A DNA stretch of 64,000 nucleotides from Magnolia sinica (lineage: Eukaryota > Streptophyta > Magnoliopsida > Magnoliales > Magnoliaceae), in the NCBI RefSeq assembly GCF_029962835.1, contig NC_080578.1, forward strand, positions 52,383,001-52,447,000, given 5' to 3'. A model generated the notes under the pieces. That model did not search any database. It had not been told where the DNA came from and saw nothing but the letters and a program-made list of their open reading frames with translations. Positions 1-64,000 of this stretch are shown here, piece after piece; the first letter of the stretch is position 1, and every line of letters starts with the position of its first letter. The position numbers were made by a program, and so were the translations under genes.

Positions 1-1404
1 TTCTACAAACACTTAGCATACAAGGAACAACATACATGACGTATGTTGGAATACATGCACTTAGACAATTCCTTTTACCAAGGAGTTGTCATACATGCAT
101 CTAGCATACATACATGACAAATAATCATGGCAAACACAAGTGCGTATTTTATACGTATACGGTACTTTATAAATACACTTAGAATACCCAAATCTCAATA
201 TAGCACATGCATATCAGGAAAGCAATATAAACATAACATTTGACATGTGAAATCTCATCCATAACACGAATAAATCACTAACTGGGATTGAAAGCCTTGA
301 AAACCATAACCTATACACTTAAAGCCCGCACCTTAAGCGAAGAAAGAACCGCCAAGCTGATTTAGACGAGTTGTCTTCGTCAACGGCGCTAGAATACCCT
401 AAAATAAGGATAGAAATGAGATACAACAACACCAAGTCTAATCTAAGCTCTAACATAGGTTAGGGTTAGGTTAACTTACCCCAAAAGAACTCAGAATCGT
501 CAGAGGAACGATTCAAAGTAAAGGTTCAAAGGTGAAGAAGAACAAGGAAGAATCAAGATGAATCACCAACCAATCTCTCTCACTAACTCTCTCTTTTCCA
601 CTCTTTTTCCAAGCTAGGGTTAGAGAAAATTCGTATGGAAATGAGAGCTAGGGTTTAAGGACTATATATAGGCCTTAAAATGATGGAAATAACCCCAGGG
701 TCAAGGTATACTTAGGTTATAACCAAAGCACACCTTTCTCGATCCAACGAAGCACTTCTGGTGGGCCTATAACCACGAAAGGTCGGACTTAAGCTCCTTG
801 ACCATGGATCTAGGTCAAGCAGAGTTTTCATACCGACCGGCTCTTCAGATCAGCCGTGGCGGACCACACTCAATTCAATGGTCACGGAAACTCGATCAGG
901 TCCACAAGCACTAGGATATGCCTGGGCCAACCATCCTGATCAGAGGGTGAAATTGGGCCAGAATCCAACGGTCAGAATGCTTAAAATCGTCGCGCAAGCG
1001 ACACAACTCAGATTTCAATAAAAGCTTAATAAATTCCAACCGTTCTCACACTCTTCACTCCGAGCTCAATCAAATCGACCCAGAACATCAGATCGACTTG
1101 ATTTTCGAGGTGAAGATCAAGCCCAACTCGGTGACCGCAACAGCCTAAGATCATCGCTATCGGACTTTCGACGCGCGGTTTAGGTCCGATCCAGATCTTC
1201 CAAAAATTCCCCAGAACAACTGGATTTAGCGATGGATCCCAGATTTCAGAGTAACGTAGCGCTCACTAATCTACACGTTTAGAGCCATGCAGATTCAATT
1301 TAAAGTGATTGATGCGAATTTCACAAGCAATCGAGTAAAGCGCTAATTACCCCAAAACAACCACTTAAGGAAAGATTAGCACAGAAAATTCCAAGGTCGT
1401 TACA
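1..1404 (-). mobile_element. Ty3/gypsy LTR (family G1), cut by the window edge
   Basis: This stretch matches, segment by segment, the right-hand 1.4 kb of the LTRs at 51538-54650 and 59917-63005: the same ordered landmarks occur, such as aaagtgattgatg, cacaagcaat and the final cgttaca. G1 LTRs end with (c/g)(a/g)ttaca in plus reading, so the element reads on the minus strand and its LTR begins TGTAACGACC at 1404. The low-coordinate end lies outside the window, so a solo LTR cannot be told from a full element. It sits inside a decayed gypsy gag (1405-2657), which makes it the younger insertion. Telomere-like ctagggttt boxes occur near 455-475 and 600-660; they are ordinary for plant LTRs. Confidence 0.8.
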
Positions 1405-2657
1405 CTGTGGATCCTACCGAGCTGCGTAGAACCTAGCCTGAGCCGGCTGGGGAGGTGTTTGTCCCCTTTAAGCGTGCTGCTATTGCTGCTATCACTGAGG
1501 TGGTTGAACCTGCTGCCTCTGGTGTTACAACCTCGGAGGCTAATGCTGATGGTGCTGCTGAGGACGCCCCGGTAGTGGGGGTTGTTGCCACTGTTACTGT
1601 GGGGGTCTCCGCTGCAACTGCGGGGGATGCTACTGTGAACTTCTTGGCTACTGCTACAACTGGGGACGGGGACACTCCCAGACATGGTGCTCGGTTGCAC
1701 TGCACCCAAAACAGGAATCGGTGAACTGCCTCGGAGGTGATGCAGGCACTCGGAAGGCTGGGTGACTTGTGCGCCTCTACTGTGGTCGACGCTGTTGGGA
1801 GTCACCGGAAGGAGCCTGCCTCTTTTGATCTCTCCTCTAGCCATGATCACTCTGGGAACTGGCCCACTCAGCCTAAAAGATCTGGGCCTTCCATATCACC
1901 CCCTTGAAAGTCAGGAGCTCATGCCCAATAACACGACCTCGAAGACCATAACGCAAGTCGTCCTCGAAGCGGCGGGCTCTCCGCTCCTCATCATTTACCA
2001 AGTACGGTACAAATCTGGACAGCGCTACAAAATAAGCTACATACTAAGCCATCATCATATCACCCTGCACTAGGACCTCAAACTCCAATACTCACTGTCA
2101 TCGGATGTGATCAGAAAAATATTATCGGTCAAACCAATCAACAAAGTCCCCCCACGTCCACTCAAAATAGATGCCTGTTGCTCGGGAGACTGATGTCTAC
2201 TAGTACTGAGCCTCACCATAGAGAAGAAATACTACTAATCGAACTCACCGCTGGGTCATACATCCCATCGTATCAAATATCTTCTCCACATCGGAGCGCC
2301 ATCTCTTAGCTACTGTCAGGTCTGACTCGCCCTGGAAACGTGAGGGATCGATCTGTCAAAACTCTCGACGAAGGGTGCTCGCGCACTTTTGCTTGCGCCA
2401 TCTCTCAGCTATTGCATGGTCTACCCCTGAATGGTGGCTGTCACTTCCTGCAACATCTGCTGGAAGTGGGAGGCACTGGCAGGTACAGTCGGATCCGCAC
2501 TGGTCTCTGGTAGAAGAGCAGCATCCTTAGGCTGGGCAGTAGGAATCTCTGGTGGTGAAGTGGGGATCGTAGATGGTAGAGTGGGAGCCGCAGGTGGTAG
2601 AACGGGAGTCTTAGGTGGTGGAGCAGAAGTTAAACGAGTCACTTTCCTGGGCGGCAT
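1405..2657 (-). pseudogene. Ty3/gypsy gag, frameshifted remnant
   Basis: This is the capsid/nucleocapsid gene of a Tekay/Del-like gypsy element. Reading starts at an ATG at 2657-2655 (MPPRKVTR...) with a proline-rich N-terminus. About 2340-2240 encodes a stretch containing DPSRFQGESDLTVAKRW and VEKIFDTMGC, typical of plant gypsy gag, and about 2000-1880 encodes RRARRFEDDLRYGLRGRV. A CCHC zinc knuckle (CFGCSATEHHVWEC) reads at about 1713-1670 and is followed by a Q/P-rich tail. These blocks lie in different frames with stops between them, so the gene is dead. The 3' part and all of pol are missing because the G1 LTR interrupts it at 1404. The primer site and LTR at higher coordinates belong to the same element. 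Confidence 0.75.
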
Positions 2658-2814
2658 GTCCTACAGGAAGGAGAAAAGGCGCCTACCAACTTTGAAAACT
2701 CTCAAAAGCATACATGTTAAGGGTCTGTAATAAAAGATCGTTAAGCTATCTGAACTCGGGACTTAATCACTCATAGTAGAAATGTAATGATGTTCTTAGT
2801 TTTTCCCAAGTTAT

Positions 2815-2826
2815 GCTCTGATACTA
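2815..2826 (-). promoter_or_regulatory. Primer binding site, initiator Met-tRNA type
   Basis: On the minus strand this reads TAGTATCAGAGC, one base from the usual plant TGGTATCAGAGC. It lies 5 bp inside the LTR edge at 2832, where the LTR ends GGGGTGTGACA. It fixes the element's orientation as minus and marks 2832 as the inner LTR edge. Confidence 0.75.
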
Positions 2827-4042
2827 ACTTCTGTCACACCCCAAACTCAGAAACCGGGCTCACGAAATTTTCGATCGCTAAATCCAACACTGACAGCCTC
2901 CATAGTACCCCATTCTCGGCTCTTGGCACCCATTCTTCCAATCTTAGGATCCTACAAGGAGGATTTTCAACATAAGTTTGATTCGTAATAAGCATAACCA
3001 AAGGCATAACGTACAAACAATAACCAAAAACTCCATCACATTTCCACTATGAAAAAACTTATAAGTATAATGTGCATAAAGGGAAATACAATGATGATAG
3101 ACAAAAGCTTCATGATGGGATCTTGCCTTAGCACTGATGGGATAACATCACCTGTATGCAACGGTCATGTATAAGCTTACAGAAAGTTTAGAGGGTGGTG
3201 AAAGTGTGTGTGCAATGTAGTAATATCATTATGTAATATCAGAGTAATGTGGAATATGCTTATGAATACATGAATACTATTGGTCGTACCAAGGCCATGC
3301 GATGTAAGGCATGAATGATGTCGGCCATACCAAGGCCATACGATGCGAGATGCAATTCAAGCACACCAATCCTCATCTAAGTCCACATATCAATACAACT
3401 CAACTCTGGAATATCATCGGGGTCAAGTAGACTCCAAACCAGATTGATGCCCCATCGCGCGCAATAAGGTGAGTGGTAGAGACCTCACTATCCGCCTACT
3501 AATATCAGGCTCGTCTCATTGATAGCGAACCCATTCCTCGAGCTAGTCAAACTTAGCCTAGCTTTGCCCCCTCCTCTCGGGTGGGTAAGGCCGCACCCCC
3601 TTCCAATTGACCACGAAACAGTGGAAAGTGCAGCCTCATGGTATTCGACACTTGGTGCTCATGCATCCACTCGGTCTAGACGTTGGAGCAACCTCCTTGT
3701 ACCATAAGGGTTTAGAAAATTTCACCTAAAGATATTTATAACACCCCATATAGAACAAAATTTTCGGTGTCCAATCCTACCAACCATGATACGCCTATGG
3801 AGGCTACAGCCCTGATGTCCCTAGGTATACAGTAAACATGTCACACAATGCAAAATGCATGAATCACACTACCCAGTCATACAGCAATCCTTCGCATATA
3901 GCACGCTCGTGTGAGCAACTCCCCCTATCAGGGAGTGCCATAATAATCTATCCAACGACATGTGTTATGATCAATCACTCCTCATATTAAGCATACAGAT
4001 GGTGCATATGGCATATATCATGATGCTACCTTGTCATATACT

Positions 4043-4173
4043 CATAATCGGTATCGATAACCGGCACCAATAATCAGTATCGATAATTAGCACTAATAAT
4101 CAGCATCGATAATCAACATCGGCCTCGATAATCGGCACCAATAATCAATATCGATGATCGGCACTGATAATTG
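4043..4173. repeat. Degenerate tandem repeat, ATCGATAATCGGCACCAATA type
   Basis: Alternating blocks of ATCGATAA and CGGCACCAATAA recur about every 12-24 bp, for example tatcgataaccggcaccaat and gcatcgataatc. The array is imperfect and confined to about 130 bp, so it looks like a local expansion inside the LTR and not a genomic satellite. Confidence 0.7.
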
Positions 4174-4379
4174 GTTGATAAGAAAGGCGGGGTCCATATA
4201 TGAACAGCCGAACAAAACATAATATAAAGATTAGCCCTCGGCTGTGGTTATATCCAATCCAATAGCACGGTGAATGGGGCCCACTTATTTAGGTTAACCT
4301 ATGAAGAGAACGGACCTAACAAGGCCTAAAGGAAGGTCATAATGAGGACATCTAACCATCATTGCCCATCAATGTGGAC

Positions 4380-4760
4380 ATTTAACCAACATTGCTCCCA
4401 TGGAGTGGCCCACATAAGGGATTTCATTCACAACCTAATGGCCACACATACATCATATCGGGCCTCGCTTATGGGCGTCACATATATCGCATTGGGCTTC
4501 ATACAAGGGCCTCGAATGTACCACAATGGGCCACGCCCATGGGCATCGGATACATCACAATGGGTCATGCCCATGGGCCTCATCTAGGGGCCTCGATGCT
4601 TGGCCTCATACATAACGAGTGGGCCACATCATCTAGGCCTCATACATATCAAGTGGCTATATCACATGGGCCACACCAGTGGGCCTCATATACATCAAGT
4701 GGACAGCGTCCACGGGACGCACCAATGGGCCTCATATACATCAAGTCGAGCCCATCCTTA
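4380..4760. repeat. Degenerate short repeat, catgggcctca/tacatcaagtgg
   Basis: Blocks such as gggcctcatacatatcaagt, catgggcc and tacatcacaatgggc recur many times at irregular spacing. Open frames on the plus strand across here are low-complexity by-products of the repeat and not genes. Confidence 0.6.
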
Positions 4761-5152
4761 TGTATTTTGGGACCCGACCTATTCATAAGTTAACGTAGAG
4801 ATAGATGAAGTGAAAACAAAATATTAGCTTGATTGGAAACTACTATGGCCCTTAGAAGTTTGAATGGTGGATGTCACCGTCCCCATCAATTTTCGATGGT
4901 GGGGTCAGTTTGAACCATAGATTTGGCCCATTCTTTTACTCATGCCATAAAATGATGTCTCAAATGGTTGGACATCTAGATACAATACATGCATCATGGT
5001 GGGCCCCATAAATAGACATCGCGGATGAAATAGGTGGGACCCACAAAACGTGTTGCCGTCAGTACAGCAGCTAGGTAGCTATGTATGATGCAGTTGTTGC
5101 TGCTTCACGCAGCATAGGTGGGTCCCATGTAGGGCCCACCACCACATTTATT

Positions 5153-5156
<4 letters not shown>

Positions 5157-5183
<27 letters not shown>

Positions 5184-5196
5184 TATTATTATTATT
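5157..5196. repeat. AT/ATT microsatellite
   Basis: A run of about twelve TA units followed by several ATT units. It lies between two foldback-type motifs (gtagggcccaccaccac before it and further catggtgggtcc blocks after it). Confidence 0.9.
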
Positions 5197-6866
5197 AACA
5201 TAACAACGTCCAGGCCCCAGACGGCCTGGATAGATGCATACATCAAGGTGTAGCCCCACACATGGGGTAGGTCTTAGACGGTGGACAGTGTAGGTAAAAC
5301 ACATACACTATGGTGGGTCCCCACCTTATACATCAGGATGGAGTCCTCACATGTGTGGGGGCCACGCTGCCAGGCGGCAGATATAAAATACATATATCAT
5401 GGTGGGTCTCATGTAGGGCCCACCATTATATATATGATAATATAGTATATATAATAATAATATTATAATATTATATTTCTTATTCTCTTTTATTTATTTA
5501 TTATTTTTTTAGCTAGTCAGTATACCACACTATCAGTTCACACTTCACTGTGTGGCCACGTCCAGCGTCCCTGGATGCTGGACAATTTGGATACAACACG
5601 TGCATCATGGTGGGTCCCACATGGACGTGGCCCACCTGATTTGGATTAATCTGATATTTGTGTTTTCCCTATATTTGGGCCTGTGGGTTTATGGGATGTC
5701 AGGTGGGCCCACTCGATGGACAACATGGATAAGATGCATACTTCATGGTGGGGTCCATCCGGGTGGGCCACACGGCCATATCATCACCAAATAAGAATGA
5801 AAGAACAGGAGAGAGAGAGAAGAGGGAGAATGATAGACGAGTGATGGAGGGACCTCGGCACTATGGGCCCTCCCTTTCATGTTTTTACAACATTCATCAA
5901 GTGGGTCCCATTACATGTGGGCCCACCGATCAAAATTCATCAGTGGAGATCCCTTCTCCACCAAAATCAAGGTCTAGATGACCCTTATTCATACAAGAAA
6001 ATTAAACATCATGATGGGGTCCATGGAGAATGGCCCCATCATAAGATGATCATGTGAAACATGGTGGGCCATCGACCACATGTAGGGTCCAAAGTGAGAT
6101 CCATACCATCAATCGGTAGGCCCCACTTGGCCCCTCATCAAAAATACAAAAAAAAAAAATCTAACCCTATAGAACACCCACCGTTGATCTTCTTAATCAG
6201 ATGAAAAGGTAGTCCTCTTGGCTACGATCTGAACGGAAGATGATGAAGAATGAAGGGTTGAGATGGGAGATGAGAGGGTTAGGAAGTGAGCCACACACAA
6301 AACTCTCTCATGGAGGTTGGGAGAGCTTGGACGTGGGATTCTTTTGTGTTTTGGGTTTCTTGGAAAAGAAGGGAGAAATAAGAGAGAGAGGAGATGGGAT
6401 GGAGTGATGGATGGGAGAGAGGGATGGGTTGTGTAAGAGTTTGTTGACTTTTGGGGTAGATTGTGTAAGATGGGTATGGGTTGTGTAAGTGATTGTTGAC
6501 TTATGGGGTTGCTTGGGGATGAGGTGTGAGGTGATATGTAGTTGACATGTGCTTGACCATTGATGGGATTGATGTGATATTTAGGTAGAGATTCTCTTGG
6601 GTTTTACAACACGCGGTATTTTCTTCGATCTGAACGCGGGCCCACATCTCCTGGCCTAGGTATCGGACCGGCGCACGAGACGTAGCATCGGAACAGTGGC
6701 GACGATGCGGTCGCTAGGGTACAAGTTTCAGGTTGACTTGACTCTGGTTGACAGCGTGTGTCTCAGGGTCAAGCGTAAATGTCGATTATAGGTTGCGGGT
6801 AGGCAGAATTCGACAGGGAGAATCATGGGAATCAACGGAATGGTACGGACTATGATACGGGTCTTA

Positions 6867-7539
6867 AAGCTATAGACTTCCTTTTGGAGCTTTGAAATTC
6901 GAGTTGTAAGTTTGAAGTGAACCAACAAGTTCCTAGACCTTCATATTATCAGTGTCTCTAAGTTCCTGAATAGCAGTCACCTTGGAATTGAATCTTTTAG
7001 GAAGTGAGTGCAATATTTTTGCACAAACGTTGCTTTCTAGGATGCTATCTCCAAGACCCCACATAAAGTTGACTATGTCATTCAGTTTTGTATAGAAGTC
7101 CATGAATGATTCATTTTCCTCCAAATGTATTTCCTCAAACCAAGTGGTGAGGATCTGAACCTTAGACTTTTTTATAATAGTTGTTCCCTCATGTGTCATT
7201 TCTAGGATATCTTAAGCTTGTTTTCCAGTATCACAAGATATAATTCTTCTAAACTCATCTAGTGATAGTGCACAAGTGATTGCATTTAAAGCTTTGGCAT
7301 TAGCACTGCTCTTTTTTTAAAGGTGTGGTCCATAAATAATAAGGCGGTACTTGCATGAACTTGATTCCATCACTACCTAAAACTTTAGTCCTTGGTCGTT
7401 TCCATTTGGTAATTGTTGCTTACCACATACTTTCATCAATGAATCTCAAAAAGATCCTCATCCTGGCTTTCCAATAAGCATAGTTGGAGCCATCAAATGG
7501 TGGTGGCCTAGTAATAGATAGGCTATCAAAATTTGACAT
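6867..7539 (-). pseudogene. Ty1/copia gag, N-terminal part
   Basis: The start codon is at 7539-7537 and the reading begins MSNFDSLSITRPPPFDGSNY followed by AYWKARMRIFLRF, the usual opening of plant copia gag with its Y-W-K-x-RM motif. Further on (7199-6933) it reads as a UBN2-type gag domain with LEENESFMDFYTKLNDIVN and LPKRFNSKVTAIQEL. A stop interrupts MKV*ELVGSL, and similarity fades near 6867 where gypsy LTR-like sequence begins. No zinc knuckle, protease or pol follows, so the element is truncated. It is a cousin of the copia at 16077-26025: both share the ELVGSL segment. Confidence 0.75.
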
Positions 7540-7596
7540 ATTGAAAGCTCGAGATCGAGTAGCTCAGGAAATAAATCCGATGGAATGAGCTATTAA

Positions 7597-7608
7597 GCTC
7601 TGATACCA
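7597..7608 (-). promoter_or_regulatory. Copia primer binding site
   Basis: On the minus strand this is TGGTATCAGAGC, an exact plant initiator-Met-tRNA complement, 2 bp from the LTR edge at 7611. It sits between the LTR and the gag start at 7539. Confidence 0.85.
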
Positions 7609-7610
7609 CT

Positions 7611-9419
7611 TAAAAAGGACAAGCTCTCAAACCTAGGGTGGTGAATAGGACTGTACCAAATAAAAATAAATGCAAAAAATAAATTCAGATGTCATAAATA
7701 AATAGCAACCTCAAATGCTCTAGTCTTGAGAGGTTGATACAAACATTGTTCTAAGGACAACCTTACACCAAAAACCAAGGTTTGTGGTAGGACAACCTGA
7801 TTTCTATAACTTCGGCAAGTATTAAAAACTTAAATTAATACAGAGGTAAAAGAAACAAATCTAGCTATTACAACAGTCACCACATCTACATAAAAGAGAT
7901 ACAAGCATTCACACACAAAAAATAACAAAAATAACATCCACCACAACTCCAAGAATTATAGTGGTTCATGTGTGTTCACCAACTATTCGCAAATAGCCAC
8001 ATAACTACTCCACTCCCAATATCCACACCCACCGGATATTGCCTTTCACTAAGAAAGAAGCTTTTCCAAGGTTCACCTTAAAACCTTTACAAATGTGTTT
8101 TTCAATAGCTTACACAATCAAAAACCCCACATTGAGATTTTCCTAACTGATCTCAGTTAAAACCACAAATAGAGATTTTTCTGGCTAAATCTCACAAACT
8201 AAATACAGAAAACTGAAAAACAATACTTATTTGAAGAAGTTCTTTGATGTAGCTGGTAAAACTGCTTCATTATAGATGAAGATGTTCAATGTTCAATCTT
8301 ACAAATGAAGGGGTTCTAGGTCTAGATGAATTTTAAATTAAATCCAACCTTTTGCTACTTGGATTCAATTTCTTGGATCTCAAAAAGGGTTAAAGAAAAA
8401 TCCCGTTTCATATCAAGTAAAATGTAATCTAGAGATGAAGAAATTAATAAACTAAAAAGCTATATAAAAGAAATTTTAAATACCTCATAATAGCTTCACA
8501 ATAGTGGGGACTAATCTCTCAGAGTGGTGGCTTAAATTGGCTTGGAATGAATGATAGAATCTGAGAAATGTCTTCTATTTATAGGTTGCAATTTGGTTCC
8601 CTAGACTAGTCTAAGGTTCGGCTCGACTGGTCCTGACATAACCGATTTTTAAATTTTTTGGCATGATCGGATAAAACAAACACTCGACTAGTCGAGTGGC
8701 CAGCTCAATTGGTCGAGCAAAACACTTGACTGGTCAAGTGGATAAAATTCATATTGCTAGAGTTCGAATTGAGTCCTACTCAACTTGTCGAGCCAGTATC
8801 CATGACCGGTCGAGTAGGGTGCTCGACTGGTCGAAGACGTATCAGACTTATCCAATTTTCTAGTAAAATCCTAAACTAGTCAAGCCAGTGCCTGGACTTG
8901 TCGAACAATGACTAGGAGTAGTCGAATCAAAGCCTAAATTAAGTATTATGATCCAAATTAAATATGCAATATTAATGACCTAAACCTAAGGTCTTTCTAG
9001 GGTCATGTATATGTAAGTATTGAACTTGTAACATTGGTCGCTTCGGTAGATAGGTTACTTTGAAGTACGTGAAGCTTAACCTTGCATCTTGAACTTGTGT
9101 TCTTGAGACTTAAGCTTAAGCTAGTGTATTTGAACTTGAGCTTGAGCTTGAACTTTAACTTAAGATTAAGCTTGAGATGCACTTGAACTTGAGTACTTGA
9201 GCTTGATCTCGAAGTTGAACATGCACACTTGAAGTAGTCATAGCATTTGATGTTGATGTAGATGACTCGAAAATTCATCTTCGAATGAAGGTGAACTTTC
9301 CATCTATTAAACTTGAAGGTGAACTTTCCATCTATCAAAACAAGTTAATTACTCCAAAGTGGTTTGACATAACAAAATTTGACAATACAGGGTGCTAGAT
9401 TTACAACTTAGCACTTACA
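7611..9419 (-). mobile_element. Ty1/copia 5' LTR (1.8 kb)
   Basis: The outer end is fixed by comparison with a second copy of the flanking DNA: sequence from 9420 (gtgaaccaatt...) matches the LTR copy at about 15877, so the copia LTR stops at 9419 and begins TGTAAGTGCTAAG on the minus strand. The inner end abuts the primer site. The LTR contains a dense run of CTCGACTAGTCGAG-like motifs (8610-8935) and an AAGCTTGAACTTGAG-like low-complexity stretch (9060-9240) that creates a spurious open frame. Confidence 0.75.
8610..8935. repeat. Degenerate palindromic motif array (CTCGACTAGTCGAG)
   Basis: About ten variants of the self-complementary unit ctcgac(t)agtcgag occur at irregular 20-50 bp spacing, for example cgactagtcgagtgg, gaccggtcgag and gactggtcgaag. 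The array is confined to the copia LTR. Confidence 0.7.
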
Positions 9420-11227
9420 GTGAACCAATTAACTCTTAACCGTGAATGAGTATATTAGTGATACGAACTAGCTTATGAATAGCTATGGATCTTTACATGC
9501 GGAATTGAGACATGTTATGGTTTGTGTGCATTACTTGCATGTGTTTAATATACAACTTATTTTGGTGACATTATATGAGGTTTCGGCCTTGTGATTGGTG
9601 TCGAGCAATGGATTAATCCTAGATGTGCTATTGTGTGGTTGGTGCACACTTGTGACGTGGAAGTGTGGACACTCGCATAGCCCCATGATCATGAGTGAGA
9701 GTGCATATTATACCATTGTTTTTCCATGTTGGTACTATGATAATTTTTTACTGGTCTTATGATATTTTTGCATATTGCATTTGCACATACATATACATGT
9801 ACATGCATCATGGATGAGAAGTGCATGGTGTGCATAGTTTGATTATGCGGATCTCATATGCATGTGGTAGAAGATGTTAGTGCGGGGTGCACATGATGGA
9901 GTATGTGGTAGATGATGTTGGTGTGGGGTGCACATGATGGAGTATGTGCGGATGTTATCTGGTCTGAGAGACCATAGGCTTGGTCCCTAGGTTGAAGTCC
10001 TTAAAGCACACTTGAGCTACATTGTAATTTACGTTTATGTCGATACTGATATCACATGTATATCCTTTACATAATGAGTGTGGATTGTAGATTGGATGTG
10101 GTTGGCAGAGGAGCCCGATTGGTATTAGGGTTGTCTCGTATGCATATGTGGCTTACATGCATAGCATTGCTTGAGTGCAATTCTACTGCATAGCGTGCTT
10201 GTGGATTATCATTGCATTTTTCATAACATCCTCATGAGATGGATCGAACACCACAACAACATCGTGATTATATTAATCAGACCACCACAACAGCATCGTG
10301 GTTGGTATTTGTGGACACTGAAAACTTGGGTTTCTTATAATGGGTCACAGACCCCTGGGTGAAATTTCCTAAACCTCAAGTGGTGCCCTCGAGCCTCATC
10401 ATCAAGACCAGGCGGATGCCATGGGTCACTTGGTGTTGAAGATCATAGTAGACCTGACTCCCGTTGACGTGGTTAGGTGAGAAGAGGTTTGGCCAGGCTT
10501 AGCTGAAGAGTTGCAGCGAATGTGGTTAGGTTTGACCAACCCCTGAAATGGGTCCACTACCCGCATGTCGGGTGGATATTGACATGGTTATAGGCCCCCC
10601 ACTGATAAGGTGGGTATACGAGACCTCTATTCAACAAGTTTTGGACTTGCTCTGGATACCAGGCCCTAGTGATTCCCAATGATGATAATATATTGTGATG
10701 TGGATTTTTAAAGGAGGACCTGCATGCCTACATATATCATGTATGCCTTTGTATATTATCATTTACATTGCATCTTATCCAATTGGCTTTATGTAGCATT
10801 ACATATCACTATACTTCAGTTTCTGTACTCTAATATTTGATTGTTACTGTATGCTTGTACATTATGCACACACGAGTGTACTCACTAAGCTTTTTGCCTA
10901 AGCTTCCTATTTTTCTTTTTTTTTTCGGGGCAAGAGTAGCTTGGAGGACATAGATTTCTTGATGCATTGTATCTATTTTATGATTTGGCAATATTGACAT
11001 TGTGTACCTTTTGTAAAGCATTACACTTGTAACCATCAGGATTTATAATGGAGACGGTTTCTTAGTAATTTTATTACGGATCATCATACTCGGGTATTAT
11101 TATTAAAAAAAAATTAGTAAAAAGTCTTCCTTGTGGTGCGCCGAACTTGTGACTTGGTGTGTGGAAGTCTAGTGCCAGATTTGGGGGAATTACATAAGCT
11201 GTCTGTCCCCGAATTTGGGGCGTGATA
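9420..11227 (+). mobile_element. Gypsy-type 5' LTR, 3' portion only (long-LTR element)
   Basis: This matches the distal part of the LTR at 15877-16076 plus 26031-27578 over its whole length, including the ends gaatttggggcgtgata (11227) and gatttggggcgtgaca (27578). A primer site follows at once, so this is the 5' LTR of a plus-strand element. Its first part is missing, because the minus-strand copia LTR (to 9419) is inserted or fused there. A pair of about 60-bp direct repeats (gtggtagaxgatgttggtgygg) lies near 9860-9950. No coding sequence is apparent. Confidence 0.8.
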
Positions 11228-11232
11228 GAAGG

Positions 11233-11244
11233 TGGTATTGGAGC
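11233..11244 (+). promoter_or_regulatory. Primer binding site
   Basis: TGGTATTGGAGC, two bases away from TGGTATCAGAGC, 5 bp after the LTR end at 11227. Confidence 0.7.
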
Positions 11245-11600
11245 ATAAGATTTGGGATCACTTACGAGCAAAGTTACCAGTTGGAAAACATAAAAGAACT
11301 TAAGCTAGGTCTCCCACAGTGATTGATCGAAAACTTAGATGCTATTAGTTCCCCTGATTTGTATGAATCTAGAGACATGAATCTAGGATTCCCGATTTGA
11401 GAAACTAGTCAAAACAGGATTCCTAGTTGAGAACTTAGAGACTATACTTAGTACCCGGGCATGAGAGATAGCCGCGAGCAATACCCTCACTTGTGTGATG
11501 GATGATTGTATTATATATGTATGATGACATGTTTGGCTTTCCATGTTATGAGTTTGATAATGTATTTGTGACTAGAAATTTCGATGAAGAAATTTTTATT

Positions 11601-11612
11601 AGGAGGGAAGAT
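11601..11612 (+). promoter_or_regulatory. Polypurine tract
   Basis: AGGAGGGAAGAT stands directly before TGTAAGACCC, the start of the 3' LTR at 11613. The preceding ttcgatgaagaaattttt is the usual context of plant chromovirus tracts. Confidence 0.8.
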
Positions 11613-14600
11613 TGTAAGACCCTGTCCATTCCGTGCCATTTTCTATGCCTATGTGCACGATGATCAACGCCCTTCTCGAGGCTAAGCTAGTCATCCATAG
11701 TGCACACCCGACTAACAAGACACCCAAGACTTCAAAACCTATTTGATATCGACCGCCCCATCATCGCGATCACGGAGGTACTGCCCATGCATTTATACGA
11801 TGCTCCGTTAGTGAGATACACTACGAAGAATCGTTGGTATATCATGTGCGCATGATGCCATATATTCCATTCCACACATGTGCACAACACATGCTATGTA
11901 CACATGCACCATGCCACACATGGGTGAGAGAATCTCTACCCATGTGTGTGTTATCACACACCCATACTACCCCTTATCATATGTATTTAAAGTCAACCAT
12001 TCTCCATACAACACCTTATGCACGATGTCATCATACCATGCCACCCCATGTCTCATTTAACCCACTATTATGTTCTAATCATGCATTACTTGCCATGATC
12101 CTTGCTTAAGATAATCATAACCACATTAATCTAACCTAACCACAATTTTATCAAATTCTCTATAAATACCCCTTCAATCCTTAACATTTTCACCATTTTC
12201 TTACCATGAGAGAGAGAGAAGTGATCTTGGTGGGCCATCAACCCCATCCCTTTCTTCCATCTCAACCATCCATCAATCCATCAAGGCGAGTACACCCTCC
12301 TCACTCATTCTTATTTTGTTTTCATTGTGTTTCTGGATGATGAAGATGATACTTTAATGTTAGAGATGGTGTGGATGATGAAGATAATATGATTGATGGT
12401 GAAGATAATTATAATGATGATAATGATACGATTAATGGTGTGGATGTATAGGAGAAAATATACAAAACTAAATTGTTATAGACTTCATGTGGGACCCATT
12501 GATAGTGGGACCCACTAGAATATTTGTATGCCATCCAAACTGTCCAAGTATGGTCCATTGGGTTGGCGAAGCTCACATACACACACCCATGCACACGCGC
12601 GCGCGTGCACACACACACATAGATATATATATAAAAGAGAGAGAGGGAAGGGAGAGGCTACTACCAACAAGCAGCATCTAGCTGCTTATACAAGGGAGGG
12701 GTTGTGAGACCAAAACACCCCCCCCCCCAATGATGTATGTATTTGATCCACACTGTCCATCCAATTTTCCAACTCATTTTAGGCCTTAAGCTGAAAAAAA
12801 TGAAGCCAATCCAAATATCTGGTAGGCCACACCAATGAAAATCATTTTTAATAGTGATATTTACTATCAAAATTGTTAGGGTCCACTATGATGTTCTTGT
12901 ACACCTAAACATATTGAATGTTGGGCCAATTTGACCCATCACGAGCTAGAGAACCTGACAGACAGATTGGATCGTCCTGCTGTAGGCCCCACCTATGAAA
13001 AACCATCAATATATATAATAGAAGGGTTGGACGCCCCTTATTGTCAGCGTCCAAAAAATGCAGCAGCAAGCAGCATCCTGCTGCTTGAAGTAGGCAAGGA
13101 TGGTGGGTCTCACCATGGGCCCCACTGTGATGTATGTTGAGCATCAACACCATGCATTTGATGGGTCCCCTCTAAAAATGGGATATCCCCAAAAATCAGC
13201 CACACATGGAACTCAAGTGGCCCACACCATCTAAAATCATGTGAAGACATGGCTAAAGCATATAAAAGCACTTACTGGGTCCACATGCAATTTGGATGCA
13301 TCTAAAACTTGGAATGACCCCTCAATCAAGTGGGACACACAAAATGGATGGGCTGGATTCATGAACCATGTCTTGGTGGGCCCAACAAATAATTATGAAT
13401 ATTTTAATATAGGGTAACCCTCTCAACTTTTATGTGTGGTGTGGCCCACACAAGCCACAAATTGACTTGATTTTAAGCCCCAGGCCCACCATGGATTGGT
13501 GCATGTGTAGCCCACTTAGGTGTACGTGTAGCATATCTACACCGCTCATCCATTTTATAGTCATTTGGGAAGTGGACCCCACCATTTCAGTGGACCCAAC
13601 CCTTCATGTTAACTCAAAGTAAATTAAATGCAAATCTCAGTATACCATGTCCACGGGACAATAACATTTACCTTCAAAAGACATTATCGAGTCCACTATA
13701 CTGCTTATGTGTCATCAGAACTGTCTAGATCATGGGTTCGCTATAGATTCCATGTGAGGCATGTGCTTCATATCAACGTCGTTCATCCATATGTTCGCTT
13801 GAGAGCAGGCCCAGAGCTAGTATCCTGCACTATCCAACGGGTGGGCCTGCAGTGATGGTTATTTATCATTCGACTTGTTCCTAAGGTGACGTAACCTAGA
13901 TGGAGAGGATATCAAGACTTTTGTGGCCCTGAATATGGGATCTGGTAATTTGATGTGGTCCACCTTACATGTGCAAACTTGTGATTGTATGTGGCCCAAA
14001 CTACATGATCATGTGATGATTAGGCAACTGCTAAGCCATGTGAACTTGTGGTGCATGAGTCGTCCCTGATCCATGTGAAATTGTGTGACATGTGAGATCT
14101 ACACTATGTGATCATGTGATGCTGCAAGATTGAGTTACGACACTTAATTAAGCAAATTTGATGATGTGTGGTTAACTCTTGACCCCTATGGAATTGTGAT
14201 TGCAGTGTAAAACTAAGTCGTAGGATCGTGTGACTTATGTTTAAGTCTTTGAACATGTTCGATTATAACAAATATGTGGACTATAGTGGTGTGAGGGTGC
14301 AATGGATATAATTGTCTAGCCCTTAATCATGAGGTCATGTGGTGTAAGTATGGCCACCTAATCATGCACAACGGTGGTGTATATGCATGTACCATATAAC
14401 TATATGATTATAAATTGTATAGATGGTCATGTAGCCACATTAAATCAAGTAGCATTGATGGCCATCCAAGGACTCAACCACATGCTTATGAGCATTGGCA
14501 TGGCCACTCGAATCATTTACAATAAAATTGTACGTGTGGATTTTCTAAGTCATGTGAATTATGATGTACAACTTGATGATAAAGTTGACCTCAATTTGGT

Positions 14601-16076
14601 ATAGCGTGACATAATTATGGGCCTTATATTATGCTCATTAATAAGGTGGAAGTGGGGACTAGTAAACTATATGTAATGTGATTAAATGTGGCATTGGTCC
14701 ATTCATCATGTGACACTAAACCAGGATTATTAGCCCTATGAAGTGTGAGGTGGTTGTTGCCTAAGACTTAGCATAATTAGTGTAGCCTTGTATTCATGTG
14801 TAAGATTATGATTGTTCAATTATGTTTGGATATTTTGAAAAGTGGACACTAGATTATGATAGTAATTGCATATATACTAAACTATGTAAATTTGTGGTAC
14901 TGGCCGCCTGACCATGTGAAAGTTTAATAAAGTGGTTACCCCATTATGCAAGTTATGGTATAGTAAAAATAAGTAACCATCTGATCTTAAATCCGTTATG
15001 GTGGCAAGTAGAGTGACATTTGTGTGGCCACTCAACCATATGGACTTCTGATAATGGAGTGGCCACAAGACCATGTGGGCATATGAGAATTGTGTGTTCA
15101 CTCTAGACTCGTGGACTATGATGATGATGTAATAGGTATGTGAACTTAGGACGTGTGTCAGATTGATTGTTGAACCCATCTTATTAATAGTATTGGGCTT
15201 GATTTGTGGACTCCACTAATATGTTCAGAAGGGCATTAACGTGGTGGGCTTATTAGCCTTAAAGCCCACCATGAGTGGATGCCTTGTGGGCCTATTCGCG
15301 GTAAACCTATCAGGCCCATAGATTACTTCCTCTTAATAAGAATGTAAGACTCCGTGTGAAGTATGTATTGGGCTTATGTTTGGGCTTCTTGGTAAGTGCA
15401 TGAGACTTCTTATGATGTATGTATTCCAAGTCCCATTTGGGCCTTGTGAATAAGTGATTGAGTCTTCAAATGAACCGTTTATGGTAATTAAATGGACCAC
15501 CCAACAAGCCGGAAGAATGGGATGCAGGAACTCACTAACCAGCCCATTCAAGTGTGGCAATGAACTAGGCCTTAGTCCACTTGAAATGATAATTAGACAT
15601 GTTGAGGTGTTGGATTGAAATCTAATTATGCATGTGGTGATGACACATGTGCGGTGATTGTATATGTGATACTTGTAGTGATAATGATGCGTGTATGGTT
15701 AGATGTGGTGATTGTATTGTATGGTAATGCTAATTTATGTTTATATGCTTGGATGGTGTTCAATTGAATGTAAGGACTAAGTGGACCACTGTATGTATTA
15801 TCATAGTTCATAGATAGTGCACCTAGTGCCATATAATGACGTCACACTTATGCACCCACTTCCTACGGAACTAATGAGGTGAACCACTTAACTCTTAACC
15901 GTGAATGAGTATGTTGGTGATACGAACTAGCTTATTTATAACTATGGATCTTTACGTGTGGAATTGAGACATGTTATGGTATGTGTGCATCACTTGCATG
16001 TGTTTGATATACAACTTGTTTTGGTGCCACTGTATGAGGTTTCGGCCATGCGATTGGTGCTGAGTGATGAATTGAT
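11613..16076 (+). mobile_element. Long gypsy-type 3' LTR, first part (continues at 26031)
   Basis: The LTR starts TGTAAGACCC after the polypurine tract. It is split by the copia insertion at 16077-26025 and resumes at 26031. Without the copia and its 5-bp duplication it is about 6.0 kb. Part of that length is probably due to foldback elements inside it (12480-13860). From about 13860 to 15880 the sequence is rich in tggyca and catgtga motifs, and I could not identify anything else there. No gene is seen. Confidence 0.8.
12480..13860. repeat. Cluster of foldback (MITE-like) sequences and a GT/TA/GA microsatellite
   Basis: Repeated gtgggacccac, gggccccactgtgatgta and catggtgggcccaac motifs flank A/T-rich cores. 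The part at about 13095-13500 is a diverged copy of 28930-29330: shared ordered blocks include catttgatgggt, gaagacatg, tataaaagcactt and tgtgtggtgtggcccac. A CGCG/CACA/TATA/GAGA microsatellite lies at 12583-12650 and a run of C at 12717-12728. Small open frames here are by-products. Confidence 0.6.
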
Positions 16077-18446
16077 TGAAATTGTGGTAATAACTAATTT
16101 AGTTGAAGTAGAAATATGTGAATATGTCCTAGAGGGGGGTGAATAGGACTTTTAATACTTTATGATAATTTAAAATCCTATCACTCTAATCCTAATAGCA
16201 ACCATACATTAGGATTAGTAAAGAGTAACTCTACTAGCTTCCAAGCCCCATAGAGGATCCAATCATAAAACTATTTGAGAGATAAACAATATGCAAATCA
16301 ATTCATGATGGATATGACTGTGTGTATGAGGTGTGATCTCAGATAATCAAGTATGAAAGTATTTAGGGAAATTACATAAATAATGAAAGACAATAGCAAT
16401 CTCAAACACAGTCATTTTTATAGTGGTTCAACTACTTATCTACTCCATTTCTGGCAAACGCACTCAACCCTTGAGTGTACCAGATCTCACTTAGGAGGTT
16501 TCACAACAGGTTCACCTCAAACTGGAGGTTTTAAATCAGGTTCACCTCTAACTAGTACAACCTACACTTAGGCTGACACAATGTGTCTACACGACACTAT
16601 TTATGCTCCCATGAGCAAGGGTGAACACGTAACACCCGACTTTTAGGCCCTACTGGCCAAGGATCCACACAAGGAACCTAACGGAGGTTTCAAAATAGGT
16701 TCACCTCTAGCCACAGGTTTTACATAGGTTCAACTCTAACTAGTTTATGCTCTCCATAGAGCAAGGGTCCTCTTAAAGTACCCCCACGTACACTCCTGCC
16801 GGAGGCCTATTGTGAGGACTTACAAGGGGTGAGAAACACCTTAGACCCAATCCTACAAAAGGAATGATCTTAAGGGTCCTTTGGACTCTAATAACTTACA
16901 AATAAGTAGATGAGCCCTGTTTAGTGTGTTGTTGAAGATCTCCTCCTTTGATGATGAAGAATCTTCTGATTCCTTGAACCACAACTCCGAGGATATACCA
17001 ATACATGGCTACGAGATGGGTCAAGGTTATAATGGAATCCTACTCTATTAAATGTTTTCCTATAAGGGAGATAGAGCGATTCCAATCATCTATGCATTCG
17101 AGGCATCCCAGCTTAATGATTTTCCATTAAGGTGGTAGCTGCAGGATCCTTGAATGCGGAAGTTCATTCCCTAATCGACTCTATCGAATGTCAATGATGA
17201 GGGTGGATTGGAGGATGAACTCCGATGAGAGAAAAAGGCTTAGGGTGTATGATCTAGGGTTAAACACACAAAAGCACCCTCTATTTTCTCTCTCCAACAA
17301 CTAAGGACAAGCTCTCATTAAATAGGCAAAAGGTTCCAACGGATATAAAATGGTCACTTTTATTAAGAGTTCGATATTAACGAGCAGGGTCAATATCATC
17401 GAGTGTATACTCTCGATAGCATCGACTGGCCGGTTGATGACACGAACTCAAATGTTAAACTCTTTTAAAACCTTTTCCTGCTAGTCGAGGAAATCGAACA
17501 TGCGTCGATGTCATCGAATTTCAAACTCCGATTTCATCGACATGAGGTTCGATTCCTCGACATTTGAGAATGTGAGAGACTTGTCTTTGAAGGTTTTTTA
17601 GGAAACAGATATGATCGAGCTTCACTCGATATCATCGGAATTTGAATATCGATGATATCGAGGGCAGTGTCGATTCATTGATAATTTCATGGAATTTTCC
17701 TATAAGCTTACTGGACAATTTCTGTCCACTTTCGATGAAATCGACCATGCCTCGATATGATCGATATTTGAATATCGATTTTATCGAGTGACCCTCAATC
17801 CGAGAAAAATATTCTGAAAAACTTGCTGAATGTAAATGTGTCCTAATCTGATATCATCAAAGGGCTTCCGATATCATCGAACGGCTTCCGATACCATTGA
17901 AATTTGAATTCTGAGGATATCAAGAAGCTCTTTGATATATCGAAGATTTCATGATTTACCTTAGCAGAGCTTTGGACATAACAGACCTGATGTCGATTAT
18001 ATTGAGTTTACTCGATGGATTCGAGATTCAAATTTTGATGATATCGAACCCTCTATCGATACATCAATAATTCCATCCGGATATCTTTATGGTTGCTAGA
18101 CATCTTATGTCCTCATTTCGATAATATCCAGTGAGCTTCGAGGACATCGACAGCAAGGTTCAATTTCATCGAACCACTTGTCGATAAATCGACAAAGGCA
18201 GAAAACTTAGAGATTTTTCTGAGTTTGAAAAGAGTTTTCTAACCATAATCCCTTAGGGTGTTCTAACTAATTTTAAGGGTTTTAATTACCTAGTATTTTG
18301 GGACATGTGATGTGAGGCTTAAGATTTACTTATGATGAGTTCATGCACACATCCGGTTGAGGTAGTTGCTTGATCATTCTTCCTATAGGGCTCTTCTGTC
18401 TAGCTAACTCAACGCACACGCTAATTGATAAACTAGAGCACTTTCA
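16077..18446 (-). mobile_element. 3' LTR of the copia element
   Basis: 2370 bp, aligning throughout with 23692-26025. It includes a proximal block with repeated caggttcacctc units and a distal block full of TCGAT/ATCGA motifs. Confidence 0.9.
17360..18200. repeat. Dense TCGATATCATCGA-type motif field in the LTR
   Basis: Dozens of overlapping atcga/tcgat units, often arranged as short palindromes such as cgatatcatcgag and gatatcgag, fill this part of the LTR. The same field is present in the partner LTR (24970-25780). A smaller patch lies inside the element at 20820-21005. Confidence 0.8.
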
Positions 18447-18459
18447 ATCTCCCTCTTTG
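18447..18459 (-). promoter_or_regulatory. Polypurine tract of the copia element
   Basis: On the minus strand this is CAAAGAGGGAGAT, directly before the 3' LTR. A second purine run (attgacaaaaaggggg on the minus strand) lies at about 18700-18716. The rest of 18460-19270 is A/T-rich non-coding DNA between the 3' ORF and the tract. Confidence 0.75.
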
Positions 18460-19274
18460 TCAATTACGTGACAAAACACCAAAATACCCTAGAACAACGT
18501 CTAGACTAACACCCTAAATTGTGTGTACATGAACTTTTACACAATTTTATAAAGTTATTTGGTTTGCACACATACACATCAGTAGCTGCTTCCCCTAATA
18601 GCAATCTCCCCTTGTCTTGCAGCTGCTCCCCCTAACACCTGCATCACCAATTCATAAACAGATACAACACACGATTTTTCGTCGGGGTGTTGATTTGTTC
18701 TCCCCCTTTTTGTCAATCATTGGCAAAGGATAACATAATAGTTGATATTGACTGAAGTTGAAGCATTTGGGAGAACCAAAATTCAGGGAGCATAAGAACA
18801 GTAGATAGGTGTACAAGATCATCTCATTTTAGAAAACATATATGCTTATCGGGACAAGGAGAGCAGTAAATAGTAGATAATATGAAAATAAAGAGCAAGC
18901 ATCACACGCATCATATTCCATTTCCTATATGAACCAGTGAGCACAGGGGATCACAAAATATGGCAGTAAGTATGTGTGAATTATAACCAACCATATCTCA
19001 GAATATCCAAAATGTATATATTACCCAAGATTGGCATTAGTATAACAGTTATCTAAAAAAAATACCAAGCCCATTCATGGGCACCCAAAACCAACCGCAA
19101 GTATCTAGCCTATCCATGGGCATATACATATCCAAAAAAAAAAAACTTGTCGGACTATGTAGGTTAGTAAGCCAACACGTACACTTATGTGATCGTAGGG
19201 CATTCAAAAAGATATCCATGCCCGTACGTTGAGATCAGAGTAGGGTGGATGTGATGGCATGTAAATTGTCCACA

Positions 19275-20503
19275 CTATGGTAGGGGTGCAGAGGAGGACG
19301 ATACTATATTGTCACGTCCGCAGGTGATCAGATCCACCAATTCTTGCACCATCTGCTGCACCCCATTCACCAATCGTTCCAAGACAGTGAACCATACATT
19401 CACGGATTCCTTTAGCTGGGTGGCATCTCGTTGTATTGCTCTAATCTTATCCTGATGAAGCTTAAACCTTTTTGCCTGCCCAGGTTCTAATGAGGACGAA
19501 GCTTGTTGGGGCTCAAGAGGGTTATCCTCAGCCATTCTAACTCCTTCAGCTAGAGCATCACCTGCACTGCCTTCTCCTTCCTAAATTCCTTCCTCGGCTT
19601 GGTCTTTTAGAAATTTATGGAACTTTAAATCCATCCTTCTGATATTGTTCTTGTTGAAGTGTTGAAGAGGAAGTTCTAAGTCGTTTAACGTTGAAAAGCC
19701 AATCGCATTGCATATAGAGTTAATGATCCATGGATAGGGCAAACGCACATCCCAAGAGGTATGAATGGCATATACCAACTGATGAACAATCAGGGTAGGA
19801 AGGCAGATTTTAATTCCTGTAGCTACAAAGTTAACTATCATAGCTATGAACCCTGTGAGATCCGAATGATTGGTACTTCTAGGATATATATATTGGAGGC
19901 AAAGATACTATGCAAAATACAATACCGAGGTTCCATGAACTTTGATTTTAGTGCATTTCCTAGATACCAGAGGATATCATGACCATGACAGAGAAATTTA
20001 GTAACCATGGACCGAGTCTCAACGCTCTCAGGGTCCAAGTCCGGGAGGCCAACGAGTGATAATGTGATACCAAGGATGTTTGTAACCGCTGCAGGAGTGA
20101 TCTCAATATCATCACCATCAATAGAAACCGTGATTGACGAAGGGTCAAACACCAGTGAATGATAAGGGGCAATGAAATTGTAGGTTCGTTCGTAGTGACA
20201 AGGACCTCTAAAATTGAGTAGAGGTAGCCATCCAATTTCAGCTGATAGGGGTTCCAGATTATAGGGCTGTAGGCATTCCCTGTCGACCCTTCTCTGAAAA
20301 ACTAACTTCCGCCCAGTGTACTTGGCCAGTGCCGGATTCATTCTGGCAGGGGTAGGGGTTGGCATTTTAGATTGGGACCATCCTCGTGAGGTTTTCCATG
20401 TTCGCTGGCGAGTGGGAGTCCCACATTCAGGAGCTCTCGCCCCTCCTCTTGAGGTAATAACCTTGTGCGTGGAGGATCTCGAGGATTCTCCAAGATCGAA
20501 CAT
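19275..20503 (-). pseudogene. Copia 3' ORF, resembling the plant-transposon-protein domain
   Basis: The ORF starts at an ATG (20503-20501, MFDLGESSRSS...) and reads 219 residues to a stop at 19844. Similar coding continues in another frame from 19841 to 19581 and, after one in-frame stop, from 19535 to 19275. One frameshift and one stop therefore separate it from a product of about 400 residues. After a basic, serine/arginine-rich N-terminus there is a hydrophobic-aromatic region (YHSLVFDPSSITVSIDGDDI, ITPAAVTNILGI, then KICLPTLIVHQLVYAIH). That pattern resembles the 'putative plant transposon protein' domain found in plant retroelements. The C-terminal part is helical and Q-rich. It lies between the truncated pol and the 3' LTR, where extra or envelope-like ORFs of plant copia elements sit. 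Its function is unknown, and the family call is from memory. Confidence 0.55.
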
Positions 20504-20604
20504 CTTCTCTTTGTCCTTTCACATTTTTTATACTCTTAGAAGGAGATTTAAAGACATTGGAGATAAAGAGCAGAGATTCTTTTAGAAATCAGGAAATACC
20601 CACC

Positions 20605-20605
<1 letters not shown>

Positions 20606-20647
<42 letters not shown>

Positions 20648-20654
20648 AAAAAAA
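20606..20654. repeat. Homopolymer tract: C x32 followed by A x17
   Basis: An uninterrupted run of 32 C followed directly by 17 A, inside the copia element just upstream (minus sense) of the 3' ORF. On the minus strand it is a poly-T/poly-G block. Lengths of such runs are often mis-assembled. Confidence 0.9.
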
Positions 20655-21149
20655 GATGAAATCTTGATGTGAAGGGGATGGAAGGGGTATTACCAGTTTT
20701 TGAAGGACGTCTAGAACCCGCTGATGAACCTCCGGCTGAAGGGGACGAGAAGGGAGAAGAAAAATAACTTCTTAGAAGAAAAATGCGATTTTTCCCGCTC
20801 GTCCGCCTTTTATCGGGCGACATACTTTGATATCATTGAACATCATTTTGATGATATCGATGGACCCCATTCGATGTTATCGAGACTACCTTTGATAACA
20901 TTCTCAATTATGTGACTTCTTAGATTTTAAGGAGACGTCGATTATATCGATCCTTGGTCAATGTAATCAATAATCCACATGATTTATCGACAGACATATC
21001 GAGGGTGTATATTTTTCATTTATCAGCATATTAACAATCTTCTATGTATAATAAAGTATTTCTTTAAATCATACCATATACACAGTAAAATTTTGTACAC
21101 GCTTTGCACAAATCAAAATTATAAACATCAAGATGTTTATATACAAAAA

Positions 21150-22130
21150 GATTGAGGTGAGAAACCTTAGATATATCTTTAGGAGATTAGCAAAATTGTA
21201 TCTTTTCAGCAACTGTCCAGATCTAGATGCATGACCTGGATATGTCTTTCCATGCTCAATATTTTAAGGCATATGAATCAGTTCTTCCTTTGCCTTTAAT
21301 GACATAGTAGTGGTTATTTGTGCGACAACCCTTCATCACTGATTCTCCTGATAGGTTAAGGATTTCACATTCCTGTTTGTTGAATGTAACCACATGCTCA
21401 TTATCACATATTTAAGAGATGCTCAGAAGATTATTCTTTAATCCTTTTATGCAAAAGGCATTCTCATTTTTGAGTGAATTTATTCCTTTAATAATTCCCT
21501 TTCCAATTACCTTAATGGTGTTTCCGTCTCCATAGGTGACTATCCCATCATTAAGATCTGAATAATTTAAAAGGAGGGATTTGTCACCTGTGACATGTCT
21601 TGAGCAGCCGCTATCCAAATACCACTTTGTGGCATTGCCTGTCATATGATTTGAGTGAGTAACAAGGCAATTTTTCTTTTCTTTTACTACCCATTTTGTG
21701 ACAGGATTTTTAACTGTGGTAGTTTCTTTAATCAGGTTAGGCAGCTGGATCGTGTTTCTACATTCATTTATTTTCTTGTTTAGTCCAGCCACTTGATTTA
21801 ATAACTCCTTCAGTCTGTTAGTCATTCTAGGTGGTGATGGATGTGTATTTCTTTTATCCATATTCCTAGGTGGACTCCTGACATTTTGTATATTTTTTTG
21901 TTGGTTTGAATTTACCAATATGATGTTGACCAGGATTATGTTGAGTCCTCTTAGGTGACAAGCATTCAAACTTATAATGACCCGAATCACCACATAAATG
22001 ACAAACTAGAGTAGTTCTTGTGTTACTTCCTAAAGCAGCAAATTTTTTAGCCATTGGTGCTGCATTTCCATTTTTTATTTTAAATTTATCATATCTTAAG
22101 CCACTCTTGTCCTTTTCAGGTCTTCCCACA
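21150..22130 (-). pseudogene. Copia nucleocapsid-protease-pre-integrase remnant
   Basis: Reading from 22129 this encodes the end of gag with a CCHC knuckle (CHLCGDSGHYKFEC) and a linker. From about 21630 it encodes the copia protease, with the hallmark WYLDSGCSRHVTGD and its catalytic Asp-Ser-Gly. Then GNTIKVIGKGII and LKNNLLSIS lead into a gag-pre-integrase segment ending in NNHYYVI near 21300. Frames change around 21990-21866 and stops occur after LLSIS. The integrase His-His-Cys-Cys region, catalytic core and reverse transcriptase that should follow are missing: the A/T-rich DNA between 21150 and 20830 leads straight to the 3' ORF. Confidence 0.8.
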
Positions 22131-22499
22131 CCTAAGAGTTTTTCTAACTTCTCACCACTCTGGCAAAACTTATAGTTTAGCTTAGCAATTTTTCTGGATT
22201 ATTCTAAATTAAACAGGTGTGTGTGATTTTCATTTTGAAGGAGCATGTTTTTATCTTTTAATAGCTCAACCTGTTTGTTTAGTTTTTCAGACTCGAATTT
22301 AAGGAAGGTGTTGATTCTTTCAAGTCTATCATTATCTTAATGATATTGCTACAAATCATTAATTAGATGTGTATAAATTTCTAAAGTTTTATCTAGATCT
22401 TTTTGCAGTAATACCTTTTTGTTTTCAAATAATCTTAGTCTTCTAACGATATTGATGCTATGGATGTAGAGTTGATTGTAAGCATCTTGTAGTTTATTC

Positions 22500-23625
22500 T
22501 ATTCTTCTTCTTCTTCCTTTTCAGTTTCCTCATTCTCCGATGGAAATGATTTAGTGACTTGATATTTTTCCTCGTTCTCAGTTTCAATGGAAATGATTAG
22601 GGCAGTGGGGACCATAAGAATTTTCAAGGATTTTTGGTCTTCATCGCTTTCTGAGTCACTAGATTCTGAGTTTGACTCTTCCGGACATCCCATGTGGCAG
22701 CCATTGCCTTACCCTTAGTTTTTCTATTTGGGCATTTAGTAGACAGGTGTCTAAACTTTTAACAAGCATAACATTGTGGTTCTTTGGTCTTTTTACCAAA
22801 TTTACCTGCAGAATATTTGTTGTCCACCTTTCTTCCTTTAAATGGATGGCCACGATTTTTCTGAAAGAATTTTCTAAACTGTTGTGCCTGCAAGGTCACT
22901 TCCTCATCTTCATTTTCTCTCTCACTCTCAATGTCCCCATTTGTTGTATTCTTTGAAGTCTTGAGGATGGTAGTTTTGGATTTTGGGGTTTGTTTGAAGC
23001 GTAGTTTAAATGTTTATAAGGAACCTACTAGTTCTTTTACTTTCATTTCATCTATGTTTCTACACTCTTCAATGGTTGGTACTTTAGGATTGAACCGTTC
23101 TAGTAATGATCTTAGTATTTTTCTACAGATTTTTGGGACTGGAACTTTCTCACCTAATCCACCCATGGAGTTGCAAATGATGTTCAGCTTTATGAAAAAC
23201 TCCATGAAGATCTCATGCTCTTCCATTCTGAGACTTTCAAACTGTGATGTTAAGAGTTGCAGTTTGGATCTCTTCAAGGTGCTTTGTTCCTTCATGGGTT
23301 GTTTCCAACAGATCCCATGCTTCTTTGGCTGTCCCACTCATACTGATTTGATTGAAAATGTCCTGGGACACAACACAGTAGATAACATTCATAACTTTAG
23401 ATTCAAATGTTTATTTTTCTTTGTCGAATGATGTCTACATTTCTTTGGATTTTGGTTTGGTGATAGCTGTGACATTTTTAAGTACTACTTGTTTTGTTGG
23501 TGGCACATATCCTCTTTCAACTATATTCCAAAAAGTAATGCATTCTAGCCTTCCAGTATGTATAATTTGATCCATCAAATACTAGAGGTCTAGTGATCGA
23601 TGAGCCCTCATGTTTGGCTATATTA
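22500..23625 (-). pseudogene. Copia gag remnant
   Basis: Starting near 23625 the minus strand encodes ITRPLVFDGSNYTYWKARM, then a UBN2-type domain (23337-23014: FESLRMEEHEIFMEFFIKLN, ILRSLLERFNPKVPTIEEC, ELVGSL). About 22775-22730 encodes a zinc knuckle, CYAC*KFRHLSTKC, with one stop in it, and 22693-22499 an acidic E/S-rich stretch. Several frame changes and stops show it is inactive. A coiled-coil-like linker rich in K, L and E continues to 22140. This gag is related to the fragment at 6867-7539. Confidence 0.75.
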
Positions 23626-23674
23626 CCAACTTCAGTCAAGACCACTCTCTAGGCAGTAAAGCCCTTAAGAGAGA

Positions 23675-23689
23675 CCTGCTCTGACACCA
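23675..23689 (-). promoter_or_regulatory. Copia primer binding site
   Basis: On the minus strand this is TGGTGTCAGAGCAGG, one base away from the initiator-Met-tRNA complement, 2 bp from the LTR edge at 23692. Confidence 0.85.
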
Positions 23690-23691
23690 AT

Positions 23692-26025
23692 TGAAATTAC
23701 GGTAATGACCACTTTAGTTTAAGTAGGAATATGTAAATATGTCCTAGAGGGGGGGTGAATAGGACTTTTAATACTCTATGACAATTTAAAATCCTATCAC
23801 TCTAATCCTAAAAGTAAGCATACATTAGGATTACTAAAGAGTAACTCTACTGGCTTCCAATCATAAAACTATTTGAGAGATAAACAATATGTAAATCAGT
23901 TCGTGATGGATATGATTGTGTGTGTGAGGTGTGATCTCAAATAATCAAGTATGAGAGTATTTAAGAAAATTACATAAGTAATGGAAGACAATAGCAATCT
24001 CAAACATAGTCATTTTTATAGTGGTTCGACTACTTGTCTACTCCACTTCCAGCAAATGCACTCAACCCTTGAGTATACCGGATCTCACTAAGGAAGTTTC
24101 ACAATAGGTTCACTTCAAACCGGAGGTTTTAAATCAGGTTCTCCTCTAACCAGTACAACCTACACTTAGGCTGACACAAGGTGTTTACATGACACTGTTT
24201 ATGCTCCCATGAGCAAGGGTCAACACATAGCACCCGACTTATAGGTATCACTAGCCAAGGATCCACACAAGGAACCTGACGGAGGTTTCACAATAGGTTC
24301 ACCTCTAACCAGAGGTTTTACACAGGTTCACCTCTAACCAGTTTATGCTCTCCATAGAGCAAGGGTCCTCTCAAAGCACCCCTATGTACACTCCCACCGG
24401 AGGCCTCCTGTGAGGACTTACAAGGGGTGAGAAACACCTTAGACCCAATCCTACAAAAGGAATGATCTCAAGGGTCCTCTAGACTCTAATGGCTTATAGA
24501 TAAGTAGATGAGCCCCGTTTAGCATGTTGTTGAAGATCCCTTCCTTTGATGATGAAGAATCTTCTGCTTCCTTAAGCAGTAACTCAGAGGATGTGCCAAT
24601 ACATGACGACGAGTTGGGTCAAGGTTATAATGGAATCCTACTCTAGTAAATGTTTTCCTATAAGGGAGATAGAGTGATTCCAATCATATATACATTCAAG
24701 GAATCCCAACTTAATGATTTGCCATTATGGTGGCAACTGTAGGATCCTTGAATGTAGAAGTTCATTCCCCAATCGACTCTATTGAATGTCAATGATGAGG
24801 GTGGATTGGAGAATGAACTCCCATAAGAGAAAAAGGCTTAGGGTATATGATATAGGGTTAAACACACAAAAGCACTCTTTATTTTATCTCTCCAACAACT
24901 AAGGGCAAGCTCTCATTAAATAGGCAAAAGGTTTCAACGAACATAAAACAGTCACTTATTTGACAGAGTTCGATATCATCGAGCAGGGTCGATATCATCG
25001 GGCATATACTCTTGATAGCATCGACTGGCCGCTCGATGACACAAACTCAAATGTCAAACGCTTTTATAACCTTTTACCAGCTGGTCGAGGAAATCGAACA
25101 TGCGTCGATGTCATCGGATTTCAAACTCCGATTTCATCAACACGAGGTTCGATTCCTCAATGTTTAAGAATGTGAGAGACTTATCTTTAATGGTTTTTTA
25201 GGAAACAGATATGATCGATCTTCACTCGATATCATCAAATTTTGAATATCGATGATATCTAGGGCAGTGTCGATTCATCGATAATTTCAAGTAATTTTCC
25301 TATAAGCTTGTTGGACAGTTTCTGTCCACTTTCGATGAAATCGACCATGCCTCAATATGATTGATATTTGAATACGATTTTATCGAGTGACCCTCGATCC
25401 GAGAAAAATATCCTGAAAAACTCGCTGGATGTAAATGTGTCCTAATCTGATATCATTGAAGGGCTTCCGATATCATCAAAATTTGAATTCCGAGGATATC
25501 GAGAAGCTCTTCGATATATCAAAGATTACATGATTTGCCTTAGCAGAGCTTTGGACACAACATAACTGATGTCGATTTTATCGAGTCTACTTGATGGACT
25601 CGAGATTCAAATTTCGATGATATCGAACCCTCTATCAATACATCGATAATTCTATCCAGATATCTTTGTGGTTGCTGGACATCGTATGTCCTCATTTCGA
25701 TAATATCGAGTGAGCTTCGAGGACATCGACAACAAGGTTCAATTTCATCGAACCACTTGTCGATAAATTGACAAAGGCAGAAAACTTAGAGATTTTTCTG
25801 AGTTTGAAAAGAGTTTTCTAACCATAATCCCTTAGGGTGTTCTAACCAATTTTAAGGATTTTAATTACCTGGTGTTTTGGGACATGGGATGTGAGGCTCG
25901 AGATTTACTTGTGATGAGTTCGGGCACACATCTAGTTGAGGCAGTTTCTTAATCAATCTTCCTATAGGAATCTTCTGCCTACCTAACTCAACGCACATGC
26001 TAATTGACAAAGTAGGGCACTTTCA
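23692..26025 (-). mobile_element. 5' LTR of the copia element
   Basis: 2334 bp, colinear with 16077-18446 and differing by small indels and about one base in ten. Its outer end (TGAAAGTGCCC on the minus strand) is followed by the target duplication TTGAT at 26026-26030. Confidence 0.9.
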
Positions 26026-27578
26026 TTGATCCTAGTTGTGCTATTGTGTGGTTGGTTCACACTTGTGACATGGAAGTCTGGACACTCGCATACCCCCATG
26101 ATCATAAGGGAGAGTGCACATTATATCACTGTTTTACCATGTCAGTACTGTGATAATTTTTTACAAGTCTTATGATATTTGTGCATATTACATTTGCATG
26201 TCCATGCATAGTGGTGAGAAGTGCATGGTGTGCATAGTTTGATCATGTGGAGATCATATGCATGTGCTAGAGGATGTTGGTGCGGGGTGCACATGATGGA
26301 GTATGTGGTAGAGGATGTTGGTGCGAGGTGCACATGATGGAATATGTGCGGATGTTATCTAGTCCGAGAGACCGCGAGCTTGGAACCTGGGTTGAAGTCC
26401 GTAAAGCTCACTTGATGCTACATTGTTACCTCTCTAGAATGAGCGTGGATTGCAGATTGGATGTGGTTGGCAGAGGAGCCTGATTGGTATTAGGGTTGCC
26501 TCGTATGCATATGTAGCTTAAATGCATAGCATTGCTTGAGTGCAATTCTACTGCATAGTGCGCTTGTGGATTATCATTACATTTTGTATAATATCCTCAT
26601 GAGATAGTTCAAACACCACAACAACATCGTGGTTATATTGATGAGACCACCACAGCTGCATCGTGGTTGGTATTTGTGGACATTAGAAATTTGCATTTCT
26701 TATACTGGGTCCTAGATCCTTGGGTGAAATCCCCTAAACCTCAAGTGGTACCCTTGAGCCTCATCGTCAAGACTAGGCGGATGCCATGGGTCACCTGGTG
26801 CCGAAGACCATAGTAGGCCTGACTCCCGTCAACGTGGTCAGGTGAGAAGAGGTTTAGCCACGCCTAGCTAAGAGTTAGAGCGAATGTGGTTAGGTTTGAC
26901 CAGCCCCTGAAATGGGTCCGCTACCAGCGTGCTGGGTGGGTATTGGCATGGCTATAGGCCCTCCACTGACAATACGGGTATGCAAGGCATATATTCAACA
27001 AGTTTCATACTTGCTTTCGATACCAAGCTTCGGTGATTCCTAATGATGATAACTATATTGTGATGTGGAGTTTTAGAGGAGGACCTGCATGCCTACAAAT
27101 ATCCCGCATGCCTTTGCATATCATCATTTGCATTGCATCCTATCCACTTGGCTTTATGTATCATTATATATCACTATGCTTCAGTTTTTGTACTTTGATA
27201 TTTGATTGTTACTATATACATGCACACTATGCACACACGAGTGTACGCACTAAGCTTTTTACCTAAGCTTCCTATTTTCCTTTTTTTTTAAGGGCAGGAG
27301 TAGCTTGGAGGACATAGCTTTTCTCGATGCATTGTTTCTATTTTGTGATTTAGCAATATTGACGTTGTGTACCTTTTGGAAAGCATTATACTTACAACCA
27401 TTAGGATTTATAATGGTGACGGTTGCTTAGTATTGTGATTACAGATCATCATGCTCAAGTATTAATATTCAAAAAATTTTCAGTCAAAAATCTTCCATGT
27501 GGTGCGCCGAACTCGAGACTCAAGTGCCAGATTCGGGGTATTACGGAAGCTGTCCATCCTCGGATTTGGGGCGTGACA
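26026..27578 (+). mobile_element. Long gypsy-type 3' LTR, second part
   Basis: The first 5 bp are the copia target duplication. The remainder continues the LTR interrupted at 16076 and aligns with 9618-11227, including gccaccacagctgcatcgtggtt-like and acacacgagtgta blocks, and ends ggggcgtgaca at 27578. The next bases are tgacg, the expected place of the element's own target duplication; the partner side is not in the window. Confidence 0.85.
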
Positions 27579-27701
27579 TGACGTCATTTCTGTAGTGAGT
27601 CTCACTACTCAACCTGTCAGTATCTAATTCGCGTCCAGTGGCTACCTCCCCAATGACGCACGCAATCCACCTCCAAAGCGTCCAGAATCTTGCTAAGTTC
27701 A

Positions 27702-28139
27702 CTGGAAATCTAGGTGGGGCCCACCATGATGTTTTTGAGAAATCTATCTTGTCCATCTATTTTTTGAACTAATTTTAGGACTTGAGAGCAAAAGTGAGTA
27801 TGATACAGTACTCAATTGAACCATACTGAAGGAAAAGGGGGCAGGGAAATTCCTACTGTTAAAACCTCCTTGGGGTCGACAGTGATGTTTACATGCCATA
27901 TATACCATTAATAACATCATTCCTACTAGGATTAGCTGAGAACACAAATAATATCTTGATTCAAAACTTCTATGACCTACAAATATTTCAACTGTGTAAG
28001 TTCAATCTTTACGTTTTCGGCCCACTTGAGTATTGGATTCAGCTCATTTTTATATGCATGTCCTAAAATGATCTCATAAAACAGATGGATGGATTGGATT
28101 TCTTAAAAACATCACAGTGGGTCCCACCTAGGTTTCCAG
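27702..28139. mobile_element. Foldback MITE, CTGGAAAYCTAGGTGGG termini
   Basis: The left end CTGGAAATCTAGGTGGGG and the right end (reverse complement CTGGAAACCTAGGTGGG) form an inverted repeat that continues inward through ccaccatgatgttttt and aaaaacatcacagtggg. The 438-bp element has no coding capacity. It belongs to the window-wide GGGCCCACCATGATG family. Confidence 0.75.
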
Positions 28140-28227
28140 CACGGGAACTTCCTGCCAAAGCCTTTTGTAGGAAATCTATGGGGCAATTTTTTCAAACGCG
28201 AATTTCCAGCTAGAGCCTTTCTCGCAA

Positions 28228-28660
28228 TGGAAACCTAGGTGGGGCCCACTATGATGTTTTCGAGAAATCTACCCTGTCCATCCATTTTTCCTTATCATTT
28301 CAGGGCATTATCCGAAAACTGAGGCAGATCTAAATCTTAAGTGGACCACACCACAGGAAGTAGCAGTGATAATGATTCTCACCGTTAAATATTTTTAAGG
28401 CCTACCATGATATTTATTTGACATTGAACTTATAAATTAGGTCATACAGACTTGAATGTTGGAAAAAAACAAATATCAGCTTGATCCAAAATTTTGGTAG
28501 CCTCGGGAAGTTTTTAATGGTCAAAGTTCAATCAACATTGTGTGACCCACTTGAGATTTTAATCTACCTCAATTTTGGGTTCATACCATAAAATTATTTT
28601 TTCAAAATGTATAGACGGCGTGAATTTATCACTAACAGCTTGGTGGGACCCACCTAGCAT
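28228..28660. mobile_element. Second copy of the CTAGGTGGG foldback MITE
   Basis: It starts TGGAAACCTAGGTGGGGCCC and ends tgggacccacctag, with the same internal landmarks as 27702-28139 (gagaaatctaxcctgtccatc, aagtggaccacacca). It is a diverged sister copy. The 90 bp between the two copies hold nothing recognisable. Confidence 0.7.
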
Positions 28661-28848
28661 CCTAGCGGAAGAATTTCATGTGAAAAGGCTTCCACTGCAT
28701 CCTTCGGAGAGTTCAAGAATAGGGTGAAGAGGTGTGACAGATAAGAAAATTCATTCTTTCAAACTCGCACATAAGACCGCCTAATCCGACGGTTGATAGC
28801 AAGGTTCGCACATAATGACATGCAAACTAGTGCATAGCTGAGCGTTTC

Positions 28849-28905
28849 TCTCTCTATATATATATATGTATATATGTATGTGTATATATATATATATATA
28901 TATAT
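28849..28905. repeat. CT/TA microsatellite
   Basis: TCTCTC followed by about 25 TA/TG units. Confidence 0.9.
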
Positions 28906-28929
28906 GAAATGGTACTATACAGTTGAGGT

Positions 28930-29440
28930 CGAGCTGTGTGGGCCCCACCGTAATGTTTTTCGACCATCAATATTGTGCATTTGATGGGTTCCCTTTCGGT
29001 TATGGGATATTCCAAAAGTTAGCCATATAAGGAACTTAGGTGGGCCATACCATTTAAAATCACGTGAAGACATGCCTAAATATATAAAAGCACTTGGTGG
29101 GGACCACTTGAGTTTTGGATGTGACAGAAACTTGGTCTGGCACCTCATCCAAGTTGGGCATAAACAATGTATGGGTTGGAATTGTGAACCACATCTCGAT
29201 GAGCCTAATATATTATTACAAATGTTTTAACGGTAGGGTAACCACTCTAACTATTTTGTGTGGTGTGGCCCACCCAAGTCATGCAATGACTTGATTTTTA
29301 ACATTATGGGCCACCATGGAATGTTGCATCTAACTGATGGGATAGATGTTCGACACACATTAAGGTGGGGCCCACACAGCTTGATCTCATGGGAAGTTCA
29401 CGCACGATGGGCCTCACCATATAGTCCAGATATCTGTACA
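28930..29440. repeat. MITE-like repeat homologous to 13095-13500
   Basis: Ordered blocks shared with 13095-13500 are gggccccac, catttgatgggt, gggatattcc, tataaaagcacttg, gggtaacc and tgtgtggtgtggcccac. No terminal inverted repeat could be fixed. Confidence 0.6.
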
Positions 29441-29555
29441 TCAGCGCCCCACGTGAGGAGGATGAGTCCCTAACATATCCAACGGTGAAACACAAAAATA
29501 GAAGTAAAGCTAATCCATAAAGTCATCTCCACGTGGTGCTCGGTTTGGAAAAGTC

Positions 29556-30094
29556 GGAAGTGGATTACGTACTGAGTAACTCAGTACCCTTAGTGTACTG
29601 AGTAAACTGTGTGGAGTCGACTGTTATTTATTTATTTTATCCACTCCGTTAAACCATGTTAACAGATAATTTTAGGGCTTGATCCCAAAAATGAAGCAAA
29701 TTAAAATCTCAAGTGGACCACACTACACGAAACAGTTTGATTGAACTTCTACCGTTGAAAACTTTTTGGAGGCCAAAGAAGTTTTGGATCAAGCTAATGT
29801 TTGTAGTTTCTCTTCATCCATGTATATGTGATCTTATGAATAGGTTGGATGACAAATAAAAGTTACTTTGGACCCTAGGAAGGTTTCAATAGTGGAAATC
29901 ATTATTCCACACTGTTTCCTGTGTAATGGTCCACTTGAGCGTTGGATTTACTTCAATTTTGTGATCAAGCCCCAAAATTAGCATTAAAAATGGATAGACG
30001 GTGTGGATAAACCACATACATTGATAGTGGTCCCAACTGAGTTTACTCGGTACGATAAAAGCATACTAAGTAACTCAGTACGCAATCCGATTTC
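29556..30094. mobile_element. Mutator-like MITE with 9-bp target duplication
   Basis: The element is flanked by GGAAAAGTC at 29547-29555 and 30095-30103, a perfect 9-bp duplication as made by Mutator-type transposases. Its ends, GGAAGTGGATTACGTACTGA on the left and the reverse complement GAAATCGGATTGCGTACTGA on the right, form an imperfect inverted repeat of about 30 bp. The 539-bp interior is non-coding and includes the shared caagtggaccacac and cggtgtggataaaccacata blocks. Confidence 0.8.
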
Positions 30095-30103
30095 GGAAAA
30101 GTC

Positions 30104-31287
30104 ATGCTATTGATAATGATAGTACACGTTATCTCAGTCCTTGCAAAGGACGTGGATTGTGTCCAAATCGGATTGTGTACTAAGTAACTTACTACGCTAA
30201 GGGGTACTGAGTTGACGTGTCACTAGCTTATTGACTCTAAGAAGTGGAGCTGCTTCCCTCCTCCAAATGTCATTAGCTTCTCTCTCTTTCTCTCTCTTCC
30301 GTGCATGGAGGAAACGTAGAAGGATCTACCACTGTTTAGAGAGGTTTCAATGGTATTGAGTAAACTTTGTTGGGCCCACTATAAATGAATGCAGTCAATC
30401 CATGCCGTCCATCCATTTTTCAATCGCATTTTAATGGTTGAGACCAAAATTGAATTATTTCCAATGTTCATGTCGACTGTGGAACAAGAAACATTGCGAA
30501 TAATAATTTCTAGCGTTGAAACAACACAGTGGCCCTTAGAGAGGTTTCAACGGTGGATGTCATTATCACTGTTGCTTCCTTTGGTGTGGTCCACTGGAGA
30601 TATGATTTTACTTAATTTTCTAGATCATGTAATAAAATTATCTAAGAAAAGTTATTAATGGTGTGGATAAAATCTGTAGATCACGGTGGACCCCACAAAG
30701 CCCCGCCCCAGACAGATTACCATCCGGGCGGGGGTAGGACGCAATCCGCTTCCATTGCATACCGGGTAATTCATTACACTCAGCCTGCTGAATAAATTCT
30801 GTGACATTCACCATGATTTATGTATCTTATCCACTCCGTTCATCTATTTTACTATATAATTTCAATGCTTGAGCCCATAAATGAATCATATATAAAGTTC
30901 AAATGCCACACTACAGAAACAGTGTGAATTGAATGTCTACCATTGAAAATTTCTTAGGGCCACAAAAGTTTTGGATCAAGCTTATATCTGTGTTTTCCCT
31001 TCATCCATGTCTTCATGATATCATGAATAGTTTGGATGACAAATAAAAGTCACTGTAGGGCCTAGTAAGGTTTCAACGATAGAAATCATTACTCCTACTG
31101 TTTCCTGGAGTATGATCCACTTGATCTTTGGATATGCTTAAATTTTGAGCTGAACGCCTTAAAATAGCTATAAAAACTAATGGACAGTGTGGATAGACCA
31201 CATACATTCAAGGTGGGCCCAACTAAGTTTACTTTGTACGATAAAATCATACTAACTCGTACGCAATCCAATTTCTGCTAGGAATAG
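30104..31287. repeat. Composite of foldback/MITE sequences
   Basis: This is a run of related fragments: a segment starting aaatcggattgtgtactaag (30155), a foldback around gttgggcccactataaatg...cacggtggaccccac (30370-30700), a gcgggggtaggacgcaatcc junction, and another foldback of about 530 bp (about 30755-31275) ending cgtacgcaatcc. The last 5 bp (AATAG, 31283-31287) are the left target duplication of the solo LTR. A plus-strand open frame at 30389-30658 is by chance. Confidence 0.55.
30163..30336 (+). repeat. Inverted repeat arm 1
   Basis: This segment (from aaacgtagaaggatc at its right end back to acttactacgc at its left) recurs in reverse complement at 36568-36747. The two arms lie outside a MITE and the solo LTR. 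Confidence 0.75.
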
Positions 31288-34200
31288 TGAAACGCCCCGT
31301 GTTTTAAGGACCTGAGTATATGACTCGTTTCCCAAAAACCCGAGTGTTAACCTTAAAGGATGGTCAAATTCACGTATATTTTTTTCTTTATCAGAGTAAG
31401 CAGATGAGCGTAGAGTGAATAAATCAACATAAGGGAAATTTCATTATCATTCAATTAAACAAGCAACCCATAATGACTTATACAACCCAATGTCTCAACA
31501 TTAACAATTATAAGATTTGCATACATAAGAAATAACAGAAAGCATATAAATGTAAGCTGCATGACGACGCAGCTCCTTTTAGCGATACGGCCGTGCATTC
31601 ATGGCACTTGTGCATAGCTCCTCATCAAGTCTGAACATATACATCATCTGGGCCACCTGTTCTACCTGTACGGTTGTATATTTGATGGATGAGTGGCCAG
31701 CTCAGTGTGAATTCCCCTCAAGATTACACACCGCCACATTAGGTAAGCATAGTTATAAAACAGCAAGGCAATCAAAACAACACATGATGCAATATTTTTA
31801 AATGCATGGATGTGTGAATGCACATCGACCTGGGGATGCACATCCAGTCGGACTTGGGCTCATCACCCATGCAATCATCGACTTGGGAAAATCATCCAGT
31901 CGGACAGGAGTCGATAGTCAGGGGTCTAGGAGCTAGCGAAACGATACCCCAACAACTCTAGGGCACGTGCTACAACATCCAGAATAGCCACCTGCCATTG
32001 CCAATATGCTATGAATGCATGATTAACCAAACCGTTATTAGTCTAGTTATAATAAGCCAATTTAAATATGCTCATGGTCACTACGGGGAACACATGGCCC
32101 AGTATAAGCCCACGACTCAAGCATAGTGTCCCATTACCACCATCCCTGGCCTATGAGACTACCATCTTAGGATGTTTAATGGAAACTCATCGACTAGTGG
32201 TCAATCATATTACAATATATGGGGCTTACCATCGAATGGTTGCATAGTATAAAACATTGAATCTGTATAGGGAAAATATCAAAACAAAACCATGTAGGGC
32301 GAGTATCAAAATATGCCACATAGGGCGAATATCAAAACCATACGATAAAGATCATCCTTAAAAACCATTAGACACAACAACCCTGGATGGTAGGCCCACA
32401 TCATTGATCCATCTAGACTACCACTCAATAACCACTAGATCGAAGGTTCATAGCAATCAGCGTCAATCGAGTTACATCCCATGTATGGGTGTACATTTAT
32501 AAGTGGGGGTTACCTACTGATGTACCAGTTTAAGTTCCTTAAGCAATCCACAAATAATTCATGAACAAATATATAAGATGAACATTAAGTAGACAATATA
32601 GCAATTCAATTTCCACTAGCTAACACATGTGATTATAAGAGAGAGATATCAAATATAAATTTAAATAAAAACTATAACTTAAGCTAATGAAAAGATGGAA
32701 AGCTCAAGGGGAAGAATCATCACCTTATACTTCGAATCGCCTTTTAGTGTCACTAAGTACTTGCGCCCTTAGAATTTGTACCCTATCACAAATCATGAAC
32801 CTGTATAATTATGTCCAATTTCTAATCACTACCTAGGGTTTAAGGGTTAGCTTTTAGGGTTTTAGTGTAGAATTAAGGTTTTCATCCTAGGGTTTAGCCT
32901 TAAACTTAGATTTTAGGATTTTAATCCTAAATTATTAATAATATTATTATCATTATTATTGTGCAATGGATTGAGTAATATTCCTATTAGGAGTATTAAT
33001 CTCTCAGTATTAATAATGATGGTTCGTAGATCCACATTTAGATGTACCACATTATCCAATATTCTTATAACGACCAACCATCTCCTAAATAATAAGGGTA
33101 ATCATAATGGAATATTTACCAGTGAAAATATAATAAGGGCTAATACTAACGATTATATTAACAAGTATTATACTAATCCCATAAGGGAAGTCATCAATAT
33201 TTTCTAGTGCTAATATTAATTGTTATTATTAATGAATCCAGATATTAGGATCTATCATGATTTATGACACTCTACAATTAGGCCCAAAGCTAAACTTACT
33301 ATTTACATTTTAAGTATAAGTCTAGGGTTTAGATTTCTTAGGACCTTGACGTAGATTTAGGGTCTTCATCTTAGGGTTTGATTCTAGGAGTAGAACTAGG
33401 ATGTATGAGCAGCTTAAATAATATAATAGTAACATGGCTAGTTACACTTTAATATTAATAATATAACTAATACTTGACCATGGTAAGTATTACAATTGTA
33501 ATAAATAGTATAACCAATATTAGAGATGGTATTTTCAAGTGATGGACACCAAGCTAATGTCATCAATGGTAGTTTCGTCCATAATAATTAATATCAGCGT
33601 AACATGTTAGTAGTAATCATCCTGATGATAGTTAATAATAGAGTATAACCAACAACACTAACTAATACAATATAGTATTTATTTGAAATTTCTAGTTACT
33701 ATCATTGAAATAATAGATAGAAAATAATAATGATGACAAATCTAATTAATGAAAAAGAGGTGGAAACCCTCACCTAGCTGACTCGGTTCGATCCGAGTTG
33801 ACTCGCTTCAACACAACCATCACCCCTACATTTTCTCTCTCACTTCCTCCTTCTCTCACCCTATTTTCCTTTAACATCTGAGGTCCAGCAAGCTAGCTGG
33901 GTTAAACCAGACCCAAAATGGTTGGGGATTCGGGTCAGGCCTCAGCCTAGTGAGTTCACTCGGTCGAAACTGGGTCGGCTCAGACTCCTCCCTCTCTCTC
34001 ATTTGTTTCTTCTTCTTCCTATTTTTCTTTCCTGTTCTGTCTCTCTCTGACTATTGGAAACATCCAGCTTGGGTGTTGAGTTTGACCCGACTCAGCCCAA
34101 CTCGGCTCAGTTGAGCTCAACCCGGCAGCCACTCCCTCTCTCACCATTCTCTCTCGTCTCCTTCTCCCTCTCTTTCTCCCTCTTCTTTCTCTCATTTTCT

Positions 34201-36556
34201 TCTCCACTTAGACCCTTATACCAGCAGGGTGGCGGGACCGAGCCCGACCAATGGTGAGCACCAGCGAGGGGTGGTGCAACAGCCGCAACCTCATCTCTCT
34301 CCCTCATTCTTTTTTGTTTCTTTCTTTCTTTCTATTTCCATTTTCTTTCTCTCTTTTTCCTTCATGCGTCTCCTTTCTCTCTCTGTCTGGATTAAGAAAG
34401 CTCAAACGGTCACACCAAACGTGCTAGTCGAGGTGGGGAAGACGACCGCTGTTAATGGTGGATTGAAAATGACAGCTTCTTCCCCCAATCTGGTCCTTTC
34501 AGAAGACTCGTATGGGTCCTAAGAAGCTTGTGGAAGGGTTCTTTCGAAGCATGAGAGAGATTTGGGCGGTGGGTTCAAGCGTTGAAGGTTGCGGCCGTTT
34601 TCTAGGTTTTTCGAAAGAAGATGAGAAAACTCCTCTTACATTTGTAGCCCTTACCTTCCTTATACCACTTCTCTAAGCCTCTCACCCGTTGAATGGAGAA
34701 TAAATGGCTAGGATGAAGGGGGTTTTGTAACGGCTCCAAATATAGCCGGTATTCTCAAACTGGCAGTCGTTTAGGTTACTAGTTTTCTATGAGAACCAAA
34801 ATCCATGTGAAAGGTCGTTGATTGGTTGAGATTATGCCACGAGGAAGGCCGAGATTGGAGGAGACAAAGCTGACACAAATTGCCAGCATCGCAGTTTCCA
34901 TTTTTGGAAAAAATGGTTTTCTATAGTCAAGATACGCCTAGATTTGTGCCCACACACGTGAACGCAATCACGTGAAATAGCTAGGGTTTTAGTCAAGCCT
35001 TCCACACAAGTCAGATGGACGATTTAGATCGTGAAGGTGGGACCATATGGTGGGCCATTGATCGAGCATAGCCTCCGCCCATTTTTTTTTCAAAAACGCC
35101 CGTAGGTGGGAGAGAGAAATCTCTCATTTTTGGCAGGCACGGGTAAGTGTGCTCTGACCGGCTTAGGGCGCCTACTGCACTACAAGTGTTGTTGCATTGG
35201 TGTACATGCACACCCTTGTGGGGCCCATGGTGATGTTTGGATGAGGTTCACTCCATTTACTAGGTTCGTTTACTTATATAAGGTTATGATCTCAAGAATG
35301 GGGTTGACCTAACTCTTAAGTGGGCCATACACCTAAACTTCTACTCCCAACAGTGGGTTTCTATCATTCTAATGGTCAGATTATTCCTAAATTGAATTTC
35401 AATGGCTAAAATGGTCCTCAAAACTTATCAGATGACCGTGTTTACATGTTGTAGGGACATGGGGGTGGAAACCAATATAATTCTAGTTTCATCATCCACT
35501 GTTACCGCATGCAGACAAGTTTCTTTTCTATCTTGTTGTTCAAAATAGATGGGGTCCACTTGTGATGATCTTCCGGAAGATCCTCACCATTCACCGTCTT
35601 TAGCACATCGTGCAAACCCATGGTCCCAAATTTGAAGTAGATCTAAACTTCAGGTGGGCCGCACGATCTGCTAATGTATTAAATGGTATTTACCGTTAAA
35701 ACCATCTTCACTCTTACGTAGTCACCTTACACCTTGTAATTACAAATTTCCCATTCATTTTCTAATCATCTTCCAATGTCTATTATATCAGAGTGTATTG
35801 TCCAAATGCCCTGAAAGTTGGTGGGTATCCCCCGTTTTTCATGCTCTTTCCATCAGTCCAATTTGGGCCCCGATCTCCCTAGGATGTCCAAGATGCTCCT
35901 TTAGTGGCCTACACACTCCGTAATTCAAAATAACATTTATACAGCTCTAATTGACAAGTTACCAGGTAGTTGGGACTTAAACCTGAAGATCTTCATAATG
36001 ACCGATTCATCCTGATATGCGGATGGCCCATTTGGTGGATCCAAACCTGATGGATGGTCAAGTGACTTGTTAAAAATAAGGAAGTTTTATGGTTAACACT
36101 CTAACAATGCATATGGGTGGATGTATGGTCAGTTTTGTGAATGGGTGAACACAAAGTGGGTTTCTGGAGTGATTAGGGGTATGGGTCAATGGCATTTTCG
36201 TAATTATTACTGATCTGTGAGTTTTGGGGAATCTAATGGCTCCACATAGTTATAGGTACATTTTTAAGTATTTCTTACAAAAGAATGTATATCTAAATCA
36301 TTATGGATAGGGAGTTTATCCATCGTTTCATTCAAAGGAAAATTACTTATGTCAAATCGCGTGATGAATGGCCTTGTTTTGAAATTCAAGGGCCAGATGG
36401 CTTATCGATGGAGATTATACTAGACGGCCGAGATGCATAGATTGTGGGTCACTAGATGATGATGTGTAAGATAAGTCACGTGTGTTTCCACACACGTGTA
36501 GACAGATTTAGACTTCCACTGTAACACCCATGTACTGAAAGGTACGGGGCGTTACA
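31288..36556 (-). mobile_element. 5.27-kb solo LTR with AATAG target duplication
   Basis: It starts TGAAACGCCCCGT and ends ACGGGGCGTTACA, so the two ends form a 13-bp inverted repeat with one mismatch. It is flanked by AATAG at 31283-31287 and 36557-36561. No primer site, polypurine tract or gag/pol lies inside, so it reads as a solo LTR left by recombination between two LTRs. The TGTAACGCC end, as in the other gypsy LTRs here, suggests minus orientation. Inside are telomere-like tagggttt runs (32820-32960 and 33310-33400), A/T-rich DNA to 33760, and a pyrimidine-rich block (33970-34400) that gives spurious serine/leucine- or arginine-rich open frames. No gene is seen. Confidence 0.8.
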
Positions 36557-36567
36557 AATAGAGGGGC

Positions 36568-36747
36568 GTTAGATCCTTCTACGTTTCCTCCTTGCATGGG
36601 AGAGAGAGAGAAAGAGAAGCTAATGACGTTTTTTTTTTGGCGTTTGGAGGAGGGAAGTGGCCCTGCATCTTAGAGCCAGTAAGCTCGTGACACGTCAACT
36701 CAGTATCCCTTGGCGTACTAAGTTACTCAGTACACAATCCGATTCCA
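36568..36747 (-). repeat. Inverted repeat arm 2
   Basis: Reverse complement of 30163-30336, from gatccttctacgtttcc to acacaatccgattcc, with small differences such as a longer poly-T. Confidence 0.75.
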
Positions 36748-36756
36748 ATTGCATCC

Positions 36757-37206
36757 TACCCCCGCCCAGACAGTAATTTGTCCAGGCAGCGCTCTGTGGG
36801 GCCCACCATGATGTAAATGTTTTATTCACACCGTTCATCATTTTTCTCATATTATTTTAAGTTATGGTTTTAGAAATTAAGCAAGTTCACAGATCCAATG
36901 GACCACACCAAAGGAAACTGTAGTGATAATGACACCCACCGTTAAAACCTTTCTAAGGGCCACCCTGATGTTTTTTTACCACCCAACCTAAGGCCATGTA
37001 GACATGGATGAAGTGAAAAAACAAATATCAACTTGATCCAAAACTGCTCCAGCTCCGAGAAGTTTTTAATGGTGGAAGTTCAATCCCCACTTTGAGGTCC
37101 ACTTAAGCCTTGTACCAGCCTCATTATTTGGCTCATACATTAACATAATCTGAGAAAAATGATAAACCATGTGGATGAAACACTTGCATCATGGTGAGTG
37201 TCACAG
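36757..37206. repeat. Foldback MITE next to CACTA element A
   Basis: It runs from ctgtggggcccaccatgatg to catcatggtgagtgtcacag, with the usual aagtxgaccacaccaaaggaaa and ccttagaggggcc-like core blocks. It stops at or just before the degenerate left end of CACTA element A. Confidence 0.6.
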
Positions 37207-37680
37207 AACCTACAGTGGGCCAAAATCGTCATTTAGAAACGGTTTAAAACCGTTCCTAAATGAGGTGCCGCGGAAGAACAGGAACGGTTCATAACCTTTT
37301 GGGTACCGTTTCAATTTTTAGAAATAGAACTTTAGGCACGGTTTTAAACCATTCTGGTGCCAACGGTCAGACTTGAGAACAAAATTTTAGGAACAATTTT
37401 AAACCCTGATTTTATTTTTTTATTTTTTTATTTTTTATTTTTTAAACCTAGAGAAACTTCATTGATGGAGATCCAATGATAACATCTACTGCATCCTTTT
37501 GTTGAGGCACATACATCTAAACCTCAATAGTAAGATTATTTACAAAAATATAGAAAAAGAAAAGAAAGCAGCCAAAGACCATCCCAACACCAAAACCAAA
37601 ATTATAAATTTGAAGAAATTTCCAAAAAATCCATTAGATAAGAATTACAAAGTGGGGCGCAAGCATTCATCCCAACCCAA

Positions 37681-37956
37681 TCAATCCTTTTTTTGAGATT
37701 TTGAAGCTTCCTCAGACTTATTAGGCAAGAGAACAAAGTTTATGTTTGGCAAAACACCACCACTTGAAATTGTCACACCAGCTAGCAATTTCCCAAGATC
37801 ATCATTTCTGACAGCCAAAAGAACATACCTTGGAATGATGTCGGACTTCTTACTGTCTCTAGCAGCATTCCCAGCTAGCTCCAAAACCTCAGCTGCCAAG
37901 TACTCAAGAACAGTAGCCAAATAAATAGGAGATTCATGCAAGCTTATGCCATCAGC
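37681..37956 (-). pseudogene. Captured histone H2A last exon
   Basis: The exon begins after an acceptor (ctactacag|G at 37956) and ends at a TGA (37683-37681). After about ten unrelated residues it encodes the H2A histone fold: [20 protein letters not shown], then [33 protein letters not shown] and a short basic tail SKSQKKD. Canonical plant H2A has IPRHIQLAVRNDEELGKLL, so there are substitutions and a one-residue deletion (NDD-L for NDEEL). The N-terminal third of H2A is missing. Plant H2A genes commonly have one intron ahead of AGAPVYLA, which fits capture of the genomic second exon. It is joined by an 89-bp GT-AG intron to the exon at 38046-38108, in phase. Confidence 0.85.
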
Positions 37957-38045
37957 CTGTAGTAGTTGAAAGATCATTAGATAAAATACAAAATCGTAGT
38001 TGCCGAAAAGTATTATTCTCAAAATACAAAAGGATTTATGCATAC

Positions 38046-38108
38046 CTGGGCAGGTACGATATTTTTGTCAGCAATCTTCTAAGCATTGTAAGCATACGAT
38101 TTGGACAT
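38046..38108 (-). pseudogene. Exon-like fragment upstream of the H2A exon, unrecognised
   Basis: It is bounded by TTAG| and CAG|GTATGC. It encodes [20 protein letters not shown] with one stop, and its last codon is in phase with the H2A exon across an 89-bp intron. It does not match the H2A N-terminus. I do not recognise the source gene. Confidence 0.4.
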
Positions 38109-38271
38109 CTAAGTAACATTAATCAGTGTATGCTAGAGGTACAAAGACATGACTCTTTCAGGTACACCATAAGTTATGTACGGGAGCGCTTACAACTAGC
38201 TTGAAGACGCAACTAATAGGACATTTTCATTTTTCAGCTGATGGCAAGAGACACAATGATGCAATGCACCT

Positions 38272-38349
38272 CTAATCGAAGGGGTCAATTTAAGGATCAT
38301 GCTCGCTTGCCATTGCCATCCCCGTGCAAAGGCATGTAGGACACATGAG
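38272..38349 (-). pseudogene. Captured last exon of a CPTCLCTG-type small protein
   Basis: After an acceptor (ttgttgcag|CTC) the frame reads LMCPTCLCTGMAMASEHDP, then a stop in place of Arg, then IDPFD and a natural TAG. From memory, CxxC-rich C-termini of this form belong to a small, probably plastid-located, plant protein of the DnaJ-type zinc-finger/SSUH2-like kind; I would not name the gene. The internal TAA is a C-to-T type change of an arginine codon. Confidence 0.55.
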
Positions 38350-38807
38350 CTGCAACAAATGAAAACCAACAACATCATGAATTATGGCAAAGCAATCCCA
38401 GCTGTGTAAAACATAATGAAGAAGAAACATGTGGATTGAATGTTAAAGATCAGTAGAATGAAGCAATGACCCAATATAAAACTTGTGCTTGAACAACACT
38501 CCATACATCTAAAAATTGTCATGTTGGGTGCACATGTCAAAATCCACATTGGCAAACAATAAATGGACATCAGAGCAATAAATCAACTTGAAAACCTTTG
38601 ACAAGGTAAATTCATCTTGAAGATTTTGTTGTGCAGACAGGCACCAAAACGGTGCTCGGAGAACTTGAAAGCCTTTATTTTATCTTTGATTCTTACATTT
38701 GGCTCTATTTATATAATTTTACATATTTATGTTGACATGAATTTGGTGTGGTGAGTAGAAGTTTGCAGGTTGCAGGAGACTGTAAAAGCCACATGGTATT
38801 TTATTAC

Positions 38808-38930
38808 CTGGTCCCAGCCCAGAGGAGTAAGGTGTGCATCAAAAAGTGCATGTGATAAGTAGGCATCATGATTCTTTTCACCTTCTACATTGTGAATCCC
38901 ATTTAAATTACAGATGGTAAAAACCACAAG
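38808..38930 (-). pseudogene. Captured phosphoglycerate-mutase-like exon
   Basis: A 123-bp exon with acceptor (tttaccag|CTT) and donor (CAG|GTAATA). It encodes GIHNVEGEKNHDAYLSHALF and then DAHLTPLGWDQ, the N-terminal catalytic part of plant phosphoglycerate-mutase-like (histidine phosphatase superfamily) proteins. In the intact family the preceding residues are an RH-G/Q loop holding the phosphorylated histidine; here they read TICNLN, so the catalytic histidine is lost. Splice borders are intact but no neighbouring exon of the same gene was found. Confidence 0.8.
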
Positions 38931-40589
38931 CTGGTAAAGTAAAAAATAAATTATCACTACAAATAAATGGGATACATTATTTCAATACAAGACAACCAAA
39001 GCAAGTTCAGTACAAGGTTATGGTCCAAGCATCAAACATGAAGCGCATTAAGCACAAAAGGATTAAAAATACACCATGATGAGATGGAGGCAAGTGTCTT
39101 TACCGAAAAATCTGTTCAACCACATGAAGGGTTTGACACCAGGATTAATTTTCTAGAGAAGCTTTGATTTGTCTGCAGTGATATTACCAGCTAGATTTTA
39201 TGATCTATTATGGAAATCATTTTCCTACAAAAGATGTTGATTTGTTATGAGAATTTAGAGTAAAAAATGTCATATGTAATTCCATCTGCTAAAATTGAGT
39301 GGAAATAAAGAAGAAAAGCTGGAATAAAGAATAATATATGGTGCAATGATAATCTCAAACCAAACAAGAAGAGTATTGCCTGTTGAAATGTCCTCACTGT
39401 ATTGAAATAACCATGACAAAGTAGTGGAAGCAAACATCAATTCACTAAAAACATATGATAGAGAATCCCTCCTAATTGGGGATTCAAATTTGTAGGTATG
39501 ACTGATTGATGAGTCCATAGCCTTCTAAAATAAAAATAAAAATTGAATAGCTCCATAGTCTTCAAAATGATAACTTCTTATATAGTACCCATTTGGGAAT
39601 GAGATCCTGCAAAATTAGGCAGGCCCCATAACCTCCACATCAGATTTTGTCACACAAAGGCAGTTTCCCTGCATAATCACAATTATTTTAGGTTGGAAAA
39701 AGAAACTAAATGATTAAAAATTGTGATTGAAAGGAGAAAAGAGCTGCTAGCACCTTCAAATCTGACATGGAGGGCATGGGTTGTCAAAATTGTGATTAGA
39801 GCTTAATCCTGATTCTGCAGGATCCCTGTCCAAATGATAGAAGCATGATTTCACATGAGCCAAAACCATGTCATATAATATTCTTATAATAAGCAGCACC
39901 AAAGTCACAAGGGTGGGTATTTGGACTATTAGAACTTACATTAGACCCATTTTTTTGGCAAATGTGATGCTTGATGGTTGCCCCAATTGCTTGTTGTGGA
40001 ATCTTTGCAGAAGAAATAAAGGTAGTATATGAGCAAAGTTTTTTTCAGCATAGCATATCCAACCTGGATGCATAGAAAGATTATTAAATTGAACAACAGT
40101 TCATGAAATGACTATAGTATAACCACAGTGAAATGATAATCATGAAGCAAGTAACAATGTGTTGAACTTTTTTTTTTTTCAGAAAACCCATCTCAAATTC
40201 AACCGGACTAGCCATAGAAATCCTATAAGCTAAATATCCAGGAGATACTTTGTATTCTCAATATTTCTACAAACATCCAAATGAAACATAACACAATTGA
40301 AACAAAAGAGAAATGGTAAAGATGATAGACCTATAAGTTGCTTCCATTGATGTTGCATTGTGAATGCTAGCATGATAGTCCTCCTAAACATTGACCTGAA
40401 TAGTATGCAGTATTAAAGTTCAAAGATCAAACTAAAAGAGAGAATCTTGGTACAAAAAATAAAATAAAATGTACATTTCATGAGGAAGTCCTACAACAAA
40501 AATAAGAAGCATGAGAAAAAATTCCAAGTAAATCCAGTAGATTTTCAGGTGAAAGAGGAAGACAGAAGCATAGCTCTTCATAGTTTTAC

Positions 40590-40670
40590 CTCATTTAACT
40601 TTTCCCACACCAGACTAGGCTAATTTACATAACCTTCATCAATTATTAAGATATAGAGTTCACCATTGAA
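40590..40670 (-). pseudogene. Captured MINDY deubiquitinase exon (third piece)
   Basis: An 81-bp exon with acceptor tttgcag|TTC and donor GAG|GTAAAA. It encodes FNGELYILIIDEGYVN*PSL followed by VWEKLNE. MINDY/FAM63 (DUF544) proteins have a closely similar F-GELY-L-TDQGY-NQPDLVWEKLNE block here. The stop stands where the family has Gln (CAG to TAG). It lies downstream of 40838-40919 in the native order. Confidence 0.75.
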
Positions 40671-40837
40671 CTGCAAAACAGGGTAGGAAACAGTTTAATT
40701 TCCTGCAACATGACGCTAACTGAAAATGGGAATAGTAAAATTTTTGCAGTTGGTTTCTTAGAAGTGTCATATAGTATCTTTGATTCCTAAATGAATAGAA
40801 GAATCAATTGAAATAGTATGGTAGGGCTATAACTAAC

Positions 40838-40919
40838 CTTAAACATAGTACTGAAGTGATTGTTACGGAAAACAACACAAAGTTCGCATTCATGTAGACC
40901 CCCTTTTAGGCACGACAGG
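40838..40919 (-). pseudogene. Captured MINDY deubiquitinase exon (second piece)
   Basis: An 82-bp exon with acceptor ttttttcag|CC and donor AAG|GTTAGT. It encodes LSCLKGGLHECELCVVFRNN followed by HFSTMFK, matching the family block GLKERELCVFFRNNHFSTMFK. In MINDY enzymes the His of RNNHFST is the catalytic histidine, and it is kept. Order and spacing to the exons on both sides are native. Confidence 0.8.
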
Positions 40920-41267
40920 CTGAAAAAACAGGATCCTTGTAAAGTAACGCAATTCCAAATGGAGGCTCATGATTGGAAGAAAAAGGGGTGTTACAAGCCA
41001 AAAACGGTGTGCGTACCCATATGTGGTCAACTGGCTATTTCTCAAAAAGTTTTGAATCAACTCCTCTGAAAGTAGTGGAAAAAGAGTTTTTCCAATAGCT
41101 TAAACACAATGCAAAGGATACACTAGAAAAAAGCCCAACCATATAGAGATTTTTTATTTTTTATTACCATCTTTGGTTCTGTTAGTAAGCAGCCCATCAA
41201 AATTATCTTGCTCAACAAGAGCCATTTCACTTTGGTGCATGGGATTTCGATCTGGTTTCAGAATCAG

Positions 41268-42150
41268 TTAATCTCCTTCTAAGAAATTCACATGGTCTTT
41301 GGAAGTGTAGCATTTAGAAGAATCATCTTTGTCAGATAGAGGTAAAGGACCCGCTAAGAGAAGGTTGTTTTCATCTGAACTTGTAGATGGACTACATTTG
41401 TGAGATAGCATATCCAATGGCAAGGGTCTCTTAAGTTCCTCTTTCAAAGAATAACATGCATCAAAGCCAGCTCTGTCCATTGCGCCGGTTCTTGTTTTCT
41501 CAATGAAACCAACAGAGTTGGAACAATCTCTAGATTCATCACAGTTTGACTGATCAGGGTAACTTCCACTAGAAATCTTGGAAAGTGGAGTATCAGCCCC
41601 CCTAACAATGATTTCTGTAGATAATACATTGTTGTTACAATCACTGGATGCATTGCAGTCTCGTGAACCATTAAATTTTGGCTTAAGGGATCCTTGATAC
41701 TCATCATCACTGTGCCCCTGCAAGGAATCTTCAAGAACTCCAGATATCGAAATTTCAGTGTCATCAAATGACTCATCGAATCCATAATCTAGACAATCAT
41801 ATAATGCATCACGAGGATGTTTATAGTAATCTCTTGACAATTCCAGCACTCTATTGAGTTCCTCTTGTTCTTTTGTGTCTCCGCTTTTTGTGACTGAAAT
41901 TGGAGTAACATCAAACAATTTAGCTCCTAAAAAGCAAAGAGAATAAACTCCTAAAGTTACAGTTTCTGTCAAAGCAAAATCAAGGGAATCTTCTTCAAGA
42001 CCACCCTTACCAACCTTCCCCAGCTGCATTCCCTGTTTCAAGGGAAACAAGATGCTCGACAAGAGTATTATAGCACTTTGATCCAATCGTAGCTAAAAGA
42101 TCAGAATCCTGATTTGCATCAATATCAAATTTCCCAGTGAGCTTAACAAG
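41268..42150 (-). pseudogene. Captured MINDY deubiquitinase exon (first piece, frameshifted)
   Basis: Reading from about 42150, one frame gives DANQDSDLLATIGSKCYNTL then VEHLVSLETGNAAG. About 42040 the reading shifts to a long frame (to 41268) that continues GGLEEDSLDFALTETVTLGV, an acidic serine-rich middle part with KEQEELNRVLELSRDY, and a stop after FLEGD. This matches the part of MINDY/FAM63 proteins (Lys48-linked ubiquitin hydrolases) around GSKSYNTLVGELVALE and the low-complexity insert after it. The preceding catalytic-cysteine segment was not found. The 272-codon open stretch starts at a non-ATG codon and is an exon remnant, not a gene. Confidence 0.7.
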
Positions 42151-44287
42151 AAGTGATCAATATGCCAAACCAAAGAGAAGGAAAGTACATCCACTCAGGG
42201 CAACCAAAGGTCATGCTGAACAGTTATGGGAACTAGATATGTTGCATCAGCCACATTTCCAAGGATGTGACTTTATACAATCTAGCTCCAATTGCTGAGG
42301 GTTTAGATCACTCTCCTGGACAACATAATTGGGTTTGGATCACTCTCCTACTAAGCACTGCACTGAACTTGGTAGAACCTGAAAAATGCCAAATAATAAT
42401 AATGTTAAATTAAAAAAAAAAAAAATCAAACATGTACAATCCAACGTGCTCCCAATGGGTCGTCTCTTTATACAGAATTGATCACCTGTAACCTGTTGAA
42501 GCTTAACTTAAGCTACACCCCTTTTCACAAACATTTTTCCCTTGGAAAACCAAAATTTTGAATTCGTGAAAATTGGTTGTAGGTGATAAGCATCAAGACT
42601 AAAATATTGAAGGGAAATGAAACAAGGTGCAAGGCGTACGGACCTTGACAAGATACATAACCATCACCATGATACTAAACAGCGTCCACTACAGGGCATT
42701 GACATAATCTACCCCTGAGAGTGTCCTAAACAAACAGATATAATCGAAAGATCACTGAACAAATATCTATCACTGAACAAAGACTGCATGCCTATTTCCA
42801 TTATAGGCTTTATACACAGCTGTATGGATTTACAAGACATTAAGGTTTTGTTTTATCTTCCCAAATATACCAACAGCTACTGCTCTTGTCCCTTATAGCA
42901 TTTTGTTTTATCTTCCCAAATACACTAACGACAGCATCTGCCATTTCCCTGTGATATAGTATCATACCTTTATGAAAATGGAGTTCAAAACTAGGTGGAG
43001 GGAAAGAGGAAGAATAAAAACTAGGTGGAAAATATTGCAATTGAATTGGCTACCAAAAAGTAATTACACAAGTATTCCTACAACAAATATGTCCACTTTA
43101 TTTCGATCATTTTTCCATGAGCCTAATGCATTATTTAGGAACTCGGTGAGTCAACTCAGAACACGACTATGATAACTTGGATCAGCATGAAAGTGTTCCA
43201 GGTTCCTATATGACTCAGGTTGTTACAAGACTCGTTGGGTTTTCCCTAAACTTGCCAGAGTTTCAAATTGTGGACATGGTGAGTTTTGTATTACTTGATG
43301 GAGTTTAATAAAGTGAAAAGGTTTGATAAAAAAAAATGTAAAGGTTTGAACCCACCAACTCTAACATAAACAAAGACCTTGCCTGAGTTTTGTTACAAGC
43401 CTCACTAGGTTCTCGCTATACTTGTTGGTGTTTTGCACTAACTTGTTAGACTGACCTAGTTTTATGTTACTTGTGCGCATTTTACAGAGTGAAAAGCTAC
43501 TATGGTTTTTTTTTTTTTTTTTTTTTGCTTTTTTTAAAGAACTTATGAAGAAAGAAACTTGATTACAATGTTACTTCATAGCCCACCTAATGTGCCTGAG
43601 TTGCAGTACAACATACATTTTTAATACGGCTGGTGTTCATCCATATGTTAAATTGTATGGTGTTTGTTTAGTATCTTCATCATAGATGGTGTCATAACAC
43701 TATTCTGTGGGGAAAATAATGGTTTCTAATATCAAATTGTTACAAGTGTCTGACCTAAGTTTTGAATCTCTCTTATAAAGATGTAAGCTTTTCAAGGCGG
43801 GTTGGGTTGCATTATGAAGAAAAGCTTTTCAAACAGTTAAGCTAGCATGCTCCCTAGACAAGTACAGTCAAACACCAACATGATAAGTGTGCCACCTCAG
43901 CATGATAAAAGATGGGATGTGTGCAGGTAGAGAGCAGATGGTTTATACACTTGATTTTTGCTGGTAGTCAATACACATGATCATGGTTCTGTGTCCACCT
44001 AAATCTGAAAATCATGGGTAGGAAGCTTAATAGAAACATCAATATGATCAAATACATTAACTTAGCGATAGTGCAACTAAAATAGAATCGACTGAATAAG
44101 ATGTCAAAGCCAAACCATGAAATATAATTACATCATGTTTAGGCATGTACCCACATCGCTTGGTCCCCTTGATTCGTAGGAACCATTCCCAGATTCTAAG
44201 AACCACAACAGTTTTAGGTAATTGATATGGGCCAGAGAAAGGTCAACAAAATGAAAAGCATTCGGCCGTAGCACCATCAATACTCAC

Positions 44288-44465
44288 TTTCTTCCAGGCT
44301 CAGATCCCCCCAATCGTCTCTCAAGAATGGCGGCAGCCAGAAGATCGCCGACAGCAAGATGGCGACACCGAGGATGAGCATGGCCACACACCGGAACTCG
44401 ACAAATCTCCCGATCCGGCACCGTGACGGACCAGCATTTCCTTCGGAGAGTGAGAGGGAGATCAA
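44288..44465 (-). pseudogene. Captured first exon of a DUF7036-like membrane protein
   Basis: The frame encodes RIGRFVEFRC, then one strongly hydrophobic segment AMLILGVAILLSAIFWLPPF, then LRDDWGDLSLEE, and ends at a donor (GAAA|GTGAGTA, 44287). Plant DUF7036 proteins start with a short cytosolic tail and a very similar VAVLLSAVFWLPPF transmembrane helix, followed by a short acidic stretch and an intron. The function of the family is unknown to me. The 5' side merges into the pyrimidine-rich (minus sense) block, so the original start codon is not identified. It is the most upstream fragment in element A. Confidence 0.6.
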
Positions 44466-44660
44466 GGGAGAGGGAGATCGAGAGAGAGAGGGTTGAGATC
44501 GGAAGAGGGAGAGGGCAATCGAAGGAGATCAAGGGAGAGGGAGATCGAGAGAGAGAGAGGGTCGAGATCGGAAAAGGGAGAGGCAAATCGAGGGAGAGGG
44601 AGAGTGAGATGGAGATCGAGAGAGAGGGTTGAGATCGGGAGAGAGAGGGGAGATTGAGAT
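44445..44660. repeat. GA-rich low-complexity block near the right end of element A
   Basis: Units like gggagagggagatcgagagaga are repeated about eight times. A matching block lies at 55636-55880 at the corresponding place in element B. On the minus strand it is a CT-rich stretch directly upstream of the first captured exon. The long serine/proline/leucine frame across it is low complexity. Confidence 0.85.
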
Positions 44661-45002
44661 GAAGACGGCGGTCTGCGAAATGAAGTTTTAGGGCTTCTAG
44701 CGTAAGAAAATAGGTTAAATCAATCGGTAGTCTGCGGTACATATAGATCATCGTACCTCTTGGGCCTTGTGGGGTCCATTGAGAGGTACCTAACTGAATC
44801 CATTCCATCCATATGTTTTAAAATAAAATAATAAAACAACATAATAAAAAGTAATAAGATCCAATACCAATAAAACAGTGGATATAACAAAATAAGTAAC
44901 CTTGAATTGAGTAGGGTAGAGAACCGTTTCCAACCAAAAACGGCTTAAAGCCGTTTCTGAACCAAAGTTCTACCGTAACAGAACAACGTTTTTGGTGTAG
45001 TG

Positions 45003-45988
45003 GTGGCAACGGAATCCGCGTCCGCGTTCCCTGGCAACGGAATCCATCCATTGAAGAGTTTGGATAGTATAGAAATGCAAAATGTCGAATTCATAAAGGT
45101 GGAGACTCCCCTCACGTGGCATCTGACTTGAGAAAATACCTTAAGACTGTGTCCCACTATATTGTGTAAAATCCACTCCGCCCATCATGTGATAACCACT
45201 ACCTACATAAGATAAAGCCCAAATAAAACCTCAAATGTGTCACGCCAATCCGAATAATGTAAAACTGCTGATACGGTTGGCATCCCAGTGAGTTTTGTAT
45301 CAGGCCTATTTTTCTATCTTTTATTTATACCAGAAACTTTCACCTGATTAACTGTTTTGATGAAAGATAAATACCACGATGGCCTCACACAAACCTTGAC
45401 CTCCCAATCTCCCATCCCGTTGTTACATGCAGTGTGGTTCATCTGAGCTGTGGATCTAAATTAATTTCGGCATTAGGGCCTAGCATCGAGGTAGAACCTG
45501 ATAGATGGAATGGATTTTAAATATACAACATGGTGGGCTCCGTAGACTGCTTTACGCACTGCGTGGAACAACACTTATTCTATAGCGTTCCGGTCCGATG
45601 AGAAATTTTGATACAGAATGAAATGCATGAAGGTATGCATGTGAAATGCATGTGAGCGCGTGGCCTTTCTCATCCCCAATAGGGGATAAATAAATAACCA
45701 ACTTTGACACCCTTGGCAGATTGGGATGGTGGACGAAACTTCACATGACATATTATAGCATTAATTACTCCGTACAAATCGTGGGGTCCTAAATTAGATA
45801 TACCGTAATGAAAATTAAACTGATTCAATCTGCACCATAGTCTGATCATTAACAATTCACAAGTGTTCGTTGTATATCCTACGCCATGAAATTATCTGTT
45901 ATAAAAAAAATCGAACTAGTCCCTCACACGGAAAGAACAATTATTTAAATATGAGAGAATTCTGAATAGAGGTGGTTGAATGTACATG
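45003..45988. other. DNA between the two CACTA elements; one foldback-like segment
   Basis: 45145-45575 has the features of the window-wide MITE family (atccactccgcccatc near one end, gatagatggaatggatttta and caacatggtgggctcc near the other). The rest is A/T-rich and shows no gene, terminal repeat or other structure I can name. Confidence 0.5.
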
Positions 45989-46423
45989 CACTACACCAAA
46001 ATCGTCATTTCGGAACGGTTTAAAACCATTTCTAAATGAAGCGTCGTAAGAAAACAGGAACTGTTTAGAACCATTTTGGGTACCGTTTCAATTTTCATAA
46101 ATGAAATTTTGGGAACGGTTTTAAACCGTTCTGGTGCCAATAGTCACATTTAAGGCACAAAATTTTAGAAACGTCTTTGAACGCCTATTAATGTTGCCAA
46201 CGGTCGAAATTTTAAGAACAATTTTAAACCCTGATAAACACACAAAATTTAGGGTCAAGGGAAATAAATTAACAGAAGTTTATTACATTGCATCAAAATA
46301 GAGATTAATCCAAATAAAAACATAAGAAAATAATGTGCTTGAAGATGTTTCATTGCAAAATCAAATTTACAAAATAATCTACACTTTAAATTATAGCTTT
46401 GCGGAGATGACATGTGAAGCTCC

Positions 46424-46476
46424 CTCAATGCATTGATCATCATCTCCTAGACCCACAGGAACAAGGCGCTTCCCAC
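46424..46476 (-). pseudogene. Captured NADPH-cytochrome P450 reductase exon piece
   Basis: After an acceptor (attcttag|GT) the frame encodes GGKRLVPVGLGDDDQCIE, the strongly conserved FMN-domain segment of plant cytochrome P450 reductase (GxKRLVPVGLGDDDQCIEDDF). Similarity stops after CIE and no donor is seen there. The frame runs on for nine residues (GASHVISAKL) to a stop. Confidence 0.75.
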
Positions 46477-46681
46477 CTAAGAATATAAATAACTATAGAA
46501 ATTGAAGTTAATTGGTAATTGAGTGAAAAAGAAAAGTCTCCCCACTAATGATCAAGATTGAAGAATGGGAGCATGCTACAAAAGACTAAAAACACAAACA
46601 CACATCTGGGACCCCTCAATAAGCTTGAAATGTTTCCTAAGACATTGTTATTGGTTGTTAAAGGAAAAAAAGAAAACTCAC

Positions 46682-46820
46682 CATTATGGAAGATAAAGCA
46701 ATTTGGGAGCTCAAACCATCTGATTTGAAGCTCATCTTTTGCATATCGTGGGAGTACGCCAAAGCGAGCTTTCTTTGCTGCATCAAATGAGAAGATTAGC
46801 TTCCCATCCTTCACCATTTC
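46682..46820 (-). pseudogene. Captured carotenoid cleavage dioxygenase 1 exon
   Basis: A 139-bp exon with acceptor (attttcag|GAA) and donor (AATG|GTGAGT). It encodes [20 protein letters not shown], then [20 protein letters not shown] and CFIFHN. This is the segment of plant CCD1 (and related 9-cis-epoxycarotenoid dioxygenases) around [22 protein letters not shown]. The frame is fully open. FHN should be followed by A-NAWEE in a next exon, which is not present nearby. In the intact enzyme a His of this region helps hold the active-site iron. Confidence 0.85.
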
Positions 46821-47482
46821 CTGAAAATAGGAGTAAAGCAAGCAAAGAATTCTTGTTAATGTAATGGAACTAGCTTCACAACTATTGATTGCTCCAAACA
46901 TTAACCAAAGGCATATACTGCACCTATACATCATGTTTATCAAAATATCACAAATATCACAAATCATATAAGATTCCAAACAATTTAGAATCAATCAATC
47001 GCTGTGAAATGCCAAGTTATTTACCCGAGGTGCACACGATCCATATAGAGAAAATGTCTTGAATGTCTATTGATATTTGATAGTGGTGGTGCAACTAAAG
47101 TGAATTTAGTATCATTTCATATTTTTAATTCCTGTCCATTTAGTTTGCTTTGGGTACTAGTTCAGGTACCACCAATGGTTACAAAAGAAGATGCAACAGA
47201 GTCTAAAGTACTTGAATCTAAGGCCACCACCTAATCGATTTCCATGTAATGGATCAATCAACTATGAATCTCATTTTATAGATGGTCTTGGATGTTAAAA
47301 GAATGTAAGTGCCTATTGTAGTTCTCCACTCCAAGGGTTGAGAAACCTTTGACAATGAATTGCTGAAAAACCAAATGGCAAAAGCCTAAAAGCAGCAGAG
47401 CAAGGAAACAAACAGCAGCAAAGCATGTGATTGCCAAGAAATCCTGCCTAACCTGCCTAACCAATGGCGCAAAAGAAGTTAC

Positions 47483-47547
47483 CTGCATTCCTACGTAAAG
47501 CATAAGGGAGTTTATTAGGGGCACGTTGTATCGAGTCCCAGCCATAA
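47483..47547 (-). pseudogene. Captured CNOT1 exon
   Basis: The frame encodes AGTRYNVPLINSLMLYVGMQ and ends at a donor (CAG|GTAACT). CCR4-NOT complex subunit 1 has AGTRYNVPLINSLVLYVGMQ, a single difference in 20 residues. The 5' border is not certain (possibly after AG at about 47548). No other CNOT1 exon was found. Confidence 0.8.
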
Positions 47548-48881
47548 TCCTCATTGTTAATCCAACGTAGAACTACTAGATAGAGATTGTCAGTTCTACT
47601 TAAATGCCAAAAGGAATCCCTCAAAACTCGTAGTCTTTCCTTGCCTCTAAATGCTACAATTGAAATCTTGTAGGAAAAAAAATCACATTACATCTACTAG
47701 ATAAAGATTGTAAGTTGTACTGCAACACAAGCCAACAGCCAAATGATCAATGCCATCAGATTCACAAGTAGCTTGGGAGTTAATGTGGCCCCCGTTAGCA
47801 TTTAAATGAAAGACAAAATTGCTTAGGATACATTATTCAGCCAAATCATAGATCGACTAGTCATAAACAAGTATTTAGACCACCATATTGAAATGAGGTC
47901 GCCAGATGTACAAAAATGGGGAAAATTGACATCTAAAGGAGTTGCCTTTCCTCAGACCTTAACCGTTAAACAATCTATATGAAGACATTGAGAAGCTCAA
48001 GGGTTTCTGCAAAGGCATCAGGTACCTTCCAAGGGATGCCAATCCTCTTGCCGGCCCTAAAAGAACACCATCGAGGATGTATCCCTTGATGATTAAACCA
48101 TAACCTAGTGAGACAGAAAGGTGCATCTCAAACCCATCTAAAGTGACTTAATGGAGAACTAGAACTAAATCATGAGTACAATTTGATGCATTGGTCTCCT
48201 GAGGACTTCGAAACTAAACTACAGGAAACAATGAAGCAGACATTTCAAAAATCCATCAAGGCAGCAAGTGAATATGGGTTTCTAAAAGAGAACCTCGAGG
48301 CTTTGACACATGGGGCCAATATCTGTGCCTTCCTAAATCTGGCTCAAGCTATGACTAATCAAGGATGCGTTTGAGGTTCATCGCTGAGAAAGTTTCTCAT
48401 AACAAAAGATCATGTTTTAGTGCTTGGAGTTTGCACAAAATTGCTGGAAATTTTGGTTGAGTTGCCATAAATTTGATTCTAGTGCAGAAATTAGGTTTAA
48501 TTGCCTAGAAATTTGTGAATAATTGCTGATTCTCTAACTATTTTTTGTGATTTACAAAAAATGGTGTTGCAAATTCATCGTGGACCTTGTAATGTACCGT
48601 TGGAACTGGAGTCTGGAGATGGCAATCAATCAGAATCATTTAAAACCTAGACTGGCTGCATAAAATAAACTCAAGAAAGAAGTACACTAAATCACTAATA
48701 CCTGAGATGATCTATTCACCCCTAACTTCTAACCAAGTTAGCATTAGATTAGATCATCATTCCTCTAATGATTAATCATAAATTTTGATCTTAAACTTCC
48801 ATTAAACAAAAATCACAACCACACAATAGTCATGCAGCATAAAAACACGAACTAAGAAAGTACAAAAGGAGCCAAGACTAC

Positions 48882-48945
48882 CTCAAGAAACCGATTCCGG
48901 TGCTGGGAATTTTGCAGATCAAGTTGGGTTAAATCTTTCACATTT
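48882..48945 (-). pseudogene. Captured CCAR1/DBC1-like exon 2
   Basis: A 64-bp exon with acceptor (tttgacag|AAA) and donor (GAG|GTAGTC). Its first base completes the Arg codon split with the exon at 49099-49303. It encodes NVKDLTQLDLQNSQHRNRFLE, where the family has KD-TQLDLQNC-HWNRFLE, so the conserved Cys and Trp are changed to Ser and Arg. Confidence 0.8.
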
Positions 48946-49098
48946 CTGTCAAAGAAATCAACTCTAGATTTTAGTGAACAAAATACCATCTCTATATTTT
49001 GAAATTCAAGAACCTAAAGACAAATTTATTATGGGTTCTATTTTTTATTTTTATTTTTTGGTTGGATTAGAAGATACAAAAATACTAGCAGTAAGCAC

Positions 49099-49303
49099 CT
49101 AAGAGCTGACTGAACTAAGGAGGAATCATCAACCAAGGGATCTCCACCATCTAGAGCTGCATTCCATGGGCCTCCAATTGCCATGAAGGAACGATCTTTC
49201 TTGAGAATTGCAAACATGAGGATATTATTAAGATGGGGTATCCTATCATCGTAGAACACAGCTCCTCCAGAGCATGGCTACTGATACCACTCATCAAGAT
49301 CAC
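49099..49303 (-). pseudogene. Captured CCAR1/DBC1-like exon 1
   Basis: A 205-bp exon with acceptor (catttcag|GTG) and donor (TTAG|GTGCTT). It begins VILMSGISSHALEEL, then after a frameshift reads DDRIPHLNNILMFAILKKDR and GGPWNAALDGGDPLVDDSSL followed by VQSALR. It matches the central domain of plant CCAR1-like proteins (relatives of SHORT ROOT IN SALT MEDIUM 1), which are large nuclear proteins linked to transcription or RNA processing. The donor phase joins exactly to 48882-48945 after an intron of 153 bp. The frameshift near 49255 disables it. Confidence 0.85.
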
Positions 49304-49325
49304 CTGAAATGAAAAAATATATATA

Positions 49326-49398
49326 CACTACACCAAAAGTTGCAGGTGATCTTGATACCACTCATCAAGATCACCTGCAACTTACGCCTTGGTGTAAG
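49326..49398. repeat. 73-bp hairpin with CACTACACCAA-type ends
   Basis: The 18-bp arms GTTGCAGGTGATCTTGAT (49339-49356) and their exact complement (49364-49381) enclose a 7-base loop. The whole is framed by cactacaccaaaa on the left and ttggtgtaag on the right. The arms copy the acceptor and first bases of the adjacent CCAR1-like exon (gcaggtgatcttgat). Confidence 0.8.
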
Positions 49399-50380
49399 AA
49401 TCAGGTCACATGCAAGTCAGGTGAGCCAACTGTATACAAACGAAATGGACAGTGAGCAATTAAAAGAGATGTATGACATATCGGCTTGAGCAGATGGCCT
49501 GAATTTTGCACAAGGGAAGCTATGTAGTGGCTTGATGATGCATGTATAAACTCTATCATCAAACACCTCAAATGCGCCGAGAATCATCGCTAATAAAATC
49601 AAGACATTACCAATTAAATCTCTAGTTACAACGAATCCATGGATGGGATGGTTAGGATCATCTAATCAAAGTGATTCTTAAACTGTTACAATCAATCCGT
49701 GATGGTCCCTGCCTAACTCATGGTTCAAATTCTTGATTGGACCTACTTCCATAAACAAGATTAACCGTCCATCTTTCGTAGGCCATGATTATCTGGTTAG
49801 AATCATCTGATCACTAAGATTTTCGCGATGTGGCTATCTGAATCAACTTGTAGAATCAAAACTTTGAAAAAACAATACAATATCATGACAGATCTACTCA
49901 AAGTGGGTTTAGATGGAATGATGACTCAACGTGTATCATCATAGAGCTGGTTGTTTGGGATAAGTACATTGAGGTAGGCTATACGAAACTATTTTTGCAC
50001 AATACAATAAGCATTTTAGCTTGCAAGTATTATGAACATGTTATATTCTAAAATTTAAGGTGGAACTCTTATCAAGTAAGCCACATATATTTGACATATA
50101 TTTGTTGAATCTAGGCTGTTGGACTTCTCTTTGTTGTTATTTTTTTTTTCATCCAGTTTGTTGGCTTTCAGCTACCTGCTCACCTTCCAAGCTGAGATGG
50201 GCCTGACCCATTCCAAATCCCACTCAAGAGCCTTGGCCTGAACTAGATGAGCACTTTTTTTTCTTTTTTTAAAATTACCAAGTGAGGTTTACAAGGCAAG
50301 AGTAAGACATTCAGGGATCCAACCTGGTTCATTCATGCACGTTACAGTCTCTGTCGTCTCTATCTGGAGAACAGTGATAT

Positions 50381-50427
<47 letters not shown>

Positions 50428-50428
50428 C
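50381..50428. repeat. TA/GA microsatellite at the PP2A exon border
   Basis: About twelve TA units followed by about twelve GA units, adjoining the donor of the PP2A exon. On the minus strand it is the beginning of the putative intron. Confidence 0.9.
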
Positions 50429-50524
50429 CTCTTGCTCGGAGAGGGGCTTGCGCTGGATGAGCTGAGAAATCTGCCCATCGAGCTGGCTATGGGAGTTCGA
50501 AGAAGGGAATAGATCCGCACTCAT
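50429..50524 (-). pseudogene. Captured first exon of a PP2A catalytic subunit
   Basis: The exon has an ATG at 50524-50522 and encodes MSADLFPSSNSHSQLDGQIS followed by QLIQRKPLSEQE, then a possible donor (GAG|GTCTCT). The LD-QI-QL---KPLSE-(E/Q)V motif is the start of plant protein phosphatase 2A catalytic subunits (the subgroup with an extended N-terminus). The metal-binding GDIHGQ segment would be in a later exon and is absent. This is the only captured fragment with its own start codon in a clean frame, and it is the first recognised coding exon on the upstream side of element B. Confidence 0.7.
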
Positions 50525-51052
50525 CTTCTTCTTCTTCCTTTATAATATAACATCACATCAGAGTTGGGAAAAAATTGTAATATGTATAATAAGAACCCTG
50601 TTTTACAAGGGTTCCTTTATAAGGAACACCACTGTCAGTTTGATGATGCACAGAAAACATCACATTAGAGTTGGAATAAAATGTAAAATAGGTGCACCTT
50701 ATAAGAAAGCAAGTAGCTTCTGCTTCCGTAGCTTTAGCTTAACAGTACTTATCGAAACAAGACAATCCACACTATTTTGAAATATGGAGCATATGCAAAG
50801 TTACCAATAAGAAAATACATGGAAGCAGCTAGCTCAATCCTGATAAGGTAAGACATTAAAACAAAGTTTTTATTTATGAAAGAAGATTGCATTTTTCTGA
50901 TCATCAAGATAATTATCTTGATGATTTGAATAAAAAATGGGAAAATGAATTATTGTGGAAGAAAAGGACACAACCTCATTCATGAGACTCTTATTTACTC
51001 CAAAATTAGTAGCAGGTTCAATGTTCAAATCATTAGATGAATTTTTTTGTTA

Positions 51053-51084
51053 CTATTGGGCTTCTGCATTCACCTGGCTAGCAT
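51053..51084 (-). pseudogene. Short terminal exon, unrecognised gene
   Basis: After an acceptor (aatgcag|AT) it encodes DASQVNAEAQ and a TAG. It pairs with the exon at 51200-51300 through a GT-AG intron. Confidence 0.35.
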
Positions 51085-51199
51085 CTGCATTATAAATAAT
51101 AAAAAAAATTAATTTCGAGAACAAAGAGAGGAACTAAATATCAATAAACTTGGAATGCAGTAAGGGTACATGCTGAATAGTGATGTCATGAGCACCTAC

Positions 51200-51300
51200 A
51201 TCTTTCGCTCCAGCTGACATCAACGCATGCTGAGCAGACTGTTGATGCATGGAATTTTGCTGTAGTGAAGAAGATGTGATAGCAGGGAGATCCACAGGTG
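51200..51300 (-). pseudogene. Glutamine/serine-rich exon, unrecognised gene
   Basis: The frame encodes PVDLPAITSSSLQQNSMHQQ and SAQHALMSAGAKD, then a donor (GAT|GTAGGT). Composition suggests the C-terminal region of a regulatory or RNA-related nuclear protein, but I cannot identify it. The 5' border is uncertain. Confidence 0.35.
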
Positions 51301-51537
51301 AAAAATGAATTAAATCCTACTAATACATAAATGGAAAACAATATCATACTCGAAATCAATCACTTTAAGATAGATATGGACACATATTTCGTGAATATGG
51401 TTCAAATAAGGTTTTTCCTGACCTTCACTACAACAGGGGGTTCCACCTACTGCAGTTCTGGGGCTGCACCTACTACAGTTCAGCTGAATATATGCTCGAA
51501 CTTGGAAACAGATTGACTACTCCCCCTACCACCAGCC

Positions 51538-54500
51538 TGTAACGCCCTGAAATTCGGGGGTCGAGCATAACTCAGCTCCCGAGTTCCAAAACGTCACTTA
51601 TGCAGCATATGTAATGATGGATGTATGTTGTCTATATAAGTGCATAAAACATGGAATAGATTAAGCCAAACTACAAACATAATCCAGTGATAAGTGAAAA
51701 ACGCAAGCGGAAGACTTAAAGAAATATATGTGTACATGTGTAAGTCCCTGTGGTATGTATGCTCTGCCAGGTCATAATACAAGTGTTTATCTTCAAATTA
51801 CAAGTATCAAAATGAAGTTATCAATCCCAAAAGAAAACCAAGAATCCTCGTCGATCAGGACATGGCTCACATGAACCCGCCTGAGAATTGCATAATAAAA
51901 AACGCGACCTCATCATCCTCGAACTCCTGCTCTGCCTTAGGGGTCGCGTCAACATCTGCATCTAAGACAGACTCTGGTTGGTGTTGAAACACTATCCCAG
52001 AATGTGGGAGTGAGTGATCAACTCAGTGGAACTATACAGTAAAAGTTAATATGATATCAAATCAATCAAGCAGTAACGATAAGGCAATACAATTAAACAA
52101 GTCTAAAGTACTCTTGTTAATGTAAGGATGTATGTATAAATGATGCATGCCCTCACCTGCATTCCTTCAGCGTCTTCATCGTACGTTATGCATGACAAAC
52201 TCCCACAGTACCAACAACTACTACGCACATGCAATGCGGTGCATGAACATGATTACTAAGTTGTTATTAGTCTTTTTCATACAACAAGTTTAGGAAGTTA
52301 AGGTACCTTCCTCATATCAATTTCCACATAGTGATCCATTCTAGGGTCGCCAGTCCTAGGCCATCTCATACGATCATATGGTTCTACATCGCTGAAAAGG
52401 GCTCGTCACCAATCAATGCACGCCTATCATACCTCAGTTACTACACTAAGGCTTGTCACCTTAATGTAGTATCGCGGTATGATCAAGGTCACTATAAAGG
52501 GCTCGTCACCAATCAATGTAGGCCGATAGCGCGAATATAGTGTCCCATACCACTATAATTGGCTCACGAGTCTGGTGTGCTCACTGCTCACTACAGGGAG
52601 GCTCGTCACCCCAGCGTAGGCCGATAGCTCGACCACGGTGTCCCATATCACCATGTCCGACTCATGAGTCTTAGTGGATCAAGGTACAACGGTTAACGGG
52701 ATTTCATCGGTAATTTTGGTACCCTAGATTCAAACAATAGCGTCCATACATAGTGAACATACATCGGATAATCGGGTTACTTGACGAACTCGACTAGCAC
52801 GAGCGCACATTTGGTTGAACGACATAAAGTGTGCAAACACTCCGTGTGGCCAAACCACTGTCGACAACTCTAATACGACTCGGGTTCGTCAAACACGTCC
52901 TTCATGGCAAAAGCAACCTCAGCCACGAACTCAAGGTCGATTACCGATTTCCTGGACTATTCCATAGTCCCAAACATATTCCATTACAACAGATATTCAT
53001 ATCAACACTTTAGAACAGTAATGGAACAACAACCCAGATCATACAGTATGTGAGCATTTGAAGAATATCAATTTAACATGGATTTCAACATAAGTAGTGC
53101 TTGAACTTAAAGAACAAAGAATGTAAATTGAATGCAGGAACTCATACATGCCAATATGAGAGTTGAGAATCTCTTCTCAACGCCCGTAAATAGGATAATA
53201 CACTACACTTTAGACCATTCAGACATTTCTACAAATACTTAGACTACATATTCCAACATATATGACGTATGTTGGTGAGAACACACATTTAGACAATTCC
53301 TTTTGCCAAGGAGTTGCCACACGTACAACTAGCACAAGAACATAACAAATAATCATGGCGAACACATACTCATATTTTATACGTATATGATACTTTCTAC
53401 ATACACAAGGAATACACAATTCTTAACACATCTCATATATGTCAGGAACGTAATATAAACATAACATTTGGCATGTGAAATTACACCCACAACAATAATA
53501 AATTATTATCTGACATTGAAAGCCTTGAAAACCATAACCTATATGAATATAATCCGCACCTTAAACTAGAAAAAGTGCACAAAACTGATTCAGACGATAT
53601 GTCTTCGTCAATGGCGACCAGATAACCTAAGGCAAAAATAGAAATGAACTACATCAACATATAGACTATTCTAAGCTCTAAAACAGATTAGGGTTTGATT
53701 AACTTACCCAAGGATGAACTTAGAATCGCCGGAATAACGATTCAAAAGTGATGGTTTAAGGATGCAAAGCAACAAGAAAGAATCTCAAATGATTCACCAA
53801 CTTCTCTCTCACTTTCTCTCTCTTTTCCGTCTCTCTCTTTTAGCTAGGGTTTAGGAAATTCGTATGGCATAGAGAGTGAGGATTTTAAGGTCTTTATATA
53901 GGCCTAACATTGATGAAAATAGCCCCAAGGCCAAGGTATACTTAGGTTATAACCAAATCAGGCTTCTCTCGATCCAACGGAGCGCTTCCGGTGGTCCTTT
54001 TTCCACGTGCGGTCGGACTTAAGCTCACTGACCATGGATGTAGGTCAGACTGAGTTTTCGTACCGATTGAATTTATAGATCAACCGTGGCGGACCAATCT
54101 CAATTCAATGGTCACCGAAGCTCGATCAGGTCCACAAGCACTATGACATGCTTGGGCCATCTTCCCTGATCCGAGGGTGAAATTGGGTCAGAATCCAATG
54201 GTCAGATTGCTTAAAATCGTCGCCCAAGTGACACGACTCAGATTTCATAAAATCATATTTAATTTCTCACTGTTCTCACCCTCTTTACTCCGGACTCAAA
54301 TAAATCGACACAGGACATCATCTGGACTTAATTTTTGAGATGATGGTCAAGCCCAACAAGGTGACCATAACTGTCTAAGATCATCGCTGTCGGACTTTCA
54401 ACACGCGGTCCAGGTCCGATCCAAAGATTCTAAATATTCCCGAGAGCAACTGGATTTAGCGTTGAATCCCAGATTTCAGAGTAACATAGCGCTAACGATT

Positions 54501-54650
54501 CTACAGGTTTTGAGTCCTGCGGATCAAATTTAAAGTGATTGATGATAATTTCACAAGCAATTGAGTTTAGCAATAATTAACCCACACATAACTTCTCAAG
54601 GATGTGAGGTAGTACTCGAGTCTTAGCACGAAATTTTCCTGGTCATTACA
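51538..54650 (-). mobile_element. Solo gypsy LTR, family G1 (3.1 kb)
   Basis: It starts TGTAACGCCCTGAAATTC and ends cctggtcattaca in plus reading, with a perfect 5-bp duplication CAGCC at 51533-51537 and 54651-54655. It is colinear with 59917-63005, so it has the same minus orientation. No interior follows on either side, hence a solo LTR. The small open frames inside are by-products. Confidence 0.9.
52385..52680. repeat. Short tandem-like repeats in the G1 LTR
   Basis: Units containing ggctcgtcacc...tgtaggccgatagc...gtgtcccataccac recur three to four times. The same block is at 60775-61060, and a diverged one at 58840-59110. Confidence 0.75.
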
Positions 54651-55635
54651 CAGCCATTGGCTGGTGTTCGGTTCTCTGTGGGCCCCACCATGATGTATGT
54701 GTTTCATCCATGCCGTCCACCTATTTTTATAAATCATTTTATGATATTATACAAAAAACAAGGTATATCCCAATCTTAAGTAGACCACATTACAGGAAAC
54801 AATGTTGAATGAACGTCGAGCATTAAAAGCTTTTTGGGGGCCATAAAAGTATTGGATCAAGCTGATCTTTGTTTTTTTCCCTTCATCTGGGTATTTATGA
54901 CCTGATCAACAGATTGGATGTCAGATAAACAGTACAGTGGGCCTTAGGAGGATTTAAATGATGGATATCTAATCATTATTGTTTCATGTGGTGTGGTCCA
55001 CCTAAGATTTATATCCCTATTATTTTTAGTTTATAGACCTAAAATTATCTTTAAAAATGGATGAACGGAATGGATGAAACACATACATCATGGTTGGGCC
55101 CATAGAACACTGACCACCAGCCACGGGGCTGGTGTCAGGGGGAGTAGCCAATCTGTTTCCCTTGAACTTGCACCTACTACAGTACGTTGACTTTGACAAG
55201 TTGACGAGTTAAAAGACTATTTTGCCCTTGCTGCTTCTGGAATCAAAATAAAAGTGTATAGGCAAAACGGTCATTTCATTCGTAACAAAAATGACCATTT
55301 TACCCTAAAAAATCTTCCTCCCACTAAGTAGACCATACGGACACTCACCTAAACTTCCCAAAATGCCCTTCAGCTTAGCAAAAAGGCCTACAAGAGGAGC
55401 ATTGCAGGCAATGGATGGCTCCGTCTATTCGTAGTTCCACTATTGATCGACGTAGTCATCTTGCCGATTGGGCCTACCTACAAGGGCCCCCATGATCACA
55501 TTGGGATTGTTACCATTGATGTGGAACCGTTTCTCGAAACCTTCGAGGCAATCAACGTTCGAAGGTAATAACGATTTCGTGTTGATGGAAGCTCATCAGT
55601 GGCGAACCTGAAGCGGGTAGCTCCTCGGTGAATGC

Positions 55636-55880
55636 TGCAGGGAGAGAGAGAGAGATCGAGAGAGGGAGGGAGAGTGAGAGGGAGATCGAGAGCGAGGGTT
55701 GAGATCAGAAGAGGGAGATCAAGAGAGAGGGTTGAGATCGGGTGAGGGAGATCGAAAGAGAGGGAGATCAAGAGAGAGGGTTGAGATTGGGAGAGGGAAA
55801 TCGAATGAGAGGGAGAGGGAGAGGGAGATCGGGAGAGGGAGATTGAGAGAGGGAGATGGAGATCGGGAGAGGGAGATCGT
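55636..55880. repeat. GA-rich low-complexity block near the right end of element B
   Basis: Repeated gggagatcgagagagaggg units, matching 44445-44660 in element A. It is CT-rich on the minus strand, the likely upstream side of the captured exons. 55170-55635 shows no gene I can name. Confidence 0.85.
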
Positions 55881-56232
55881 GTTTCGGCATTTTGGATGTT
55901 CCAGAGGGTTTAAGGCGTTTTGACGATGAAAATAATCCCGTAGTCAGCAGCAGATTTACATAAATGTGACTCTCAGGCCATGTGGGGTCCACTTAGAGGG
56001 TTCCAATAGAATCCATTCCGTCTATCTGTTTCAAAATAATATAATAAACCATAATAATAAGAAATAAGAAGATCCAACACTCAATCGGGACACACCAAGA
56101 AAACAGCGAAACTAACAATGTATAAAAGCAACTATTCTAGTATGGTGCACTACCGTTTCAAATCAGAAACGGCTCAAAGCCATTTCTGAACCAAAATGCC
56201 AACCGTACTAGTTCAGCGATTTTAGTGTAGTG

Positions 56233-56860
56233 ATGATAGGTTTTTGAGTCGAGCTGTTCAGAGCACAAAGTTTGAAAACTGAATGACCAACTCACCCAAC
56301 AAAGAGATGAGATCCTAAGTTGAGCCGTCTAAGGAAAAAGATTGGTGGTGAAGATTTGTCTCACAAGGAACATCTATAACATGGATAGAGGACTTGTAAG
56401 TCAAAGAGCTCGAGATCCAAGCTCTCTCGCTTTTCGAGTTGACCCGATCGACCACCGCCAATATGGTGCAAGTAACTGGGAGGGGATTACACCCCATATT
56501 TGAAAAAAGAGGACCCAACCTGATCTCGACTAAAATTTATGCCGACTGAGGTGCATTTTATAACACTTTCAGAAGAAATTTCCTACACAAATAGGGACTC
56601 CAATGTATTCCATTAAGACACAACTGTTTCAGAATCGCCCAAGGACCCTATAAATACAACTACCCTAAACAAGAAGAGCTAAGCTCAAAACGCACAATCT
56701 CTTCCTTGATCCAAGTTTATCAACCTAACTTAAGCATCGAAGGGTCCATTGTCGCTAGCTGACACCCCCATTATCCACATTTCCCTTGTCCTTGCAAGTC
56801 CATCGGTAGGCATACATTCATGATCGACTGCATTTGTTGGCCCAAAATTTGCCAACAACA
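56233..56860 (+). mobile_element. Tat-like gypsy 5' LTR, 3' portion
   Basis: The end tttgccaacaaca at 56860 is followed by a Tat/Athila-style primer site and gag. The upstream limit is unknown: CACTA element B ends at 56232 and may be inserted in this LTR (its target duplication is at 56233-56235). A TATA-like tataaatac lies at 56651-56659. Confidence 0.6.
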
Positions 56861-56863
56861 GAT

Positions 56864-56880
56864 TGGAGTTATCTGTGGGA
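56864..56880 (+). promoter_or_regulatory. Tat-like primer binding site
   Basis: TGGAGTTATCTGTGGGA resembles the TGGCGCCGTCTGTGGGA site of Tat/Athila gypsy elements. Confidence 0.7.
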
Positions 56881-57499
56881 ATGACAACAAATCTAAGTTC
56901 TCACCATTTGCGTGCGTGTGTACGTGTGTGTGTCTCTAGCTTGAACCACCACCCGTTCCTCCCCCAGTGGACAAATGAAAAGGAAAAGCTCCCGATGCAG
57001 CCAAATCCTCCCACCAGGCTTAGTCTAGTGAGGCTCAGGCCTCACAGCCACTACCCTAGTCCCAACCACCCTCACAAGTAGTGGTGCATAAGTCTCGAAA
57101 CTGAGATAAAAAGCTCGTCTCTAGTGAGAACCAGGTGGGAGTCTCGACTGTCAACATAAATTGTATCATAGGGCTATTGGAAAAGCATTAGAAATCCTCA
57201 CCCAATCAGCATGAGGAGGAGGAAGCAACAACCGAGCAGCCTCACGTAATGCAGTTTCTCCCTGAGTTGCACCAAGGGTTTTCTTGAATTGGGAGAAGCC
57301 TCATCGCTCTAGTGCAGACTCTGGCAACTACCGAGCTCACCGATTCAGACCTGTGGCATACCCTGGGCTAGCGACGACAAGCTTGGGGGAAGGCCCTAAA
57401 AGTTATGACAAAAAGCGAAGTCCCTTTGGTGGCAAAAATCATAGAGATCTGGGACCAGCTTAGTAATATTCAATAGGCTTACTGAGCAAAAGCCCTAAT

Positions 57500-57995
57500 C
57501 TCTGTAGACGCTCTTCTCAAGCAGACTAGCCGCCATTTACAAATGACATCATGAAAGCATAGCTACCTCCTAAGTTTCAGATGCATTAGATATCACCCTA
57601 CTTGTGATGTGCATAAATGGAACTTCACAACGCTTCTGAACTTGTGATGTGCATGGCGTTCTCCTTGACACTGATCGGGGCAGCTTGTAAGTGGTACAAA
57701 AACTTGAAGTCAAAATCTATTAGATTGTTTACTCAACTCAGTAAGGCCTTTGCCACCTAATTCATTGGGGGCAAGGATATGAGGAAACCAACAACTCACC
57801 TCCTCACTGTAACCTAGAAGGAGTATGAACCACTAAAAGACTATATCATCTGGTTTAATGTTGAGCCCATTTAGGTAGATGGCTATTTTGATTAAGTAGC
57901 CCTTACAACAATGACGGATGGGCTCAAGAGAGGAAATTTCCTCTTTTCACTCAGCAAGAATACCTCGATAAATTTCACTGATCTCCTTAACCGAG
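57500..57995 (+). pseudogene. Tat-like gypsy gag remnant
   Basis: In one plus frame with several stops the sequence gives MCMAFSLTLIGAACKWYKNL, then RLFTQLSKAF, RKPTTHLLTV, KEYEPLKDYIIWFNVE and DGLKRGNFLFSLSKN. This is the retrotransposon gag domain of plant Tat-type elements (F--TL-GAA--WY-NL, -KPATHLL-V-Q-E-E-L-DYI-RFN, GL--G-FLFSLSK). It ends abruptly at 57995 where a gypsy LTR is inserted. 56881-57500 is the leader and decayed 5' coding region without a readable frame. Confidence 0.75.
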
Positions 57996-59916
57996 TGTAA
58001 TGCCCTAAAAATCAGGGGTCGAGCAGGAGCCCAACTCTCGAGTTCCAACGCATTACTTATGCAATATAGATAATGATGATTAAATATTGTCTATATTAGC
58101 ACATTAAACATGAATGAGATTACACTAGATCAGCATATCATACTCCAGGGACAATTAAATTACGCAAGTAAAAGACTGTGATAAGTATATATAACATATA
58201 AGTGATTGTAAGTCCCCAGAGCATGAGCATGTCACCAGGTTAAATAATTACAAGTATAATTCCAAAATTCACAAAATGATACAATGTCTATCCAACTACT
58301 TTGTAACCCTATAATCCCGTCAACGCAACTGCGGGTCTACAAAGACCTCCAGAGAGTTACATGTAGGAGAACTCCTCGTCATCATAAAAGTCAAGCTCCG
58401 CTTCGTAAGCATCGACACCATCTACAACTAAACTAGAGTCTAGTTGGTGTTTTAAAACACCATCCTAGAGTGGGAGTAAGTGATCAACTCATTAGAGCTA
58501 TAAGGAAAATGTTAACATGTTATCAATTTAGTCAACCAGTAATGATAAAGCAGTACAACATTCATGTCCTAAGTACTCTTGTTAATATAGGAGTGATATG
58601 CTATAATGATGCATGCCCTTGGCTGCACTCCCTCAGCGACATCATCTCATGGTCGCGCATAGCAAACTCCCTAAACGTGCGCTTCTTCGCGAAAGCACAT
58701 GCAATGTGGTTCATGATCATGTTAGCCAATATTTAATTAGGTTTATTCATGCAGCAGATTTGGGCCCAAACGATGATCCATCTAGGGTTGTTAATCTTAG
58801 TTCATCACATACGATAGGCAAGTTCCATGTCGCTATGGAGAGGCCCGTCTCCTCAGCGTAGACCTAGTTTATACTTGAGGTCACTATGGAAAGGCTCGTC
58901 ACCTTAGCGTAGTCTTAGTGTATACTCGAGGTCACTACGAGAGGCTCGTCACCTGATCATAGGCCAATAACTCGAATACATTGTCCCATACCACCATATC
59001 AGCTCACGAGTTTGGGTTACTCACTGGTCACTACGAGGAGGCTCGTCACCCTAGCGTAGGCCGACAACTCGACCACGGTGTCCCATACTACCATGCCTGG
59101 CTCATGAATCTTGGCGGATGTGGTACCAAGGTTAAACAGGCTTTTCACTGGTAAGTTAGTACCTTAGATTCAAGCAGTAGCGTTCATACGTGGTGAACAT
59201 ATATTAGGTCAATCGGGTTACTTGACAAGCTCAACTAGTACAAGCGCACGTTAAATTAATCGTCATGGACCGTGTATGCACTCCTCGTGGCCTAACCACT
59301 GTCAATAATCACCGTATGACTCAGATTCATCGAACATATCCGTCGTGGCTAAAACAGTTCGGCCACCGATCGTAAACCTTTACCGATTGCCTGGACTACA
59401 TCGTAGCCCTAATCACAGCCCAAACAATAACATTCACATGTGATAGTCAAAGACAGCATGTGACGGCTAATCTAAATATAAATCTCACTTGAGCATTTCA
59501 ACAAACAAATAGTACACATGTTTTCATACATATGCATTTCATCCATAAATCACATAGTGGTAATATAGGTTACATAAAGGAAACTGTATCTATAGATAAG
59601 GGAATTTAGAATCCTATCTCAACGCCCTTATTAAGTACATTTCAACAAGCATTTTATTAAAAACTTAGACTACACATATCACATACATGTAATATATTAC
59701 TTAAAACACATATTATAGCAAATCCTTCCACATACGAGTTGCCACACGTACAACAATCATGTATTATCAATAAGTAAACATAGCAAGAACAAATCATAAT
59801 TCCGTATTTATTCAAACATTTCAATAAACACATAGAATGTATTATCTTCAACATATTTATATATATGTGTAATACATGGAAACCATCGCATCTAAGCACA
59901 TGTGATAGCAATCAAG
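57996..59916 (-). mobile_element. Gypsy LTR (G1-related), interrupted
   Basis: It begins TGTAATGCCCTAAAAATC after ccgag (57991-57995, the likely target duplication). It shares the order of blocks of the G1 LTRs (gggtcgagca, acatgcaatg, ggctcgtcacc repeats, catcgtagccc) at lower similarity. It stops at 59916 because the next G1 LTR is inserted there; the rest must lie beyond the right edge of the window. Confidence 0.75.
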
Positions 59917-62900
59917 TGTAACGCCCTGAAATTCGGGGGTCGAGCATAACTCAGCTCCCGAGTTTCAAAACATCACTTATGCAACATATGGAATGATGGA
60001 TGTATGTTGTCTGTATGAGTGCATAATACATGGAATAGATTAAGCCAAACTGTAATCATAATTCAGGGATAAGTGAAAGTCACAAGTGGAAAACTTAAAG
60101 AAATAAATGTGTACATGTACAAGTCCCTGTGATATGTATGCTCTGCCAGGTCATAATTACAAGTGTTTGTCTTCAAAATACAAGTATCAAAATGAAATTA
60201 TCTATTACAAAAGAAAACTCAGAATCCCTGTAGATCAGGACACGACTCACATGAACCCGCCTAAGAACTGCATAAAAGAAAACGCGTCCTCGTCATCCTC
60301 ATACTCCTGCTTTGCCTCAAGGGTAGCATCATCATCTGCATCTAAGACAGAGTCTAGTTGGTGTTAAAACACTGTCCCAGAATGTGGGAGTGAGTGATAA
60401 ACTTAGTGGAACTACACAGTAAAAGTTAACATGTTATCAAATCAATCAAGCAGTAATGATAAGGCAATACAATCAAACACACCCTAATTACTCTTGTTAA
60501 TGTAAGGATATATGTAGAAATGATGCATGCTCTCCCCTGCACTCCCTTAGCGTCTTCATCTTACGATACGCATGACAACCTACGGCAGTGCCAACGACGC
60601 CAACGTACATGCAATGCAGTGCATGAACATGATTACCAAGTTATTATTAGTCCTTTTCATACAGCAGGATTTGGGAAGCTAAGGTACCTTCCTTATATCG
60701 ATTCCCAAATAGTGATCCATTCTAGGGTTGTCAGTCCTAGACAATCTCATACGATCATATGGTTCTAGGTCGATGCAAAGGGCTCGTCACCAATCAATGC
60801 ATGCCTATCACACCTCAGTTACTACCCTAAGGCTCGTCGCCTCAATGCAGTATCAAGGTATGCTCGAGGTCACTACAAAGGGCTCGTCACCAATCAATGT
60901 AGGCCGACAGCAGGAATATAGTGTCCCATACCACCATAATCGGCTCACGAGTCTGTTGTGCTCACTGGTCACTACGGGGAGGTTCGTCACCCCAGCGTAG
61001 GCCAACAGCTCGACCGCGGTGTCCCATACCACCATACCCGGCTCATGAGTCTTAGCGGATCAAAGTACAACGGTTAACGGGATTTCATCAGTAATTTTGG
61101 TACCCTAGATTCAAACAAAAGCGTTCATACATGGTACACATCCACCGGGACAATCGGGTTACTTGACGAACTCGACTTGCATGAGCGCACGTTGAGTTAA
61201 ACGACATAGAGTGCGCAAACACTCCGTGTGGCCAAACCACTACCGTCAACCTTAATACGACTCGGGTTCATCAAACACGTCCTATGTGGTGAAAACAACC
61301 TCGGCCACGAACTCAAGGTTTGTTACCGATTTCCTAGACTATTGCATAGTCCCAAACATCTTCAATCATAACAGATATTCATACTAATAATTTAGAATAG
61401 TAATAGATCAACAATTCTAATCATATAGTATGTGAGCATTTAATGAATATCAACTTAACATGGATTTACACATAAGTAGTGCTTGAATTTAAACAACAAA
61501 GAATGTAAATTGCATGTAGGAAATCATACACACCAATAGGATAGTTGGGAATCTCTTCTCAACGTCCATAAACAGGACAACATATTACACACTTGATCAT
61601 TCAGACATTTCTACAAACACTTAGACTACATATTCCAACATACATGACATATGTTGGTGATAACACACATTTGGACAATTCCTTTTGCTAAGGAGTTGAC
61701 ACACATACAACTAGCACAAATACACGACAATTAATCATGGCAAACACATGTTCGTATTTCATACATATACGATACTTTTCACATATACATAGAATACACG
61801 AATCTCAATATAGCTCATATATATCAGGAACGTAAAATGAACATCACATTTGGCATGTGCAATTACACCCACAATGATAATAAACCATTATCTGACATTG
61901 AAAGCCTTGAAAACCATAACCTATACGAATATAGTCTGCACCTTAAACAAAAAAAAACGCAACAGATCTGATTCAGATGATAAGTCTTCGTCAACGGCGA
62001 TTAGAAAACCTATGGCATGAATAAAATGAACTACATCAACACTTAGACTATTCTAAGCTCCAAAACAGACTAGGGTTTGATTGACTTACCCAAGAATGAA
62101 CTCAGAATTGCCGGAATAACGATTCAGAAGTGATGGTTTAGAGACGTAGAATAACAGGAAAGAATCTCAAGATGAGTCACCGTCTCCCTCACCTTCTCTC
62201 TCTTTTCCTCTCTCGCTCTCTGTTAGGGTTTAGGAAATTCGTATGGAATTGAGAGTGAGGGTTTTAAGGTCTTTATATAGGCTTAAAATTGATGAAAATA
62301 GCCCCAGGGCCAAGGTATACTTAGGTTATAACCAAATCAGGTTTATATCAGTCCAACGGAGCGCTTCTGGTGGTCCCTTTTCCACGTGCAGTCAGACTTA
62401 AACTCACTGACCATGGATCTAGGTCAGGCTGAGTTTTTATATCGATCGGATTTGCAGATTAACCGTGGCAGACCAATGTCAATTCAACGATCACTGAAAC
62501 TCATGCCTGGGCCATCTTCCTTGATCCGAGGGTAAATTTGGGTCAGAATCAAACAATCAGATTGCTTAAATTCGTCGCGCAAGCGACACTACTCAGATTT
62601 CATAAATTCATATTTAATTTCTCACCTTTCTCACCCTCTTTACCTCAGACTCAAGGAAATCGATTCAGGACATCATTTGGACTTGATTTTTGAGGTGATG
62701 GTCAAGCCCAACAAGGTGATCATAATTGTCTAAGATCATCACTATCGGACTTTCGACGCGCGGTCTGGGTCCGATACAAAGTTTATAAGTACTCCCGAGA
62801 GCATCTGGATTTAGCGTTGAATCCTAGATTTCAGGGTAACATAGCACTAACGATTCTACAAGTTTTGAGTCTTGTAGATCAAATTTAAAGTGATTGGTGC

Positions 62901-63005
62901 TAATTTCACAAGCAATTGAGTTTAACTCTAATTAACCCACATTTAACTTATAAGGAATTTGAGGTAGTACTCGGGTCTTTGCATGAAATTTTTCGAGTCA
63001 TTACA
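59917..63005 (-). mobile_element. 3' LTR of a G1 gypsy element
   Basis: 3089 bp from TGTAACGCCCTGAAATTC to cgagtcattaca, colinear with 51538-54650. It is followed on the high-coordinate side by a polypurine tract and integrase, so it is the 3' LTR of a minus-strand element that leaves the window. The preceding ATCAA (59912-59916) is the expected target duplication. Confidence 0.9.
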
Positions 63006-63021
63006 ATCTACCCCCCTTAAA
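63006..63021 (-). promoter_or_regulatory. Polypurine tract of the G1 element
   Basis: On the minus strand, ctttaaggggggtagat precedes the LTR directly, preceded by the typical ttcggggacaaaattttt context. Confidence 0.85.
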
Positions 63022-63042
63022 GAAAAATTTTGTCCCCGAAAT

Positions 63043-64000
63043 TCATACCTTCTCATACTTAAGGATCTGAGGGTAGCTCTTTCTGACCTCAGCTTCAGTC
63101 TCCCAAGTAGCCTCTTCTTCACTATGATGCGTCCACAATACTTTCATTAGAGGGATGACCTTGCTATGCAATACCTGCTCTTTCCTATCTATGATACGTG
63201 TTGGTCGCAGTACATATGTGGCATCCTCGCTCAACTACACCTGCTCCCAACTGATAATATGCGAAGGATCAGGAACGTACTTCTTCAGCATAGAAACATG
63301 AAATACGTTATGCACGCCCGCAAGTGGTGTGGGCAAAATAAGGAGGTATGCTACCATTCCCACTCGATCCAGTATTTAAAATGGACCAATGAATCTCGGC
63401 GTGAGCTTGCCCTTCTTACCGAACCGTAGGACTCCCTTCATAAGGAAAATCTTAAGAAATACATGGTCTCCAACCTCAAACTCAAGCGGTCGCCGCCTCG
63501 TATCAGCGTAACTCTTTTGCCTGCTCTGGGCCGTCAGAAGTTGACGTTGAATAATGTCAACTTTCTCTGAAGTCGCCTGAACCAACTCTGGGCTAATCAA
63601 ACTATGCTCGCCAACTTCTGCCCAGCAATGCGGTGCTCTACACGGGTGACCATACAAAGCCTCGTAGGGAGCTATGCCGATACTCGCCTGGAAACTGTTG
63701 TTATACGCGAACTCTGCATAAGGGAGACAATCATCCCAACTGTCCTTGAAATCCAAAACACAAGCTCGCAACATGTCTTCCAGAATCTGATTCACACGTT
63801 CCGTCTGCCCGTTTGTCTACGGATGAAATGCGGTGCTGAACTTCAATTTCACACCCATTGTTTCCTGGATACGAGTCCAGAAGATAGATGTGAATCGCCT
63901 GTCTCTGTCAGACACAATCTCCAAGGGAACTCCATGCAGACGTACAATCTCCTTGATATACAACCCAGCTAACTCGTCTGCAGAGTTTGTGACTCTGATC
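63043..64000 (-). pseudogene. Ty3/gypsy integrase C-terminal part (Tekay/Del-like)
   Basis: One minus frame runs from the window edge to a stop at 63043. It gives the integrase core (EIVRLHGVPLEIVSDRDRRF, with a catalytic Asp), then TNGQTERVNQILEDMLRACV, SWDDCLPYAEFAYNNSFQAS and PYEALYGHPCRAPHCW. The GPY/F region follows (GKLTPRFIGPF), then a chromodomain-type tail (VLWTHHSEEEATWE). Three in-frame stops interrupt it (near 63812, at 63376-63378 and near 63235), so it is inactive. It belongs to the element whose 3' LTR is at 59917-63005. Confidence 0.9.

Follow-up and report, generated by a model that had tools for sequence, protein, structure and literature searches.

Evidence for a Pack-CACTA transposon filled with exon pieces of unrelated host genes in Magnolia sinica

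Results

E2 as a CACTA element

Our results strongly suggest that the element at positions 45989 to 56232 of a 64,000-nucleotide stretch of the Magnolia sinica genome (contig NC_080578.1; hereafter the window) is a non-autonomous Pack-CACTA, or transduplicating CACTA, transposon. This assignment of the element, which we call E2, is based on its CACTA ends, its 3-bp target-site duplication, its subterminal repeats, the presence of the same ends in a sibling element (E1), the lack of a transposase match in the scanned interior and the pieces of at least four unrelated genes that it carries. E2 is a Pack-CACTA of the type of soybean Tgm-Express1 and a good new example of the known gene-shuffling elements, not a new phenomenon.

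Both terminal inverted repeats (TIRs) of E2 start with CACTA. The left one (45989–46004, plus strand) is an exact CACTACACCAAAATCG and the right one (56217–56232, minus strand) is CACTACACTAAAATCG with one mismatch, so that the two arms agree at 15 of 16 bp. The flanks, read directly, are ATG on the left (45986–45988) and ATG on the right (56233–56235), an exact 3-bp duplication; duplications of this length are typical of En/Spm and Tgm. End matches as good as those of E2 (at most 2 mismatches) are expected 0.02 times in shuffled windows, and in 200 dinucleotide shuffles an end matched singly 6 times and a pair of ends with identical 3-bp flanks never occurred. E2 is 10244 bp long, or 6587 bp once the nested insertions at 51504–55160 are subtracted. 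A first-pass annotation of this DNA had described a transposon with clear ends, an ATG duplication and about 6.6 kb of element DNA, and these features are confirmed here.

Inside the TIRs, the left subterminal region (45996–46172) carries GGAACGGTTTAAAACC-like repeats and is 82% identical to E1 37220–37394, while the right terminal and GA-rich subterminal region (55658–56232) is 70% identical to E1 44446–45002. A motif search of the whole window for the GGAACGGTTTAAAACC-like unit (at most 3 mismatches) gave 11 matches; every one of them falls in a left-end region, that of E1 or that of E2, and none in the right ends of either element. No match to Rfam was obtained in the window at gathering scores, and a literature search for the 13-base end sequence returned no paper.

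A sibling element upstream of E2

The sibling, E1 (37213–45002, left end approximate), has the orientation of E2 and ends 986 bp upstream of it. Its right TIR (44987–45002) reads CACTACACCAAAAACG. The left tip, at about 37213, is damaged: the first TIR bases have been replaced, and it adjoins a MITE-like repeat. When the two elements were compared by BLASTN just the ends matched (82% over 177 positions on the left and 70% over 596 on the right), together with internal repeats of these. E1 is the one sibling in the window with copies of the E2 ends. The first-pass annotation had made its reading depend beforehand on the terminal repeats being present in other copies; they do recur in E1, whose cargo is different.

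The existence of two adjacent elements of one family bears on the possibility that the exons of E2 are left over from native genes, or form an old segmental mosaic, and are flanked by CACTA ends by accident, for example by ends coming from two elements. Such neighbours make a mixed pairing of ends possible, and the ATG duplication is just 3 bp, for which chance agreement is about 1 in 64. However, E2 has the left and right end types of the family in the correct order, with the same triplet beside each, and E1 has the same pair of ends. Moreover, gene pieces of unrelated function, one of them on the opposite strand, within 6.6 kb are unlike a native locus. Their unrelated functions and mixed strands likewise speak against colinearity with a single native locus, which the first-pass annotation had named as the other outcome that would overturn its reading. 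We consider accidental flanking highly improbable, and we treat E2 below as a single Pack-CACTA element.

E1 also carries host-gene pieces, all on the minus strand. The last exon of a histone H2A gene (37684–37962; PF16211, 1.8e-15) has one residue missing compared with a Gossypium H2A. A phosphoglycerate-mutase-like exon (38793–38903) has its top match in Magnolia sinica (5.3e-11; 97% identity over about 31 aa, and 89% over 37 aa in the alignment), and its two top matches are from Magnolia and Asimina. A piece of a MINDY deubiquitinase gene (40790–40966) matches PF04424 at 8.2e-8 and MINDY-2 in the PDB at 2.3e-4. An open stretch at 41271–42156 probably holds upstream exons of the MINDY gene represented at 40790–40966, which its position and order would fit. 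The 274-aa open stretch that it contains (41271–42092) had no match in Pfam, the protein database or the PDB.

Host-gene cargo of E2

Judged by sequence similarity, the exon pieces of E2 come from at least four host genes, an assignment that is firm for NADPH-cytochrome P450 reductase (CPR), carotenoid cleavage dioxygenase 1 (CCD1), a CCAR1/DBC1-like gene and NADP-glutamate dehydrogenase (GDH); the sources are probably six or seven. The CPR piece (46424–46476, minus strand) matches PDB entry 7sux at 3.7e-6; it has an AG acceptor and is truncated within the exon, after GAG. The CCD1 exon (46682–46820, minus strand) has both splice sites and an open frame, and it matches PF03055 at 5.6e-8 and a carotenoid 9,10-dioxygenase at 1.6e-21. 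The first of two CCAR1/DBC1-like exons (49099–49303, minus strand; PF14443, 2.2e-14) has AG and GT edges, and the frame is lost inside it. The second CCAR1/DBC1-like exon (48882–48945, minus strand) is probable: it has AG and GT edges and a PF14443 match at 0.015, under the cut-off and closely followed by two unrelated families (0.02 and 0.035), and the profile positions of this match continue those of the 49099–49303 exon.

The GDH piece (48153–48374) is the last exon up to the stop codon, truncated near the exon start, and it lies on the plus strand, opposite to the other E2 pieces. Its frame is open, it matches PF00208 at 9.6e-9 and has a PDB match, and it is 89% identical to Tasmannia lanceolata over 73 aa. 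Tasmannia is the best named relative, with Typha (a monocot) and Aristolochia next, among the matches listed (the best 120 of 1882). Apart from Typha these genera are magnoliids, as are Magnolia and Asimina, which top the matches of the phosphoglycerate-mutase-like exon of E1; by themselves, these protein matches make a magnoliid the probable host. Note that those 120 protein matches for E1 and E2 are nearly all to H2A and GDH and are uninformative on PP2A, CPR, CNOT1 and CCAR1/DBC1.

Two further sources, CNOT1 and the PP2A catalytic subunit, are probable on sequence grounds. The CNOT1 piece (47483–47549, minus strand; donor GTAACT, 5' boundary uncertain) gave an E value of 0.022 with an exon-only query, all three reported matches being CNOT1, and 0.27 with a longer frame. 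The probable first exon of the PP2A gene (50429–50524, minus strand) ends in a GT donor and is identical at 17 of 32 residues to a hand-typed PP2A sequence (E 7e-8 for that one comparison). It had no match in the Pfam and protein database searches. The Pfam N-terminal model matches the hand-typed PP2A from residue 25 on only, and under its cut-off, so that Pfam is hardly able to detect this piece. A possible GH9 endoglucanase piece (55443–55592, minus strand) is a weak candidate, with PF00759 at 6.3e-4, under the Pfam cut-off, and PDB endoglucanases at E 0.47.

The initial view of E2, a CACTA element packed with exon pieces that come from host genes unrelated to one another, is upheld. As to the five sources then named, CPR, CCD1 and the CCAR1/DBC1-like gene are firm, and CNOT1 and PP2A are downgraded to probable. 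The plus-strand GDH piece, the weak GH9 piece and the sibling E1 had all been overlooked.

Domain scans

We scanned 113 stop-free segments of E2 (46200–51503 and 55161–55960; at least 27 aa long on the minus strand and 36 aa on the plus strand), and four Pfam families were found at E <= 0.01: DBC1, ELFV dehydrogenase, RPE65 and GH9. The 102 segments of E1 also gave four families at this threshold, two of them from the one histone piece and one being Pox_E10, which was dropped as chance-level (E 0.005 among 102 segments). Matches to TAFH, STAT1_TAZ2bind, DUF5426, UvrB_inter, CrtO, Comm and CvfB_WH, above about E 0.02, were dropped as well. In a control region (30000–36600; segments from 30 and 40 aa) none of 93 segments matched Pfam at E <= 0.01.

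No transposase family was found at E <= 0.01 among the 113 segments of E2 and the 102 of E1. This is expected for non-autonomous members, and therefore does not bar E2 and E1 from the CACTA superfamily.

Insertions nested in E2

E2 contains a nested MITE-like element (51504–55160) with a 34-bp terminal inverted repeat (91% identity) and inner arms at 54658–54843 and 54938–55123, relatives of which are present elsewhere in the window. It is split by an LTR-like insert of 3113 bp (51538–54650, plus strand) that begins with TG, ends with CA and is flanked by the duplication CAGCC; a second copy, 86% identical, lies at 59917–63005. The largest ORF overlapping 51504–55160 encodes 69 aa and, since no longer one is found across this interval, we read the insert as a putative solo LTR. 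The MITE-like element and the LTR-like insert are later additions to E2.

Helitrons and Pack-MULEs, according to the literature excerpts consulted, likewise carry fragments of host genes, and one such element could have gathered the pieces and now be nested in a CACTA element. The distribution of the cargo argues against this, because it spans nearly the entire interior of E2: the CPR piece starts about 250 bp in from the left-end region, and at the other side the GH9 piece, itself weak, adjoins the right-end region. In addition, of 13 inverted pairs of at least 25 bp in 36500–56700, just three have both arms within E2, and these belong to the MITE-like element (two) and to the palindrome at 49324–49396 (one); note that this search would miss shorter or more diverged ends and that Helitron ends are outside its scope. 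Gathering by a nested Helitron or Pack-MULE is very unlikely in our view, and the CACTA element itself is preferred as the carrier of the cargo.

Splice sites, frames and strand

A canonical splice site is present at one or both edges of six of the seven placed E2 pieces, and at both edges of three. AG and GT are found on the two sides of CCD1 and of both CCAR1/DBC1-like exons, CPR has the acceptor, CNOT1 and the supposed PP2A piece have the donor, and GDH has neither. The edges of the pieces were placed with splice sites in view, although for CCD1 the alignment to a full-length protein ends at the same bases. The splice sites around the captured exons, on both sides in the case of CCD1, show that these exons were copied from genomic DNA.

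The many canonical sites at exon edges would also be compatible with a working chimeric gene, whose spliced exons encode a new protein under selection. In support of this, the CNOT1, CCD1 and CPR exons, when spliced in silico, join in a single frame that stays open for about 87 codons by manual count. However, the whole in silico joined E2 transcript contains stops, the frame of the CCAR1/DBC1-like exon is lost, GDH is antisense, and the MITE-like element and the LTR-like insert have been added since. Three of the four gene-to-gene junctions are in phase, where one in three would be expected for each; the chance probability of this is 0.11, and it is therefore no evidence of selection. We regard a working chimeric gene as very unlikely. 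Most likely, E2 makes no useful protein and its cargo is decaying.

When E1 and E2 are taken together, nine of ten cargo sources lie on the sense strand if weak and probable sources are included (two-sided p 0.021), and six of seven if just firm ones are counted (p 0.125). This strand bias is not firm, because minus-strand segments were scanned to shorter lengths (27 or 30 aa, versus 36 or 40 aa).

A 28-bp direct repeat of the start of the CCAR1/DBC1-like exon, together with a 33-bp inverted repeat, occupies 49282–49397. The palindrome (49324–49396) lies at one edge of the CCAR1/DBC1-like piece and includes, at 49326, an internal copy of CACTACACCAAAA that is exact. This internal copy may be the fossil of a TIR tip, or template switching may have produced it; by eye, about 10 of its 13 bases could equally derive from the inverted exon copy.

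Discussion

How E2 could have gathered its cargo

We propose that E2 would be mobilised by a CACTA transposase encoded elsewhere in the genome, and that its cargo may have accumulated stepwise, by fusion of adjacent copies in the same orientation or by abortive gap repair. In the fusion model of Catoni and colleagues, as given by Gisby and Catoni (2022, PMC8903248), adjacent same-orientation copies fuse and take in the intervening DNA. A 2026 review, in the text available, retells this model and states that another, undiscovered route may exist for unlinked genes. E1 and E2, 986 bp apart and equally oriented, have the arrangement that the published model requires. As to whether E2 captured its cargo mainly by tandem fusion, we see an evenly balanced case.

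A bolder reading joins several of our observations. E1 and E2 might be a capture by fusion caught in the act, movable as a composite from the E1 left end to the E2 right end; the copy of CACTACACCAAAA within E2, at 49326, might be a fossil tip left by an earlier fusion; and the sense-strand bias might reflect capture or retention that favours chains of exons spliceable from a single end. Taken as a whole, this joint reading is speculative and we think it improbable.

If E2 is transcribed from its right end, or if transcription of a host gene reads through it, its exons could be spliced into chimeric RNAs, by analogy with Tgm-Express1.

Comparison with known elements

The closest comparison is with Tgm-Express1, a soybean CACTA element for which Zabala and Vodkin (2007, PMC1947982), in the sections consulted, describe fragments of five unrelated genes within 5.7 kb, spliced into chimeric transcripts. 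As in E2, a CACTA element carries fragments of multiple unrelated host genes, both exons and introns, and splice sites are kept. In contrast, Tgm-Express1 has another host and other genes, it is inserted in the intron of a known gene, and chimeric transcripts have been demonstrated for it, whereas those of E2 are putative; on the other side, the later nested insertions are a feature of E2.

The Pack-CACTA elements of Arabidopsis, maize and rice, as treated in the parts of Gisby and Catoni (PMC8903248) consulted, are like E2 non-autonomous CACTA elements with host coding DNA, and same-orientation neighbours are the proposed source of capture. Maize Pack-CACTA elements are described there as having the most distinct loci among Pack-TYPE elements. 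E2 differs in its ends, which begin CACTACACC, versus CACTACAA in Arabidopsis Pack-CACTA, and in its 3-bp duplication, versus the 5 nt stated for the rice and maize CACTA set (PMC8903248).

In grapevine, class II elements of all superfamilies are reported, in the portion of the study consulted, to contain gene pieces (PMC2528002). Cactavine and other transduplicating class II elements from this species resemble E2 in having cellular gene pieces inside CACTA elements, in one case antisense; each Cactavine case is told there with one source gene, unlike the several of E2 (PMC2528002). Closer to our organism, one paper, in its excerpt, names a CACTA transposase domain arrangement for Magnolia ashei.

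The particular mix of genes in E2 had been thought undescribed. The exact mix was indeed not found among the literature matches listed, but its novelty is weak: a soybean element with five fragments was in print by 2007, according to the text consulted (PMC1947982), and Pack-CACTA elements differ in cargo anyway.

Implications

Among the literature matches listed there was no fragment-rich Pack-CACTA case in magnoliids, and E1 and E2 add a fragment-rich Pack-CACTA pair from this group. Their exons could be miscalled as genes, which is a risk for annotation. The splice sites kept in E2 make chimeric transcripts easy to seek. If composites running from the E1 left end to the E2 right end do occur elsewhere in the genome, they would show the fusion model directly. 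For the question of how CACTA elements collect genes, the pair offers a natural test bed.

The sibling Pack-CACTA element E1 (37213-45002), which has the same orientation as the CACTA element E2 and ends 986 bp before it, contains gene pieces of its own: H2A, phosphoglycerate-mutase-like and MINDY. E2 holds a nested MITE-like element that has relatives at 28240-31221 and 36787-37207, one of which adjoins E1's damaged left tip. The LTR-like insert, also nested in E2, is found again, whole or in part, at three sites in the window: 59917-63005 (86% identity), 57996-59398 (69%) and 1-1371 (80%).

On the minus strand, the stretches at 21415-21993, 23017-23337 and 63379-63795 comprise Copia-type Pol_BBD and gag pieces, plus one matching, just under the Pfam cut-off, the SH3-like domain of Tf2-1-type elements. 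A 219-aa stretch on the same strand (19847-20503) matched PF20167 (putative plant transposon protein) weakly (0.0011, under cut-off).

Finally, where the CCAR1/DBC1-like exon of E2 starts, a 28-bp repeat and a small palindrome occupy 49282-49397, with an exact CACTACACCAAAA inside this region. This may be either a fossil tip of a terminal inverted repeat or a template-switch scar.
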